From Eutreptiella sp. 'Long Island Sound 2002' (lineage: Eukaryota; Euglenozoa; Euglenophyceae; Eutreptiales; Eutreptiaceae): a stretch of 64,000 nt of DNA. Under the pieces are notes generated by a model. The model saw only the letters and a program-made list of their open reading frames with translations, was not told where the DNA came from and searched no databases. The position numbers and the translations under genes were made by a program. This document shows, piece by piece, positions 1 to 64,000 of this stretch (position 1 is the first letter of the stretch; each line of letters opens with the position of its first letter). Location of the stretch: NCBI GenBank assembly GCA_964036045.1, contig OZ038389.1, positions 65,545,453 to 65,609,452 on the forward strand, in the 5' to 3' direction.

Positions 1-434
1 ACCTCCCCTATTGGGCTAGGATTTAGAGGCTTGGGAGGGAACACATTTTTGGGGTTTATGTAGTGACTTTTAACACATGGCATTTAGCCATCCTATTTGA
101 CTGGGTTCAGGGCAGCATGTTGTTGAGTCAAGGGAAGGTCTTGAGTCCAGGGAATGAGGGGTCTATGGCTGTGATTGTGTACGTTTCCATCTTTCCCCAA
201 CTTTGCTTTTTTTGTGTTCATATGCCAATTTCAGGGCTTTCTTCTTTGGTGCAATTCTTGTACATGCCCGCCACCGTGGGACGACCGGTGTGCTGAACGT
301 AAGCCCGCAGTGTGGATTGGATTGTGGATCGGGTTATTGCTGTATTTGTGGGATCTGGTTGCTGTTCAGGGTTGAAGGAGGATTACATTTTCTATTTTTT
401 TGGATTTTGGACCCTGGATTTTGAGAAATGCAAT
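1..434 (+). mobile_element. 3' part of a family-1 LTR (duplicate copy)
   Basis: This stretch aligns with the region of the element-B LTR that starts near 16712 and ends near 17145, and is the same sequence as 28085-28518. It carries only short chance frames. It stops at CAAT (431-434), where the first family-3 LTR (TGAAGCGG) begins. The missing last 76 bp of this LTR reappear at 10131-10206, so the array sits inside the LTR. Confidence 0.85.
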
Positions 435-874
435 TGAAGCGGTATGGGGTGCCTCACCCATACCCGCTGCCCAGCCTGTGGCGCTCTTCGCCCGGCTGGC
501 TCAGGAATTTTCCTGGGCTGATTACGGCATCTCGATTTCTGTGGGATTTCTGTAAAATACCCCAGAAATCGTCATTTTTCGTCATTTTTGGGCTGGCGAC
601 GACGTTCGTCGCCTGCGCGACGCAGCCCCAGATCGAAGTTTTATTTCTCGATTTCTGGGGATTTTAATCAATTTTATTATTGATTTATCGTTTTTAGAAA
701 TAAAGGAATATAACGTGACCTTTTTCGCGGCGTTCCGCGAAGGTCCATTTTTGCGAACTCAGTCACGTTCACGATTCTTTTAAAAAATCCTGAGGCGATC
801 CCAGGAATCACCCAGGCGCCCATGGTGTGGCCCAACAGTGGGCCTCTTCATACATAGTATGAATTGGGAGAGAG

Positions 875-901
875 ACGCGTCGTGTCGGCTACACGACGCG
901 T
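875..901 (+). repeat. Perfect 11-bp hairpin in family-3 LTR
   Basis: ACGCGTCGTGT (875-885), loop CGGCT, ACACGACGCGT (891-901). It recurs in every unit. Other strong inverted repeats in the same LTR are GGCGACGA/TCGTCGCC (594-612) and CGCGG/CCGCG nested in AACGTGAC/GTCACGTT (about 713-770). Confidence 0.85.
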
Positions 902-1202
902 TGGGGGGAGACACGCGAAATGAGTGTTTTTGGCTCAAAAATCACTATGTTTCACTGTTTTTCGCCCAAAAACCACTGTTTGGCCCAGTTTCGGCAGGAT
1001 CTCAGTGGAGATCCTGATGGCGACGACTCGTGGCCGTCAGATTTTCTGATGGCGGCGACGCCGCCGCCTTCATTTCGTCCTCTTTTTTATGCTATTTTCT
1101 AGTATAGAAGTGTTACATATACATATTACTTGTCTACATGTTTATATTGTCTACATATACCTTCATCTCTTTGCCCAGGACGCCAGATTGTGTCATGGCT
1201 GA

Positions 1203-1224
1203 GGCAAGGATCACAGAATTCTTT
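1203..1224 (+). promoter_or_regulatory. Putative transcript 5' end and self-primer of unit 1
   Basis: GGCAAGGAT (1203-1211), two bases, then CAGAATTCTTT (1214-1224). The last 11 nt are the exact reverse complement of the 11 nt just after the LTR (1323-1333). Elements D and E have GGCAAGGAT, two bases, then a different 11-mer matched to its own primer site. That spacing and covariation suggest the RNA starts at or near 1214 and folds back as primer, as in yeast Tf1. The start site itself is inferred. Confidence 0.6.
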
Positions 1225-1322
1225 GGAGAAACCCAAATTCGAGAGGAAGTCTTGGATTTCATGGGATTGGGGTCGTGCATGCCAAGGGAAGCTTGGAGGT
1301 TGCCCTCCCCCGAACCTCTTCA

Positions 1323-1333
1323 AAAGAATTCTG
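1323..1333 (+). promoter_or_regulatory. Self-complementary primer-binding site, unit 1
   Basis: AAAGAATTCTG lies immediately after the LTR end CTCTTCA. No TGG-type tRNA primer site follows the LTR. Equivalent sites are at 3085-3095, 4851-4861, 6613-6623 and 8373-8383. Confidence 0.6.
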
Positions 1334-1590
1334 CCGACGCCAAGGCCACCAAGGCGGTGTGACGGCCTGCGGACGGCGACGACGCCCAGACTGCAGGATT
1401 ACCGCTTCTTCGCTGGGAAACATCTGCAGGAGCTAAGGTCCAGGGCATCAACATGATGAAGGTGCCGATACACCTTGACTCCTACAAAGGGTATAACCTT
1501 GGCTTCCCCATGGACCCTATGGAGCCCCCAAGTCCATCATGTGGCTGGGCGACGACCACAGCGACGACGACGCCATCTGCGAACCGCACA

Positions 1591-1834
1591 AGCAGGCGCG
1601 TTAATTCGTCGCCTTGGGTTGGATGGCCCTCCGGAGGTCGCCACCCTAAATAGGCGCGGGTCGCCTTGGGTAGGAAATGACCCTAAATCCCCCAAATCAG
1701 GCGCGTTAATTCGTCGCCTTGGGTTGGGAATCGACCCTAAATAGGCACGAGGAATTCGTCGCCTTGGGCAGGAAATGGCCCTAAATTCAGGCGCGAGGAA
1801 TTCGTTGCCTTGGGTTTGACCCTAAATAATTTTT
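1591..1834 (+). repeat. Short tandem sub-repeats in family-3 interior
   Basis: Five imperfect copies of a 40-60-bp motif (GGCGCG, AATTCGTCGCCTTGGG, then CCCTAAAT) lie side by side. The block recurs in each full unit. Confidence 0.8.
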
Positions 1835-2185
1835 GAGAATTTATTGAATTATTATGTTTCCATGCCCATTAAGAAAAAGGGCCAATATGTGCGCCTCAGC
1901 GCTATCAGTCAGGTTGTAAGGACCTGCAGCACCCCTGGTTTGGTCACCAGAGGCTAAAGGGAGTGCCAGGGACCAGTATGGTCGCCTAGGGGGCAATTGC
2001 CCTATGAATAGATCAAGAAAAAAAAAGAAAGAAAAAAAAAGGACCTACATGGGAGTGGCATGTAGATTCCTCACGAAGCCCCCCCCCCCCCCCACTGTCC
2101 TGCTGAATCAGTGTGAAACCAGGGCAGTGCAGGGGTCAGAGCGCCTCCTTGGCCTTGCCTTCCTTTGGATATAGGCAAGGCTTCT

Positions 2186-2196
2186 AAGGAGGGGGG
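2186..2196 (+). promoter_or_regulatory. Polypurine tract of family-3 unit 1
   Basis: AAGGAGGGGGG immediately before the TG of the next LTR (2197): the plus-strand primer position. It is identical before units 3 to 6 and matches the tract of element D. Confidence 0.8.
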
Positions 2197-3958
2197 TGAA
2201 GCGGTATGGGGTGCCTCACCCATACCCGCTGCCCAGCCTGTGGCGCTCTTCGCCAGGCTGGCTCAGGAATTTTCCTGGGCTGATTACGGCATCTCGATTT
2301 CTGTGGGATTTCTGTAAAATACCCCAGAAATCGTCATTTTTCGTCATTTTTGGGCTGGCGACGACGTTCGTCGCCTGCGCGACGCAGCCCCAGATCGAAG
2401 TTTTATTTCTCGATTTCTGGGGATTTTAATCAATTTTATTATTGATTTATCGTTTTTAGAAATAAAGGAATATAACGTGACCTTTTTCGCGGCGTTCCGC
2501 GAAGGTCCATTTTTGCGAACTCAGTCACGTTCACGATTCTTTTAAAAAATCCTGAGGCGATCCCAGGAATCACCCAGGCGCCCATGGTGTGGCCCAACAG
2601 TGGGCCTCTTCATACATAGTATGAATTGGGAGAGAGACGCGTCGTGTCGGCTACACGACGCGTTGGGGGGAGACACGCGAAATGAGTGTTTTTGGCTCAA
2701 AAATCACTATGTTTCACTGTTTTTCGCCCAAAAACCACTGTTTGGCCCAGTTTCGGCAGGATCTCAGTGGAGATCCTGATGGCGACAACTGGTGGCCGTC
2801 AGATTTTCTGATGGCGGCGACGCCGCCGCCTCCATTTCGTCCTCTTTTTTATGCTATTTTCTAGTATAGAAGTGTTACATATACATATTACTTGTCTACA
2901 TGTTTATATTGTCTACATATACCTTCATCTCTTTGCCCAGGACGCCAGATTGTGTCATGGCTGAGGCAAGGATCACAGAATTCTTTGGAGAAACCCAAAT
3001 TCGAGAGGAAGTCTTGGATTTCATGGGATTGGGGTCGTGCATGCCAAGGGAAGCTTGGAGGTTGCCCTCCCCCGAACCTCTTCAAAAGAATTCTGCCGAC
3101 GCCAAGGCCACCAAGGCGGTGTGACGGCCTGCGGACGGCGACGACGCCCAGACTGCAGGATTACCGCTTCTTCGCTGGGAAACATCTGCAGGAGCTAAGG
3201 TCCAGGGCATCAACATGATGAAGGTGCCGATACACCTTGACTCCTACAAAGGGTATAACCTTGGCTTCCCCATGGACCCTATGGAGCCCCCAAGTCCATC
3301 ATGTGGCTGGGCGACGACCACAGCGACGACGACCCAATTGCGAACCGCACAAGCAGGCGCGTTAATTCGTCGCCTTGGGTTGGATGGCCCTCCGGAGGTC
3401 GCCACCCTAAATAGGCGCGGGTCGCCTTGGGTAGGAAATGACCCTAAATCCCCCAAATCAGGCGCGTTAATTCGTCGCCTTGGGTTGGGAATCGACCCTA
3501 AATAGGCACGAGGAATTCGTCGCCTTGGGCAGGAAATGGCCCTAAATTCAGGCGCGAGGAATTCGTTGCCTTGGGTTTGACCCTAAATAATTTTTGAGAA
3601 TTTATTGAATTATTATGTTTCCATGCCCATTAAGAAAAAGGGCCAATATGTGCGCCTCAGCGCTATCAGTCAGGTTGTAAGGACCTGCAGCACCCCTGGT
3701 TTGGTCACCAGAGGCTAAAGGGAGTGCCAGGGACCAGTATGGTCGCCTAGGGGGCAATTGCCCTATGAATAGATCAAGAAAAAAAAAGAAAGAAAAAAAA
3801 AGGACCTACATGGGAGTGGCATGTAGATTCCTCACGAAGCCCCCCCCCCCCCCCCACTGTCCTGCTGAATCAGTGTGAAACCAGGGCAGTGCAGGGGTCA
3901 GAGCGCCTCCTTGGCCTTGCCTTCCTTTGGATATAGGCAAGGCTTCTAAGGAGGGGGG
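2197..3958 (+). mobile_element. Family-3 unit 2
   Basis: LTR 2197-3084, interior 3085-3958. Primer pair perfect (2976-2986 with 3085-3095). Nearly the same as unit 1, with small differences such as CCCAATTGCG in place of CGCCATCTGCG near 3335. Confidence 0.8.
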
Positions 3959-5724
3959 TGAAGCGGTATGGGGTGCCTCACCCATACCCGCTGCCCAGCC
4001 TGTGGCGCTCTTCGCCAGGCTGGCTCAGGAATTTTCCTGGGCTGATTACGGCATCTCGATTTCTGTGGGATTTCTGTAAAATACCCCAGAAATCGTCATT
4101 TTTCGTCATTTTTGGGCTGGCGACGACGTTCGTCGCCTGCGCGACGCAGCCCCAGATCGAAGTTTTATTTCTCGATTTCTGGGGATTTTAATCAATTTTA
4201 TTATTGATTTATCGTTTTTAGAAATAAAGGAATATAACGTGACCTTTTTCGCGGCGTTCCGCGAAGGTCCATTTTTGCGAACTCAGTCACGTTCACGATT
4301 TTTTTAAAAAATCCTGAAGCGATCCCAGGAATCACCCAGGCGCCCATGGTATGGCCCAACAGTGGGCCTCTTCATACATAGTATGAGTTGGGAGAGAGAC
4401 GCGTCGTGTCGGCTACACGACGCGTTGGGGGGAGACACGCGAAATGAGTGTTTTTGGCTCAAAAATCACTATATTTCACTGTTTTTTGCCCAAAAACCAC
4501 TGTTTGGCCCAGTTTGGGCAGGATCTCAGTGGAGATCCTGATGGCGACAACTGGTGGCCGTCAGATTTTCTGATGGCGGCGACGCCGCCGCCTTCATTTC
4601 GTCCTCCTTTTTATGCTATTTTATAGTATAGAAGTGTTACATATACTGACATATTACTTGTCTACATGTTTATATTGTCTACATATACCTTCATCTCTTT
4701 GCCTAGGACGCCAGATTGTGTCATGGCTGAGGCAAGGATCACACAATTCTTTGGAGAAACCCAAATTCGAGAGGAAGTCTTGGATTTCATGGGATTGGGG
4801 TCGTGCATGCCAAGGGAAGCTTGGAGGTTGCCCTCCCCCCAACCTCTTCAAAAGAATTCTGCCGACGCCAAGGCCACCAAGGCGGTGTGACGGCCTGCGG
4901 ACGGCGACGACGCCCAGACTGCAGGATTACTGCTTCTTCGCTGGGAAACATCTGCAGGAGCTAAGGTCCAGGGCATCAACATGATGAAGGTGCCGATACA
5001 CCTTGACTCCTACAAAGGGTATAACCTTGGCTTCCCCATGGACCCTATGGAGCCCCCAAGTCCATCATGTGGCTTGGCGACGACCACAGCGACGACGACG
5101 CCATCTGCGAACCGCACAAGCAGGCGCGTTAATTCGTCGCCTTGGGTTGGTTGGCCCTCCGGAGGTCGCCACCCTAAATAGGCGCGGGTCGCCTTGGGTA
5201 GGAAATGACCCTAAATCCCCCAAATCAGGCGCGTTAATTCGTCGCCTTGGGTTGGGAATCGACCCTAAATGGGCATGAGGAATTCGTCGCCTTGGGCAGG
5301 AAATGGCCCTAAATTCAGGCACGAGGAACTCGTTGCCTTGGGTTTGACCCTAAATAATTTTTGAGAATTTATTGAATTATTATGTTTCCATGCCCATGGA
5401 GAAAAAGGGCCAATATGTGCGCCTCAGCGCTATCAGTCAGGTCGTAAGGACCTGCAGCACCCCTGGTTTGGTCACCAGAGGCTAAAGGGAGTGCCAGGGA
5501 CCAGTATGGTTGCCTAGGGGGCAATTGCCCTATGAATATATCAAGAAAAAAAAAGAAAGAAAAAAAAAGGACCTACATGGGAGTGGCATGTAGATTCCTC
5601 ACGAAGCCCCCCCCCCCCCCCACTGTCCTGCTGAATCAGTGTGAAACCAGGGCAGTGCAGGGGTCAGAGCGCCTCCTTGGCCTTGCCTTCCTTTGGATAT
5701 AGGCAAGGCTTCTAAGGAGGGGGG
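3959..5724 (+). mobile_element. Family-3 unit 3
   Basis: LTR 3959-4850 (892 bp; the extra 4 bp lie near 4645), interior 4851-5724. The LTR primer segment reads CACAATTCTTT, one mismatch to its own site AAAGAATTCTG. Confidence 0.8.
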
Positions 5725-7484
5725 TGAAGCGGTATGGGGTGCCTCACCCATACCCGCTGCCCAGCCTGTGGCGCTCTTCGCCAGGCTGGCTCAGGAATTT
5801 TCCTGGGCTGATTACGGCATCTCGATTTCTGTGGGATTTCTGTAAAATACCCCAGAAATCGTCATTTTTCGTCATTTTTGGGCTGGCGACGACGTTCGTC
5901 GCCTGCGCGACGCAGCCCCAGATCGAAGTTTTATTTCTCGATTTCTGGGGATTTTAATCAATTTTATTATTGATTTATCGTTTTTAGAAATACAGGAATA
6001 TAACGTGACCTTTTTCGCGGCGTTCCGCGAAGGTCCATTTTTGCGAACTCAGTCACGTTCACGATTTTTTTAGAAAATTCTGAAGCGATCCCAGGAATCA
6101 CCCAGGCGCCCATGGTATGGCCCAACAGTGGGCCTCTTCATACATAGTATGAATTGGGAGAGAGACGCGTCGTGTCGGCTACACGACGCGTTGGGGGGAG
6201 ACACGCGAAATGAGTGTTTTTGGCTCAAAAATCACTATATTTCACTGTTTTTTGCCCAAAAACCACTGTTTGGCCCAGTTTGGGCAGGATCTCAGTGGAG
6301 ATCCTGATGGCGACGACTCGTGGCCGTCAGATTTTCTGATGGCGGCGACGCCGCCGCCTTCATTTCGTCCTCTTTTTTATGCTATTTTCTAGTATAGAAG
6401 TGTTACATATACATATTACTTGTCTACATGTTTATATTGTCTACATATACCTTCATCTCTTTGCCTAGGACGCCAGATTGTGTCATGGCTGAGGCAAGGA
6501 TCACACAATTCTTTGGAGAAACCCAAATTCGAGAGGAAGTCTTGGATTTCATGGGATTGGGGTCGTGCATGCCAAGGGAAGCTTGGAGGTTGCCCTCCCC
6601 CCAACCTCTTCAAAAGAATTCTGCCGACGCCAAGGCCACCAAGGCGGTGTGACGGCCTGCGGACGGCGACGACGCCCAGACTGCAGGATTACTGCTTCTT
6701 CGCTGGGAAACATCTGCAGGAGCTAAGGTCCAGGGCATCAACATGATGAAGGTGCCGATACACCTTGACTCCTACAAAGGGTATAACCTTGGCTTCCCCA
6801 TGGACCCTATGGAGCCCCCAAGTCCATCATGTGGCTTGGCGACGACCACAGCGACGACGACGCCATCTGCGAACCGCACAAGCAGGCGCGTTAATTCGTC
6901 GCCTTGGGTTGGTTGGCCCTCCGGAGGTCGCCACCCTAAAAGGGCGCGGGTCGCCTTGGGTAGGAAATGACCCTAAATCCCCCAAATCAGGCGCGTTAAT
7001 TCGTCGCCTTGGGTTGGGAATCGACCCTAAATAGGCACGAGGAATTCGTCGCCTTGGGCAGGAAATGGCCCTGAATTCAGGCGCAAGGAATTCGTTGCCT
7101 TGGGTTTGACCCTAAATAATTTTTGAGAATTTATTGAATTATTATGTTTCCATGCCCATGGAGAAAAAGGGCCAATATGTGCGCCTCAGCGCTATCAGTC
7201 AGGTCGTAAGGACCTGCAGCACCCCCGGTTTGGTCACCAGAGGCTAAAGGGAGTGCCACGGACCAGTATGGTCGCCTAGGGGGCAATTGCCCTATGAATA
7301 TATCAAGAAAAAAAAAGAAGAAAAAAAAAGGACCTACATGGGAGTGGCATGTAGATTCCTCACGAAGCCCCCCCCCCCCCCACTGTCCTGCTGAATGAGT
7401 GTGAAACCAGGGCAGTGCAGGGGTCAGAGCGCCTCCTTGGCCTTGCCTTCCTTTGGATATAGGCAAGGCTTCTAAGGAGGGGGG
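5725..7484 (+). mobile_element. Family-3 unit 4
   Basis: LTR 5725-6612, interior 6613-7484. It carries the same one-base primer mismatch as unit 3 and shares variants with unit 5 (AAAGGGCGCGGG near 6938). Confidence 0.8.
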
Positions 7485-9244
7485 TGAAGCGGTATGGGGT
7501 GCCTCACCCATACCCGCTGCCCAGCCTGTGGCGCTCTTCGTCAGGCTGGCTCAGGAATTTTCCTGGGCTGATTACGGCATCTCGATTTCTGTGGGATTTC
7601 TGTAAAATACCCCAGAAATCGTCATTTTTCGTCATTTCTGGACTGGCGACGACGTTCGTCGCCTGCGCGACGCAGCCCCAGATCGAAGTTTTATTTCTCG
7701 ATTTCTGGGGATTTTCATCAATTTTATTATTGATTTATCGTTTTTAGAAATACAGGAATATAACGTGACCTTTTTCGCGGCGTTCCGCGAAGGTCCATTT
7801 TTGCGAACTCAGTCACGTTCACGATTCTTTTAAAAAATCCTGAGGCGATCCGAGGAATCACCCAGGCGCCCATGGTATGGCCCAACAGTGGGCCTCTTCA
7901 TACATAGTATGAGTTGGGAGAGAGACGCGTCGTGTCGGCTACACGACGCGTTGGGGGGAGACACGCGAAATGAGTGTTTTTGGCTCAAAAATCACTATAT
8001 TTCACTGTTTTTCGCCCAAAAACCACTGTTTGGCCCAGTTTGGGCAGGATCTCAGTGGAGATCCTGATGGCGACGACTGGTGGCCGTCAGATTTTCTGAT
8101 GGCGGCGACGCCGCCGCCTTCATTTCGTCCTCTTTTTTATGCTATTTTCTAGTATAGAAGTGTTACATATACATATTACTTGTCTACATGTTTATATTGT
8201 CTACATATACCTTCATCTCTTTGCCTAGGACGCCAGATTGTGTCATGGCTGAGGCAAGGATCACACAATTCTTTGGAGAAACCCAAATTCGAGAGGAAGT
8301 CTTGGATTTCATGGGATTGGGGTCGTGCATGCCAAGGGAAGCTTGGAGGTTGCCCTCCCCCCACCCTCTTCAAAAGAATTCTGCCGACGCCAAGGCCACC
8401 AAGGCGGTGTCACGGCCTGCGGACGGCGACGACGCCCAGACTGCAGGATTACTGCTTCTTCGCTGGGAAACATCTGCAGGAGCTAAGGTCCAGGGCATCA
8501 ACATGATGAAGGTGCCGATACACCTTGACTCCTACAAAGGGTATAACCTTGGCTTCCCCATGGACCCTATGGAGCCCCCAAGTCCATCATGTGGCTTGGC
8601 GACGACCACAGCGACGACGACGCCATCTGCGAACCGCACAAGCAGGCGCGTTAATTCGTCGCCTTGGGTTGGTTGGCCCTCCGGAGGTCGCCACCCTAAA
8701 AGGGCGCGGGTCGCCTTGGGTAGGAAATGACCCTAAATCCCCCAAATCAGGCGCGTTAATTCGTCGCCTTGGGTTGGGAATCGACCCTAAATAGGCACGA
8801 GGAATTCGTCGCCTTGGGCAGGAAATGGCCCTGAATTCAGGCGCAAGGAATTCGTTGCCTCGGGTTTGACCCTAAATAATTTTTGAGAATTTATTGAATT
8901 ATTATGTTTCCATGCCCATGGAGAAAAAGGGCCAATATGTGCGCCTCAGCGCTATCAGTCAGGTCGTAAGGACCTGCAGCACCCCCGGTTTGGTCACCAG
9001 AGGCTAAAGGGAGTGCCACGGACCAGTATGGTCGCCTAGGGGGCAATTGCCCTATGAATATATCAAGAAAAAAAAAGAAGAAAAAAAAAGGACCTACATG
9101 GGAGTGGCATGTAGATTCCTCACGAAGCCCCCCCCCCCCCCACTGTCCTGCTGAATGAGTGTGAAACCAGGGCAGTGCAGGGGTCAGAGCGCCTCCTTGG
9201 CCTTGCCTTCCTTTGGATATAGGCAAGGCTTCTAAGGAGGGGGG
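7485..9244 (+). mobile_element. Family-3 unit 5
   Basis: LTR 7485-8372, interior 8373-9244. It has the one-base primer mismatch. A TGA-to-TCA change near 8410 joins two chance frames into 180 codons, which I do not regard as a gene. Confidence 0.8.
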
Positions 9245-10130
9245 TGAAGCGGTATGGGGTGCCTCACCCATACCCGCTGCCCAGCCTGTGGCGCTCTTCG
9301 CCAGGCTGGCTCAGGAATTTTCCTGGGCTGATTACGGCATCTCGATTTCTGTGGGATTTCTGTAAAATACCCCAGAAATCGTCATTTTTCGTCATTTCTG
9401 GACTGGCGACGACGTTCGTCGCCTGCGCGACGCAGCCCCAGATCGAAGTTTTATTTCTCGATTTCTGGGGATTTTAATCAATTTTATTATTGATTTATCG
9501 TTTTTAGAAATACAGGAATATAACGTGACCTTTTTCGCGGCGTTCCGCGAAGGTCCATTTTTGCGAACTCAGTCACGTTCACGATTTTTTTAAAAAATCC
9601 TGAGGCGATCCGAGGAATCACCCAGGCGCCCATGGTATGGCCCAACAGTGGGCCTCTTCATACATAGTATGAGTTGGGAGAGAGACGCGTCGTGTCGGCT
9701 ACACGACGCGTTGGGGGGAGACACGCGAAATGAGTGTTTTTGGCTCAAAAATCACTATATTTCACTGTTTTTCGCCCAAAAACCACTGTTTGGCCCAGTT
9801 TGGGCAGGATCTCAGTGGAGATCCTGATGGCGACGACTGGTGGCCGTCAGATTTTCTGATGGCGGCGACGCCGCCGCCTTCATTTAGTCCTCTTTTTTAT
9901 GCTATCTTATAGTATAGAAGTGTTACATATACATATTACTTGTCTACATGTTTATATTGTCTACATATACCTTCATCTCTTTGCCTAGGACGCCAGATTG
10001 TGTCATGGCTGAGGCAAGGATCACAGAATTCTTTGGAGAAACCCAAATTCGAGAGGAAGTCTTGGATTTCATGGGACTGGGGTCCTGCATGCCAAGGGAA
10101 GCTTGGAGGTTGCCCTCCCCCCAACCTCTT
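9245..10130 (+). mobile_element. Family-3 unit 6: terminal LTR only
   Basis: The LTR matches the others up to CCTCTT (10130), then switches to the last 76 bp of a family-1 LTR. The expected terminal CA and a target duplication of the left flank (CAAT) are missing, so a few bases were lost at this junction. The primer segment is the perfect form (CAGAATTCTTT). Confidence 0.8.
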
Positions 10131-10206
10131 CTGATCAGGAGCAAGTCAGCAGGGGTGACAGGCGGAAGGGGCACAGCGGGGGCCGGTCCTGGTAGGGACC
10201 TTCTTT
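10131..10206 (+). mobile_element. Last 76 bp of family-1 LTR, resumed after array
   Basis: Aligns with 17149-17224, the 3' end of the element-B 5' LTR, ending CTTCTTTA directly before the primer-binding site. Confidence 0.85.
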
Positions 10207-10218
10207 ATGGTAGCAGAG
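10207..10218 (+). promoter_or_regulatory. tRNA-iMet-type primer-binding site
   Basis: TGGTAGCAGAGG directly follows the LTR. It is the reverse complement of CCUCUGCUACCA, the 3' end known for animal-type initiator tRNA-Met. The host tRNA is not in the window. Confidence 0.75.
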
Positions 10219-10427
10219 GCGTACCTACTGCCCTCACCTACCGCCGACCCGGGGACTTTGGCCCCTTTGAGCCCTGCCCAAGTACGCCCCGGGTGCGTAT
10301 TGTGGACTCGGTGGAGACCACGCCGGAGATTGGAGCCAGAGAAGAGCCCAGACGCTCAGGAGCATGGCGAACTCCGGAAGTTGAAGCCCGAAGAGAATTG
10401 CGACGTTCGGGAAGAGGAGGACTTGAC

Positions 10428-11190
10428 ATGGAGGACCTGGTCTCCATGTGTGAGCGTCGCTGCCGAAAGGCATGCAACCTCCGCTCCGCCGCAGAGGACT
10501 CCGCCGAGACCTGCCATTCAGGCAGCAGTGGAGGACGGGCCCGGCGCTACCGGAAGCGCGGGTCACCCGAGCCCGCGGCAGGGGACGCCGGGGCTATGGA
10601 TACGGACCCCAGCCCGGTCAGGCTGTGGGACTCCGAGGGGCACTCCGAGGGCTATCAAACGGCCTATGAGCAACCTTCGGAGTCGGAGGAGACGGCCAGA
10701 CCGCCCAAGAGGGCGAACACGGCTCCGGAACCCAGCCTGGATCATGACGCCGAGGCGTTGGAGAGGCCCGCCAGCCAGAACGGCGCCTGTGGCCCGGCAC
10801 ACGGAGCCAACGCGGGATAGCATGGGCGACACGCCCATGGCGGAGGAGTCCGAGGCGCCAGGAACCGCGGGATGCGCCGGATCAGGTGGAAAGCACGCTA
10901 AGTGCCACTGCGAGCACGTGTCGTTCCTCATGGGCAAGTACCCAAAGATGGGGATGGACGCCATCGTGCATCGACTCAACAGCCTGGACAACGCGAAGGA
11001 CGGCCCAGAGGAGGACGTCGCCGGGATCCTGGATGACCAGTCGGCCGCTGAGAGAGACATGGCGGAGCTGCGAGCGGAACGGGACCGGTACCAGGAGAAT
11101 CTGGAGCTGGCCCTGCAGAAGCAGCAGCGAGTTGTTGACAGCCTCCTCCACCTGGTGGAGGACATGTCGGGACGCCTGAAAAGGCTATAG
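10428..11190 (+). pseudogene. gag: Gag N-terminal coiled-coil part, copy 1 (frameshifted)
   Basis: The first methionine in the conserved frame is at 10428 (MEDLVSMCERRCRKACNLR). The chain is rich in Arg, Pro and Glu, has a Cys-rich motif near its start, and ends in a coiled coil (about 11030-11185; ERDMAELRAERDRYQENLEL) that would multimerise Gag. Against element B this copy lacks 2 nt near 10773, which shifts the frame. The coiled coil then ends at a TAG (11188-11190), after which the capsid frame continues without a shift. Same sequence as 38512-39274. Confidence 0.7.
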
Positions 11191-12856
11191 GAGCTACAGT
11201 CCCTCGCCTCGGGTCCGGAGCTCCCGGCAAAGCCGGCAGCGGCCGAGCTGGTGGAGCGGGTTAAGACCCTCAGGAGCGCCATGGATAAACCCATGGGCGG
11301 CCCTGCAGAGGCACCCTACGCGCCTCCGCGCGTTGACCCGGTTGCGCTGCCGCTTGTTCCCATGTTCAGCGAATCCACAATGCTCGGGGAGCAAACGGCA
11401 CCGGCTGGGTCCATGCGGGAAGGGTGCGCAACCACGGACCCGAGGAGCCTGACGGTACAGATGTCCCATGCCGCCCAGGATCTGCCGATCACTACGACTG
11501 CCCATGCAGTTCATGCGGAAGAGGAGATCCAGAGCCAGACCATGCAGGGGCGAACCATGGGAAGCGCCGACGGACATGGTCGAGGTCCTCCAGGCGGAAA
11601 CCTGTGGGCGAAGGACCCCAATACGGGGATATGGGCGGCCGGTGGAGCAAGTCCTTCCCGCATTCCAAACCCCATGGGTTCAGGCCCAACTGGACCGCAC
11701 TCCATGGAGGAGAGGGATGTACAGGGAGTGTACTCACACACCCCGGCCACAGGTGGTATCCGTCTCGGCGGAGTGGTGGCTGCGGACGTCGGAGATGCCA
11801 TCAGGATTGACGACCTCAGGGGAATCAAAATCCCCTACTACGATGGCAACCCCTCCAACCTGGACGACTTCATCTTGGATTGGGAGGACTTCGCGGAGGA
11901 GGTCGTCGGCGAGATGAGGGGAGCGCCAAGGGACAAGTGGGTATGTCGGACGTTCCCACACAGGCTGGGGCAGGACCTGAAGGAGGAGCTCAGGGATCAG
12001 ATCCGCGAGGGATTGATCCAGAGGGAGCAGGCCTGCCTCCAGTGGCTGGAGGATGAAGAGCGAGTGGACGCCCCCAACCAGAAGTTGGAGGATTTGTGGT
12101 CCATTCCGCTGCCGCTGGATCGCAGGGAACTGAGGGTCCGAGAATGGAATCGGTACATCCGAAAGTACCAAAGAAGCCTCAAGCTGGTGGGGGACTGGAA
12201 TGAGGCCAGCGAGATCCGCCACCTGCTGAAGGACGTCCTCCCCGGACACTGGAAGAGGAGAGTGGAGGACGAGGAAAAGAAGAGAGCGAAGAAGCGCGTG
12301 GCGGTGAGGATCATGGCGGCGGAGGATACCCATGCGGGTATCATAGAGTTCTCCAGGAGGAACCTGGGCGAGCCCAACCGGATGTTGGGACTGAAGAACG
12401 CCGTGTACGTGGAGGTATTTGGCGACACCATGGGGCAGAGGCTGATGCGCCTCAACAACGTGGAGTGGAGGCGCGGAGAGCAGCTGAGGATGCAGGTCAT
12501 CTTCGCCTGCATGAGCCTGGACGAGATTGTGAAGTACATCACGGTGGAGCTGAAGCTCAACGCCAAGAAGGAGGCCCACGTGCAGGATCGACAAGGCCAT
12601 GGACAACGAGGCCACCGAGAAGACCGCCATCATCGGGAGATCCAGGAGGACACCGCCAACTCTGCGGAGGATGGTAGTGGAAGTGGCCAAGACCACTGGT
12701 CCCGGGAGGATCACGAGGAGGCCCATTTCTTCGCGTTTGTGGCGCACAACGTGAGGGACCATGGGCAGGATCGGTCCAGATGGAGCCAGGTGGGACCCAA
12801 GAAGGGCAAAGAGCCAAGGAGGATCGGGAACCCACCGCTCTCGTTCCGAGAGTACA
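11191..12856 (+). CDS. gag: Gag capsid region, truncated by gap
   Basis: Open frame directly after the TAG at 11188; first methionine at 11251. It encodes the capsid core (about 11800-12560) and a charged His/Asp-rich stretch. The frame runs into the N gap just before the zinc knuckle, at residues LSFREY. It is the same as 39275-40940, where the gene is complete. This is structural protein of the retrotransposon particle. Confidence 0.8.
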
Positions 12857-13056
12857 NNNNNNNNNNNNNNNNNNNNNNNNNNNNNNNNNNNNNNNNNNNN
12901 NNNNNNNNNNNNNNNNNNNNNNNNNNNNNNNNNNNNNNNNNNNNNNNNNNNNNNNNNNNNNNNNNNNNNNNNNNNNNNNNNNNNNNNNNNNNNNNNNNNN
13001 NNNNNNNNNNNNNNNNNNNNNNNNNNNNNNNNNNNNNNNNNNNNNNNNNNNNNNNN
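12857..13056. other. Assembly gap of exactly 200 N
   Basis: Exactly 200 N, a fixed length of the kind scaffolding programs insert. The left contig ends in gag; the right contig starts with unrelated sequence. Confidence 0.97.
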
Positions 13057-13936
13057 GCCAAGGATCCAGGGCCAGCATGTCCCATCATGATGCATCATCA
13101 CATGATCCACATTTTGATAGAATTTGTTTGATGCTCGCGAACCAACGTGCCGGAAAGCACAATTGAGCTGAATAAACGACAATATATATTAACTTTAGTC
13201 TAAACGAAGGTGTTGGTAGTTTCAGTTTTAGACATTCCGCTTCATTTCACCTCCATCTCATGAATTTGCTTCATTGTAGGACAATTTAGGTTGATCTCCT
13301 TGTCATCTCCTCACATTCCTCGAAGATCTGTTTAGATCTAAGTGAACGGAAAGACATCATTACCTTCCGTGGTTCACTTAGGGTCTACAGACTACATCTG
13401 TATTTGTTTTACCTCTCCGTGATTGTTTAATCTCCTTAATCTCTGCTCCAATTGAACCTCAATCTTGCTCAAATTTGTGATCATCCACCAGATGCGCTAA
13501 TTCTGAGCCACATGCTGCACTTTTCAGAACGAGAAAAGCGGGATTAACACGATGTAGAGTTCGGCGAGGACACCGTAGCGTGCCCGCGACAGCGAAACTG
13601 TGCCAGAGCGCTGAGATGTCACTCCAATTCTTGATCCCCCCACTCAATCCACCAATAATCTACCTCATTCTCAACCAATGCATGGTTTGGTATCGATCCT
13701 CGATACGTTTACATGCTTTTTAGCCCTTGACCTAATGTTTTACTGCACGGAGGACTGTTCGTCGCTTCTCATTCTGTCTCATTTCAGGTTCATCCACCCT
13801 GATTCAGTGCCAATTCAGCCCAAATCAGGTCAGATCAAGCAGATTTCGCCCCATCGAGGCTACATTTCTATGTTTTTCTGGGACTTACCCGCACTACGTT
13901 CTTCGTTGACGTAGCGACACACCCCAGTGTGTTTTT
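13057..13936. other. AT-rich sequence with no recognised feature
   Basis: No frame longer than about 80 codons and no match to the three families. There is an ACACAC/GTGTGT inverted repeat at about 13917-13932. Confidence 0.6.
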
Positions 13937-14478
13937 GGAGGGGGAGTGTAAGTGCGGCTAGCCCCATCTGCTCAGATTTTCAGACATTCTGCCCAGATTG
14001 GCTACATTTTGGTCATTTTCTTTGCTTCGGCGGAATTGCCGCCTCGCAGCTCAGTCACAGGATATTTCCTATATATTTCTGATATGCCGGATTTGATTCC
14101 GCGGTCCATTTCCCGTAAATCCGCCGCGTTCCGCTATTTTAGCTGGAATCGCCATTTGCCGCTGACGCGCGCTCGCGGGCCAGATCGGCCAAACCTTTTT
14201 ACATAAATGGATTATTTAAATCTTTTCAGACAGTTTTGGACACTCAGATGTATTTAGAAAAATTCCCCTCAATTTTCTTCATAGACTGGGATTTTCTGCC
14301 GGATAACAATCAGCATGGACCTTGCTTCTGTTGTCGCTGCTCTCGCCTCTGTTGGTGTCCGAGTATCCGGTTCTACCCCCAATAACAACATCCAGGGAGA
14401 CTCCTCGCGTGCCTGCCCCACTGGTCTTGCCGGCCCCGAGCCCTCCGGCACCCACAACGACCCAGGGCAGCACTTTCA
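13937..14478 (+). mobile_element. Possible LTR and gag start of a further element
   Basis: A polypurine-like GGAGGGGGAG (13937-13946) is directly followed by TGTAAG, the usual look of a 3' LTR boundary. About 340 bp on, CTTCA (near 14281) could end the LTR, and an ATG at 14315 opens a short frame (MDLASVVAALASVGVRVSGS) that runs into the family-1 LTR fragment at 14479. No second LTR or primer site confirms it. Confidence 0.3.
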
Positions 14479-14858
14479 CATATGCCGGATCACGTGGTTA
14501 CTTTGGCTTGGCACACGAGGACTCACAAAATTAGGTCTCAAATTCATGAGTTGACTTGTGAAGCATGTCATGTACATAACCGGATGGGCTTCGGGGCCAA
14601 TGATGGGATATTCTTGGGCATGAACCTTTGGTGTATATCACCCTTGTATCCTACTTTCCGGGTTGACACATGCATGGAGCATTTGGATATTTGCCGTATG
14701 CATTTTTGAGTATATAATTGACGTTTGGGCATAATGGTGTGATTTGCCTGATTTTGCCATGTTGTGAGGTCATCTTCATGGGGCAGTTCTCCAAGCCCAT
14801 TTGACTCCAAGTCCAACCAAGGTTATGTCAGGGTAGGGCATGGTCCTGAGCGCTACTC
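14479..14858 (+). mobile_element. Family-1 LTR fragment (5' LTR of C, left of B)
   Basis: Aligns with 16316-16695 of element B's own LTR. Ends at ACTC, the target site of B; the LTR continues after B at 28065. Confidence 0.85.
14855..14858 (+). repeat. Target site duplication of element B, left copy
   Basis: ACTC before the TG of the 5' LTR; the matching ACTC follows the 3' LTR at 28065-28068. Removing B and one copy restores the LTR order seen at 16692-16700 (ACTCTAGGC). Confidence 0.85.
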
Positions 14859-17224
14859 TGAAGCCGGTTCGGACCCCCGTGGCCATCTTGGGGTCACTTG
14901 GGGTGTGTATTTATGTGCCGGCAAGCCGCCATTGGCTGATATCATACTCTCCCATCCACCTGACCTAACCCGATGTGATAGTGTGATAGGTTTGGCCATT
15001 CCGGCTATGAGCGGCCATATTCAGTACCGAGGCGCCGCCAGCGGAGATTTATAAATCAGAATATCAGGAATCAACAGGGTTTTTTTATCATAATGTTTCC
15101 GTAATTTTTCAGTCTTCCGTTCTGGTAGTCAATGTATCGGCGACTGTCAGTTGGCTCGCGATTTTGCGGTAACCGAATGGTTAACTTTTTTTTACAGATA
15201 TTTTGGCGGAAACCCCGATGAAGGGTCAGATTTCATCAGTAAAGGGTTCGTTGCTTCCGCAATTTTCATACTATACACTCGCAAAATTAATCCGATTTGT
15301 TCAGACTTTCAGAATCGGATTTTCCACTTCCACATCGCCGCACTCGATATGATGAATCTCGAGTGGTCATACAATTTTCCCCGATCACGAATCAGCCTTC
15401 CTTTTGTTGTGCCCTTCATTTTGCTTGGAGATATAGTCGAAACAAAAGGGATTCGTGAGACCACTTTGAAGAATCATATCTCCGGCTCACGGCGAGGAAT
15501 ATCAATATCGAGAAGTGGGTTGGAACCGCCTTAGTCTCAACTTAATTTAGGAAGCATCAAACGCCTTTGGTGTGTACACATGCCTGGTGTAGCAAGGGAG
15601 AACGGTCAAGAGGGTAGAAAGGGATATATAACTCTTGGACCGTGCAACCGAATATTTTAATGCGACTTTCGAGTGTACCGCATGAGTGTTGGGGATGCAT
15701 AGATTCTTTCCTTGGGTTCCTACGTATTTTTAACGTGAAGTTATGTCCATGGAGGGTCATAACATATCATGGTGGGAGCCATGTTTGAGGGTATGTGTTA
15801 TATGCATGGTATGTGCTTCGATATGCTCACGCCCATGTTATATATCTCCGTTTGTAGGATAATATAGGGAGTCATACGTGACAGGGGCTTCGCCCATGTC
15901 CCGATGGTGAACTCCATAGCGCTAGACTAAGTCTACCGCTCATATAGTGCATGTGGGAGGGCTTACGGAGCGACCCACAAGCGCCAATATCAATTTTTTC
16001 ATTTTCATGGTGCGTGTTGGGAGTAGGTTCGAAGGTGTCCTCATGCGTTCATATAGGGATCCAAGTGGGGGGATTGTTTGCAAATGGTCCCAAGCAATTG
16101 TGTTTTGAGTTATAGGTTGACATCATGGGTGAGCGAAGTTATATACTATTGTAATTATCTTGAATTTGGCAGTATTTGCATGTTTTTGACCTCAATTTAT
16201 GCTCATTTTTGTGTTTTATGTGCTCAACTGGTCAGCTAACAGTAAAGTGCCTAGAGATTTGTGAACTATGGTATGTTGCTTATATGTTGGCATATGCTTT
16301 GGTGTTGTACCTCACCATATGCCGGATCACGTGGTCACTTTGGCTTGGCACACGAGGCCTCACAAAATTAGGTCTCAAATTCATGAGTTGACTTGTGAAG
16401 CATGTCATGTACATAACCGGAGGGGGTTCGGAGCCAATGATGGGATATTCCTGGGCATGCATCTTGGGTCTATATCACCCTTGTATACTACTTTCCGGTT
16501 TGACATATGCATGGAGCATTGGGATATTTGCCGTATGCATTTTTGAGTATATAATTGAATATTGGGCACTATGGTGTGTTTTGCCTGATTTTGCCATGTT
16601 TTGAGGTCATCTTCATGGGGCAGTTCTCCAAGCCCATTCGACTCCCAGTCCAATCAAGGTTATGTCAGGGTAGGGCATGGTCCTGAGTGCCACTCTAGGC
16701 CATGACACGCCACCTCCCCCTTTGGGCTAGGATTTAGAAGCTTGGGAGTGAACACATTTTTGGGGTTTGTGTAGTGACTTATGACACATGGCATTCAGCC
16801 ATCTCATTTGACCTGGTTCAGGGCAATATGTTGGTGAGTCAAGGGAAGGTCTTGAGTCCAGGGAATGAGGGGTTTATGGCTGTGAATGTGTATGTTTACC
16901 TCTTTCCTCAACTTTGCTTTATTTGTGTTCATATGCCAATTTCAGGGCTTTTCTCTTTGGTGCAATTCTTGTACATGCCCGCCACCGTGAGACGACCGGT
17001 GTGCTGAATGGAAGCCCGCAGCCCGTATTGGATTGTAACTTGGGCTATTGCTGTATTTGTGGGATCTGGTTGCTGTTCAGGGTTGAAGGAGGATTTTATT
17101 TTCTATATTTTTGGATTTTGGACCCTGAAATTTGAGGAATGCAATCGTTGATCCGGAGTAAATCAGCAGGGGTAACAGGCGGAAGGGGCACAGCGGGGGC
17201 CGGTCCTGGTAGGGACCTTCTTTA
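14859..17224 (+). repeat. 5' LTR of element B
   Basis: Same length as the 3' LTR (2366 bp). Both boundaries are fixed by the target duplication, the polypurine tract and the adjoining primer site. It contains a U3 block shared with family 2 (15035-15640). No certain TATA box or polyadenylation signal. Confidence 0.93.
15035..15640 (+). other. Conserved U3 block with open frame (5' LTR of B)
   Basis: Homologous in DNA and in translation to the U3 of family 2 (44330-45034, - strand). Shared peptides include RISGINRV, FHFHIAALD against FDFDIPALD, and a C-terminal GQEGR. In B a TAA stands where family 2 has TAT, and further stops occur. It may be a decayed LTR-encoded protein or a conserved regulatory block. 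Confidence 0.45.
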
Positions 17225-17236
17225 TGGTAGCAGAGG
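17225..17236 (+). promoter_or_regulatory. tRNA-iMet-type primer-binding site of B
   Basis: TGGTAGCAGAGG with no spacer after the LTR: 12 nt complementary to an initiator tRNA-Met 3' end CCUCUGCUACCA. Confidence 0.8.
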
Positions 17237-17441
17237 CTTACCTGCTGCCCCTACCTACCGCCGACCCGGGGACTTGGGCCCTGAGCCCTGCCCAAGTACG
17301 CCCCGGGTGCGTATTGTGGACTCGGTGGAGACCACGCCGGAGATTGGAGCCAGAGAAGAGCCGAGACGCTCAAGAGCATGGCGAACTCCGGAAGTTGAAG
17401 CCCGAAGAGAAGTACGACATTCGGGAAGAGGAGGACTTGAC

Positions 17442-18224
17442 ATGGAGGACCTGGTCTCCATGTGCGAGCGTCGCTGCCGCAAGGCATGCAACCTCCGCTC
17501 CGCCGCAGAGGACTCCGACGAGGCCTGCCATTCAGGCAGCAGTGAAGGACGGGCCCGGTGCTACCGGAAGCGCGGGTCACCCAAGCCCGCGGCAGGGGAC
17601 GCCGGGGCTATGGATACGGACCCCAGCCCGGTCAGGCTGTGGGAATCCGAGCACTCCGAGGGACATCGGACAGCTTATGAGCAACCCTCGGAGTCGGAGG
17701 GGACGGCCAGACCGCCCACAAGGGCGAACACGGCCCCAGAACCCAGCCTGGAGCATGATGCCGAGGCGTTGGAGAGGCCCGCCAGAGACAGGACGGCGCC
17801 TGTGGCCCGGCACACGGAGCCAACGCGGGATAGCATGGGCGACACACCCATGGCGGAGGAGTCCGAGGCGCCGGGAACCGCGGGACGCGCCGGATCAGGT
17901 GGAAAGCACGCTGAGTGCCACTGCGAGCACGTGTCGTTCCTCATGGGCAAGTAACCAAAGATGGGGATGGACGCCATCGTGCATCGCCTAGACCGCCTGG
18001 ACAACGCAAAGGACGGTCTAGAGGAGGACGTCGCGGGGATTCTGGATGACCAGTCGGCTGCGGAGAGAGACATGTCGGAGCTGCGAGCGGAACAGGCCCA
18101 GTACCGGGAGAATCTGGAGCTGGCTCTGCAGAAGCAGCAGCGAGTGGTGGACAGCCTCCTCAACCTGGTGGAGGACATGTCGGGACGCCTGAGAAGGCTA
18201 GAGGAAATACAACCCTCTCGCGTC
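17442..18224 (+). pseudogene. gag: Gag N-terminal coiled-coil part of B (nonsense codon)
   Basis: Start at 17442 (MEDLVSMCERRCRKACNLR) because it is the only methionine in the conserved frame between the primer site and the coiled coil. An Arg/Pro/Glu-rich stretch is followed by CHCEHVSFLMGK and a coiled coil (about 17985-18200). TAA at 17952-17954 replaces the TAC of element C and breaks the frame. At the coiled-coil/capsid border the frame also changes by +1, so the capsid is read in another frame. Confidence 0.7.
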
Positions 18225-18264
18225 GGGTCCGGAGCTCCCGGCAAAGCCGGCCGCGGCAGAGCTG

Positions 18265-20244
18265 GTGGAGCGGGTTAAGACCCTCAGGAGCGCCGTGGAT
18301 AAACCCATGGGCGGCCCTGCAGAGGCACCCTACGCGCCTCCGCGTGTTGACCCGGGTGCGCTGCCATTTGTTCCCATGTTCAGCAAATCCACAATGCTCG
18401 GGGAACACACGGCACCGGCTGGGTCCATGCGGGAAGGGCACGTAACCACGGAGCCGAGGAGCCTGACGGTACAGATGTCCCACGCCGCCCAGGATCTACC
18501 GCCAACTACAAATACCCATGCAGTTTATGCGGAAGAGGAGATCCAGAGCCAGACCATGCAGGGGCGAACCATGGGAAGCGCCGACGGACATGGTCGAGGC
18601 CACCCAGGCGGCAATCTGTGGGCGAAGGACCCCACTACGGGGATATGGACGGCAGATGGAGCAAGTCCTTCCCGCATTCCAAACCCCATGGGTTCAGGCC
18701 CAACTGGACCGCACTCCATGGAGGGGAGGGATGTACGGGGAGTGTACTCACACCCCCCGGCCACAGGTGGTATCCGTCTCGGTGGAGTGGTGGCTGGGGA
18801 CGTCGGAGACGCCATCAGGATTGACGACCTCAGGGGAATCAAAATCCCCTACTATGATGGCAACCCCTCGAACCTGGACGACTTCATCCTGGATTGGGAG
18901 GACTTCGCCGAGGAGGTCGTCGGCGAGATGCGGGGAGCGCCGCGGGACAAGTGGGTACGTCGGACATTCCCACACCGGCTGGCGCAGGACCTGAAGGAGG
19001 AGCTGCGGGATCAGATCCGGGAAGGATTGATCCGTACGGAGCAGGCCTGCCTCCAGTGGTTGGAGGATGAGGAGCGGGTTGACGCTCCGAACCAGAAGCT
19101 GGAGGACTTGTGGTCCATCCCGCTGCAGCTGGACTGCGGTGAGCTGCAGGTCCAGGAGTGGGACCGGTACCTGCGGAAGTACCGACGGAGCCTGAAGCTG
19201 GTGGAGGACTGGAACGAGTCCAGCGAGATCCGCCACCTCCTGAAGGACGTTCTCCCCGGCCACTGGAAGAGGCGAGTGGAGGACGAGGAGAAGAAGCGCG
19301 CCAAGAAGCAGGTGGCGGTGAGGATCATGGCGGCGGAGGATACCCATGCTGGTATCATTGAGTTCTTCCGGAGGAACCTGGGCGAGCCCAACCGGATGTT
19401 GGGACTGAAGAACGCCGTTTACGTGGAGGTATTTGGAGACTCCATGGGGCAAAGGTTGCTGCGCCTCAACAACGTGGAGTGGAGGCGCGGGGAGCCGCTG
19501 AGGATGCAGGTCATCTTCGCCCGCATGAGCCTGGACGAGATCGTGAAGTACATCACGGTGGAGTTGAAGCTCAATGCGAAGAACGAGGCCCACGTGCAGG
19601 ATCGACATGGTCATGGACAACGAGGCCACCGAGAAGACCGCCATCATCGGGAGATCCAGGAGGACACGGCCAACTCCGCGGAGGATGGTAGTGGAAGTGG
19701 CCAAGACCACTGGTCCCGGGAGGATCACCAGGAGGCCCATTTCTTCGCGTTTGTGGCGCACAACGTGAGGAACCATGGGCAGGATCGGTCCAGATGGAGC
19801 CAGGTGGGACCCAAGAAGGGCAAAGAGCCAAGGAGGATCGGGAACCCACCGCTCTCGTTCCGAGAGTACAGATCTCAGCACAACGGGTGCTGGGTCTGTA
19901 ATGGCAAGGGAAACAACCATGCACACGACCACCGTCAGTGCAAGGTGTATGAGGCGGACAAGAAGGCCTACTTCGCCGCCCACCCCGAGAAGAAGCCCAA
20001 AGAGCAGCGGATTTCCGATTGGAAGGCGAAGGGCGGCGATGGGGGAAAAGGCCAAGGTAAAGGCCAAGGAAAAGGCGGAGGAAGAGGCTATGGTGGTGGA
20101 CCTGGCGAAGACCGACGAGTGAGGTCCATCGAGGAGGTTGCTGAGGACATGTTGAGGACGTTGGAGGAACTCAAAGCCCAGCAACGTGGTGGACAAAGTC
20201 CTGGCGGATCGCAGCCGGAAGGGGCTGCAGGAAGCCAAGTCTAG
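18265..20244 (+). CDS. gag: Gag capsid-nucleocapsid of B
   Basis: 659 codons, open throughout. The capsid core lies about residues 180-430 (YYDGNPSNLDDFILDWEDF near its start). A charged His/Asp-rich linker follows, then a zinc knuckle at residues 542-559 with spacing CX2CX8HX4C (CWVC...C), longer than the usual CX2CX4HX4C, and a Lys/Gly-rich RNA-binding tail (KGQGKGQGKGGGRG). It ends at TAG 20242-20244, after which pol continues in the same frame. The start at 18265 is the first ATG; the true N-terminus probably joins the coiled-coil part upstream. Confidence 0.85.
   Translation: MERVKTLRSAVDKPMGGPAEAPYAPPRVDPGALPFVPMFSKSTMLGEHTAPAGSMREGHVTTEPRSLTVQMSHAAQDLPPTTNTHAVYAEEEIQSQTMQGRTMGSADGHGRGHPGGNLWAKDPTTGIWTADGASPSRIPNPMGSGPTGPHSMEGRDVRGVYSHPPATGGIRLGGVVAGDVGDAIRIDDLRGIKIPYYDGNPSNLDDFILDWEDFAEEVVGEMRGAPRDKWVRRTFPHRLAQDLKEELRDQIREGLIRTEQACLQWLEDEERVDAPNQKLEDLWSIPLQLDCGELQVQEWDRYLRKYRRSLKLVEDWNESSEIRHLLKDVLPGHWKRRVEDEEKKRAKKQVAVRIMAAEDTHAGIIEFFRRNLGEPNRMLGLKNAVYVEVFGDSMGQRLLRLNNVEWRRGEPLRMQVIFARMSLDEIVKYITVELKLNAKNEAHVQDRHGHGQRGHREDRHHREIQEDTANSAEDGSGSGQDHWSREDHQEAHFFAFVAHNVRNHGQDRSRWSQVGPKKGKEPRRIGNPPLSFREYRSQHNGCWVCNGKGNNHAHDHRQCKVYEADKKAYFAAHPEKKPKEQRISDWKAKGGDGGKGQGKGQGKGGGRGYGGGPGEDRRVRSIEEVAEDMLRTLEELKAQQRGGQSPGGSQPEGAAGSQV
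20242..20244 (+). promoter_or_regulatory. Candidate gag-pol readthrough stop (UAG)
   Basis: GTC TAG AGG AGC CCC: after this single stop the same frame continues into protease (KKAPEEPKPLSFATPNPW). Element D has TAG CGG AGC CCC at the same place, 8 of 9 downstream bases alike. Confidence 0.55.
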
Positions 20245-20990
20245 AGGAGCCCCCACGGGAGTGGGACCTCGGAGGTCTCTCCTCCGAAAATCAGTGGAAT
20301 CCCAGAGAAAGCGAAGGCACATCGGGTGCCGAAGAAGGCTCCAGAAGAGCCAAAACCACTGAGTTTCGCCACTCCCAACCCCTGGAGCGCCCTGCCAAGG
20401 GAAGTTTATGTGGGCCAGGGACGTGGTAAGAAGGAAGGAGCGACCACGGAGAGCCCCGTGGACGGGCAAGACCAACCCAAGATCTGAACCATCCGTGATC
20501 ATACCCTCGAAGTCCTGATGCACCCGGACGTGCTAGAGTTGCATGCCGTGAGAGTCGTCCATACACCGCATGGTGACGAGCGGCAGTTGCACTTGAAGGT
20601 GCGTGTACAGTGCGGACAAGAGGAGTTGGTGGTGGATGTTCTGGTGGATACGAGTGCCCAGGTGAGCCTGGTCCGGAGAGGGTTGTTCAAGGAGGAATCC
20701 TCGCAGCCCAGCCGTAGACCGGTACGCCTGAAGGTGGCCAATGGAGAGATTGTGGGTTCTGGCACCCATGAGGCCACTATCACTATGGAATTCTGGGAAC
20801 ATGAGCGCTTGAACCGCCCTGATCTGGCGAAGAGAAGCACTCTATCCCGGAACTTCTATGTGGCCCACATTACAGATTGGGATATGATCATGGGGTATGA
20901 CTTCATGGTGGCAAATGCCATTGGAGCCCTTCCCCATCGTGCAACGCTGGTCCGGGAGGATGATGAATGCCTCACATGGCTGTCCACGGA
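20245..20990 (+). pseudogene. Aspartic protease of B (inactivated)
   Basis: Retropepsin that would process Gag-Pol. The catalytic motif reads VLVDTSAQVSLV (D at 20647-20649), where C and D have DTGA; the Gly-to-Ser change sits in the catalytic triplet. The second conserved stretch is DWDMIMGYDF (about 20878-20907). A TGA at 20485-20487 replaces the TAC of element C between the Gag readthrough stop and the protease core. Long downstream frames resume at 20518. Confidence 0.8.
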
Positions 20991-21102
20991 CTATGCATGC
21001 GGATCATCCCAATGGAATGCGGAGGAAGAGGATCGGATCGTCCGAGTGGTGCAAGCTGTGGGTGCCAAGTCCAGAGGAGACCGTGGAGTTCAGCTCACGG
21101 AG

Positions 21103-21426
21103 TATGGAATGGCGCCGCAGGTGTATGCCAGGATGATTCAGACGCTGGGAGCTGAAGCGCCCGAGACGGACGTCTTCGCTTCCCGGGATGCCCCACTTCT
21201 GCGGAAGTGCAGGAGGCATTCGCATCGAGGAGACTCAGCCTGGCACAGGCATTGGGGTTTGAAGGAGTGGGGGCCCATGTATTGGCATGGCTCCCTGGAC
21301 AATACCAGACGTACGGTGGAGAAGATCGTCGCGGATAGGGCGAAGGGGATCCTGTCATAGCCGGCATACGATCCACCCCATGTCCGCTGGAAGATCTCAA
21401 GTCTACGCTGGACTCCATCACCCTGA
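21103..21426 (+). pseudogene. Methylase-like linker domain of B
   Basis: About 110 residues between protease and RT: TDVFASRDAPLL, then DSAWHRHWGL, MYWHGSLDN, and VEKIVADRAKGIL. The order (D-x-F-A-S, W, an aromatic-plus-turn segment, then V-x-K-I-x2-D-R-x-K and a hydrophobic strand) resembles the Dam-like domain of DIRS elements, but the catalytic NPPY/DPPY is absent. A one-base deletion near 21353 against element C shifts the frame, giving a TAG at 21358; the reading resumes in the frame open at 21432-22421. Confidence 0.5.
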
Positions 21427-22127
21427 ACGAGATGTCATTCGGGCCAGAGGAGGAGTTGTTCATCGACGCCAAGGGTGTATCAATGCCCTCCCCGGGTCAA
21501 GCGTGGGGCACCAAGGCTCTCCTGGTGGATGGGGCGCAGGCCCAGCCCACGGGTGATGAAGCATTCATCCGTAGGGTGGAGGCGGTGCCCATGAAGGTCA
21601 TGTTTGAGCCCAAGGAGGGGACGGATCAGCCAATTGATGGCATTGACGTCCTGTCCCACGCCGAGATCGATGACGTCGTCAACTACATGCGGATGGGGAT
21701 GCACGACCGTGTGGCAGCCAAGAAGAGGCGGGCCATGGTCAAATCTCCGCATTGGTGGGATGACAAGATGTTGGTCACCGGCAAGTACGAGAAGGATGAG
21801 TTCGTGGCGAGGGTCATGGATCACATCGCGGACCAATACGATGGTCCGGTTGGGTCGGACCCCCCAACGTGGGGTTTTCCAAGATTGGGAACCGGTAGCG
21901 ACAAGAACCAGCCCGAGGCCGCAAATTTTCGAAGATTATCGGTGGGAATCGCGACCCACGACGATGAAGACGGCATATCGGACGAGGAGAAGTCGGACTC
22001 GGACCCAGAAGAGGCCTATACCGCAGTGCGGTCGGTTGTATCGATACCGAAGCAAGCGGCTGAGGAGGCCCAGGAGAACCCGAAGGTCGCCGAGCTGAAG
22101 GAGAGGCTGATCAAGGCCTATCCGCGG

Positions 22128-23090
22128 CTATTCAGTGGCGTCGCCAACAAGAACCCTCCAGATCGTGGGAGGTTTGGTACAGCGAAGATCAAGCTGAAGC
22201 CGAACCCGAAGATCTATCGTCATCGGGAGTACCAACTTCAGGGCGATCGGGCCGAGGCCATGAAGAAGCTGTTGGCCGAGTTCATTGAGCGGGGACGGAT
22301 CGAACCCTCCGACAGTGAGTGGGCCAGCCCAGCCTTCATCGTGCCCAAGAAGGAGAAGGGCGAGTGGAGGTTAGTGGTGGATTACAGGGGTTTGAACGAG
22401 CAAACCGAGCACGACTCGTAGTCGCTTCTCCTGATCCACTCGATCCTCCAAAGACAACAGAAAAAGCGGATTTTCACGGTGTTAGACCTGAAACACGGCT
22501 ATCACCAGATGCCGCTAAACCCGGACTCCAGGCCCTGCGCAGCGATGTCGACGCCGCTGGGGCCCATGCAGTGGAAAGTGGTGCCTATGGGTGCCAAGAA
22601 TGGCAACGCCGCTTTCAAGCGCATGATGGAGGACCTACTCAGTCCTGTCCAGGACTGTGCCGATCCCTTCGTGGATGACATCATCATCGTGTCCGGCACG
22701 GAGAACATGACTGAGGACGAGCTCATCGACGCGCATGAGAAGGATCTGCGCCGAGTGCTCAGCGAGTTGGACAAGCACAACATGGTGTGCAAGCCCACCA
22801 AAGCCTCACTCTTCGTGAAGGAAGTGGAGTTCGCGGGTCACGTGGTTGGTCATGGGCAACGCCGTCCCATGCCTGGGAAGCTGGCGTCCCTGCACCACTG
22901 GGAGAAGCCCCAGACCATCAGCGAACTCCGGTCCTTCATGGGGTTCTGTAATTACTATTCGGGCTATGTCAGGATGTATGCAGAACTCTCGGGGCCGCTG
23001 CACAAGATGCTGCAGGTGGGGAAGTTCGATGGCCGGAAGGGGAGCAAGAAGAAGCTTGCCTGGACCCCTGAGGCTGAGGATGCGTTCAAC
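22128..23090 (+). pseudogene. Reverse transcriptase of B (nonsense codon)
   Basis: RT core from KLKPNPKIYRHREY (about 22190) through WRLVVDYRGLN, DLKHGYHQMPL and the catalytic FVDDI (Asp codons 22674-22679) to the thumb region FAGHVVGHGQRRPMPGKL and YYSGYVRMY. Domain order and motifs are those of Ty3/gypsy. TAG at 22419-22421 replaces the TAC of element C, splitting the domain before the catalytic aspartates. Confidence 0.88.
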
Positions 23091-25302
23091 CGCCTGAAGG
23101 AGCGACTCCTGGGGCAGTTGGGGCTGTTCCTGGTGGACCCGGACAAGGGATTCGTGCTACGGACAGACGCCTCGGACTATGCCGTGGGGGCAGTCCTCGA
23201 GCAAGTCCGGGACGACGGGTCCCGTGGCGTTTTGGAGCAGGATCCTGGCCGAGGGCCAACGCCGCACATGGACCGCGAGGGAGAAGGAGACATACGCCAT
23301 TGTATGTGCGCTCAGGAAGTGGTCTGGCCACATCGGACTGCAGCCGGTGGTGGTTTGCACGGACCACCAGTCCCTACAGAGCTGGCACAAGGAGCATGTC
23401 GACACCCCCTCAGGACCAGCGGCTAGGAGGGCCCGATGGCACGAGACGTTCACCAAGTTCGACCTCAGCGTCGTGTACGTCCCAGGGAAGGACAACACTG
23501 TGGCAGATTGCCTCAGTCGCTGGGCCTACCCCGCGGGCAAGGCGTGGATGGACATATCCAGCCATGGTGACGCTGAGGAGACCGAGGAGGCCAAGCGCAT
23601 CATCGAGATGGAGAAGGCCATGGAGCAAGAGGGGGTCAAGTGCTTTGTGGTGATGGCAAACCGTACGGACCTGGCCAAGTTCCGGGGTGCCCGCGTCCAA
23701 GCTATTCGAGAGGAAATCCTCGAGCAATGGATCGTGGCCCCTGTAGAGCTAGTCAGGTCGGTGCTCACAGAGGACTGGTCGGATGACTACGCGGCATCCG
23801 AGCACTGGAGCAAGTACTGGAATGCCGTGAGCGCCCCGTCGGACGACGATTGGCCTGAGGACTTGACCGAGGATAGGGACAAACTGTTCCTCAAGGACAA
23901 GCTACTGGTCCCTGAGAACCGAGTGGAGGAGCTCATTGACCACTGGCACAACGCCCAGCTCATGCATCCTGGCCGAGACAAGATGCAGCAGGACCTGGAG
24001 TGGCGCTTCAAGTTCCCACCGGGGTACTACGCCATCCTGGACAAGTACTGCAGCGACTGCGCCGTGTGTCGGGCCACAAAGAGCCCCAACCACTCCACAG
24101 CGGGCAACCCGGTGTACACGGCTATACCGGAGGCCCCTATGCGGTCCGTGGCCATGGATGTGTTCGCCATGCCGGAGGTCACCGTGGAAGGAGAGACATA
24201 TGATTGTGTCATCCTAGCGGTGGACAGGCACAGCGGGTATATCGTGGCAGTCCCGGGCAAGAAGTCCAAGAAGAAGGACAAGAAGGACAAGCATGGAGTG
24301 GGTCTGCAGGCCAAGACTGTCGCGAATGACATGATCAGGCATTGGCTGACGATTTTTGATGTCCCAGCTGTCATCTGCAGCGATCGGGGCAGTCAATTTG
24401 TGGGGACATGGTTCAAGACAATGTGCAAGCACATGGGGATTCAGCACGCCAAGACCGTGGCGTACCACAGCCCGTCGAATGGCTGGGCTGAGGTGGCCGG
24501 GCGGCAGATGTTCGAGAAGTTCCGCCAGCTGCACATTGACGAACCGGGCCGTAATTGGTACAATTCGCTGTGGAGAGTACTCCAAGCGTATCACGACCTT
24601 CCGGGACCCACTGGACTGTCGCCCGATCGTATCCTGTTCCTACGGGATCGAGTGTCACGCACTCTCCCGTGGTTGAACCATGGTAAAGTGGCCCGGGATG
24701 CGAACGATATGATGGCGGAGGCAGACGACACGGCGGCCAAGGTGTGCAAGGCACTTCAGGACGAGCATGACAAGAGGGCCAAGTACTTCAAGCAGGGAAA
24801 GGTCCAGAAGTATGCTCTCCAAGACACCGTGTGGGTGGAGCGGCATCACAAGGATGTCCTGTCCAGGCATCGGCAGGCATCTTGGTATGTGCCGGGGGTA
24901 ATCGTGCGGAAGGTCGGGCAGGATGTGTATGCGGTTCGTGTGGGGGATAACAAGATCCTCGACCGCGACCATACCCAGCTTCGTCCCCGAGCACCAGACC
25001 CCAGGGGACGTCCCCTCACCTTCGAGTTCACAGCCGGCGATGTGGACTCGGACGACGAGGGTGAGGACGACGACTTCACCGCTGAGAAGATCCTGGCGGA
25101 CAAGCCAAACCCGGGGACGCCTGGGGGGAGGCTTTATAAAGTCCGTTGGAAGGGATTCGCCGCATCCAGGGATTCGTGGGAGCCTCCGAGCAGTTTCGTG
25201 CCGAGGTATACCACGGTCTGGATGGACTATCTGAAGAAAAAGAATATTTCTTTGGATGTCAAGGACGTGTTGGTCCATTTGGTTGCTGCCGTAGCACCGT
25301 AA
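23091..25302 (+). pseudogene. RNase H, integrase and chromodomain of B
   Basis: RNase H starts at VLRTDASDYAVGAVLEQ; an 8-bp deletion near 23217 against element C shifts the frame, and the rest is open to 25302. The order is: RNase H remainder (TDHQSLQSW, DNTVADCLSRW); integrase His/Cys region (HWHNAQLMHPG, CSDCAVC); catalytic D (24157), D (24382), E (24490) with 35 residues between the last two; then a chromodomain at about 25063-25250 (YKVRWKGFAASRDSWEP). The integrase and chromodomain look intact. The chromodomain would direct integration to marked chromatin. Confidence 0.9.
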
Positions 25303-25687
25303 TGGATCCCCCTTGGCATTTTTGTTTGTTCCTGTGCTTGGGAGACGGCTGAGGGAGTTGATCCGGGGATTTTTGGGCCTTGATTGGCCATCTACCCCCT
25401 TCACTCGATCTCCACATATATATTTCGTTGTGGTATACTTATTTAGGTCGACCGACGACGTTTCTCTATCTTTGATCCCCTTGGTCGGTGTTGTAGATCA
25501 AGAGGAGACCGGATATGGGGTAGGGCACCGATTATCAGTGTCCTCACCCCTCCCTTGGGGCGTGGTGGACGCCTACAACGTGCGTGGGGCCTCCATGTGT
25601 CCTTGGGACTCGGGGGGGGGGGGGGTTGGAGCCCATTGGGGTCCTCCCGTCCTCTCTTCAATGACTTCTGAGCGGTAAAAACGCTCT
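25303..25687 (+). other. 3' untranslated region of B
   Basis: Non-coding. It holds a run of 14 G (25612-25625) about 65 bp before the polypurine tract. Families 2 and 3 have a C or G run at a comparable place. Confidence 0.7.
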
Positions 25688-25698
25688 GAGAAGGGGGG
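25688..25698 (+). promoter_or_regulatory. Polypurine tract of B
   Basis: GAGAAGGGGGG directly before the TG of the 3' LTR; plus-strand primer. Confidence 0.85.
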
Positions 25699-28064
25699 TG
25701 AAGCCGGTTCGGACACCCGTGGCCATCTTGGGGTCACTTGGGGTGTGTATCTATGTGCCGGCAAGCTGCCATTGGCTGATATCATACTCTCCCATCCACC
25801 TGACCTAACCCGATGTGATAGTGTGATAGGTTTGGCCATTCCGGCTATGAGCGGCCATATTCAGTACCGAGGCGCCGCCAGCGGAGATTTATATATCAGA
25901 ATATCAGGAATCAACAGGGTTTTTTTATCATAATGTTTCCGTAATTTTTCAGCCTTCCGTTCTGATAGTCAATGTATCGGCGACTGTCAGTTGGCTCGCG
26001 ATTTTGCGGTAACCGAATGGTTAACTGTTATTTACAGATATTTTGGCGGAAACCCCGATGAAGGGTCAGATTTCATCAGTAAAGGGTTCGTTGCTTCCGC
26101 AATTTTCATATTATACACTCGCAAAATTAATCGAATTTTTTCAGACTTTCAGAATCGGATTTTCGACTTCGACATCGCCGCACGCGATATGATGAATCTC
26201 GAGTGGTCATACAATTTTCCCCGATCACGAATCAGCCTTCCTTTTGTTGTGCCCTTCATTTTGCTTGGAGATATAGTCGAAACAAAAGGGATTCGTGAGA
26301 CCACTTTGAAGAATCATATCTCCGGCTCACGGCGAGGAATATCAATATCGAGAAGTGGGTTGGAACCGCCTTGGTCTCAACTTAATTTAGGAAGCATCGA
26401 ACGCCTTTGGTGTGTACACATGCCCGGTGTAGCAAGGGAGAACGGTCAAGAGGGTAGAAAGGGATATATAACTCTTGGACCGTGCAACCGAATATTCTAA
26501 TGCGACTTTCGAGTGTACCGCATGAGTGTTGGGGATGCATAGATTCTTTCATTGGGTTCCTACGTATTTTTAACGTGAAGTTATGTCCATGGAGGGTCAT
26601 GACATATCATGGTGGGAGCCACTTTTGAGGGTATGTGTTATAAGCATGGTATGTGCTTCGATATGCTCACGCCCATGTTATATATCTCCGTTTGTAGGAA
26701 GATATATGGAGTCATACGTGACAAGGGCTTCGCCCTTTTCCCAATGGTGAACTCCATAGCGCTAGACTAAGTCTACCGCTTATTTAGTGCATGTGGGAGG
26801 GCTTACGGAGCGACCCACAAGCGCCAATATCAATTTTCCCATTTTCATGGTGCGTGTTAGGAGTAGGTTCCAAGGTGTCCTTATGCGTCCATATGGGGAT
26901 CCAAGTGGGGGGATTGTTTGCAAATAGTCCCAAGCAATTGTGTTTTGAGTCATAGGTTGACATCATGGGTGAGCGAAGTTATATACTATTGTAATTATCT
27001 TGAATTTGGCATTATTTGCATGTTTTTGACCTCATTTTATGCTCATTTTTGTGTTTTATGTGCTCAACTGGTCGGCTAACAGTAAAGTGCCTAGAGATTT
27101 GTGAACTATGGTATGTTGCTTATATGTTGGCATATGCTTCGGTGTTGTACCTCACCATATGCCGGATCACGTGGTCACCTTGGCTTGGCACACGAGGCCT
27201 CACAAAATTAGGTCTCAAATTCATGAGTTGACTTGTGAAGCATGTCATGTACATAACCGGAGGGGTTTCGGAGCCAATGATGGGATATTCTTGGGCATGA
27301 ATCTTTGGTCTATATAACCCTTGTATACTACTTTCCGGTTTGACATATGCATGGAGCATTGGGATATTTGCCGTATGCATTTTTGAGTATATAATTGAAT
27401 ATTGGGCACTATGGTGTGTTTTGCCTGATTTTGCCATGTTGTGAGGTCATCTTCATGGGGCAGTTCTCCAAGCCCATTTGACTCCAAGTCCAACCAAGGT
27501 TATGTCAGGGTAGGGCATGGTCCTGATTGCCACTCTAGGCCATGACACGCCCCCCCCCCCTTTGGGCTAGGATTTAGAAGCTTGGGAGTGAACACATTTT
27601 TGGGGTTTGTGTAGTGACTTGTGACACATGGCATTCAGCCATCTCATTTAACCTGGTTCAGGGCAATATGTTGGTGAGTCAAGGGAAGGTCTTGAGTCCA
27701 GGGAATGAGGGGTTTATGGCTGTGAATGTGTATGTTTACCTCTTTTCCCAACTTTGCTTTATTTGTGTTCATATACCAATTTCAGGGCTTTTCTCTTTGG
27801 TGCAATTCTTGTACATGCCCGCCACCGTGAGACGACCGGTGTGCTGAATGGAAGCCCGCAGCCCGTATTGGATTGTAAATTGGGCTATTGCTGTATTTGT
27901 GGGATCTGGTTGCTGTTCAGGGTTGAAGGAGGATTTTATTTTCTATATTTTTGGATTTTGGACCCTGGAATTTGAGGAATGCAATCGTTGATCCGGAGTA
28001 AGTCAGCAGGGGTAACAGGCGGAAGGGGCACAGCGGGGGCCGGTCCTGGTAGGGACCTTCTTTA
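25699..28064 (+). repeat. 3' LTR of element B
   Basis: 2366 bp, the same extent as the 5' LTR, ending CTTCTTTA before ACTC (28065). The conserved U3 block is at 25875-26480; here the frame from 25991 to 26500 is open for 169 codons. Confidence 0.93.
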
Positions 28065-28518
28065 ACTCTAGGCCATGACACGCCACCTCCCCTATTGGGC
28101 TAGGATTTAGAGGCTTGGGAGGGAACACATTTTTGGGGTTTATGTAGTGACTTTTAACACATGGCATTTAGCCATCCTATTTGACTGGGTTCAGGGCAGC
28201 ATGTTGTTGAGTCAAGGGAAGGTCTTGAGTCCAGGGAATGAGGGGTCTATGGCTGTGATTGTGTACGTTTCCATCTTTCCCCAACTTTGCTTTTTTTGTG
28301 TTCATATGCCAATTTCAGGGCTTTCTTCTTTGGTGCAATTCTTGTACATGCCCGCCACCGTGGGACGACCGGTGTGCTGAACGTAAGCCCGCAGTGTGGA
28401 TTGGATTGTGGATCGGGTTATTGCTGTATTTGTGGGATCTGGTTGCTGTTCAGGGTTGAAGGAGGATTACATTTTCTATTTTTTTGGATTTTGGACCCTG
28501 GATTTTGAGAAATGCAAT
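28065..28518 (+). mobile_element. Family-1 LTR of C, right of B
   Basis: Starts with the right ACTC target copy and continues the LTR left off at 14858, as far as GCAAT, where the family-3 array begins. 28085-28518 is the same as 1-434. Confidence 0.85.
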
Positions 28519-31500
28519 TGAAGCGGTATGGGGTGCCTCACCCATACCCGCTGCCCAGCCTGTGGCGCTCTTCGCCCGGCTGGCTCAGGAATTTTCCTGG
28601 GCTGATTACGGCATCTCGATTTCTGTGGGATTTCTGTAAAATACCCCAGAAATCGTCATTTTTCGTCATTTTTGGGCTGGCGACGACGTTCGTCGCCTGC
28701 GCGACGCAGCCCCAGATCGAAGTTTTATTTCTCGATTTCTGGGGATTTTAATCAATTTTATTATTGATTTATCGTTTTTAGAAATAAAGGAATATAACGT
28801 GACCTTTTTCGCGGCGTTCCGCGAAGGTCCATTTTTGCGAACTCAGTCACGTTCACGATTCTTTTAAAAAATCCTGAGGCGATCCCAGGAATCACCCAGG
28901 CGCCCATGGTGTGGCCCAACAGTGGGCCTCTTCATACATAGTATGAATTGGGAGAGAGACGCGTCGTGTCGGCTACACGACGCGTTGGGGGGAGACACGC
29001 GAAATGAGTGTTTTTGGCTCAAAAATCACTATGTTTCACTGTTTTTCGCCCAAAAACCACTGTTTGGCCCAGTTTCGGCAGGATCTCAGTGGAGATCCTG
29101 ATGGCGACGACTCGTGGCCGTCAGATTTTCTGATGGCGGCGACGCCGCCGCCTTCATTTCGTCCTCTTTTTTATGCTATTTTCTAGTATAGAAGTGTTAC
29201 ATATACATATTACTTGTCTACATGTTTATATTGTCTACATATACCTTCATCTCTTTGCCCAGGACGCCAGATTGTGTCATGGCTGAGGCAAGGATCACAG
29301 AATTCTTTGGAGAAACCCAAATTCGAGAGGAAGTCTTGGATTTCATGGGATTGGGGTCGTGCATGCCAAGGGAAGCTTGGAGGTTGCCCTCCCCCGAACC
29401 TCTTCAAAAGAATTCTGCCGACGCCAAGGCCACCAAGGCGGTGTGACGGCCTGCGGACGGCGACGACGCCCAGACTGCAGGATTACCGCTTCTTCGCTGG
29501 GAAACATCTGCAGGAGCTAAGGTCCAGGGCATCAACATGATGAAGGTGCCGATACACCTTGACTCCTACAAAGGGTATAACCTTGGCTTCCCCATGGACC
29601 CTATGGAGCCCCCAAGTCCATCATGTGGCTGGGCGACGACCACAGCGACGACGACGCCATCTGCGAACCGCACAAGCAGGCGCGTTAATTCGTCGCCTTG
29701 GGTTGGATGGCCCTCCGGAGGTCGCCACCCTAAATAGGCGCGGGTCGCCTTGGGTAGGAAATGACCCTAAATCCCCCAAATCAGGCGCGTTAATTCGTCG
29801 CCTTGGGTTGGGAATCGACCCTAAATAGGCACGAGGAATTCGTCGCCTTGGGCAGGAAATGGCCCTAAATTCAGGCGCGAGGAATTCGTTGCCTTGGGTT
29901 TGACCCTAAATAATTTTTGAGAATTTATTGAATTATTATGTTTCCATGCCCATTAAGAAAAAGGGCCAATATGTGCGCCTCAGCGCTATCAGTCAGGTTG
30001 TAAGGACCTGCAGCACCCCTGGTTTGGTCACCAGAGGCTAAAGGGAGTGCCAGGGACCAGTATGGTCGCCTAGGGGGCAATTGCCCTATGAATAGATCAA
30101 GAAAAAAAAAGAAAGAAAAAAAAAGGACCTACATGGGAGTGGCATGTAGATTCCTCACGAAGCCCCCCCCCCCCCCCACTGTCCTGCTGAATCAGTGTGA
30201 AACCAGGGCAGTGCAGGGGTCAGAGCGCCTCCTTGGCCTTGCCTTCCTTTGGATATAGGCAAGGCTTCTAAGGAGGGGGGTGAAGCGGTATGGGGTGCCT
30301 CACCCATACCCGCTGCCCAGCCTGTGGCGCTCTTCGCCAGGCTGGCTCAGGAATTTTCCTGGGCTGATTACGGCATCTCGATTTCTGTGGGATTTCTGTA
30401 AAATACCCCAGAAATCGTCATTTTTCGTCATTTTTGGGCTGGCGACGACGTTCGTCGCCTGCGCGACGCAGCCCCAGATCGAAGTTTTATTTCTCGATTT
30501 CTGGGGATTTTAATCAATTTTATTATTGATTTATCGTTTTTAGAAATAAAGGAATATAACGTGACCTTTTTCGCGGCGTTCCGCGAAGGTCCATTTTTGC
30601 GAACTCAGTCACGTTCACGATTCTTTTAAAAAATCCTGAGGCGATCCCAGGAATCACCCAGGCGCCCATGGTGTGGCCCAACAGTGGGCCTCTTCATACA
30701 TAGTATGAATTGGGAGAGAGACGCGTCGTGTCGGCTACACGACGCGTTGGGGGGAGACACGCGAAATGAGTGTTTTTGGCTCAAAAATCACTATGTTTCA
30801 CTGTTTTTCGCCCAAAAACCACTGTTTGGCCCAGTTTCGGCAGGATCTCAGTGGAGATCCTGATGGCGACAACTGGTGGCCGTCAGATTTTCTGATGGCG
30901 GCGACGCCGCCGCCTCCATTTCGTCCTCTTTTTTATGCTATTTTCTAGTATAGAAGTGTTACATATACATATTACTTGTCTACATGTTTATATTGTCTAC
31001 ATATACCTTCATCTCTTTGCCCAGGACGCCAGATTGTGTCATGGCTGAGGCAAGGATCACAGAATTCTTTGGAGAAACCCAAATTCGAGAGGAAGTCTTG
31101 GATTTCATGGGATTGGGGTCGTGCATGCCAAGGGAAGCTTGGAGGTTGCCCTCCCCCGAACCTCTTCAAAAGAATTCTGCCGACGCCAAGGCCACCAAGG
31201 CGGTGTGACGGCCTGCGGACGGCGACGACGCCCAGACTGCAGGATTACCGCTTCTTCGCTGGGAAACATCTGCAGGAGCTAAGGTCCAGGGCATCAACAT
31301 GATGAAGGTGCCGATACACCTTGACTCCTACAAAGGGTATAACCTTGGCTTCCCCATGGACCCTATGGAGCCCCCAAGTCCATCATGTGGCTGGGCGACG
31401 ACCACAGCGACGACGACCCAATTGCGAACCGCACAAGCAGGCGCGTTAATTCGTCGCCTTGGGTTGGATGGCCCTCCGGAGGTCGCCACCCTAAATAGGC

Positions 31501-34500
31501 GCGGGTCGCCTTGGGTAGGAAATGACCCTAAATCCCCCAAATCAGGCGCGTTAATTCGTCGCCTTGGGTTGGGAATCGACCCTAAATAGGCACGAGGAAT
31601 TCGTCGCCTTGGGCAGGAAATGGCCCTAAATTCAGGCGCGAGGAATTCGTTGCCTTGGGTTTGACCCTAAATAATTTTTGAGAATTTATTGAATTATTAT
31701 GTTTCCATGCCCATTAAGAAAAAGGGCCAATATGTGCGCCTCAGCGCTATCAGTCAGGTTGTAAGGACCTGCAGCACCCCTGGTTTGGTCACCAGAGGCT
31801 AAAGGGAGTGCCAGGGACCAGTATGGTCGCCTAGGGGGCAATTGCCCTATGAATAGATCAAGAAAAAAAAAGAAAGAAAAAAAAAGGACCTACATGGGAG
31901 TGGCATGTAGATTCCTCACGAAGCCCCCCCCCCCCCCCCACTGTCCTGCTGAATCAGTGTGAAACCAGGGCAGTGCAGGGGTCAGAGCGCCTCCTTGGCC
32001 TTGCCTTCCTTTGGATATAGGCAAGGCTTCTAAGGAGGGGGGTGAAGCGGTATGGGGTGCCTCACCCATACCCGCTGCCCAGCCTGTGGCGCTCTTCGCC
32101 AGGCTGGCTCAGGAATTTTCCTGGGCTGATTACGGCATCTCGATTTCTGTGGGATTTCTGTAAAATACCCCAGAAATCGTCATTTTTCGTCATTTTTGGG
32201 CTGGCGACGACGTTCGTCGCCTGCGCGACGCAGCCCCAGATCGAAGTTTTATTTCTCGATTTCTGGGGATTTTAATCAATTTTATTATTGATTTATCGTT
32301 TTTAGAAATAAAGGAATATAACGTGACCTTTTTCGCGGCGTTCCGCGAAGGTCCATTTTTGCGAACTCAGTCACGTTCACGATTTTTTTAAAAAATCCTG
32401 AAGCGATCCCAGGAATCACCCAGGCGCCCATGGTATGGCCCAACAGTGGGCCTCTTCATACATAGTATGAGTTGGGAGAGAGACGCGTCGTGTCGGCTAC
32501 ACGACGCGTTGGGGGGAGACACGCGAAATGAGTGTTTTTGGCTCAAAAATCACTATATTTCACTGTTTTTTGCCCAAAAACCACTGTTTGGCCCAGTTTG
32601 GGCAGGATCTCAGTGGAGATCCTGATGGCGACAACTGGTGGCCGTCAGATTTTCTGATGGCGGCGACGCCGCCGCCTTCATTTCGTCCTCCTTTTTATGC
32701 TATTTTATAGTATAGAAGTGTTACATATACTGACATATTACTTGTCTACATGTTTATATTGTCTACATATACCTTCATCTCTTTGCCTAGGACGCCAGAT
32801 TGTGTCATGGCTGAGGCAAGGATCACACAATTCTTTGGAGAAACCCAAATTCGAGAGGAAGTCTTGGATTTCATGGGATTGGGGTCGTGCATGCCAAGGG
32901 AAGCTTGGAGGTTGCCCTCCCCCCAACCTCTTCAAAAGAATTCTGCCGACGCCAAGGCCACCAAGGCGGTGTGACGGCCTGCGGACGGCGACGACGCCCA
33001 GACTGCAGGATTACTGCTTCTTCGCTGGGAAACATCTGCAGGAGCTAAGGTCCAGGGCATCAACATGATGAAGGTGCCGATACACCTTGACTCCTACAAA
33101 GGGTATAACCTTGGCTTCCCCATGGACCCTATGGAGCCCCCAAGTCCATCATGTGGCTTGGCGACGACCACAGCGACGACGACGCCATCTGCGAACCGCA
33201 CAAGCAGGCGCGTTAATTCGTCGCCTTGGGTTGGTTGGCCCTCCGGAGGTCGCCACCCTAAATAGGCGCGGGTCGCCTTGGGTAGGAAATGACCCTAAAT
33301 CCCCCAAATCAGGCGCGTTAATTCGTCGCCTTGGGTTGGGAATCGACCCTAAATGGGCATGAGGAATTCGTCGCCTTGGGCAGGAAATGGCCCTAAATTC
33401 AGGCACGAGGAACTCGTTGCCTTGGGTTTGACCCTAAATAATTTTTGAGAATTTATTGAATTATTATGTTTCCATGCCCATGGAGAAAAAGGGCCAATAT
33501 GTGCGCCTCAGCGCTATCAGTCAGGTCGTAAGGACCTGCAGCACCCCTGGTTTGGTCACCAGAGGCTAAAGGGAGTGCCAGGGACCAGTATGGTTGCCTA
33601 GGGGGCAATTGCCCTATGAATATATCAAGAAAAAAAAAGAAAGAAAAAAAAAGGACCTACATGGGAGTGGCATGTAGATTCCTCACGAAGCCCCCCCCCC
33701 CCCCCACTGTCCTGCTGAATCAGTGTGAAACCAGGGCAGTGCAGGGGTCAGAGCGCCTCCTTGGCCTTGCCTTCCTTTGGATATAGGCAAGGCTTCTAAG
33801 GAGGGGGGTGAAGCGGTATGGGGTGCCTCACCCATACCCGCTGCCCAGCCTGTGGCGCTCTTCGCCAGGCTGGCTCAGGAATTTTCCTGGGCTGATTACG
33901 GCATCTCGATTTCTGTGGGATTTCTGTAAAATACCCCAGAAATCGTCATTTTTCGTCATTTTTGGGCTGGCGACGACGTTCGTCGCCTGCGCGACGCAGC
34001 CCCAGATCGAAGTTTTATTTCTCGATTTCTGGGGATTTTAATCAATTTTATTATTGATTTATCGTTTTTAGAAATACAGGAATATAACGTGACCTTTTTC
34101 GCGGCGTTCCGCGAAGGTCCATTTTTGCGAACTCAGTCACGTTCACGATTTTTTTAGAAAATTCTGAAGCGATCCCAGGAATCACCCAGGCGCCCATGGT
34201 ATGGCCCAACAGTGGGCCTCTTCATACATAGTATGAATTGGGAGAGAGACGCGTCGTGTCGGCTACACGACGCGTTGGGGGGAGACACGCGAAATGAGTG
34301 TTTTTGGCTCAAAAATCACTATATTTCACTGTTTTTTGCCCAAAAACCACTGTTTGGCCCAGTTTGGGCAGGATCTCAGTGGAGATCCTGATGGCGACGA
34401 CTCGTGGCCGTCAGATTTTCTGATGGCGGCGACGCCGCCGCCTTCATTTCGTCCTCTTTTTTATGCTATTTTCTAGTATAGAAGTGTTACATATACATAT

Positions 34501-37500
34501 TACTTGTCTACATGTTTATATTGTCTACATATACCTTCATCTCTTTGCCTAGGACGCCAGATTGTGTCATGGCTGAGGCAAGGATCACACAATTCTTTGG
34601 AGAAACCCAAATTCGAGAGGAAGTCTTGGATTTCATGGGATTGGGGTCGTGCATGCCAAGGGAAGCTTGGAGGTTGCCCTCCCCCCAACCTCTTCAAAAG
34701 AATTCTGCCGACGCCAAGGCCACCAAGGCGGTGTGACGGCCTGCGGACGGCGACGACGCCCAGACTGCAGGATTACTGCTTCTTCGCTGGGAAACATCTG
34801 CAGGAGCTAAGGTCCAGGGCATCAACATGATGAAGGTGCCGATACACCTTGACTCCTACAAAGGGTATAACCTTGGCTTCCCCATGGACCCTATGGAGCC
34901 CCCAAGTCCATCATGTGGCTTGGCGACGACCACAGCGACGACGACGCCATCTGCGAACCGCACAAGCAGGCGCGTTAATTCGTCGCCTTGGGTTGGTTGG
35001 CCCTCCGGAGGTCGCCACCCTAAAAGGGCGCGGGTCGCCTTGGGTAGGAAATGACCCTAAATCCCCCAAATCAGGCGCGTTAATTCGTCGCCTTGGGTTG
35101 GGAATCGACCCTAAATAGGCACGAGGAATTCGTCGCCTTGGGCAGGAAATGGCCCTGAATTCAGGCGCAAGGAATTCGTTGCCTTGGGTTTGACCCTAAA
35201 TAATTTTTGAGAATTTATTGAATTATTATGTTTCCATGCCCATGGAGAAAAAGGGCCAATATGTGCGCCTCAGCGCTATCAGTCAGGTCGTAAGGACCTG
35301 CAGCACCCCCGGTTTGGTCACCAGAGGCTAAAGGGAGTGCCACGGACCAGTATGGTCGCCTAGGGGGCAATTGCCCTATGAATATATCAAGAAAAAAAAA
35401 GAAGAAAAAAAAAGGACCTACATGGGAGTGGCATGTAGATTCCTCACGAAGCCCCCCCCCCCCCCACTGTCCTGCTGAATGAGTGTGAAACCAGGGCAGT
35501 GCAGGGGTCAGAGCGCCTCCTTGGCCTTGCCTTCCTTTGGATATAGGCAAGGCTTCTAAGGAGGGGGGTGAAGCGGTATGGGGTGCCTCACCCATACCCG
35601 CTGCCCAGCCTGTGGCGCTCTTCGTCAGGCTGGCTCAGGAATTTTCCTGGGCTGATTACGGCATCTCGATTTCTGTGGGATTTCTGTAAAATACCCCAGA
35701 AATCGTCATTTTTCGTCATTTCTGGACTGGCGACGACGTTCGTCGCCTGCGCGACGCAGCCCCAGATCGAAGTTTTATTTCTCGATTTCTGGGGATTTTC
35801 ATCAATTTTATTATTGATTTATCGTTTTTAGAAATACAGGAATATAACGTGACCTTTTTCGCGGCGTTCCGCGAAGGTCCATTTTTGCGAACTCAGTCAC
35901 GTTCACGATTCTTTTAAAAAATCCTGAGGCGATCCGAGGAATCACCCAGGCGCCCATGGTATGGCCCAACAGTGGGCCTCTTCATACATAGTATGAGTTG
36001 GGAGAGAGACGCGTCGTGTCGGCTACACGACGCGTTGGGGGGAGACACGCGAAATGAGTGTTTTTGGCTCAAAAATCACTATATTTCACTGTTTTTCGCC
36101 CAAAAACCACTGTTTGGCCCAGTTTGGGCAGGATCTCAGTGGAGATCCTGATGGCGACGACTGGTGGCCGTCAGATTTTCTGATGGCGGCGACGCCGCCG
36201 CCTTCATTTCGTCCTCTTTTTTATGCTATTTTCTAGTATAGAAGTGTTACATATACATATTACTTGTCTACATGTTTATATTGTCTACATATACCTTCAT
36301 CTCTTTGCCTAGGACGCCAGATTGTGTCATGGCTGAGGCAAGGATCACACAATTCTTTGGAGAAACCCAAATTCGAGAGGAAGTCTTGGATTTCATGGGA
36401 TTGGGGTCGTGCATGCCAAGGGAAGCTTGGAGGTTGCCCTCCCCCCACCCTCTTCAAAAGAATTCTGCCGACGCCAAGGCCACCAAGGCGGTGTCACGGC
36501 CTGCGGACGGCGACGACGCCCAGACTGCAGGATTACTGCTTCTTCGCTGGGAAACATCTGCAGGAGCTAAGGTCCAGGGCATCAACATGATGAAGGTGCC
36601 GATACACCTTGACTCCTACAAAGGGTATAACCTTGGCTTCCCCATGGACCCTATGGAGCCCCCAAGTCCATCATGTGGCTTGGCGACGACCACAGCGACG
36701 ACGACGCCATCTGCGAACCGCACAAGCAGGCGCGTTAATTCGTCGCCTTGGGTTGGTTGGCCCTCCGGAGGTCGCCACCCTAAAAGGGCGCGGGTCGCCT
36801 TGGGTAGGAAATGACCCTAAATCCCCCAAATCAGGCGCGTTAATTCGTCGCCTTGGGTTGGGAATCGACCCTAAATAGGCACGAGGAATTCGTCGCCTTG
36901 GGCAGGAAATGGCCCTGAATTCAGGCGCAAGGAATTCGTTGCCTCGGGTTTGACCCTAAATAATTTTTGAGAATTTATTGAATTATTATGTTTCCATGCC
37001 CATGGAGAAAAAGGGCCAATATGTGCGCCTCAGCGCTATCAGTCAGGTCGTAAGGACCTGCAGCACCCCCGGTTTGGTCACCAGAGGCTAAAGGGAGTGC
37101 CACGGACCAGTATGGTCGCCTAGGGGGCAATTGCCCTATGAATATATCAAGAAAAAAAAAGAAGAAAAAAAAAGGACCTACATGGGAGTGGCATGTAGAT
37201 TCCTCACGAAGCCCCCCCCCCCCCCACTGTCCTGCTGAATGAGTGTGAAACCAGGGCAGTGCAGGGGTCAGAGCGCCTCCTTGGCCTTGCCTTCCTTTGG
37301 ATATAGGCAAGGCTTCTAAGGAGGGGGGTGAAGCGGTATGGGGTGCCTCACCCATACCCGCTGCCCAGCCTGTGGCGCTCTTCGCCAGGCTGGCTCAGGA
37401 ATTTTCCTGGGCTGATTACGGCATCTCGATTTCTGTGGGATTTCTGTAAAATACCCCAGAAATCGTCATTTTTCGTCATTTCTGGACTGGCGACGACGTT

Positions 37501-38214
37501 CGTCGCCTGCGCGACGCAGCCCCAGATCGAAGTTTTATTTCTCGATTTCTGGGGATTTTAATCAATTTTATTATTGATTTATCGTTTTTAGAAATACAGG
37601 AATATAACGTGACCTTTTTCGCGGCGTTCCGCGAAGGTCCATTTTTGCGAACTCAGTCACGTTCACGATTTTTTTAAAAAATCCTGAGGCGATCCGAGGA
37701 ATCACCCAGGCGCCCATGGTATGGCCCAACAGTGGGCCTCTTCATACATAGTATGAGTTGGGAGAGAGACGCGTCGTGTCGGCTACACGACGCGTTGGGG
37801 GGAGACACGCGAAATGAGTGTTTTTGGCTCAAAAATCACTATATTTCACTGTTTTTCGCCCAAAAACCACTGTTTGGCCCAGTTTGGGCAGGATCTCAGT
37901 GGAGATCCTGATGGCGACGACTGGTGGCCGTCAGATTTTCTGATGGCGGCGACGCCGCCGCCTTCATTTAGTCCTCTTTTTTATGCTATCTTATAGTATA
38001 GAAGTGTTACATATACATATTACTTGTCTACATGTTTATATTGTCTACATATACCTTCATCTCTTTGCCTAGGACGCCAGATTGTGTCATGGCTGAGGCA
38101 AGGATCACAGAATTCTTTGGAGAAACCCAAATTCGAGAGGAAGTCTTGGATTTCATGGGACTGGGGTCCTGCATGCCAAGGGAAGCTTGGAGGTTGCCCT
38201 CCCCCCAACCTCTT
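28519..38214 (+). repeat. Tandem array of family-3 elements, copy 2
   Basis: Units start at 28519, 30281, 32043, 33809, 35569 and 37329 (last is LTR only). LTR ends at 29406, 31168, 32934, 34696 and 36456. Every unit has the variants of its partner in copy 1, including the primer mismatch in units 3 to 5. Confidence 0.9.
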
Positions 38215-38302
38215 CTGATCAGGAGCAAGTCAGCAGGGGTGACAGGCGGAAGGGGCACAGCGGGGGCCGGTCCTGGTAGGGACCTTCTTTATGGTAGCAG
38301 AG
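38215..38302 (+). mobile_element. End of C 5' LTR and tRNA-iMet-type primer site
   Basis: LTR end 38215-38290 (CTTCTTTA), then TGGTAGCAGAGG at 38291-38302. Confidence 0.85.
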
Positions 38303-38511
38303 GCGTACCTACTGCCCTCACCTACCGCCGACCCGGGGACTTTGGCCCCTTTGAGCCCTGCCCAAGTACGCCCCGGGTGCGTATTGTGGACTCGGTGGAG
38401 ACCACGCCGGAGATTGGAGCCAGAGAAGAGCCCAGACGCTCAGGAGCATGGCGAACTCCGGAAGTTGAAGCCCGAAGAGAATTGCGACGTTCGGGAAGAG
38501 GAGGACTTGAC

Positions 38512-39274
38512 ATGGAGGACCTGGTCTCCATGTGTGAGCGTCGCTGCCGAAAGGCATGCAACCTCCGCTCCGCCGCAGAGGACTCCGCCGAGACCTGCCA
38601 TTCAGGCAGCAGTGGAGGACGGGCCCGGCGCTACCGGAAGCGCGGGTCACCCGAGCCCGCGGCAGGGGACGCCGGGGCTATGGATACGGACCCCAGCCCG
38701 GTCAGGCTGTGGGACTCCGAGGGGCACTCCGAGGGCTATCAAACGGCCTATGAGCAACCTTCGGAGTCGGAGGAGACGGCCAGACCGCCCAAGAGGGCGA
38801 ACACGGCTCCGGAACCCAGCCTGGATCATGACGCCGAGGCGTTGGAGAGGCCCGCCAGCCAGAACGGCGCCTGTGGCCCGGCACACGGAGCCAACGCGGG
38901 ATAGCATGGGCGACACGCCCATGGCGGAGGAGTCCGAGGCGCCAGGAACCGCGGGATGCGCCGGATCAGGTGGAAAGCACGCTAAGTGCCACTGCGAGCA
39001 CGTGTCGTTCCTCATGGGCAAGTACCCAAAGATGGGGATGGACGCCATCGTGCATCGACTCAACAGCCTGGACAACGCGAAGGACGGCCCAGAGGAGGAC
39101 GTCGCCGGGATCCTGGATGACCAGTCGGCCGCTGAGAGAGACATGGCGGAGCTGCGAGCGGAACGGGACCGGTACCAGGAGAATCTGGAGCTGGCCCTGC
39201 AGAAGCAGCAGCGAGTTGTTGACAGCCTCCTCCACCTGGTGGAGGACATGTCGGGACGCCTGAAAAGGCTATAG
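38512..39274 (+). pseudogene. gag: Gag N-terminal coiled-coil part of C
   Basis: Same as 10428-11190. First methionine of the conserved frame at 38512; a 2-nt deletion near 38857 against B shifts the frame; the coiled coil ends at TAG 39272-39274 and the capsid frame follows in phase. Confidence 0.7.
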
Positions 39275-41314
39275 GAGCTACAGTCCCTCGCCTCGGGTCC
39301 GGAGCTCCCGGCAAAGCCGGCAGCGGCCGAGCTGGTGGAGCGGGTTAAGACCCTCAGGAGCGCCATGGATAAACCCATGGGCGGCCCTGCAGAGGCACCC
39401 TACGCGCCTCCGCGCGTTGACCCGGTTGCGCTGCCGCTTGTTCCCATGTTCAGCGAATCCACAATGCTCGGGGAGCAAACGGCACCGGCTGGGTCCATGC
39501 GGGAAGGGTGCGCAACCACGGACCCGAGGAGCCTGACGGTACAGATGTCCCATGCCGCCCAGGATCTGCCGATCACTACGACTGCCCATGCAGTTCATGC
39601 GGAAGAGGAGATCCAGAGCCAGACCATGCAGGGGCGAACCATGGGAAGCGCCGACGGACATGGTCGAGGTCCTCCAGGCGGAAACCTGTGGGCGAAGGAC
39701 CCCAATACGGGGATATGGGCGGCCGGTGGAGCAAGTCCTTCCCGCATTCCAAACCCCATGGGTTCAGGCCCAACTGGACCGCACTCCATGGAGGAGAGGG
39801 ATGTACAGGGAGTGTACTCACACACCCCGGCCACAGGTGGTATCCGTCTCGGCGGAGTGGTGGCTGCGGACGTCGGAGATGCCATCAGGATTGACGACCT
39901 CAGGGGAATCAAAATCCCCTACTACGATGGCAACCCCTCCAACCTGGACGACTTCATCTTGGATTGGGAGGACTTCGCGGAGGAGGTCGTCGGCGAGATG
40001 AGGGGAGCGCCAAGGGACAAGTGGGTATGTCGGACGTTCCCACACAGGCTGGGGCAGGACCTGAAGGAGGAGCTCAGGGATCAGATCCGCGAGGGATTGA
40101 TCCAGAGGGAGCAGGCCTGCCTCCAGTGGCTGGAGGATGAAGAGCGAGTGGACGCCCCCAACCAGAAGTTGGAGGATTTGTGGTCCATTCCGCTGCCGCT
40201 GGATCGCAGGGAACTGAGGGTCCGAGAATGGAATCGGTACATCCGAAAGTACCAAAGAAGCCTCAAGCTGGTGGGGGACTGGAATGAGGCCAGCGAGATC
40301 CGCCACCTGCTGAAGGACGTCCTCCCCGGACACTGGAAGAGGAGAGTGGAGGACGAGGAAAAGAAGAGAGCGAAGAAGCGCGTGGCGGTGAGGATCATGG
40401 CGGCGGAGGATACCCATGCGGGTATCATAGAGTTCTCCAGGAGGAACCTGGGCGAGCCCAACCGGATGTTGGGACTGAAGAACGCCGTGTACGTGGAGGT
40501 ATTTGGCGACACCATGGGGCAGAGGCTGATGCGCCTCAACAACGTGGAGTGGAGGCGCGGAGAGCAGCTGAGGATGCAGGTCATCTTCGCCTGCATGAGC
40601 CTGGACGAGATTGTGAAGTACATCACGGTGGAGCTGAAGCTCAACGCCAAGAAGGAGGCCCACGTGCAGGATCGACAAGGCCATGGACAACGAGGCCACC
40701 GAGAAGACCGCCATCATCGGGAGATCCAGGAGGACACCGCCAACTCTGCGGAGGATGGTAGTGGAAGTGGCCAAGACCACTGGTCCCGGGAGGATCACGA
40801 GGAGGCCCATTTCTTCGCGTTTGTGGCGCACAACGTGAGGGACCATGGGCAGGATCGGTCCAGATGGAGCCAGGTGGGACCCAAGAAGGGCAAAGAGCCA
40901 AGGAGGATCGGGAACCCACCGCTCTCGTTCCGAGAGTACAGATCTCAGCACGACGGGTGCCGGGTCTGTTATGGCAAGGGAAACAACCATGCACACGACC
41001 ACCGTCAGTGCAAGGTGTACGAGGCGGACAAGAGGGCCTACTTCGCCGCCCACCCCGAGAAGAAGCCCAAGGAGCAGCGGATTGCCGATTGGAAGGCGAA
41101 GGGCGAAGACGGGGGAAAAGGCCAAGGCAAAGGCGAAGGGAAAGGCGGAGGAAGAGGCTATGGTGGTGGACCTGGCGAAGACCGACGAGTGAGGTCGATT
41201 GAGGAAGTTGCTGAGGACATGTTGAGGACGTTGGAGGAACTCAAAGCCCAGCAACGTGGTGGACACAGTCCTGGCGGATCGCAGCCGGAAGGGGCTGCGG
41301 GAAGTCAAGTCTAG
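39275..41314 (+). CDS. gag: Gag capsid-nucleocapsid of C
   Basis: Open from the TAG at 39272 to TAG 41312-41314; 659 codons from the ATG at 39335. It has the same architecture as the B copy: capsid core, His/Asp-rich linker, CX2CX8HX4C knuckle (CRVC...C), Lys/Gly-rich tail and a C-terminal helical segment (EEVAEDMLRTLEELKAQQ). It supplies the copy that is cut at 12856. The protein is complete although the neighbouring pol is not. Confidence 0.85.
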   Translation, partial: ELQSLASGPELPAKPAAAELVERVKTLRSAMDKPMGGPAEAPYAPPRVDPVALPLVPMFSESTMLGEQTAPAGSMREGCATTDPRSLTVQMSHAAQDLPITTTAHAVHAEEEIQSQTMQGRTMGSADGHGRGPPGGNLWAKDPNTGIWAAGGASPSRIPNPMGSGPTGPHSMEERDVQGVYSHTPATGGIRLGGVVAADVGDAIRIDDLRGIKIPYYDGNPSNLDDFILDWEDFAEEVVGEMRGAPRDKWVCRTFPHRLGQDLKEELRDQIREGLIQREQACLQWLEDEERVDAPNQKLEDLWSIPLPLDRRELRVREWNRYIRKYQRSLKLVGDWNEASEIRHLLKDVLPGHWKRRVEDEEKKRAKKRVAVRIMAAEDTHAGIIEFSRRNLGEPNRMLGLKNAVYVEVFGDTMGQRLMRLNNVEWRRGEQLRMQVIFACMSLDEIVKYITVELKLNAKKEAHVQDRQGHGQRGHREDRHHREIQEDTANSAEDGSGSGQDHWSREDHEEAHFFAFVAHNVRDHGQDRSRWSQVGPKKGKEPRRIGNPPLSFREYRSQHDGCRVCYGKGNNHAHDHRQCKVYEADKRAYFAAHPEKKPKEQRIADWKAKGEDGGKGQGKGEGKGGGRGYGGGPGEDRRVRSIEEVAEDMLRTLEELKAQQRGGHSPGGSQPEGAAGSQV
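41312..41314 (+). promoter_or_regulatory. Candidate gag-pol readthrough stop of C
   Basis: Same TAG AGG AGC CCC context as B. In C an extra A about 100 nt downstream (near 41415) now puts protease in the +1 frame. Confidence 0.5.
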
Positions 41315-42109
41315 AGGAGCCCCCACGGGAGTGGGACCTCGGAGGTCTCTCCTCCGAAAATCAGTGGAATCCCAGAGAAAGCGAAGGCACATCGGGTGCC
41401 AAAGAAGGCTCCAGAAAGAGCCAAAACCACTGAGTTTCGCCACTCCCAACCCCTGGAGTGCCCTGCCAAGGGAAGTTTATGTGGGCAAGGGACGTGGCAA
41501 GAAAGAAGAAGCGACCACGGAGAGCCCCGTGGACGGGCAGGACCAGCCCAAGATCTACACCATCCGTGACCATACCCTCGAAGTCCTGATGCACCCGGAT
41601 GTGCTAGAGTTGCATGCCGTGGAAGTCGTCCACACACCGCATGGCGACGAGCGGCAGTTGCACTTGAAGGTGCGTGTACGGTGCCGACAAGAGAAGTTGG
41701 TGGTGGATGTTCTGGTGGATACGGGTGCCCAGGTGAGCCTGGTCCGGAGAGGGTTGTTCAAGGAGGAATCTCTGCAGCGCAGCCATAGACCGGTACGCCT
41801 GAAGGTGGCCAATGGTGAGATTATGGGTGGTGGCACCCATGAGGCCACTCTCAGTATGGAATTCCGGGAGCATGAGCGCTTGAACCGCCCTGATTTGGCG
41901 AAGAGAAGCACTCTATCCGGGAACTTCTATGTGGCCGACATTACAGATTGGGATATGATCATGGGGTATGACTTCATGGTGGCAAACGCCATTGGAGCCC
42001 TTCCCCATCGTGCAACGCTGGTCCGGGAGGATGATGAATGACTCACATGGCTGTCCACGGACTATGCATGCGGATCATCCCAATGGAATGCTGAGGAAGA
42101 GGATCGGAT
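41315..42109 (+). pseudogene. Aspartic protease of C, cut by element D
   Basis: The catalytic motif is intact here: VLVDTGAQVSLV (Asp codon 41718-41720), with DWDMIMGYDF downstream. Two defects: one inserted A near 41415 (CCAGAAAGAG against CCAGAAGAG in B), and TGA at 42039-42041 replacing TGC. Element D is inserted after GGAT (42106-42109). Confidence 0.8.
42106..42109 (+). repeat. Target site duplication of element D, left copy
   Basis: GGAT; partner at 59216-59219. Closing the gap restores the GAGGATCGGATCGTCCGAG order of element B. Confidence 0.85.
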
Positions 42110-45055
42110 TGACGCGTTCCCGTGGGGGGCCGGCCACGGGACGCTGCGGGACACGCGCAAGTGAGCAGGCAGGCAAAGCACTACGCTCACAGGGGCATCA
42201 ATGCGCTCATGTCATGTGACAAAGCGTTTCAGAATCCTTGCCACTCTGCAAAGAGGGAACGAAAGTATGTACAGCAACACATCAGGATATGTACACATGG
42301 GGTTAAGACTGGACTGGGGTAAGGGCATTACAGGACCATAGACACTCAGTCCCAACTCATATCCCAATGGCAGGTCCGACCCTCTCAGTGGCTGATGAGG
42401 GCGGGGGCTCAAACACAACCCATGCCCTGCTCAGTCCGGACCCTGAAACCCTGCCAATAAGGGGGGGTGTTCCGCCCAGCCACAGGCGAGATCCTGCGAA
42501 CCAAGCTACTCCAAGGCCAACCGACAGTGGCTCCCTATGCTCCCTCAATGGCAGGTCCTAACTCCACCCTGATCCAGAGATATGGCCCCGCCATTATCAC
42601 CCAGGAGTTGGTAGCTGAAAATGGGCTGTTTCAGCCCAAACTGATATTAGCTTGAAAAACTCCGAAATTGACCCCTGGTCCGGACCCGCCAGAGGTAGGG
42701 ACGAGGCAACTGACCCTATGCCCTTCGAGTACGAACTCTCTGGAGCCCTCACCCAACCTGGTTCCCTCTGAGGTCCCGGCATCAGGGCAACACGGATGAG
42801 TCAAGTGGGGTCATGATGCCAAAATCACCAAAATTGGCGTCATTTCCACGCGTGGCTCGCCCGGCCAAGGTAAGGCCAATGGCTCACAGGGTAGGAGGCA
42901 GGTCCTAGGACTTCTATCTGAGTGTACAACTTGGAATTAGGTCCGGGCTCCCTGTGGTCTTAGAGAAATGGGCCCGCCAATTGACCACACGGAAGGGGGA
43001 AATTGGGGTCCCAAAATGGGGTCATTTTGGCTGCTTGAAATGAGCCAAAATTCGGTGTGCTCCCAATAGTATATCTCCACGCCAGCTTGGAGATCAAATC
43101 CGCCATCCCATACGCGATCCACCAGGAGTCCAATGGAGACTCCCATGCCCTTGGCTCTCAAAGATCACCATGCCACTCGGCGTGGCGACGATCCCAATTG
43201 GGTCCACAAATGTCAAAATTGCAAAATTGCCCACGCTCACTTTGGGCTAGCGCCTTAACGAAGGTGGCTCCGCTTCGCCCACGTGGTGTGTGGACCATGG
43301 GGACCATTACCCATAACACCCATGTCATATATGGTCCATTGGTCCATGCGTCCGGCGTGCACGAGGGTTAGAACATGGTGCACGGCGGGCAGCAAAAGTG
43401 GAAAATTGTTCAAAATGGCCAAAAATGCGCACACTCATGGTTGGGGCAAATGAGGCACATGCCCGACTCGGACCGGAGTGTGCCATAGGATTGGTATCAA
43501 GTCATATTGGTCCAACATATCTTTTGGGCGTCGCCCAACTCCTCCGATATTGGGAATGGCAGGGTCGCCAAGTGAGCTCATGATTTGGGATAGTCCCAAA
43601 TCGCCAACATGGCGGCCACGGTATGCCAAGCCTAAGAGGAGTTATTCGCCGGGTTCAAGATATGTTGGGCACCGAAGTATGTACCCTCATATCATACTTA
43701 GGTCATGATGTCAATTGAGCGCAACGTTGAGATACACGGTCGCCGCTTGACATCATGACGGGCCAAAAACGGCAAAATTGGCACAAAGACCCACAAAAGT
43801 GCATTGAAAGGTGCACAATTATATTATAATATCTTTGGTTTGGGTCGTGCAATTAACTCATCCTTCTAAACACAATGACTTGACACCAATAACCTTCGAT
43901 CCCACATATTTGCTCCACTTGGGGCGCCTTGAAAGGTTACGAGCGCTACTTCCCAAGTGGGCACATGAAAATATGGAAAATTGCAAAATACACACCTTGC
44001 TCCCAACGCATCGCTTCGGGATCACCACACAAGCTTCCCTTCACAAAGGTTAGGCTTACGATTGACAGTAGGGAGTATGGAGAAGGGGCTTGCACAATAT
44101 GAGGTCCATTGGCGGGCTTGGCTTGGAGTAATGGACCCGCCAAATGGGCACGCAACACAACACATGGCACATACTCCATACTGCCCAAAAAGGTAGCTCC
44201 CACCACGATATGTCATGCCCCTCCAAGGGCATAACTTTGCGTCAATCGCTCATAGGAACTCAATGAGAGTTCCTATGCAACACCAACACTTGCGCGCTAC
44301 ACTCGAAAGTTATCTTAACGCACGCAATGTCATGGCCAAAGAGTTATAACGCAAACTCTACCCTCTTGACCATGATCCATTACACTAGCGCGCACGTGTG
44401 GAAACGCAAGGCATATGATGCTTCCTAAATTACGTCGGGAGTATTGTGAATACATCCCACGTTTCCTTATCGTCAATACTCGCAAGCGGCACGAGATGTG
44501 ACCCTCACAAGTGGCCTCACGAATCAACTTTGTTTTGCCCGTATCTCTAAGACAAATGGAGGGCAAGATAAAAGGAAAGTTGATTCGTGCATAGGGAAAC
44601 ACGTAGGTCCACTCGAAGGAGGTCAAATCAAGTGCGGGGATGTCGAAGTCGAAAATCTGATTTCGACATCCTGAAAAATTCGGATTAAGGTTGCGAGTAT
44701 TAATTATGAAAATTGCGGAAGCATCCATGCAGTTCCTGACGACTTTGGAGCCTTCGTGACGGATAGCGTTAAAATTTCCATTAATTACAGTTAAACTGGC
44801 GGCTACGGTAAAGTCGCGATCCAACCGCCAGCAGTCAAAACAGTGAATATCAGAACGGAAGCATAAAAATTGACGGAAACAATATGACAATAAAACCCTG
44901 TTGATTCCTGATATTCTGATACACAAATCTCCGCTGGCGGTGCATCGGTTGCCGATGCGGGCTTTACGGCACGGAACACTTCCGTACATGGGGTTAGTGG
45001 ACCGGAGACCGGTTGTATGCCGTAATCTGGCCATGGGGTTCTGGGTACCGCTTCA
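42110..45055 (-). repeat. 3' LTR of element D
   Basis: 2946 bp. The primer segment TGAAACGCTTT reads on the - strand at 42221-42231, preceded by GGCAAGGAT two bases away. The U3 holds the conserved open frame 45034-44330. Confidence 0.92.
44330..45034 (-). other. U3 open frame of family 2 (3' LTR)
   Basis: 234 codons open in both LTRs of D (also 59194-58490). The translation is related to the U3 block of family 1, sharing SGDLCIRISGINRV, FDFDI, and GQEGR near the end. No known domain recognised, no signal peptide seen. It could be a real LTR-encoded protein or a conserved control region; keeping the frame in two families favours coding slightly. Confidence 0.4.
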
Positions 45056-45066
45056 CCCCCCTCCTT
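45056..45066 (-). promoter_or_regulatory. Polypurine tract of D
   Basis: AAGGAGGGGGG on the - strand, directly before the 3' LTR; the same as in family 3. Confidence 0.85.
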
Positions 45067-46525
45067 AGAGCAAACCCTGGGGGGGGGCTCGATAACACCC
45101 ACGCATGGCAGCGGGTACCCAGGACCACTTCCTGAAAGGGGGGGGGGTGTCACATCCTCACTTCAGTGAGTCACAGTAAGATAGGTATGATGCTGTATAA
45201 GCTCGTAGCACATGTATAGTATCAAGTATCAAGTCCCGGGTCCTGGCGGCGATTGTTCGGCATCCAAAGGACCCGTTAACCCATACCAGGCGCACCGGGT
45301 GCCGGCTGCTACGGTCACCACCACAGTGGTAGTGGCACACACGGCCAACATAGGCGACACACGACGACCGAGGTGGTCCCACAAGTCGAGAGCGACCACA
45401 AAGATCCATCAGGCTACCCCAAGCTTCCCAAGGCCCGCCGACTGGGGAGAGTCCCCACGGGTCCTTCCTCGGGCGCACCATGTCCATATCCATACGACGC
45501 GAGTCCAGAGTGCCATAGTCGAACTCCTTAAGAACCCCAGATCTTAGAGGAACTCCTCCTGAAGGGATCGGGCATCAAGGCTGTCTTTTCCCTCGCCCTA
45601 CTGCCACAAAGGCCATACATGAGGGAGTCCTCATGCAGTGTGGGCGGAGGCGTCGACTCCTCAAACCACCAGTTTCCCAGGCAGACTGACCGAGGTCAGG
45701 AGCACCGGAGGCCGCCATCCGAATGCAAGTGCGTCTGCGAATCGGTAGGCTCACACTGGGACTGACAGTGGCGGACCGCTGGGAGTGTAGTCAGGCAACT
45801 GGGCTTCCCGCCTGGCGCCATCAGGATCTCCACACATCACAGCGAAAAGGGCAACACGGTATCACAGGCACTCAAACAGAAGAACATGTAATCAAGTACT
45901 GGTCCAGGCTGGACCAGGCTGTAAGAATATGTACACGGCGACTCAAGGCGCCTCTGTATCCCGATTCGTGGTGAAAAGCAGTCCATCCCTCAGCGATGGG
46001 CTGATGACACTTAACATACAGATGCACATATCCTGGAGGGCAGAAAAACAAGCAATAATCTGGGTAAATAGGCGTGTAAACACGCTCTGGACAGAGCGCC
46101 AAACCACGCCACGGTCAGGATAAGGCAATGCAGGAGGGTGGACAGGAAAACGCCTGAGTTTAGGCCATATATAGTCTCGAGACACACGTCGACTGGTCTG
46201 GATTCCGCAAATGCCATGGAACCAGACCACACACTCAAAAATCGCAATGCCGATGACAGCGGCATCCGTTGCGCAACGTCGTATGGGCTTCAAGGCCCCA
46301 AGAGCTCAGAATTATGAAGGTCAGTCGCCCTACCTGGTTTCCCAAGGATTCAGCAGGGGGGGGAGTGACGAGTAGAAGAAGAGAGGGGCCATCCTCCTCT
46401 GGATTCAGCAGGGGGGGTATATGGCCACTCTGCCACCAAAAGATGGAAGAGAGCAAGCAAGTAAGGGACGATTCGTCGGCCTCACAAGCGCTCACAACAC
46501 ATCAGGGGAGAGCCCAGGGCGCTGA
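45067..46525 (-). other. 3' untranslated region of D
   Basis: No gene seen. On the - strand it has C runs (near 45146-45136) and two copies of a C-run plus CTGCTGAATCC motif (about 46347-46365 and 46399-46416). The part CTGCTGAATC then GAAACCAGG is shared with the 3' interior of family 3. Confidence 0.6.
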
Positions 46526-48765
46526 TCAGGCACCCCTGGCTGCGATCGCCCGGGTGAGTGCTGCCAAGTCCGAAACGTGGATCTTGGTCTTGTGCTTGCG
46601 GATGTACTCCATGAAGGGAGTATTGACCCGCGGCACGAACGAGGAGACGGGTTCCCAGGTGTCGTGGGACGGCCCATAGCCTCGCCAACGAACCTTGAAC
46701 TCCAGACCTCCGGGTGCCGAGGCCTTCGGACGCTGCGCCAGGATCTTCTCCACTGTATAGTCGTCCTGCTCAGCATAGTCGTCGTCCGAATCGGCCTCAT
46801 GTGCGGCATAGCTCAGGGACACATGTTGGCCACGGAGGTCGGGTTCCCGCACACGGAGTTGACTCTTGTGGCGCTCCCGGAACTGTCCGTGACCCACCTT
46901 GATGCGGTAGGTGTCCTCACCAATCCTGCGGACCACCTCGCCGGGTGTGAACCAGGTCTTGGTGCGGTGGGTGCCCATGGGGCGGGGTCTGATCACCCAC
47001 ACCGGGTCTCCCACCCTGAACTTCTGCGCTGTCGAGCTCGGGGCGGACTTCTGACGCTCAGCATGCTCCTTCTCAAGCTGCTGGCGGATGTCCCGCGCCG
47101 TTTGCTCTTGCCGCGCAAAGAATTCCTTGGCGTCCATGGCCATGCCATCACCAGACAAGGGAAGTCCCCTACCCAGGGGGTCCCTGCCAAACAGAATCTG
47201 GTGAGGGGACAAACCGCCCGGCGTGGGGGTGTCATGATGGGCCTTCGGAGCAGGCCACATCTCCTCAAACCAGTTCCGACGTGGATTGGTGATGTGAATC
47301 TTGCGCAGCTTCTCGAACAGCTGCCGTCCAGCCACTTCAGCACGGCCGTTAGACCGGCTGAGATAGGCGACGCTCTTGGCATGACGTATCCCCATGAGGG
47401 AACACATAGCCTTGAACCAGCCACCAGTAAACTGGGGCCCTCGGTCACTGCAAATGGTGCGGGGGATGTCAAAGACGGTCAGCCAATGACGAATCATCAT
47501 GACTGCCACTTCTCTGGCAAGCAACCCCTTTTTGCGTGCCGGAACGGCTACAACGTAGCCGCTGTGGCGGTCCACACAGAGAACCACACAGTCAAAGGTC
47601 TCCTTGCCAATGTGCACTTCGGGCATGGAGAAGACGTCCATGGCCACGCTCTCCATGGGCTGGTCAGGAACCGGGGTCCATTGGGGTTCCCCCTTGACGT
47701 TCCGGTTATCGGGATTGCAGGCCTGACAGACCGAGCAACCCTTCCTGACCTTCTTGATGGCGGTGTAGAGAACGATATGGTCGATCTCGAACCGACGCTG
47801 CATGTCAAGGGCTTGCTTCTTGACCCCTGGGTGCAGCATGTGGTGGTGCCAAGCTTCGCAAAGCTCGAGCACCCGGGACTCCGGGACTAGCAGCTTACCA
47901 TTCCGGTAGAGCTTGCCATCTTCCTCGGTCAGCCCCTTTGGCCACTTCTGCCCGTCGTCAGGGTCGGTCACAGCCCTATACTCGGCCGCAAAGGCCTCAG
48001 ACTTGGCGTAATCGTCGGTCCAGTCGTCCTGGAGGCAAGACTCTGGGAAGAGGTGCTTGTCTGACTCAGCTCTCCCAGGGGCGAGTACTCTGACCGCTCT
48101 GCTCACCCTCGTTGCGAGGGGGGCATCCGCAGCCATGACGACGAAGCATTTTGTACCCTCCTCCTCCATCAGGCGCTCCATTTCAATGATCCTCTTGGCT
48201 TCAGCGGTCTCAGCCTCATCGCCATGGGCAGAGATGTCCTGCATGCCCTTGCTGGCGGGATAGGCCCACCTACTGAGACAGTCCGCCACGGTGTTATCCT
48301 TTCCAGGAATATACACAACCGTAAGGTCGAACTTGGCCAAGGTCTCATGCCATCTTGCCCGTCGGGAGGCGGGACCTGAGGGGGTGTCCACGTGCTCCTT
48401 GTGCCACGACTGCAGACTCTGATGGTCGGTGCAGACGGTGACGGGATGGAGGGCTATGTACCCAGCCCATTTCCTGAGAGCCATGACGATGGCATACGCC
48501 TCCTTTTCACGGGGCGTCCACGTCCGTCTCTGGCCTTCCGCCAGGACTCGGCTCCAGAAGGCTACGGGCACGTGCCTCCCGTCGTCAAGCACTTGCTCCA
48601 ACATAGCCCCAATGGCGTAGTTGGAAGCGTCGGTGCGCAGGACGAACCCTCGGTCGGGATCCACGAGGTGCAGACCCACTGCGGATAGCAGCGCCTGCTT
48701 CATCCCCTCAAAGGCACGGTCGGACTCTTCAGTCCAGACCAGAGCCTTCTTGGACCCCTTCTTGG
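46526..48765 (-). CDS. RNase H, integrase and chromodomain of D
   Basis: Open for 725 codons from 48703, with homology starting just upstream at the frameshift (near 48768). Order: RNase H (VLRTDASNYAIGAML, TDHQSLQSW, VADCLSRW); integrase His/Cys region (AWHHHMLHPG, CSVCQAC); catalytic D in VAMDVFSMP, D in ICSDRGPQF and E in SNGRAEVAG with 35 residues between the last two; chromodomain (FKVRWRGYGPSHDTWEP) near 46670. All key residues are present, so this module may still be functional if expressed. Confidence 0.9.
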
Positions 48766-50282
48766 TTGCCCTTGAGCATGGTCGTCATGGGGGCTGCATA
48801 CTCGGCATACATCTTGATATACCCCGAGTAGTAGTTGCAGAACCCCAGATACGCCCGTAGCTCAGAGACCGTCTTGGGCTTTTCCCAGTGCTCAATCGCA
48901 GCCACCTTGCCAGGTATGGGCTTTCGCTGCCCGTTCCCGACTACGTGGCCAGCGAAGACCACCTCGCTTACCGCAATGGTGGCCTTGTCACTGCTGCCCG
49001 TGAGCTTGTGCCGAACCAGAAGGTCCAGCACTCGAGTGACGTCCCTCTCGTGTGCCTCCAGGAGCTCCTCGTAGCTCATGCTGGGGTCCCCGGACGCGAT
49101 GATCACGTCGTCCACGAAGGGGTCCGCACAGTCGCGCACCGGCTCAAGCAGGTTCTCCAGCATCCGCTGAAAAGCCGCATTGCCGTTGGTAACGCCCATA
49201 GGCATCACCTTCCACTGGAGAGGTCCAAGTGGGGTGCTCATGGCTGTGCAGGCACGGGACTCTTCGGCGAGAGGCATCTGATGATAACCATGTTTCAGGT
49301 CAATCACCGTGAAGATCCTCCGCCGGTGTTGCTTTTGCAGCATGTCCTCAATGAGGGGCAGCGTATAGCTGTCGTGCTGCGTTTGGGCGTTCAGGCCACG
49401 GTAGTCGACCACGAGCCGCCACTCACCGGCAACCTTCTTGGGGACGACGAAGCAGGGAGAGGCCCACTCGGAGTGGCACGGCTCAAGCCAGCCTCTCTGG
49501 ATGAAGTCACGGAGGATCTTCTCCATGGCCTCTTTCCTCTCGCCCCTCAGGGCAAACTCCCGGTGGCGATACACACGGGGGTCCTGCTTCAGTCGTATCT
49601 TGGCCTCGCCATACGGTCCACGCACCGGTGGGGGAAACACAGGCTTACCGCTGAAGAAGGTGTCACCATACTTCTGCTTCAGCCTGGCCCTCAATGCCTG
49701 GATCTTGGGGCAGTCATCGGACTCCGCCTTGGCTTTTCCGGGCACTTGAACCACGGAGCTTACTTGAGGGGTAGCGACCCCGCTCGCTTTCGGCTCAGGT
49801 GGTCTTCCCAGGTGGCCCAAAGGGCCATCCCTGGTCTTGCCTCGGAACAGATCGCCGTAGGTGGGTGGGTTACCGCCAGGCGGCTCGTCTTGGCTGGACA
49901 TGTGATCCAGCACCCTCTGTACGAAGGTATTCCCGTCATAGGAACCGGAGACGATTGAGTCCACTTCCCACCAGGCTTTGTCCTGGCCTCTGCCCTCACG
50001 CTGGTTCCCCCAGTCGTGAAAGGGCTGATCCATATACCCCTGAACCAGATCCCACTCCTCTTCAGTGAGGGGGTCTTCGGAGTCCGATTCTTCGATGTCA
50101 ACAGGGGGAACAGCAAAGCATTGCCTCCAAGGCTCTGCTATGATACGGTTGACACACACGAAGTCCGTGGTGTCGGCCTGATCAAGGCCCCCATCCACAT
50201 AGTGGAATTCTGTTGGCCATCTCTGGGGTGGCATGGGCTGTCCCTTAGCGTCCTGATAGACACTCTCTCCAGCCGGTAGGAC
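48729..50282 (-). pseudogene. Reverse transcriptase of D (frameshift at the end)
   Basis: A spacer, then the RT core: WRLVVDYRGLN, DLKHGYHQMPL, and catalytic FVDDV with Asp codons at 49107-49112, FAGHVVGNGQRKPIP, YYSGYIKMY. The frame ends in GVQEGSGLD at 48729; a one-base change near 48768 separates it from RNase H, whose proper reading KKGSKKALVWTEES lies in the next frame. Confidence 0.88.
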
Positions 50283-50615
50283 GACCTTGTTCAAGGTCAT
50301 GTTGGTCAATGAGGCTACCCAATGTCGTGTACTTTCCTCCTCGGTGCATCCCATAGGAACAACCAGCACTGCCTTGGAGCGGTCCTTGCGAATCTTCGCT
50401 ATCGCTCTTGGAATGTCCCAACGGGGGCAATGGATCCACATCAGTCCCTGATGCGGACCCCAGTGCTTCTTCCACGCGGAGTCCTGTGCGCTCCAGTACT
50501 TCTCACACACCCGCAGATGGGCGGAGGTTCCTGAAGAGAACGCATCCAGGGCCAGATCCGAAGCTCCCAAGTCCGCGACAACTCGGCTCGCCACTTCCGG
50601 CCTTACGCCGTACTC
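50283..50615 (-). CDS. Methylase-like linker domain of D
   Basis: Residues about 72-182 after the methionine at 50828: LALDAFSSGTSAHL, DSAWKKHWGPHQGLMWIHC, RAIAKIRKDRSKAVLVVP. Collinear with the linker of B and C, and in frame with RT. It resembles the Dam-like or tail segment known next to RNase H in DIRS elements; no NPPY catalytic motif. A role in the particle is unknown. Confidence 0.5.
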
Positions 50616-51497
50616 CTGGTTTGCAGGACCAGTTGGCTCAGTGTCCAGCGCGGCCACTTCGAGCTGATTGCGTTCGGGGTGGATCCATTGGCATTCCACA
50701 TGGTGCTCAGGTGACGAAAGCCACGAGAGTTGGTCGTCCTGGTACAGGGTCATGGAAGCCTGGGCCGGGAGGACGCCGGAGTCCGTCTCCATCATGAAGT
50801 AGTACCCGACAATCATGTCCCAGTCCATCTCGGCCTCCTAGAAGCTACCGTGCAGGAGGATTTCCTTGCCGAGGTCTGGGCGGCTCAGCTCACGATGGTT
50901 CACGAACTGCAGCCCAATGGCCGCTTCCTTTGTGCCTCCCACCATGTACTGGCCGTTCGCCACCTTCAGCCTGACAGGTTTCCGACTGTCGGTCAGACAC
51001 ACTGGTGGAAGTAGGCCAGCCTTGACCAAGCTGACCTGAGCTCCCGTGTCGACCAACACGTCGAAAACCTTTTCCACTTCCCCGCATAAGGCACGGACCT
51101 TAAGATGCAACTGCCGCTCGCGACCGACACGGCGCACGGCGTGCAAACTCAGGATCTCCGGCCGTTCCAGAAGCTCCACAAGCGACTGGTGCAGGTCGTG
51201 GACAATGGGCTCAGGCTGCCCATCTGCAGCATCCAGCTGCGGTCCGGGTGATCCTCCGATACTCTCGGATAGATCCTGTAGTACATCAAACACGTTCTTG
51301 GTCGCGAAGGACGGACTGGTGCAAGGGTTCGTGCCTTCACTTGCCCTCACCCCGCCTCCGCGACTGGGCGCCGGACCGGGCCTTCCGCCCGCGGCAGTCC
51401 CCTTGTGTTTACCGACTCCCGACAGAGATGGTTCGGCGCTTCCCACGTCACCATCCTGCGACCGCCCTAGCTGGGGCCCTTGGCTGCAGGGGCTCCG
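50616..51497 (-). pseudogene. Aspartic protease of D (nonsense codon)
   Basis: In frame with gag after the UAG at 51498-51500. FATKNVFDVL matches LSFATPNPW of B. The catalytic motif VLVDTGAQVSLV (DTG codons 51050-51042) is intact. TAG at 50840-50838 interrupts GSF-EAEMDWDMIVGYYF where C has a Tyr codon, so a full protease-RT chain cannot be made without suppression; D of GYDF is also replaced by Y. Confidence 0.8.
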
Positions 51498-51500
51498 CTA
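51498..51500 (-). promoter_or_regulatory. Candidate gag-pol readthrough stop of D
   Basis: CCC TAG CGG AGC CCC TGC: the only stop between gag and protease, which share the frame. The 9 bases after the stop match family 1 except one. A UAG followed by CGG resembles known leaky contexts (UGA CGG in plant viruses). Confidence 0.55.
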
Positions 51501-53816
51501 GGGGGCGTCGGTTGTGGAAGAGGGGGTGTTCTCCTCGGCCTCAACGTCGTTGATGCCCTTCTTCCTTCCCCCTTTCTTACCCTTGTTCTTGTCCTTGTCC
51601 TTGTTCTGGTCATTCTGGTTGTTCTCCTTGTTCTTGTTGTCCGATCTGGGGACCCAGTTCCGCTTGATCTCCTGGATCTCCTTGGCCAATTCGGTCCCCA
51701 CCGACGACATCAGCTTGGCTAGCTCGTCCTTGTCCACCTCCATCTTGGCTTCCCGGATACCCGCGGGCGCACGCTTCTTCGACCCGTGCGCCTTCTTGTA
51801 AGCGTCCGTGTCGGCCTTGTGGATGGGGCATGTTCGGTGGTCATGGTTGAAGCCTTTCTTCCTCCCATAACACACGAAACAGCCCTGCGGGTGAGCTCGT
51901 ATGAACTCCCCAAAGGACAGCGGAGGGTCGCCAATGCGGCGAGGGTCCCTCTTCTCCTGCTTCCTCCAACCCTGCTGCAGGGGCTTCCAGTTTCCCGGTT
52001 TGCTCCCCGCGCTCAGGTTCCTGGCCACGAAGGCACAAACGGCCACTTCGGCGGGCTCATCGTCATCGTCATCGTCGACGAGAGTCTCATCGCCTCTGGC
52101 TCCCGCTGGGTCCATGGCATCTTCCCCGCCAGGTCCCTCGCCAACGTAGTTGACGTCGCGGTCGCCGGGCCTCAACCCGCGGGTGTGGTGGAGGTTTCGA
52201 TACTCCTTGAGTACTTCCTCGCCAACCCACTCCAGGATCTCGTCGCAGCTCATCCGCGCCGGGATGGGCTGCAGACGGATGGTCTGGCCGCTCAACTCAC
52301 AATCGTCAAGGCGCCACATCGCGGTCTTCTCGCGATCGCCCGAGACGGTGATGAGAAGAGCGTTCCGCAGGGAGTGCCGTTTGACATCCCGGGCCACGTT
52401 CTTCTTCGTCCAAGCCACCACGTTCGTATGATACTCCTTGGGGAGCATCATCTTGACCGTGTGGTTGGACTTGGCCCGCTTTGATTCCTCCTTGGTGACC
52501 CTCTTGATCCATGCTTCCGGCAGCATGGAGAGCAGGCGAGCCTGCTCGTCACCCTCGTTCCAATCCTCCACATTGCGGCGGAAGAGGGTATATTTCCCTC
52601 GGAAGTCACGCCAGTCCCGTAGGCGGATCTCCCGTCCATCATGCTCAGGCTTGATGGACTTCCAGCGCTTGGGAGCCACCTGCGGAGCGTCCACCCGCTC
52701 CTGCTCGTTGAGCCACTTCTTGGCTTCCTTGAGGGTCTTGATTTTCCCCTCCTTGGTCGCCATGAAGTATAGCTCTCCGAGCACTTCCGGCAGGCGGTAC
52801 CTGAACCGTTTGAAGACATACTTCTCCGCATCAGCGGGAGGCAGGTCTTCAGTGACGGTCAGCCCCCAATCGTCCAGCTTCTCCAAGAAGCGGTCGAGGT
52901 TGAGGGGGTTGCCGTCGTACATGGGGGGCTTGATGTCCTTCAAGTCTTCCCACACGGCGGCATCCGCGGCCTTAGAGACCATGAACGCCGGCCGCGAGGT
53001 CGACCGAGGTTCCCATCGGCCTCGCCCACGGACTCCCACGGCCGCCACGTCCATCTCCTCCATGGAATCCCTGTGGCTACGCCGCGGTTCCTCCACGTAC
53101 GCTGAACCAAAATGTTCACGCCGTACTGCATCCATGTACGCATCCTCATGACGGCGCCGGCGGCTGCGTTCAGCGGCCTCCCGTCGTACACCACGCGGCG
53201 GGCTGATGTCGAACTCCTCCAGGTCCAGGTCCAGGTCCTCACCTTCGCCGACATCCCACTCAACGTCTCCTCTGGGGACCTCATCCCTGAGTCCACCATA
53301 ACGTCCTCCAGCCCTGGGGATTGGCGCCGGGGCTGGTGCCAGGCGTCGGGGGCGTACAGGCGTCCGCGGTGGGGCACGGCGGTTGTGGTAGTCCGCGCTG
53401 AGCCACTCATCGCGCCATCCCTCACTGCCACTGCCGGGCGGCACGCGCTCGTTGCGGCGGCCCGCGCTGTGGTGAGAGGGGGCGGTGTAGAGGGGGCACT
53501 GGCGCTGGGGCGACTCCTGGGGGCTCCGCCGGGGGCGTGGGGTCTGCCTGGACCTGGTCCGGGTCCTCAGCCGTCGTCCGACGAGCCAGACTCCAGGGGT
53601 GGGTGGTCGCTGCCGACGCTCCCACGGGCTTCCAGCGCATCCAGCCTCTCCTGCAGGCCGCTGACGACGTTGGTCAGCGACTTGGTCTCGGCCCTGGCGA
53701 TGTCCAGCTCCTTCTGCGCGCGCGCGGCGACCCCGGAGATGCGAGCCATCTCGACCTTGCCCGTGTCTACCTCGCACTCGAGGGAAAAGACCCTCCTGCG
53801 GAGGTAGACAATCCAC
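51501..53816 (-). CDS. gag: Gag capsid-nucleocapsid of D
   Basis: 772 codons from the ATG at 53816, but the first about 80 overlap ORF1 in another frame and look non-native; the real start of capsid sequence is near 53560. Contents: acidic stretch (EWDVGEGEDLDLDLEEF), capsid core related to that of B (MYDGNPLNLDRFLEKLDDW), an Asp run (DDDDDDEP), knuckle CX2CX8HX4C at residues 646-663, and a Lys/Asn-rich tail. How translation reaches this frame (reinitiation, -1 shift, or a mutation in D) is open. Confidence 0.85.
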
Positions 53817-55861
53817 CGCCAGGTGGTATCCGGGTCGCCGTTCCCTGGTGGGTCGTCGGGGTCCCCAGGGGGTCCTCCAGGAGGGCCTTCGCCGGGTCCG
53901 CCCGGTCCAGGGGGTCCTCCCCCGCCCGGTGGTCCGCCTCCAGGGGGTCCACTCGGTGGGCGTCCTCCTGGGGGTCCTGATGGTCCTCCGCCAGGGGGTT
54001 CCGGTGGGTCTCCGCCGGGTCGCCTCGGTGGGTCCGAGGATGGGCGCTTCCTCGTGATGCCGCAGTCCATGTCGTCATCCTCGCCCATGTCGCCCCACCT
54101 GGGCGTCTCGGTCGCGGAGGACTCCGAGCTCCGGTAGGGAGGAGGGAGATCCTCATCCTCACCTTCCGGTTCCATGGGGACGTCTCCGCCGCCTCCGCCC
54201 GTCCAAGCCACCACTTGGCGATGTCGACGGCCTCGTTCATCCCCGTCACTGGCGGTGAAGAAGGGGTCACTGTCGTGGGGGTGCCCACCCGCTGGCCTCC
54301 GCGGCCTCTCGGGGGTCTTCCCCTTGCCCTTCCTCCGTCGACGGGCGGTGGTGCCACTGCTCCCACTGCTGCCCGTGTCGGCCTCATCCAGCGCCATCCT
54401 GGAGGAGGCGTCCCCTTCGAAAAGCTTTCGAAGGGTCTCCACTCGTGATGCTCCCGGGGGAGTCTCGCGGCGGAGTTTGGCCTCTGCCTCCTCCATTGCG
54501 GCGGCGGTGGCTGCGGCAGCTCGCGCTTCGGCTTCCTCCCGAGCACGAGCCACCTCGGCTTCCCGGGCCTGCTGCAGCCGCGCCTTCTGCGCTTCCAACG
54601 CTGCCAGCTCCGCCTCCGTCTTGGCCTTCTCCTCAGCGACCTTCCGTCGCGCGGCCTCGATGGCTTCCTTCTTGGCGGCGTCCTCCTGGGCCCTAGCCGT
54701 CGCTTCGGCGTGGGCCCTTTCCTCCGCCTCCTTCTTTGCCCTCTCTTGGGCAAGCGCCTCTTCCAGCGCCTTCACCTCGGCCTCCTTGCAGGCAATGGCC
54801 TCCTGCGTCAGGCGGGCTTCCTCGTCGGCTGCCGCCAACTCACCGTTGACCTGGGCAGTCGCTGCCCCATGGGCGGCCACGGCCGTGAGTCCGGCCGCAA
54901 TGGCCGCCACAGACTGGGCGTGGATGGCCATACCATGCGCCCACTCCGCAGCCTCCTCCTGGGCGATGCCGGTGGCGCCCTCCACGGCAGCGCTGTACTG
55001 CCTGGCCCGTTGCCGGGCAACCCGACAGTTGCAGGGCACCCCACAGGCGCGCTCACAGGCGCGCGCCACGTCCCTTTCGGGAGCGACGCTGCTGCTGGAG
55101 CTGGCTTGGTCGGCCGGCATCCTCCCGCTGTGGGCCGACTCCACGTCGCTGCTGGGGCCTGCTGGGGCCTGCCGGGCCCTCAGGAGCAGCGGACGGGGCT
55201 TGGCCTGGGTCTGCTTGGCGACTTGGATGTAGTCGCCAAGGGTGGTGGAGCCGGGGTGGTGACCACCATTGGCCCCTTGGGGACTGGGGGCTGGGGTTCC
55301 GCCCTTGGCGCCTTGGGCGGCTTCGGCGGCCAGGGACTCCTGGTACTCCCGCCACCTCCGGTCCCTCTTCTTGTCCCCGGCGGACCGCTTCTCCTTCCCC
55401 GGAGACGCGCTGCTGCTGCCCTGCAGCCTGCGCTCGCTCCCCGGTTCCGGGAAGTTCTTCTCGATCACGTCCCACAAGGAGACGTTGATCGAGGCACCCG
55501 ACGGGTACACGTTGGGCTCCTCGTCCTCCTCAATCCCGTCGGGACGCAGGCCTTCGCCGGGCCTGTCCGGCCGGGTCCACGTCCTCCAGCGCCTCTGCTG
55601 GTGGCGGTACTCGTACCCTTCCGCCCGCAGCCAGTCCTCCACGGCCTGCAGGCGGTCGGGGGCGATGTCCGTGCGGAGCTCGAAGCTCCTGGGCATGCCG
55701 CCTTCGCACTGGGGGTGGCTGTGGCGGTAGTGCTGGTCCCAAACCAACCCACGCAGCAGGCGTGCTGCATGGGGGTGGGGCCGCGGCCACGTCCTGCCCG
55801 CTTCCTGCCAATTCACCATGGCAGCGGGGGCGTAGTTGGTCTTGAGGTCCTTGATGTGCAC
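53567..55861 (-). CDS. ORF1 of D: coiled-coil Gag-related protein
   Basis: 764 codons, intact. Features by residue: Cys cluster 269-279 (ACERACGVPCNC), like the CERRCRKAC motif of family-1 Gag; long Ala/Glu/Lys coiled coil 340-460; basic patch 507-522 (ARRRRKGKGK); acidic stretch then PPPY 573-576, matching the PPxY late-domain pattern; Pro/Gly-rich segment 610-675; second coiled coil 690-748. It corresponds to the N-terminal part of family-1 Gag but is much longer. It overlaps the gag frame by 250 nt. No enzyme domain recognised; a structural or assembly role is inferred. Confidence 0.75.
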   Translation of the reverse strand: MHIKDLKTNYAPAAMVNWQEAGRTWPRPHPHAARLLRGLVWDQHYRHSHPQCEGGMPRSFELRTDIAPDRLQAVEDWLRAEGYEYRHQQRRWRTWTRPDRPGEGLRPDGIEEDEEPNVYPSGASINVSLWDVIEKNFPEPGSERRLQGSSSASPGKEKRSAGDKKRDRRWREYQESLAAEAAQGAKGGTPAPSPQGANGGHHPGSTTLGDYIQVAKQTQAKPRPLLLRARQAPAGPSSDVESAHSGRMPADQASSSSSVAPERDVARACERACGVPCNCRVARQRARQYSAAVEGATGIAQEEAAEWAHGMAIHAQSVAAIAAGLTAVAAHGAATAQVNGELAAADEEARLTQEAIACKEAEVKALEEALAQERAKKEAEERAHAEATARAQEDAAKKEAIEAARRKVAEEKAKTEAELAALEAQKARLQQAREAEVARAREEAEARAAAATAAAMEEAEAKLRRETPPGASRVETLRKLFEGDASSRMALDEADTGSSGSSGTTARRRRKGKGKTPERPRRPAGGHPHDSDPFFTASDGDERGRRHRQVVAWTGGGGGDVPMEPEGEDEDLPPPYRSSESSATETPRWGDMGEDDDMDCGITRKRPSSDPPRRPGGDPPEPPGGGPSGPPGGRPPSGPPGGGPPGGGGPPGPGGPGEGPPGGPPGDPDDPPGNGDPDTTWRWIVYLRRRVFSLECEVDTGKVEMARISGVAARAQKELDIARAETKSLTNVVSGLQERLDALEARGSVGSDHPPLESGSSDDG

Positions 55862-56259
55862 TCGTTCAACTCAACGAACTGGTTGTGGTTGTTGAGGAGG
55901 GTGCTGCAGCACTGAATTGGAAGTGCGGCTGGTGCTGGTCAGCCGGTGGTTGTGGAGGTGGTTGCCGCGGCCTTGCTGGTCGGCCGATGGGACTCCGGGT
56001 CGGCCGATGGGGCTGATGCAGGAGTCCTGGTCTGTGCACCTTTTTCACGGCTGCTGCGCGGTCAGGGCGGTGCTCTGGACGGCGCTGCGGGCTCCGTGAC
56101 AAACTCATCGCTGTCGCTGAGTGGCGCTGCGAGCCGCTGCGCTGCACTGCGAGACGCTGCGCTGCGCTGCGAGCTGCGAGCTGCGCCGCGCTGCTGCGAC
56201 GCGCTGCTCGGGGTTGGTGGCCCCGAGTGGCACGCGATGGTTGGGTAACGCCGCGGCGG
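55862..56259 (-). other. Leader of D between primer site and ORF1
   Basis: No gene. It contains an irregular array of GCTGCG/CTGCGA repeats at about 56120-56205. Confidence 0.6.
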
Positions 56260-56270
56260 TGAAACGCTTT
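56260..56270 (-). promoter_or_regulatory. Self-complementary primer-binding site of D
   Basis: On the - strand AAAGCGTTTCA follows the LTR end GCGTCA with no spacer. It is the exact reverse complement of TGAAACGCTTT in the LTR (56392-56382). Pairing is exactly 11 nt; the flanking bases do not pair. No TGG tRNA site is present. Confidence 0.7.
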
Positions 56271-56381
56271 TGACGCGTTCCCGTGGGGGGCCGGCCACGG
56301 GACGCTGCGGGACACGCGCAAGTGAGCAGGCAGGCAAAGCACTACGCTCACAGGGGCATCAATGCGCTCATGTCATGTGAC

Positions 56382-56403
56382 AAAGCGTTTCAGAATCCTT
56401 GCC
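56382..56403 (-). promoter_or_regulatory. Putative transcript 5' end and self-primer of D
   Basis: On the - strand GGCAAGGAT (56403-56395), TC, then TGAAACGCTTT (56392-56382). Same layout as family 3 (GGCAAGGAT, CA, then CAGAATTCTTT), with the 11-mer changed to fit its own primer site. Confidence 0.6.
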
Positions 56404-58489
56404 ACTCTGCAAAGAGGGAACGAAAGTATGTACAGCAACACATCAGGATATGTACACATGGGGTTAAGACTGGACTGGGGTAAGGGCATTACAGGACCAT
56501 AGACACTCAGTCCCAACTCATATACCAATCCCAGGTCCGACCCTCTCAGTGGCTGATGGGGGCGGGGGCTCAAACACAACCCATGCCCTGCTCAGTCCGG
56601 ACCCTGAAACCCTGCCAATAAGGGGGGTGTCCCGCCCAGCCACAGGCGAGTTCCTGGGAACCAAGCTACTCCAAGGCCAACCGACAGTGGCTCCTCATGC
56701 TCCCTTAATGGCAGGTCCTAACTCTACTCTGAGCCAGAGATATGGCCCCGCCATTATCACCCAGGAGTTGGTAGCTGAAAATGGGCTGTTTCAGCCCAAA
56801 CTGATATTAGCTTGAAAAACTCCGAAATTGACCCCTGGTCCGGACCCGCCAGAGGTAGGGACGAGGCAACTGACCCTATGCCCTTCGAGTACGAACTCCC
56901 TGAAACCCTCACCCAACCTGGTTCCCTCTGAGGTCCCGGCATCAGGGCAACACGGATGAGTCAAGTGGGGTCATGATGCCAAAATCACCAAAATTGGCGT
57001 CATTCCCACGCGTGGCCCGCCCGGCCAAGGTAAGGCCAATGGCTCACAGGGTAGGAGGCAGGTCCCAGGACTCATATCTGAGTGTACAACTTGGAATTAG
57101 GTCCGGGCTCCCTATGGTCTTAGAGAAATGGGGCCGCCAATTGACCACACGGAAGGGGGAAATTGGGGTCCCAAAATGGGGTCATTTTGGCTGCTTGAAA
57201 TGAGCCAAAATTCGGTGTGTTCCCAATAGTATATCTCCACGCCGGTTTGGAGATCGGTTTCGCCATCCCATACGCGATCGACCAGGAGTCCAATGGAGAC
57301 TCCCATGCACTTGGCTCTCAAAGATCTCCATGCCACTTGGCGTGGCGACGATCCCAATTGGGTCCACAAATGTCAAAATTGCAAAATTGCCCACGCTCAC
57401 TTTGGGCTAGCGCCTTAACGAAGGTGGCTCCGCTTCGCCCACGTGGTGTGTGGACCATGGGGACCATTACCCATAACACCCATGTAATATATGGTCCATT
57501 GGTCCATGCGTCCGGCGTGCACGAGGGTTAGAACATGGTGCACGGCGGGCAGCAAAAGTGGAAAATTGTTCAAAATGGCCAAAAATGCGCACACTCATGG
57601 TTGGGGCAAATGAGGCACATGCCCGACTCGGACCAGAGTGTGCCATAGGATTGGTATCAAGTCATATTGGTCCAACATATCTTTTGGGCGTCGCCCAACT
57701 CCTCCGATATTGGGAATGGCAGGGTCGCCAAGTGAGCTCATGATTTGGGATAGTCCCAAATCGCCAACATGGCGGCCACGGTATGCCAAGCCTAAGAGGA
57801 GTTATTCGCCGGGTTCAAGATATGTTGGGCACCGAAGTATGTACCCTCATATCATACTTGGGTCATGATGTCAATTGAGCGCAACGTTGAGATACACGGT
57901 CGCCGCTTGAGATCATGACGGGCCAAGAACGGCAAAATTGGCACAAAGACCCAGAAAAGTGCATTGAAAGGTGCACAATTATATTATAATATCTTTGGTT
58001 TGGGTCGTGCAATCAACTAATCCTTCTAAACACAATGACTTGACACCGATGACCTTCCATCCCACATATGTGCACCACTTGGGGCGCCTTGAAAGGTTAC
58101 GAGCGCTACTTCCCAAGTGGGCACATGAAAATATGGAAAATTGCAAAATACACACCTTGCTCCCAACGCATCGCTTCGGGATCACCACACAAGCTTCCCT
58201 TCACAAAGGTTAGGCTTACGATTGACAGTAGGGAGTATGGAGAAGGGGCTTGCACAATATGAGGTCCATTGGCGGGCTTCGCTTGGAGTAATGGACCCGC
58301 CAAATGGGCACGCAACACAACACATGGCACATACTCCATACTGCCAAAAAAGGTAGCTCCCACCACGATATGTCATGCCCCTCCAAGGGCATAACTTTGT
58401 GTCAATCGCTCATAGGAACTCAAGGAGAGTTCCTATGCAACACCAACACTTGCGCGCTACACTCGAAAGTTATCTTAACGCACGCAATG

Positions 58490-59194
58490 TCATGGCCAAA
58501 GAGTTATGACGCAAACTCTACCCTCTTGACCATGATCCATTACACAAGCGCGCACGTGTGGAAACGCAAGGCATATGATGCTTCCCAAATTACGTCGGGA
58601 GTATTGTGAATACATCCCACGTTTCCTTATCGTCAATACTCGCAAGCGGCACGAGATGTGACCCTCACAAGTGGCCTCACGAATCAACTTTGTTTTGCCC
58701 GTATCTCTAAGACAAATGGAGGGCAAGATAAAAGGAAAGTTGATTCGTGCATAGGGAAACACGTAGGTCCACTCGAAGGAGGTCAAATCAAGTGCGGGGA
58801 TGTCGAAGTCGAAAATTCGATTTCGACATCCTGAAAAATTCGGATTAAGGTTGCGAGTATTAATTATGAAAATTGCGGAAGCATCCATGCAGTTCCTGAC
58901 GACTTTGGAGCCTTCGTGACGGATAGCGTTAAATTTTTCATTAATTACAGTTAAACTGGCGGTTACGGTAAAGTCGCGATCCAACCGCCAGCAGTCAAAA
59001 CAGTGAATATCAGAACGGAAGCATAAAAATTGACGGAAACAATATGACAATAAAACCCTGTTGATTCCTGATATTCTGATACACAAATCCCCGCTGGCGG
59101 TGCATCGGTTGCCGATGCGGGCTTTACGGCACGGAACACTTCCGTACATGGGGTTAGTGGACCGGAGACCGGTTGTATGCCGTAACCTGGCCAT
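58490..59194 (-). other. U3 open frame of family 2 (5' LTR)
   Basis: 234 codons, nearly the same as 45034-44330 of the other LTR; open in both. Confidence 0.4.
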
Positions 59195-59215
59195 GGGGTT
59201 CTGGGTACCGCTTCA

Positions 59216-59219
59216 GGAT
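59216..59219 (+). repeat. Target site duplication of element D, right copy
   Basis: GGAT, after which pol of C continues with CGTCCGAG. Confidence 0.85.
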
Positions 59220-60345
59220 CGTCCGAGCGGTGCAAGCTGTGGGTGCCAAGTCCAGAGGAGACCGTGGAGTTCAGCTCACGGAGTATGGAATGGCGCCGCA
59301 GGTGTATGCCAGGATGATCCAGACGCTGGGAGCCGAAGCGCCCGAGACGGACGTCTTCGCTTCCCGGGATGCCCCACTTTTGCGGAAGTGTAGGAGCCAT
59401 TGGCATCGCGGAGACTCAGCCTGGCACAGGCATTGGGGTTTGAAGGAGTGGGGGCCTATGTATTGGCATGGCTCCGTGGACAACACCAGACGTACGGTGG
59501 AGAAGATCGTCGCGGATAGGGCGAAGGGGATCCTGGTCATAACCGGCATAGGATACACCCCATGTCCGCTGGAGGGTCTCAAGTCAGCGCTGGACTCCAT
59601 CACCCTGAACGAGATGTCATTCAGGCCAGAGGAGGAGTTGTTCATCGACGCCAAGGGTGTATCAATACCCTCCCCGGGTCAAGGGTGGGGTACCAAGGCT
59701 TTCCTGCTGGATGGGGCGCAAGCCCAGCCCACGGGTGATGACGCATTCATCCGTAGGGTGGAGGCGGTGCCCATGAAGGTCATGTTTGAGCCCAAGGAGG
59801 GGACGGATCAGCCTATTGATGGCATTGATGTCCTGTCCCACGCCGAGATCGACGACGTCGTCAACTACGTGCGGATGGGGATGCACGACCGTGTGGCAGC
59901 CAAGAAGAGGCGAGCCAGGGTCACATCTCCGCATTGGTGGGATGACAAGATGTTGGTCACCGGCAAGTACGAGAAGGATGAGTTCGTGGCGAGGGTCATG
60001 GATCACATCGCGGACCAATACGATGGTCCGGTTGGGTCGGACCCGCCGACGTGGGGTTTTCCAAGAACGGGGGCCGATAGCGACAGTAACCAGCCCGACG
60101 CCGCAAATTTCCGAAGATTATCGGTGGGAAGTGCACCCCACGACGATGAAGACGGCATATCGGACGAGGAGAAGTCGGATTCGGACCCAGAAGAGGCCTA
60201 TACCGCAGTGCGGTCGGTGGTATCAATACCGAAGCAAGCGGCTGAAGAGGCCCAGGAGAACCCGAAGGTCGCCGAGCTGAAGGAGAGGTTGATCAATGCC
60301 TATCCGCGGCTATTCAGTGGCGTCGCCAACAAGAACCCGCCAGAT
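59220..60345 (+). pseudogene. Pol linker of C, resumed after D
   Basis: The frame IVRAVQAVGAKSRGDRG continues the chain broken at 42109. The methylase-like domain is at 59284-59607 (TDVFASRDAPLL, MYWHGSVDN, VEKIVADRAKGILVIT) and is not frameshifted here, unlike in B. Next comes an acidic spacer (ISDEEKSDSDPEEAY). One extra base near 60345 (GATCTCTGGG against GATCGTGGG in B) shifts the frame at the entry to RT. Confidence 0.75.
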
Positions 60346-61090
60346 CTCTGGGAGGTTTGGTACAGCGAAGATCAAGCTGAAGCCGAACCCCAAGATCTAT
60401 CGTCATCGGGAGTACCAACATCAGGGCGATCGGGCCGAGGCCATGAAGAAGTTGTTGGCCGACTTCATTGAGCGGGAATGGATCGAACCCTCCGACAGTG
60501 AGTGGGCCAGCCCAGCCTTCATCGTGCCCAAGAAGGAGAAGGGCGAGTGGAGGTTAGTGGTGGATTACAGAGGCTTGAACGAGCAGACCGAGCACGACTC
60601 GTACTCGCTTCCCCTGATCGACTCCATCCTCCAAAAACAACAGAAAAAGCGGATTTTCACGGTGTTAGACCTGAAACACGGCTATCACCAGATGCCGCTA
60701 CACCCGGACTCCAGGCCCTGCACAGCGATGTCGACGCCGCTGGGGCCCATGCAGTGGAAAGTCGTGCCTATGGGTGCCAAGAATGGCAACGCGCCTTTCC
60801 AGCGCATGATGGAGGACCTACTCGGTCCTGTCCGGGACTGTGCCGACCCCTTTGTGGATGACATCATCATCGGGTCCGGCACGGAGAACATGACTGAGGA
60901 CGAGCTCATCGAAGCGCATGAGAAGGATCTGCGCCGAGTGCTCAGCGAGACGGACAAGCACAACATGGTGTGCAAGCCCACCAAAGCCTCACTCTTCGGG
61001 AAGGAAGTGGAGTTCGCGGGTCATGTGGTTGGCCACAGGCAACGCCGTCCCATGCCATGGAAACTGGCGTCCCTGAACCACTGGGAGAGA
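60346..61090 (+). pseudogene. Reverse transcriptase of C
   Basis: KLKPNPKIYRHREY, WRLVVDYRGLN, the TAC codon that is a stop in B, DLKHGYHQMPL, and FVDDI with Asp codons 60857-60862. A one-base deletion near 61088 (GAGAGACTCAG against GAGAAGCCCCAG, net -1) ends the frame before the thumb. The catalytic core is uninterrupted. Confidence 0.85.
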
Positions 61091-62096
61091 CTCAGACCAT
61101 CAGCGAACTCCGATCCTTCATGGGGTTCTGCAATTACTATTCGGGCTATGTCCGGATGTATGCAGAACTCTCGGGGCCGCTGCACAAGATGCTGCAGGTG
61201 GGGAAGTTAAATGGCCGGAAGGGGAGCAAGAAGAAGCTTGCCTGGACCCCTGAAGCCGAATATGCGTTCAGCCGCCTGAAGGAGCGACTCCTGGGGCAGC
61301 TGGGGCTATTCCTGGTGGACCCAGAAAAGGGATTCGTGCTACGGACGGACGCCTCGGACTCTGCTGTAGGGGCAGTCCTCGAGCAGATCCGAGACGACGG
61401 GTCACACGTACCCGTGGCGTTTTGGAGCCGGATCCTGGCCGAGGTTCAACACCGAACCGTGGACCGCGAGGGAGAAGGAGACGTACGCCATTGTTTGTGC
61501 GCTCAGGAAGTGGTCTGGCCACATTGGATTGCAACTGGTGGTGGTTTGTACGGACCATCAGTCCTTGCAGAGCTGGTACAAGGAGCACGTCGACACCCCC
61601 TCGGGACCGGCGGCAAGGAGGGCCCGATGGCATGAGACGTTCGCCAAGTTCGACCTTAGCGTCGTGTATGTCCCGGGGAAGGACAACACTGTGGCGGATT
61701 GCCTCAGTCGATGGGCCTACCCCGCGGGCAAGGCGTGGATGGACATATCCAGCCACGGGGACGCCGAGGAGACGGAGGAGGCCAAACGCATCATCGAGAT
61801 GGAGAAGGCCATGGAGCAAGAGGGTGTCAAGTGCTTTGTGGTGATGGCAAACAGTACGGACCTGGCCAAGTTCCGGGGCGCCCGCGTCCAAGCTATTCGA
61901 GAGGAAACCCTCGAGCAATGGATGGTGGCCCCTGTAGAGCTAGTCAGGTCGGTGCTCATAGAGGACTGGTCGGATGACTATGCGGCATCCGAGCACTGGA
62001 GCAAGTATTGGAATGCCGTGAGCGCCCCGTCAGACGACGAATGGCCCGAGGGCTTGACCAAGGATGGGGACAAACTGTTCCTCAAGGACAAGCTAT
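61091..62096 (+). pseudogene. RNase H and start of integrase region of C, cut by element E
   Basis: YYSGYVRMY, VLRTDASDSAVGAVLEQ and HVPVAFWSRILAE, then one extra base near 61452 shifts the frame. It resumes as VVVCTDHQSLQSW, DNTVADCLSRW and continues to LFLKDKLL, where element E is inserted. The integrase catalytic core lies beyond the window. Confidence 0.8.
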
Positions 62097-64000
62097 TGAC
62101 GCCTTCCCGTGGGGGGCCTGGCCACGGGACGCTGCAGTGACACGCACAGGCAAGCAGGCAGGCAAAGCACTGCGCTCACAGGGGCATCATTACGCTTGTG
62201 TCATGAGACAAAGCGTTTCAGGATCCTTGCCACTGTGAAACAAGGGAACAAAAGTATGTACAGCAACACATCAGGATATGTACACATGGGGTTAAGACTG
62301 GACTGGGGTAAGGGCATCACAGGACAAGAGACACTCAGTCCCAACTTCTATCCCAATCCGAGGTCCGACCCTCCCAGTGGCTGGTGAGGGCGAGGGCTCA
62401 AACACAACCCATGCCCTGCTCAGTCCGGACCCTGACACCCTGCCAATAGGGGGGTGTCCCGCCCAGCCACAGGCGAGTTCCTGCAAACCATTTGTCTCCA
62501 AGGCCAACCGACAGTTGCTCCTTATGCTCCCTAACGGCAGGTCTCAACTTTTCTCTGAGCCAGAGATATTGCCCCGCCATTATCCCCTAGGAGTTGGTAG
62601 CTGAAAATGGGCTGTTTCAGCCCAAACTGATATTAGCTCCGACAACTCCAAAATAGACCCCTTGTCCGGACCCTCCAGAGGTAGGGACCAGGCAACTGAC
62701 CCTATGCCCTTTGCATACAAACTCATTGGAGCCCGCACCCAACCTGGTTCCCTCTGAGGTCCCGGCATCAGGGCACCACGGGTTCGTCAAGTGGGGTCAT
62801 AATTGCCCAAATGGCAAAATCGGCCGTCTCGGTCGACCGTCCAGGGTAGGAAACCTTGGCCATATTGACGCGCCAAGCCTTGATTCACAACCCTTGATAT
62901 CCCCTCTGGTCCCATGCCCTGGGTTATCGCTTGCTGTCACGCTGGCTGCTTACTGTTCACCGAGGGGATGACCACACGGACGGGGCAGAAAGCAACATGC
63001 GGTGCAAAGGGGAGGATCATGGATCGCACCAAAAGTTGAAAAACTCCGGATGAGCCAGAGGAGCAAATACGAAACTCAATGGCCTCTAACCCTTGGTCAT
63101 AGGCTACAATAATCGCAGTTTCTCCCTGGCTAGATTCCGTGCTCCATGGAGATATGGTAATTCCAATATGGCATACAATGGCAAAAACAGCGAAATTTGG
63201 CCAAAATGGCCCGCACTCATGATTCCATATCTCCATGGTCACGGCGAGGATCCTTTCAACCAAAAATGCTATAGACATATGGGACTTAGGTCCCAATATA
63301 TGCCACTTGCCAACCCTCATGGTCGCCTCTAGCTATTTTCCCCATTGGAGGGAAAATGACACACAAATGGGGCAGAATGGCAACATGCCCCAAATTGGGT
63401 GACTCACAACTCTCCCATCGAGAGGAGAGGCCACATGGGGAAACACCCCATTCGATGCGGGTTTATGTGCCCTCTCCGAATTGCCCTTACCCTTGGTCAA
63501 GTGGCGCACGCAACCTCGGGGGTGAAATCAGGGGGAGATGGGGTTTGTGGCCATTTTGGGCAAAACGGCCAAAATTCACCCAAAAGTGGTCCCTCCAATT
63601 ATCGTATCTCCGTATCACAAGAGAAAGGAGCCTCGGGCTTTTGCATGGATGCAAACCGAAGCTTTGCTTCCCTTTTGCAACAAGGGTTGGGGTTCAAAGC
63701 ATAATGGAAGCATTTTTAACACCTCAATCCTTGAAGCACACTATTTATGGGAAAAGGTGCATATATCGCCCATATTGGCATGTACATATCTTTGGGACCT
63801 TGAGGAGAAAAAATATGAGCAAACACTTTTGGAGTAGGCCCATAGTAGGTGCTCTCAAATATGCACACTATGGTTAGATCATCCCCGCCCACTTGTGTCA
63901 TTAGTGCTTGCATATGAGCGCGTGTGCAAAGGGGCAGTACGGCACGCGTGCTCACAAGGCGAAATTATATATAATGGAAGACAAGGTTGTAAAAACCAAC
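62097..64000 (-). mobile_element. Element E: family-2 LTR, runs off the window
   Basis: Begins TGACGCCTTCCCGTGG, matching the LTR edges of D (42110, 56271), and is inserted after CTAT in pol of C. The first about 680 bp follow D closely; from about 62780 on the sequence diverges, so E is a different subfamily in U3. No frame of note. The rest of the element lies outside the window. Confidence 0.8.
62210..62231 (-). promoter_or_regulatory. Putative self-primer segment of E
   Basis: On the - strand GGCAAGGAT, CC, then TGAAACGCTTT (62220-62210): the same 11-mer and spacing as D, although the surrounding LTR has diverged. Confidence 0.6.

Follow-up and report, generated by a model that had tools for sequence, protein, structure and literature searches.

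In the fission yeast retrotransposon Tf1, reverse transcription is primed by the first 11 bases of the element's own RNA, which fold back onto a complementary site, are released by RNase H and are then extended (PMC7175516). The Tf1 leader is described as requiring two further duplexes besides the one between primer and site (PMC10085805). Self-priming is treated as established in Tf1 and as implicated in the Tf1/sushi group, in Tcn1 elements of mosses and clubmosses and in the TAR lineage (PMC6317226, PMC4600332, PMC10085805). A plant survey states that the other plant chromovirus groups do not self-prime (PMC6317226), and an earlier paper reports no evidence of self-priming in a Tcn1 element of Selaginella (PMC2864245). 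For most elements self-priming has been inferred from complementarity within a single element; at the locus described below, natural variants serve as a mutation-and-compensation test.

We analysed a 64,000-nt stretch of DNA, referred to as the window, in which two families of LTR elements (F2 and F3) carry, immediately behind the LTR, a site complementary to 11 bases of that same LTR. Judged from sequence comparison and predicted folds, both families very probably start reverse transcription from their own RNA in the manner of Tf1.

Organisation of the window and its element families

The repeat map resolves the window into a stack of nested LTR retrotransposons. A family A copy (14859-28064) sits within the LTR of a second A copy, and the same LTR also houses an F3 array (28519-38215) and an F2 element (42110-59215) and is entered by another F2-type LTR from about position 62095 on. 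Positions 1-12856 and 28085-40940 are 100% identical over 12,856 bases, after which the left copy runs into a 200-N gap (12857-13056); one of these copies probably arose as a duplicate during assembly. No tRNA gene was found within the 64-kb window. The features discussed in this work are as follows.

435..1322, plus strand: first F3 LTR of the array (888 nt, TG...CA)
1195..1362, plus strand: open frame spanning the F3 primer and site (55 codons plus stop)
1203..1211, plus strand: GGCAAGGAT motif, two bases ahead of the F3 primer 11-mer
1214..1224, plus strand: F3 candidate self-primer 11-mer, CAGAATTCTTT
1323..1333, plus strand: F3 candidate primer binding site, AAAGAATTCTG, immediately behind the LTR
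1323..2196, plus strand: internal region of F3 unit 1 (874 nt), with terminal polypurine tract AAGGAGGGGGG
435..10131, plus strand: head-to-tail F3 array of six LTRs and five internal regions
28519..38215, plus strand: second F3 array, identical to the first and likely an assembly duplicate
14859..28064, plus strand: family A element, 4-bp target duplication ACTC
14859..17224, plus strand: family A 5' LTR (2366 nt), from a relative without self-complement
17225..17236, plus strand: family A primer binding site, TGGTAGCAGAGG, of the tRNA type (TGG), directly after the LTR
42110..59215, minus strand: F2 element, a chromodomain Ty3/gypsy element, 4-bp target duplication ATCC
56271..59215 (59215-56271), minus strand: F2 5' LTR (2945 nt, TG...CA)
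56395..56403, minus strand: GGCAAGGAT in the F2 5' LTR
56382..56392, minus strand: F2 candidate self-primer 11-mer, TGAAACGCTTT
56260..56270, minus strand: F2 candidate primer binding site, AAAGCGTTTCA, immediately behind the 5' LTR
50838..51497, minus strand: F2 open frame that matches aspartic protease weakly (under the Pfam cut-off)
48729..50837, minus strand: F2 reverse transcriptase open frame
46526..48784, minus strand: F2 open frame for RNase H, integrase and chromodomain
42110..45055, minus strand: F2 3' LTR (2946 nt)
42221..42231, minus strand: TGAAACGCTTT again, in the F2 3' LTR
62210..62220, minus strand: TGAAACGCTTT in the LTR of a second F2-type element, whose matching site falls beyond the window

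The two LTRs of the F2 element are 97.9% identical, and the LTR of the second F2-type element shows 89% identity over 731 aligned nt. A chromodomain follows the F2 integrase (PF00385, 3.9e-9), and the best solved-structure match of both the reverse transcriptase frame and the RNase H-integrase frame is Ty3. Between protease and reverse transcriptase, positions 50301-50552 (minus strand) bear a sub-threshold likeness to Dam adenine methyltransferases (PF05869; E 0.007; score 16.5 bits, cut-off 28.1), which also appears in two of the six database proteins tried (P0001 and P0002).

Family A is a close relative of F2. It gives reverse transcriptase, RNase H, integrase and chromodomain matches, the last just above its cut-off (PF00385, 1.5e-5), and shares with F2 61% identity over 208 residues of reverse transcriptase and 52% over 701 residues of the RNase H-integrase-chromodomain region. 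The LTRs of A (14859-17224) and F2 (56271-59215) have a homologous U3 block (71% over 757 nt). Their LTR ends and primer sites differ, as if an R-U5-site module had been exchanged.

F3 has two LTRs, a candidate primer site and a polypurine tract, with no recognised coding domain, and thus fits a non-autonomous LTR retrotransposon. Frames starting inside the internal region of unit 1 reach at most 96 aa; a 190-aa frame of unit 5 runs across the LTR end. No Pfam match was obtained with the translation of the unit 5 frame from its ATG or with two database relatives of F3. No target duplication flanks the array at 435-10131, and relative to the empty site three bases are absent. Around the LTR end (1195-1362) the sequence is open in three forward frames, one of which, MAEARITEFFG..., recurs in many database records, where it is predicted as a short protein; this frame is probably not a gene.

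The F2 and F3 LTRs show no other alignable part by blastn at E 0.001, but the polypurine tract and LTR start are identical between the two families over 24 nt (13 nt with family A). Because of this shared stretch, F3 is most likely moved by F2-type enzymes. Since the 11-mers of the two families differ, such an enzyme would have to recognise structure. Relatives were found neither in viral contigs, searched with the reverse transcriptase, a reverse transcriptase alignment and two DNA patterns, nor in prokaryote contigs, searched with the integrase frame and one pattern; records of the genome to which the window belongs were possibly excluded from these searches.

Complementarity and covariation of primer and site

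The earlier note on this DNA had proposed self-priming from an exact reverse complementarity, in each family, between an 11-mer of the LTR and the bases right behind that LTR. The pairing and its coordinates are confirmed for F3, where CAGAATTCTTT (1214-1224) matches AAAGAATTCTG (1323-1333), and for F2, where TGAAACGCTTT (56392-56382) matches AAAGCGTTTCA (56270-56260). The gap between LTR end and site is zero in both, and in both exact complementarity ends at 11. The LTRs end in CA directly before the site (...CGTCA/AAAGCG in F2, ...CTTCA/AAAGAA in F3), and AAAGCG and AAAGAA stand where a tRNA-type site would begin with TGG, again as first described. From the start of the 11-mer to the end of the LTR the distance is 122 nt in F2 and 109 nt in F3, in keeping with the proposed figure of about 100-120 nt. 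The 11-mers lie two bases past GGCAAGGAT, a spacing that holds at all 15 occurrences of this motif in the window (0.5 expected), which belong to 12 F3 LTRs and three F2-type LTRs. The primers of F2 and F3 differ at five of 11 positions, and all five differences are compensated in the sites.

Chance was rejected as the source of this complementarity. When the last 300 nt of the LTR were subjected to dinucleotide shuffling, a complement of the site arose in 8 of 20,000 F3 shuffles and in 0 of 20,000 for F2, the F3 match being easier to obtain by chance because of a palindrome, AGAATTCT, within its 11-mer. Inverted repeats of this kind are frequent across the window: they occur at 18 of 43,052 positions, whereas 20 shuffles gave 2.0 on average. 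Only two of the 18 fall at an LTR/internal junction. A mature tRNA 3' end is excluded as the primer of F2 and F3, whose sites lack the initial TGG.

The earlier note had also described a sister family with a tRNA-type site, and this holds for family A, in which TGGTAGCAGAGG directly follows the LTR. The matching tRNA would presumably be that of initiator Met. No complement to any 7- to 12-mer at the first four post-LTR offsets was found in the family A LTR.

Further family members were sought in protein databases, where the frame across the F3 junction served as a proxy for reading primer and site: the primer (aCA GAA TTC TTT) corresponds to the residues T E F F and the site (cAA AAG AAT TCT Gcc) to Q K N S A. 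In a search with a 96-residue translation of unit 5, 116 of 120 candidates had E <=0.001, all of them ENA records, and 41 proteins from this search carry both sites in frame. The covariation predicted for such copies is present. Primer N is accompanied by site F in seven of seven proteins, and site F occurs in none of the other 34, in which the middle residue of the site is N (31 proteins) or T, K or I (one each). In terms of codons inferred from the residues, a change from TTC to AAY in the primer needs one from AAT to TTY in the site, that is, two compensatory bases per side, and the resulting N/F primer is free of the palindrome. Three primer/site versions match themselves: those of F2, of F3 and, as read through protein residues, of an ENF/KFS subfamily of F3.

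Thirty of the 41 proteins can pair at all 11 positions, including five of the seven N/F proteins; of the exceptions, P0209 retains a G-U pair and P0159 is one pair short. The summed minimal mismatch over the 41 proteins is 12, whereas 2000 re-pairings gave 34.0 on average and never less than 20. Mismatch counts from the database are lower bounds here and below, because synonymous codons were picked to favour pairing. Over both searches, and for the second among the matches listed, 50 of 135 proteins show both sites. Complete pairing is possible in 35 of them; 13 are short of one pair, with a G-U retained in two of the 13, and two are short of two pairs. The N/F label requires at least four changes on a poorly resolved tree of 39 U5 residue columns, but with so few columns and with related copies the tree is too short to count such events, and the change may be a single inherited one.

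Not every copy pairs perfectly. In the F3 array, LTRs 1, 2 and 6 carry the canonical primer and LTRs 3-5 carry CACAATTCTTT, while all five sites are AAAGAATTCTG, leaving the pairing off by one base in three of the five units. Independent variation of the two 11-mers had been named in the earlier note as evidence against its proposal; such variation occurs in these three units and in 15 of the 50 proteins, and the remaining copies still match. We read the unpaired copies as having decayed after insertion. The six LTRs of the array vary at 38 of 896 alignment columns (the last four of which lie beyond the LTR end), so one change in 11 primer positions is about what post-insertion drift would produce; tandem arrays, furthermore, would grow through recombination and not through reverse transcription. 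The 12 F3 LTRs of the window are also not independent of one another, because F3 forms one tandem array and positions 1-12856 duplicate 28085-40940. The covariation claimed at the outset is borne out, though rewriting of the site from the primer in each cycle fits it better than two independent mutations do.

Proposed mechanism, predicted leader folds and alternatives

We propose that the RNA begins at or near the LTR 11-mer (position 1214 in F3, 56392 in F2) and folds back across the intervening 98-111 nt, allowing the 11-mer to pair with the site. By analogy with Tf1, the RNase H of the element would cut after base 11, and reverse transcriptase would extend the new 3' end, the first DNA letters copied being the end of the LTR itself. 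The plus strand would in turn copy the primer, and the site would be rewritten in every cycle. Under such a scheme primer and site stay matched while their sequence is free to drift. Self-priming, as first suggested for this locus, is favoured because it is the only reading we found that explains sites complementary to their own LTR and abutting its end in two families, together with the N/F change in the relatives.

In the predicted folds of both leaders the primer-site helix is present, with pair probabilities of 0.6-1.0 in F2 and 0.25-1.0 in F3, where the low values sit at the inner end of the helix. The 120- and 133-nt leaders give z-scores of -3.15 and -4.12, with none of 200 shuffles as stable in either case; longer leaders including flanks give -1.89 and -2.26, and the unit 3 leader, with its mismatch, gives -1.35 (20 of 200 shuffles as stable). 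These stability values involve some circularity, since the fold includes the very helix being tested. Of the Tf1 'pretzel', the central duplex forms in the predicted F2 and F3 leaders; for the two further duplexes, a crude test in both families gave strengths no higher than those obtained with shuffled loops.

The position of the RNA start bears on a variant within self-priming, and its odds form part of the confidence placed in self-priming as a whole. Here the primer would be internal: the RNA would begin further upstream, around TACATAT or the pyrimidine tract that precedes GGCAAGGAT, with the 11-mer either freed by two cuts or retaining a 5' tail. We regard this variant as possible but somewhat doubtful. 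TACATAT lies 62 nt ahead of the primer in both families (1152-1158, plus strand, in F3; 56448-56454, minus strand, in F2) and is possibly a promoter element at a fixed distance. The usual TATA spacing would place the RNA start about 30 nt upstream of the primer. Moreover, GGCAAGGAT stands directly upstream of the 11-mer in 12 of 12 F3 and three of three F2-type LTRs, and its GGC and GG form further pairs beyond the site in the predicted folds of both families. Against this, the role of GGCAAGGAT may be that of a core promoter element fixing the RNA start, a 5' tail copied into plus-strand DNA would be expected to interfere with second strand transfer, and the Tf1 primer is described as the very first 11 bases of the RNA (PMC7175516).

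Self-priming in either form has to be weighed against the idea that the 11-mers pair for packaging, dimerisation or translation control and that the real primer is something else. The abundance of other inverted repeats in the window would suit such a role, as would the palindrome within the F3 11-mer, and the RNA start is itself inferred. We nevertheless consider this explanation improbable, given that the site abuts the LTR end without a gap, exactly where a primer must bind, that neither F2 nor F3 has a TGG site, and that the length of 11 and the position are those of Tf1.

It is more improbable still that a host tRNA fragment or other small RNA acts as primer and that the copy in the LTR is incidental. 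Half-tRNA priming is described in Ty1/copia lineages (PMC6317226), but two families and a subfamily of F3 each match their own LTR and not one host RNA, and a half-tRNA primer is judged unlikely for the same reason. Finally, the notion that F2 alone is self-primed and that the F3 match is a coincidence of its palindrome hardly deserves credence: AGAATTCT is self-complementary and a few F3 shuffles do match, but the ENF/KFS relatives imply a palindrome-free primer with a site that still matches, and the spacing after GGCAAGGAT is the same as in F2.

Comparison with known elements

A literature search on self-priming, Chara LTR elements and methyltransferase domains, in which few subscription journals were covered, showed no report of the elements described here among the entries listed. 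On the sequence alone they are best read as new self-priming elements whose mechanism is already known from Tf1/sushi and Tcn1. The less usual parts are the non-coding passenger F3 and the tRNA-type relative A. The rule that emerges, with the site copied from the primer, would explain how such elements escape dependence on host tRNA. It would also account, in annotation, for LTR elements that tools report without a primer site. Furthermore, a genome that holds tRNA-primed and self-primed relatives side by side allows the switch between them to be studied. We tentatively suggest that priming switched between tRNA and self within a single chromovirus lineage, that self-primed primers drift, and that F2 enzymes serve F3 because the reverse transcriptase reads the fold and not the letters. 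Should this be true, and should the lineage fall outside Tf1/sushi, chromoviruses would have acquired self-priming an additional time.

Among non-autonomous LTR elements and TRIMs, F3 is alike in its LTRs, primer site, polypurine tract and lack of a recognised coding domain. Typical TRIMs are smaller than F3. F3 also differs from them in its self-complementary site, and a paper on bivalve TRIMs offers, in the part cited, no clear priming mechanism (PMC6934838). The Skipper elements of Dictyostelium are chromoviruses, most of them without TGG; unlike that of F2 and F3, their left LTR is described as lacking a complementary region (PMC5006619). The TAR lineage (Houba, Osr-1) is likewise predicted to self-prime, but it belongs to Ty1/copia and not to Ty3/gypsy (PMC6317226). 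Tcn1 elements of fungi, mosses and clubmosses are chromodomain Ty3/gypsy elements like F2, and most plant Tcn1 elements are predicted to be self-priming (PMC6317226); in contrast to that survey, a close relative of F2 is present here, family A (reverse transcriptase 61% identical), that has a TGG site.

The closest parallel is with Tf1/Tf2, Tj1 and the other fission yeast elements of the Tf1/sushi group, in which, as in F2 and F3, the complement of an 11-nt primer abuts a CA-ended LTR (PMC7175516, PMC10085805, PMC4600332). As these sources describe them, Tf1/sushi elements share with F2 a chromodomain integrase and with both families the lack of a tRNA site. Compared with Tf1, the second and third leader duplexes were not detected in F2 and F3, the LTRs are 0.9 kb (F3) and 2.9 kb (F2) long, and F3 is non-coding.
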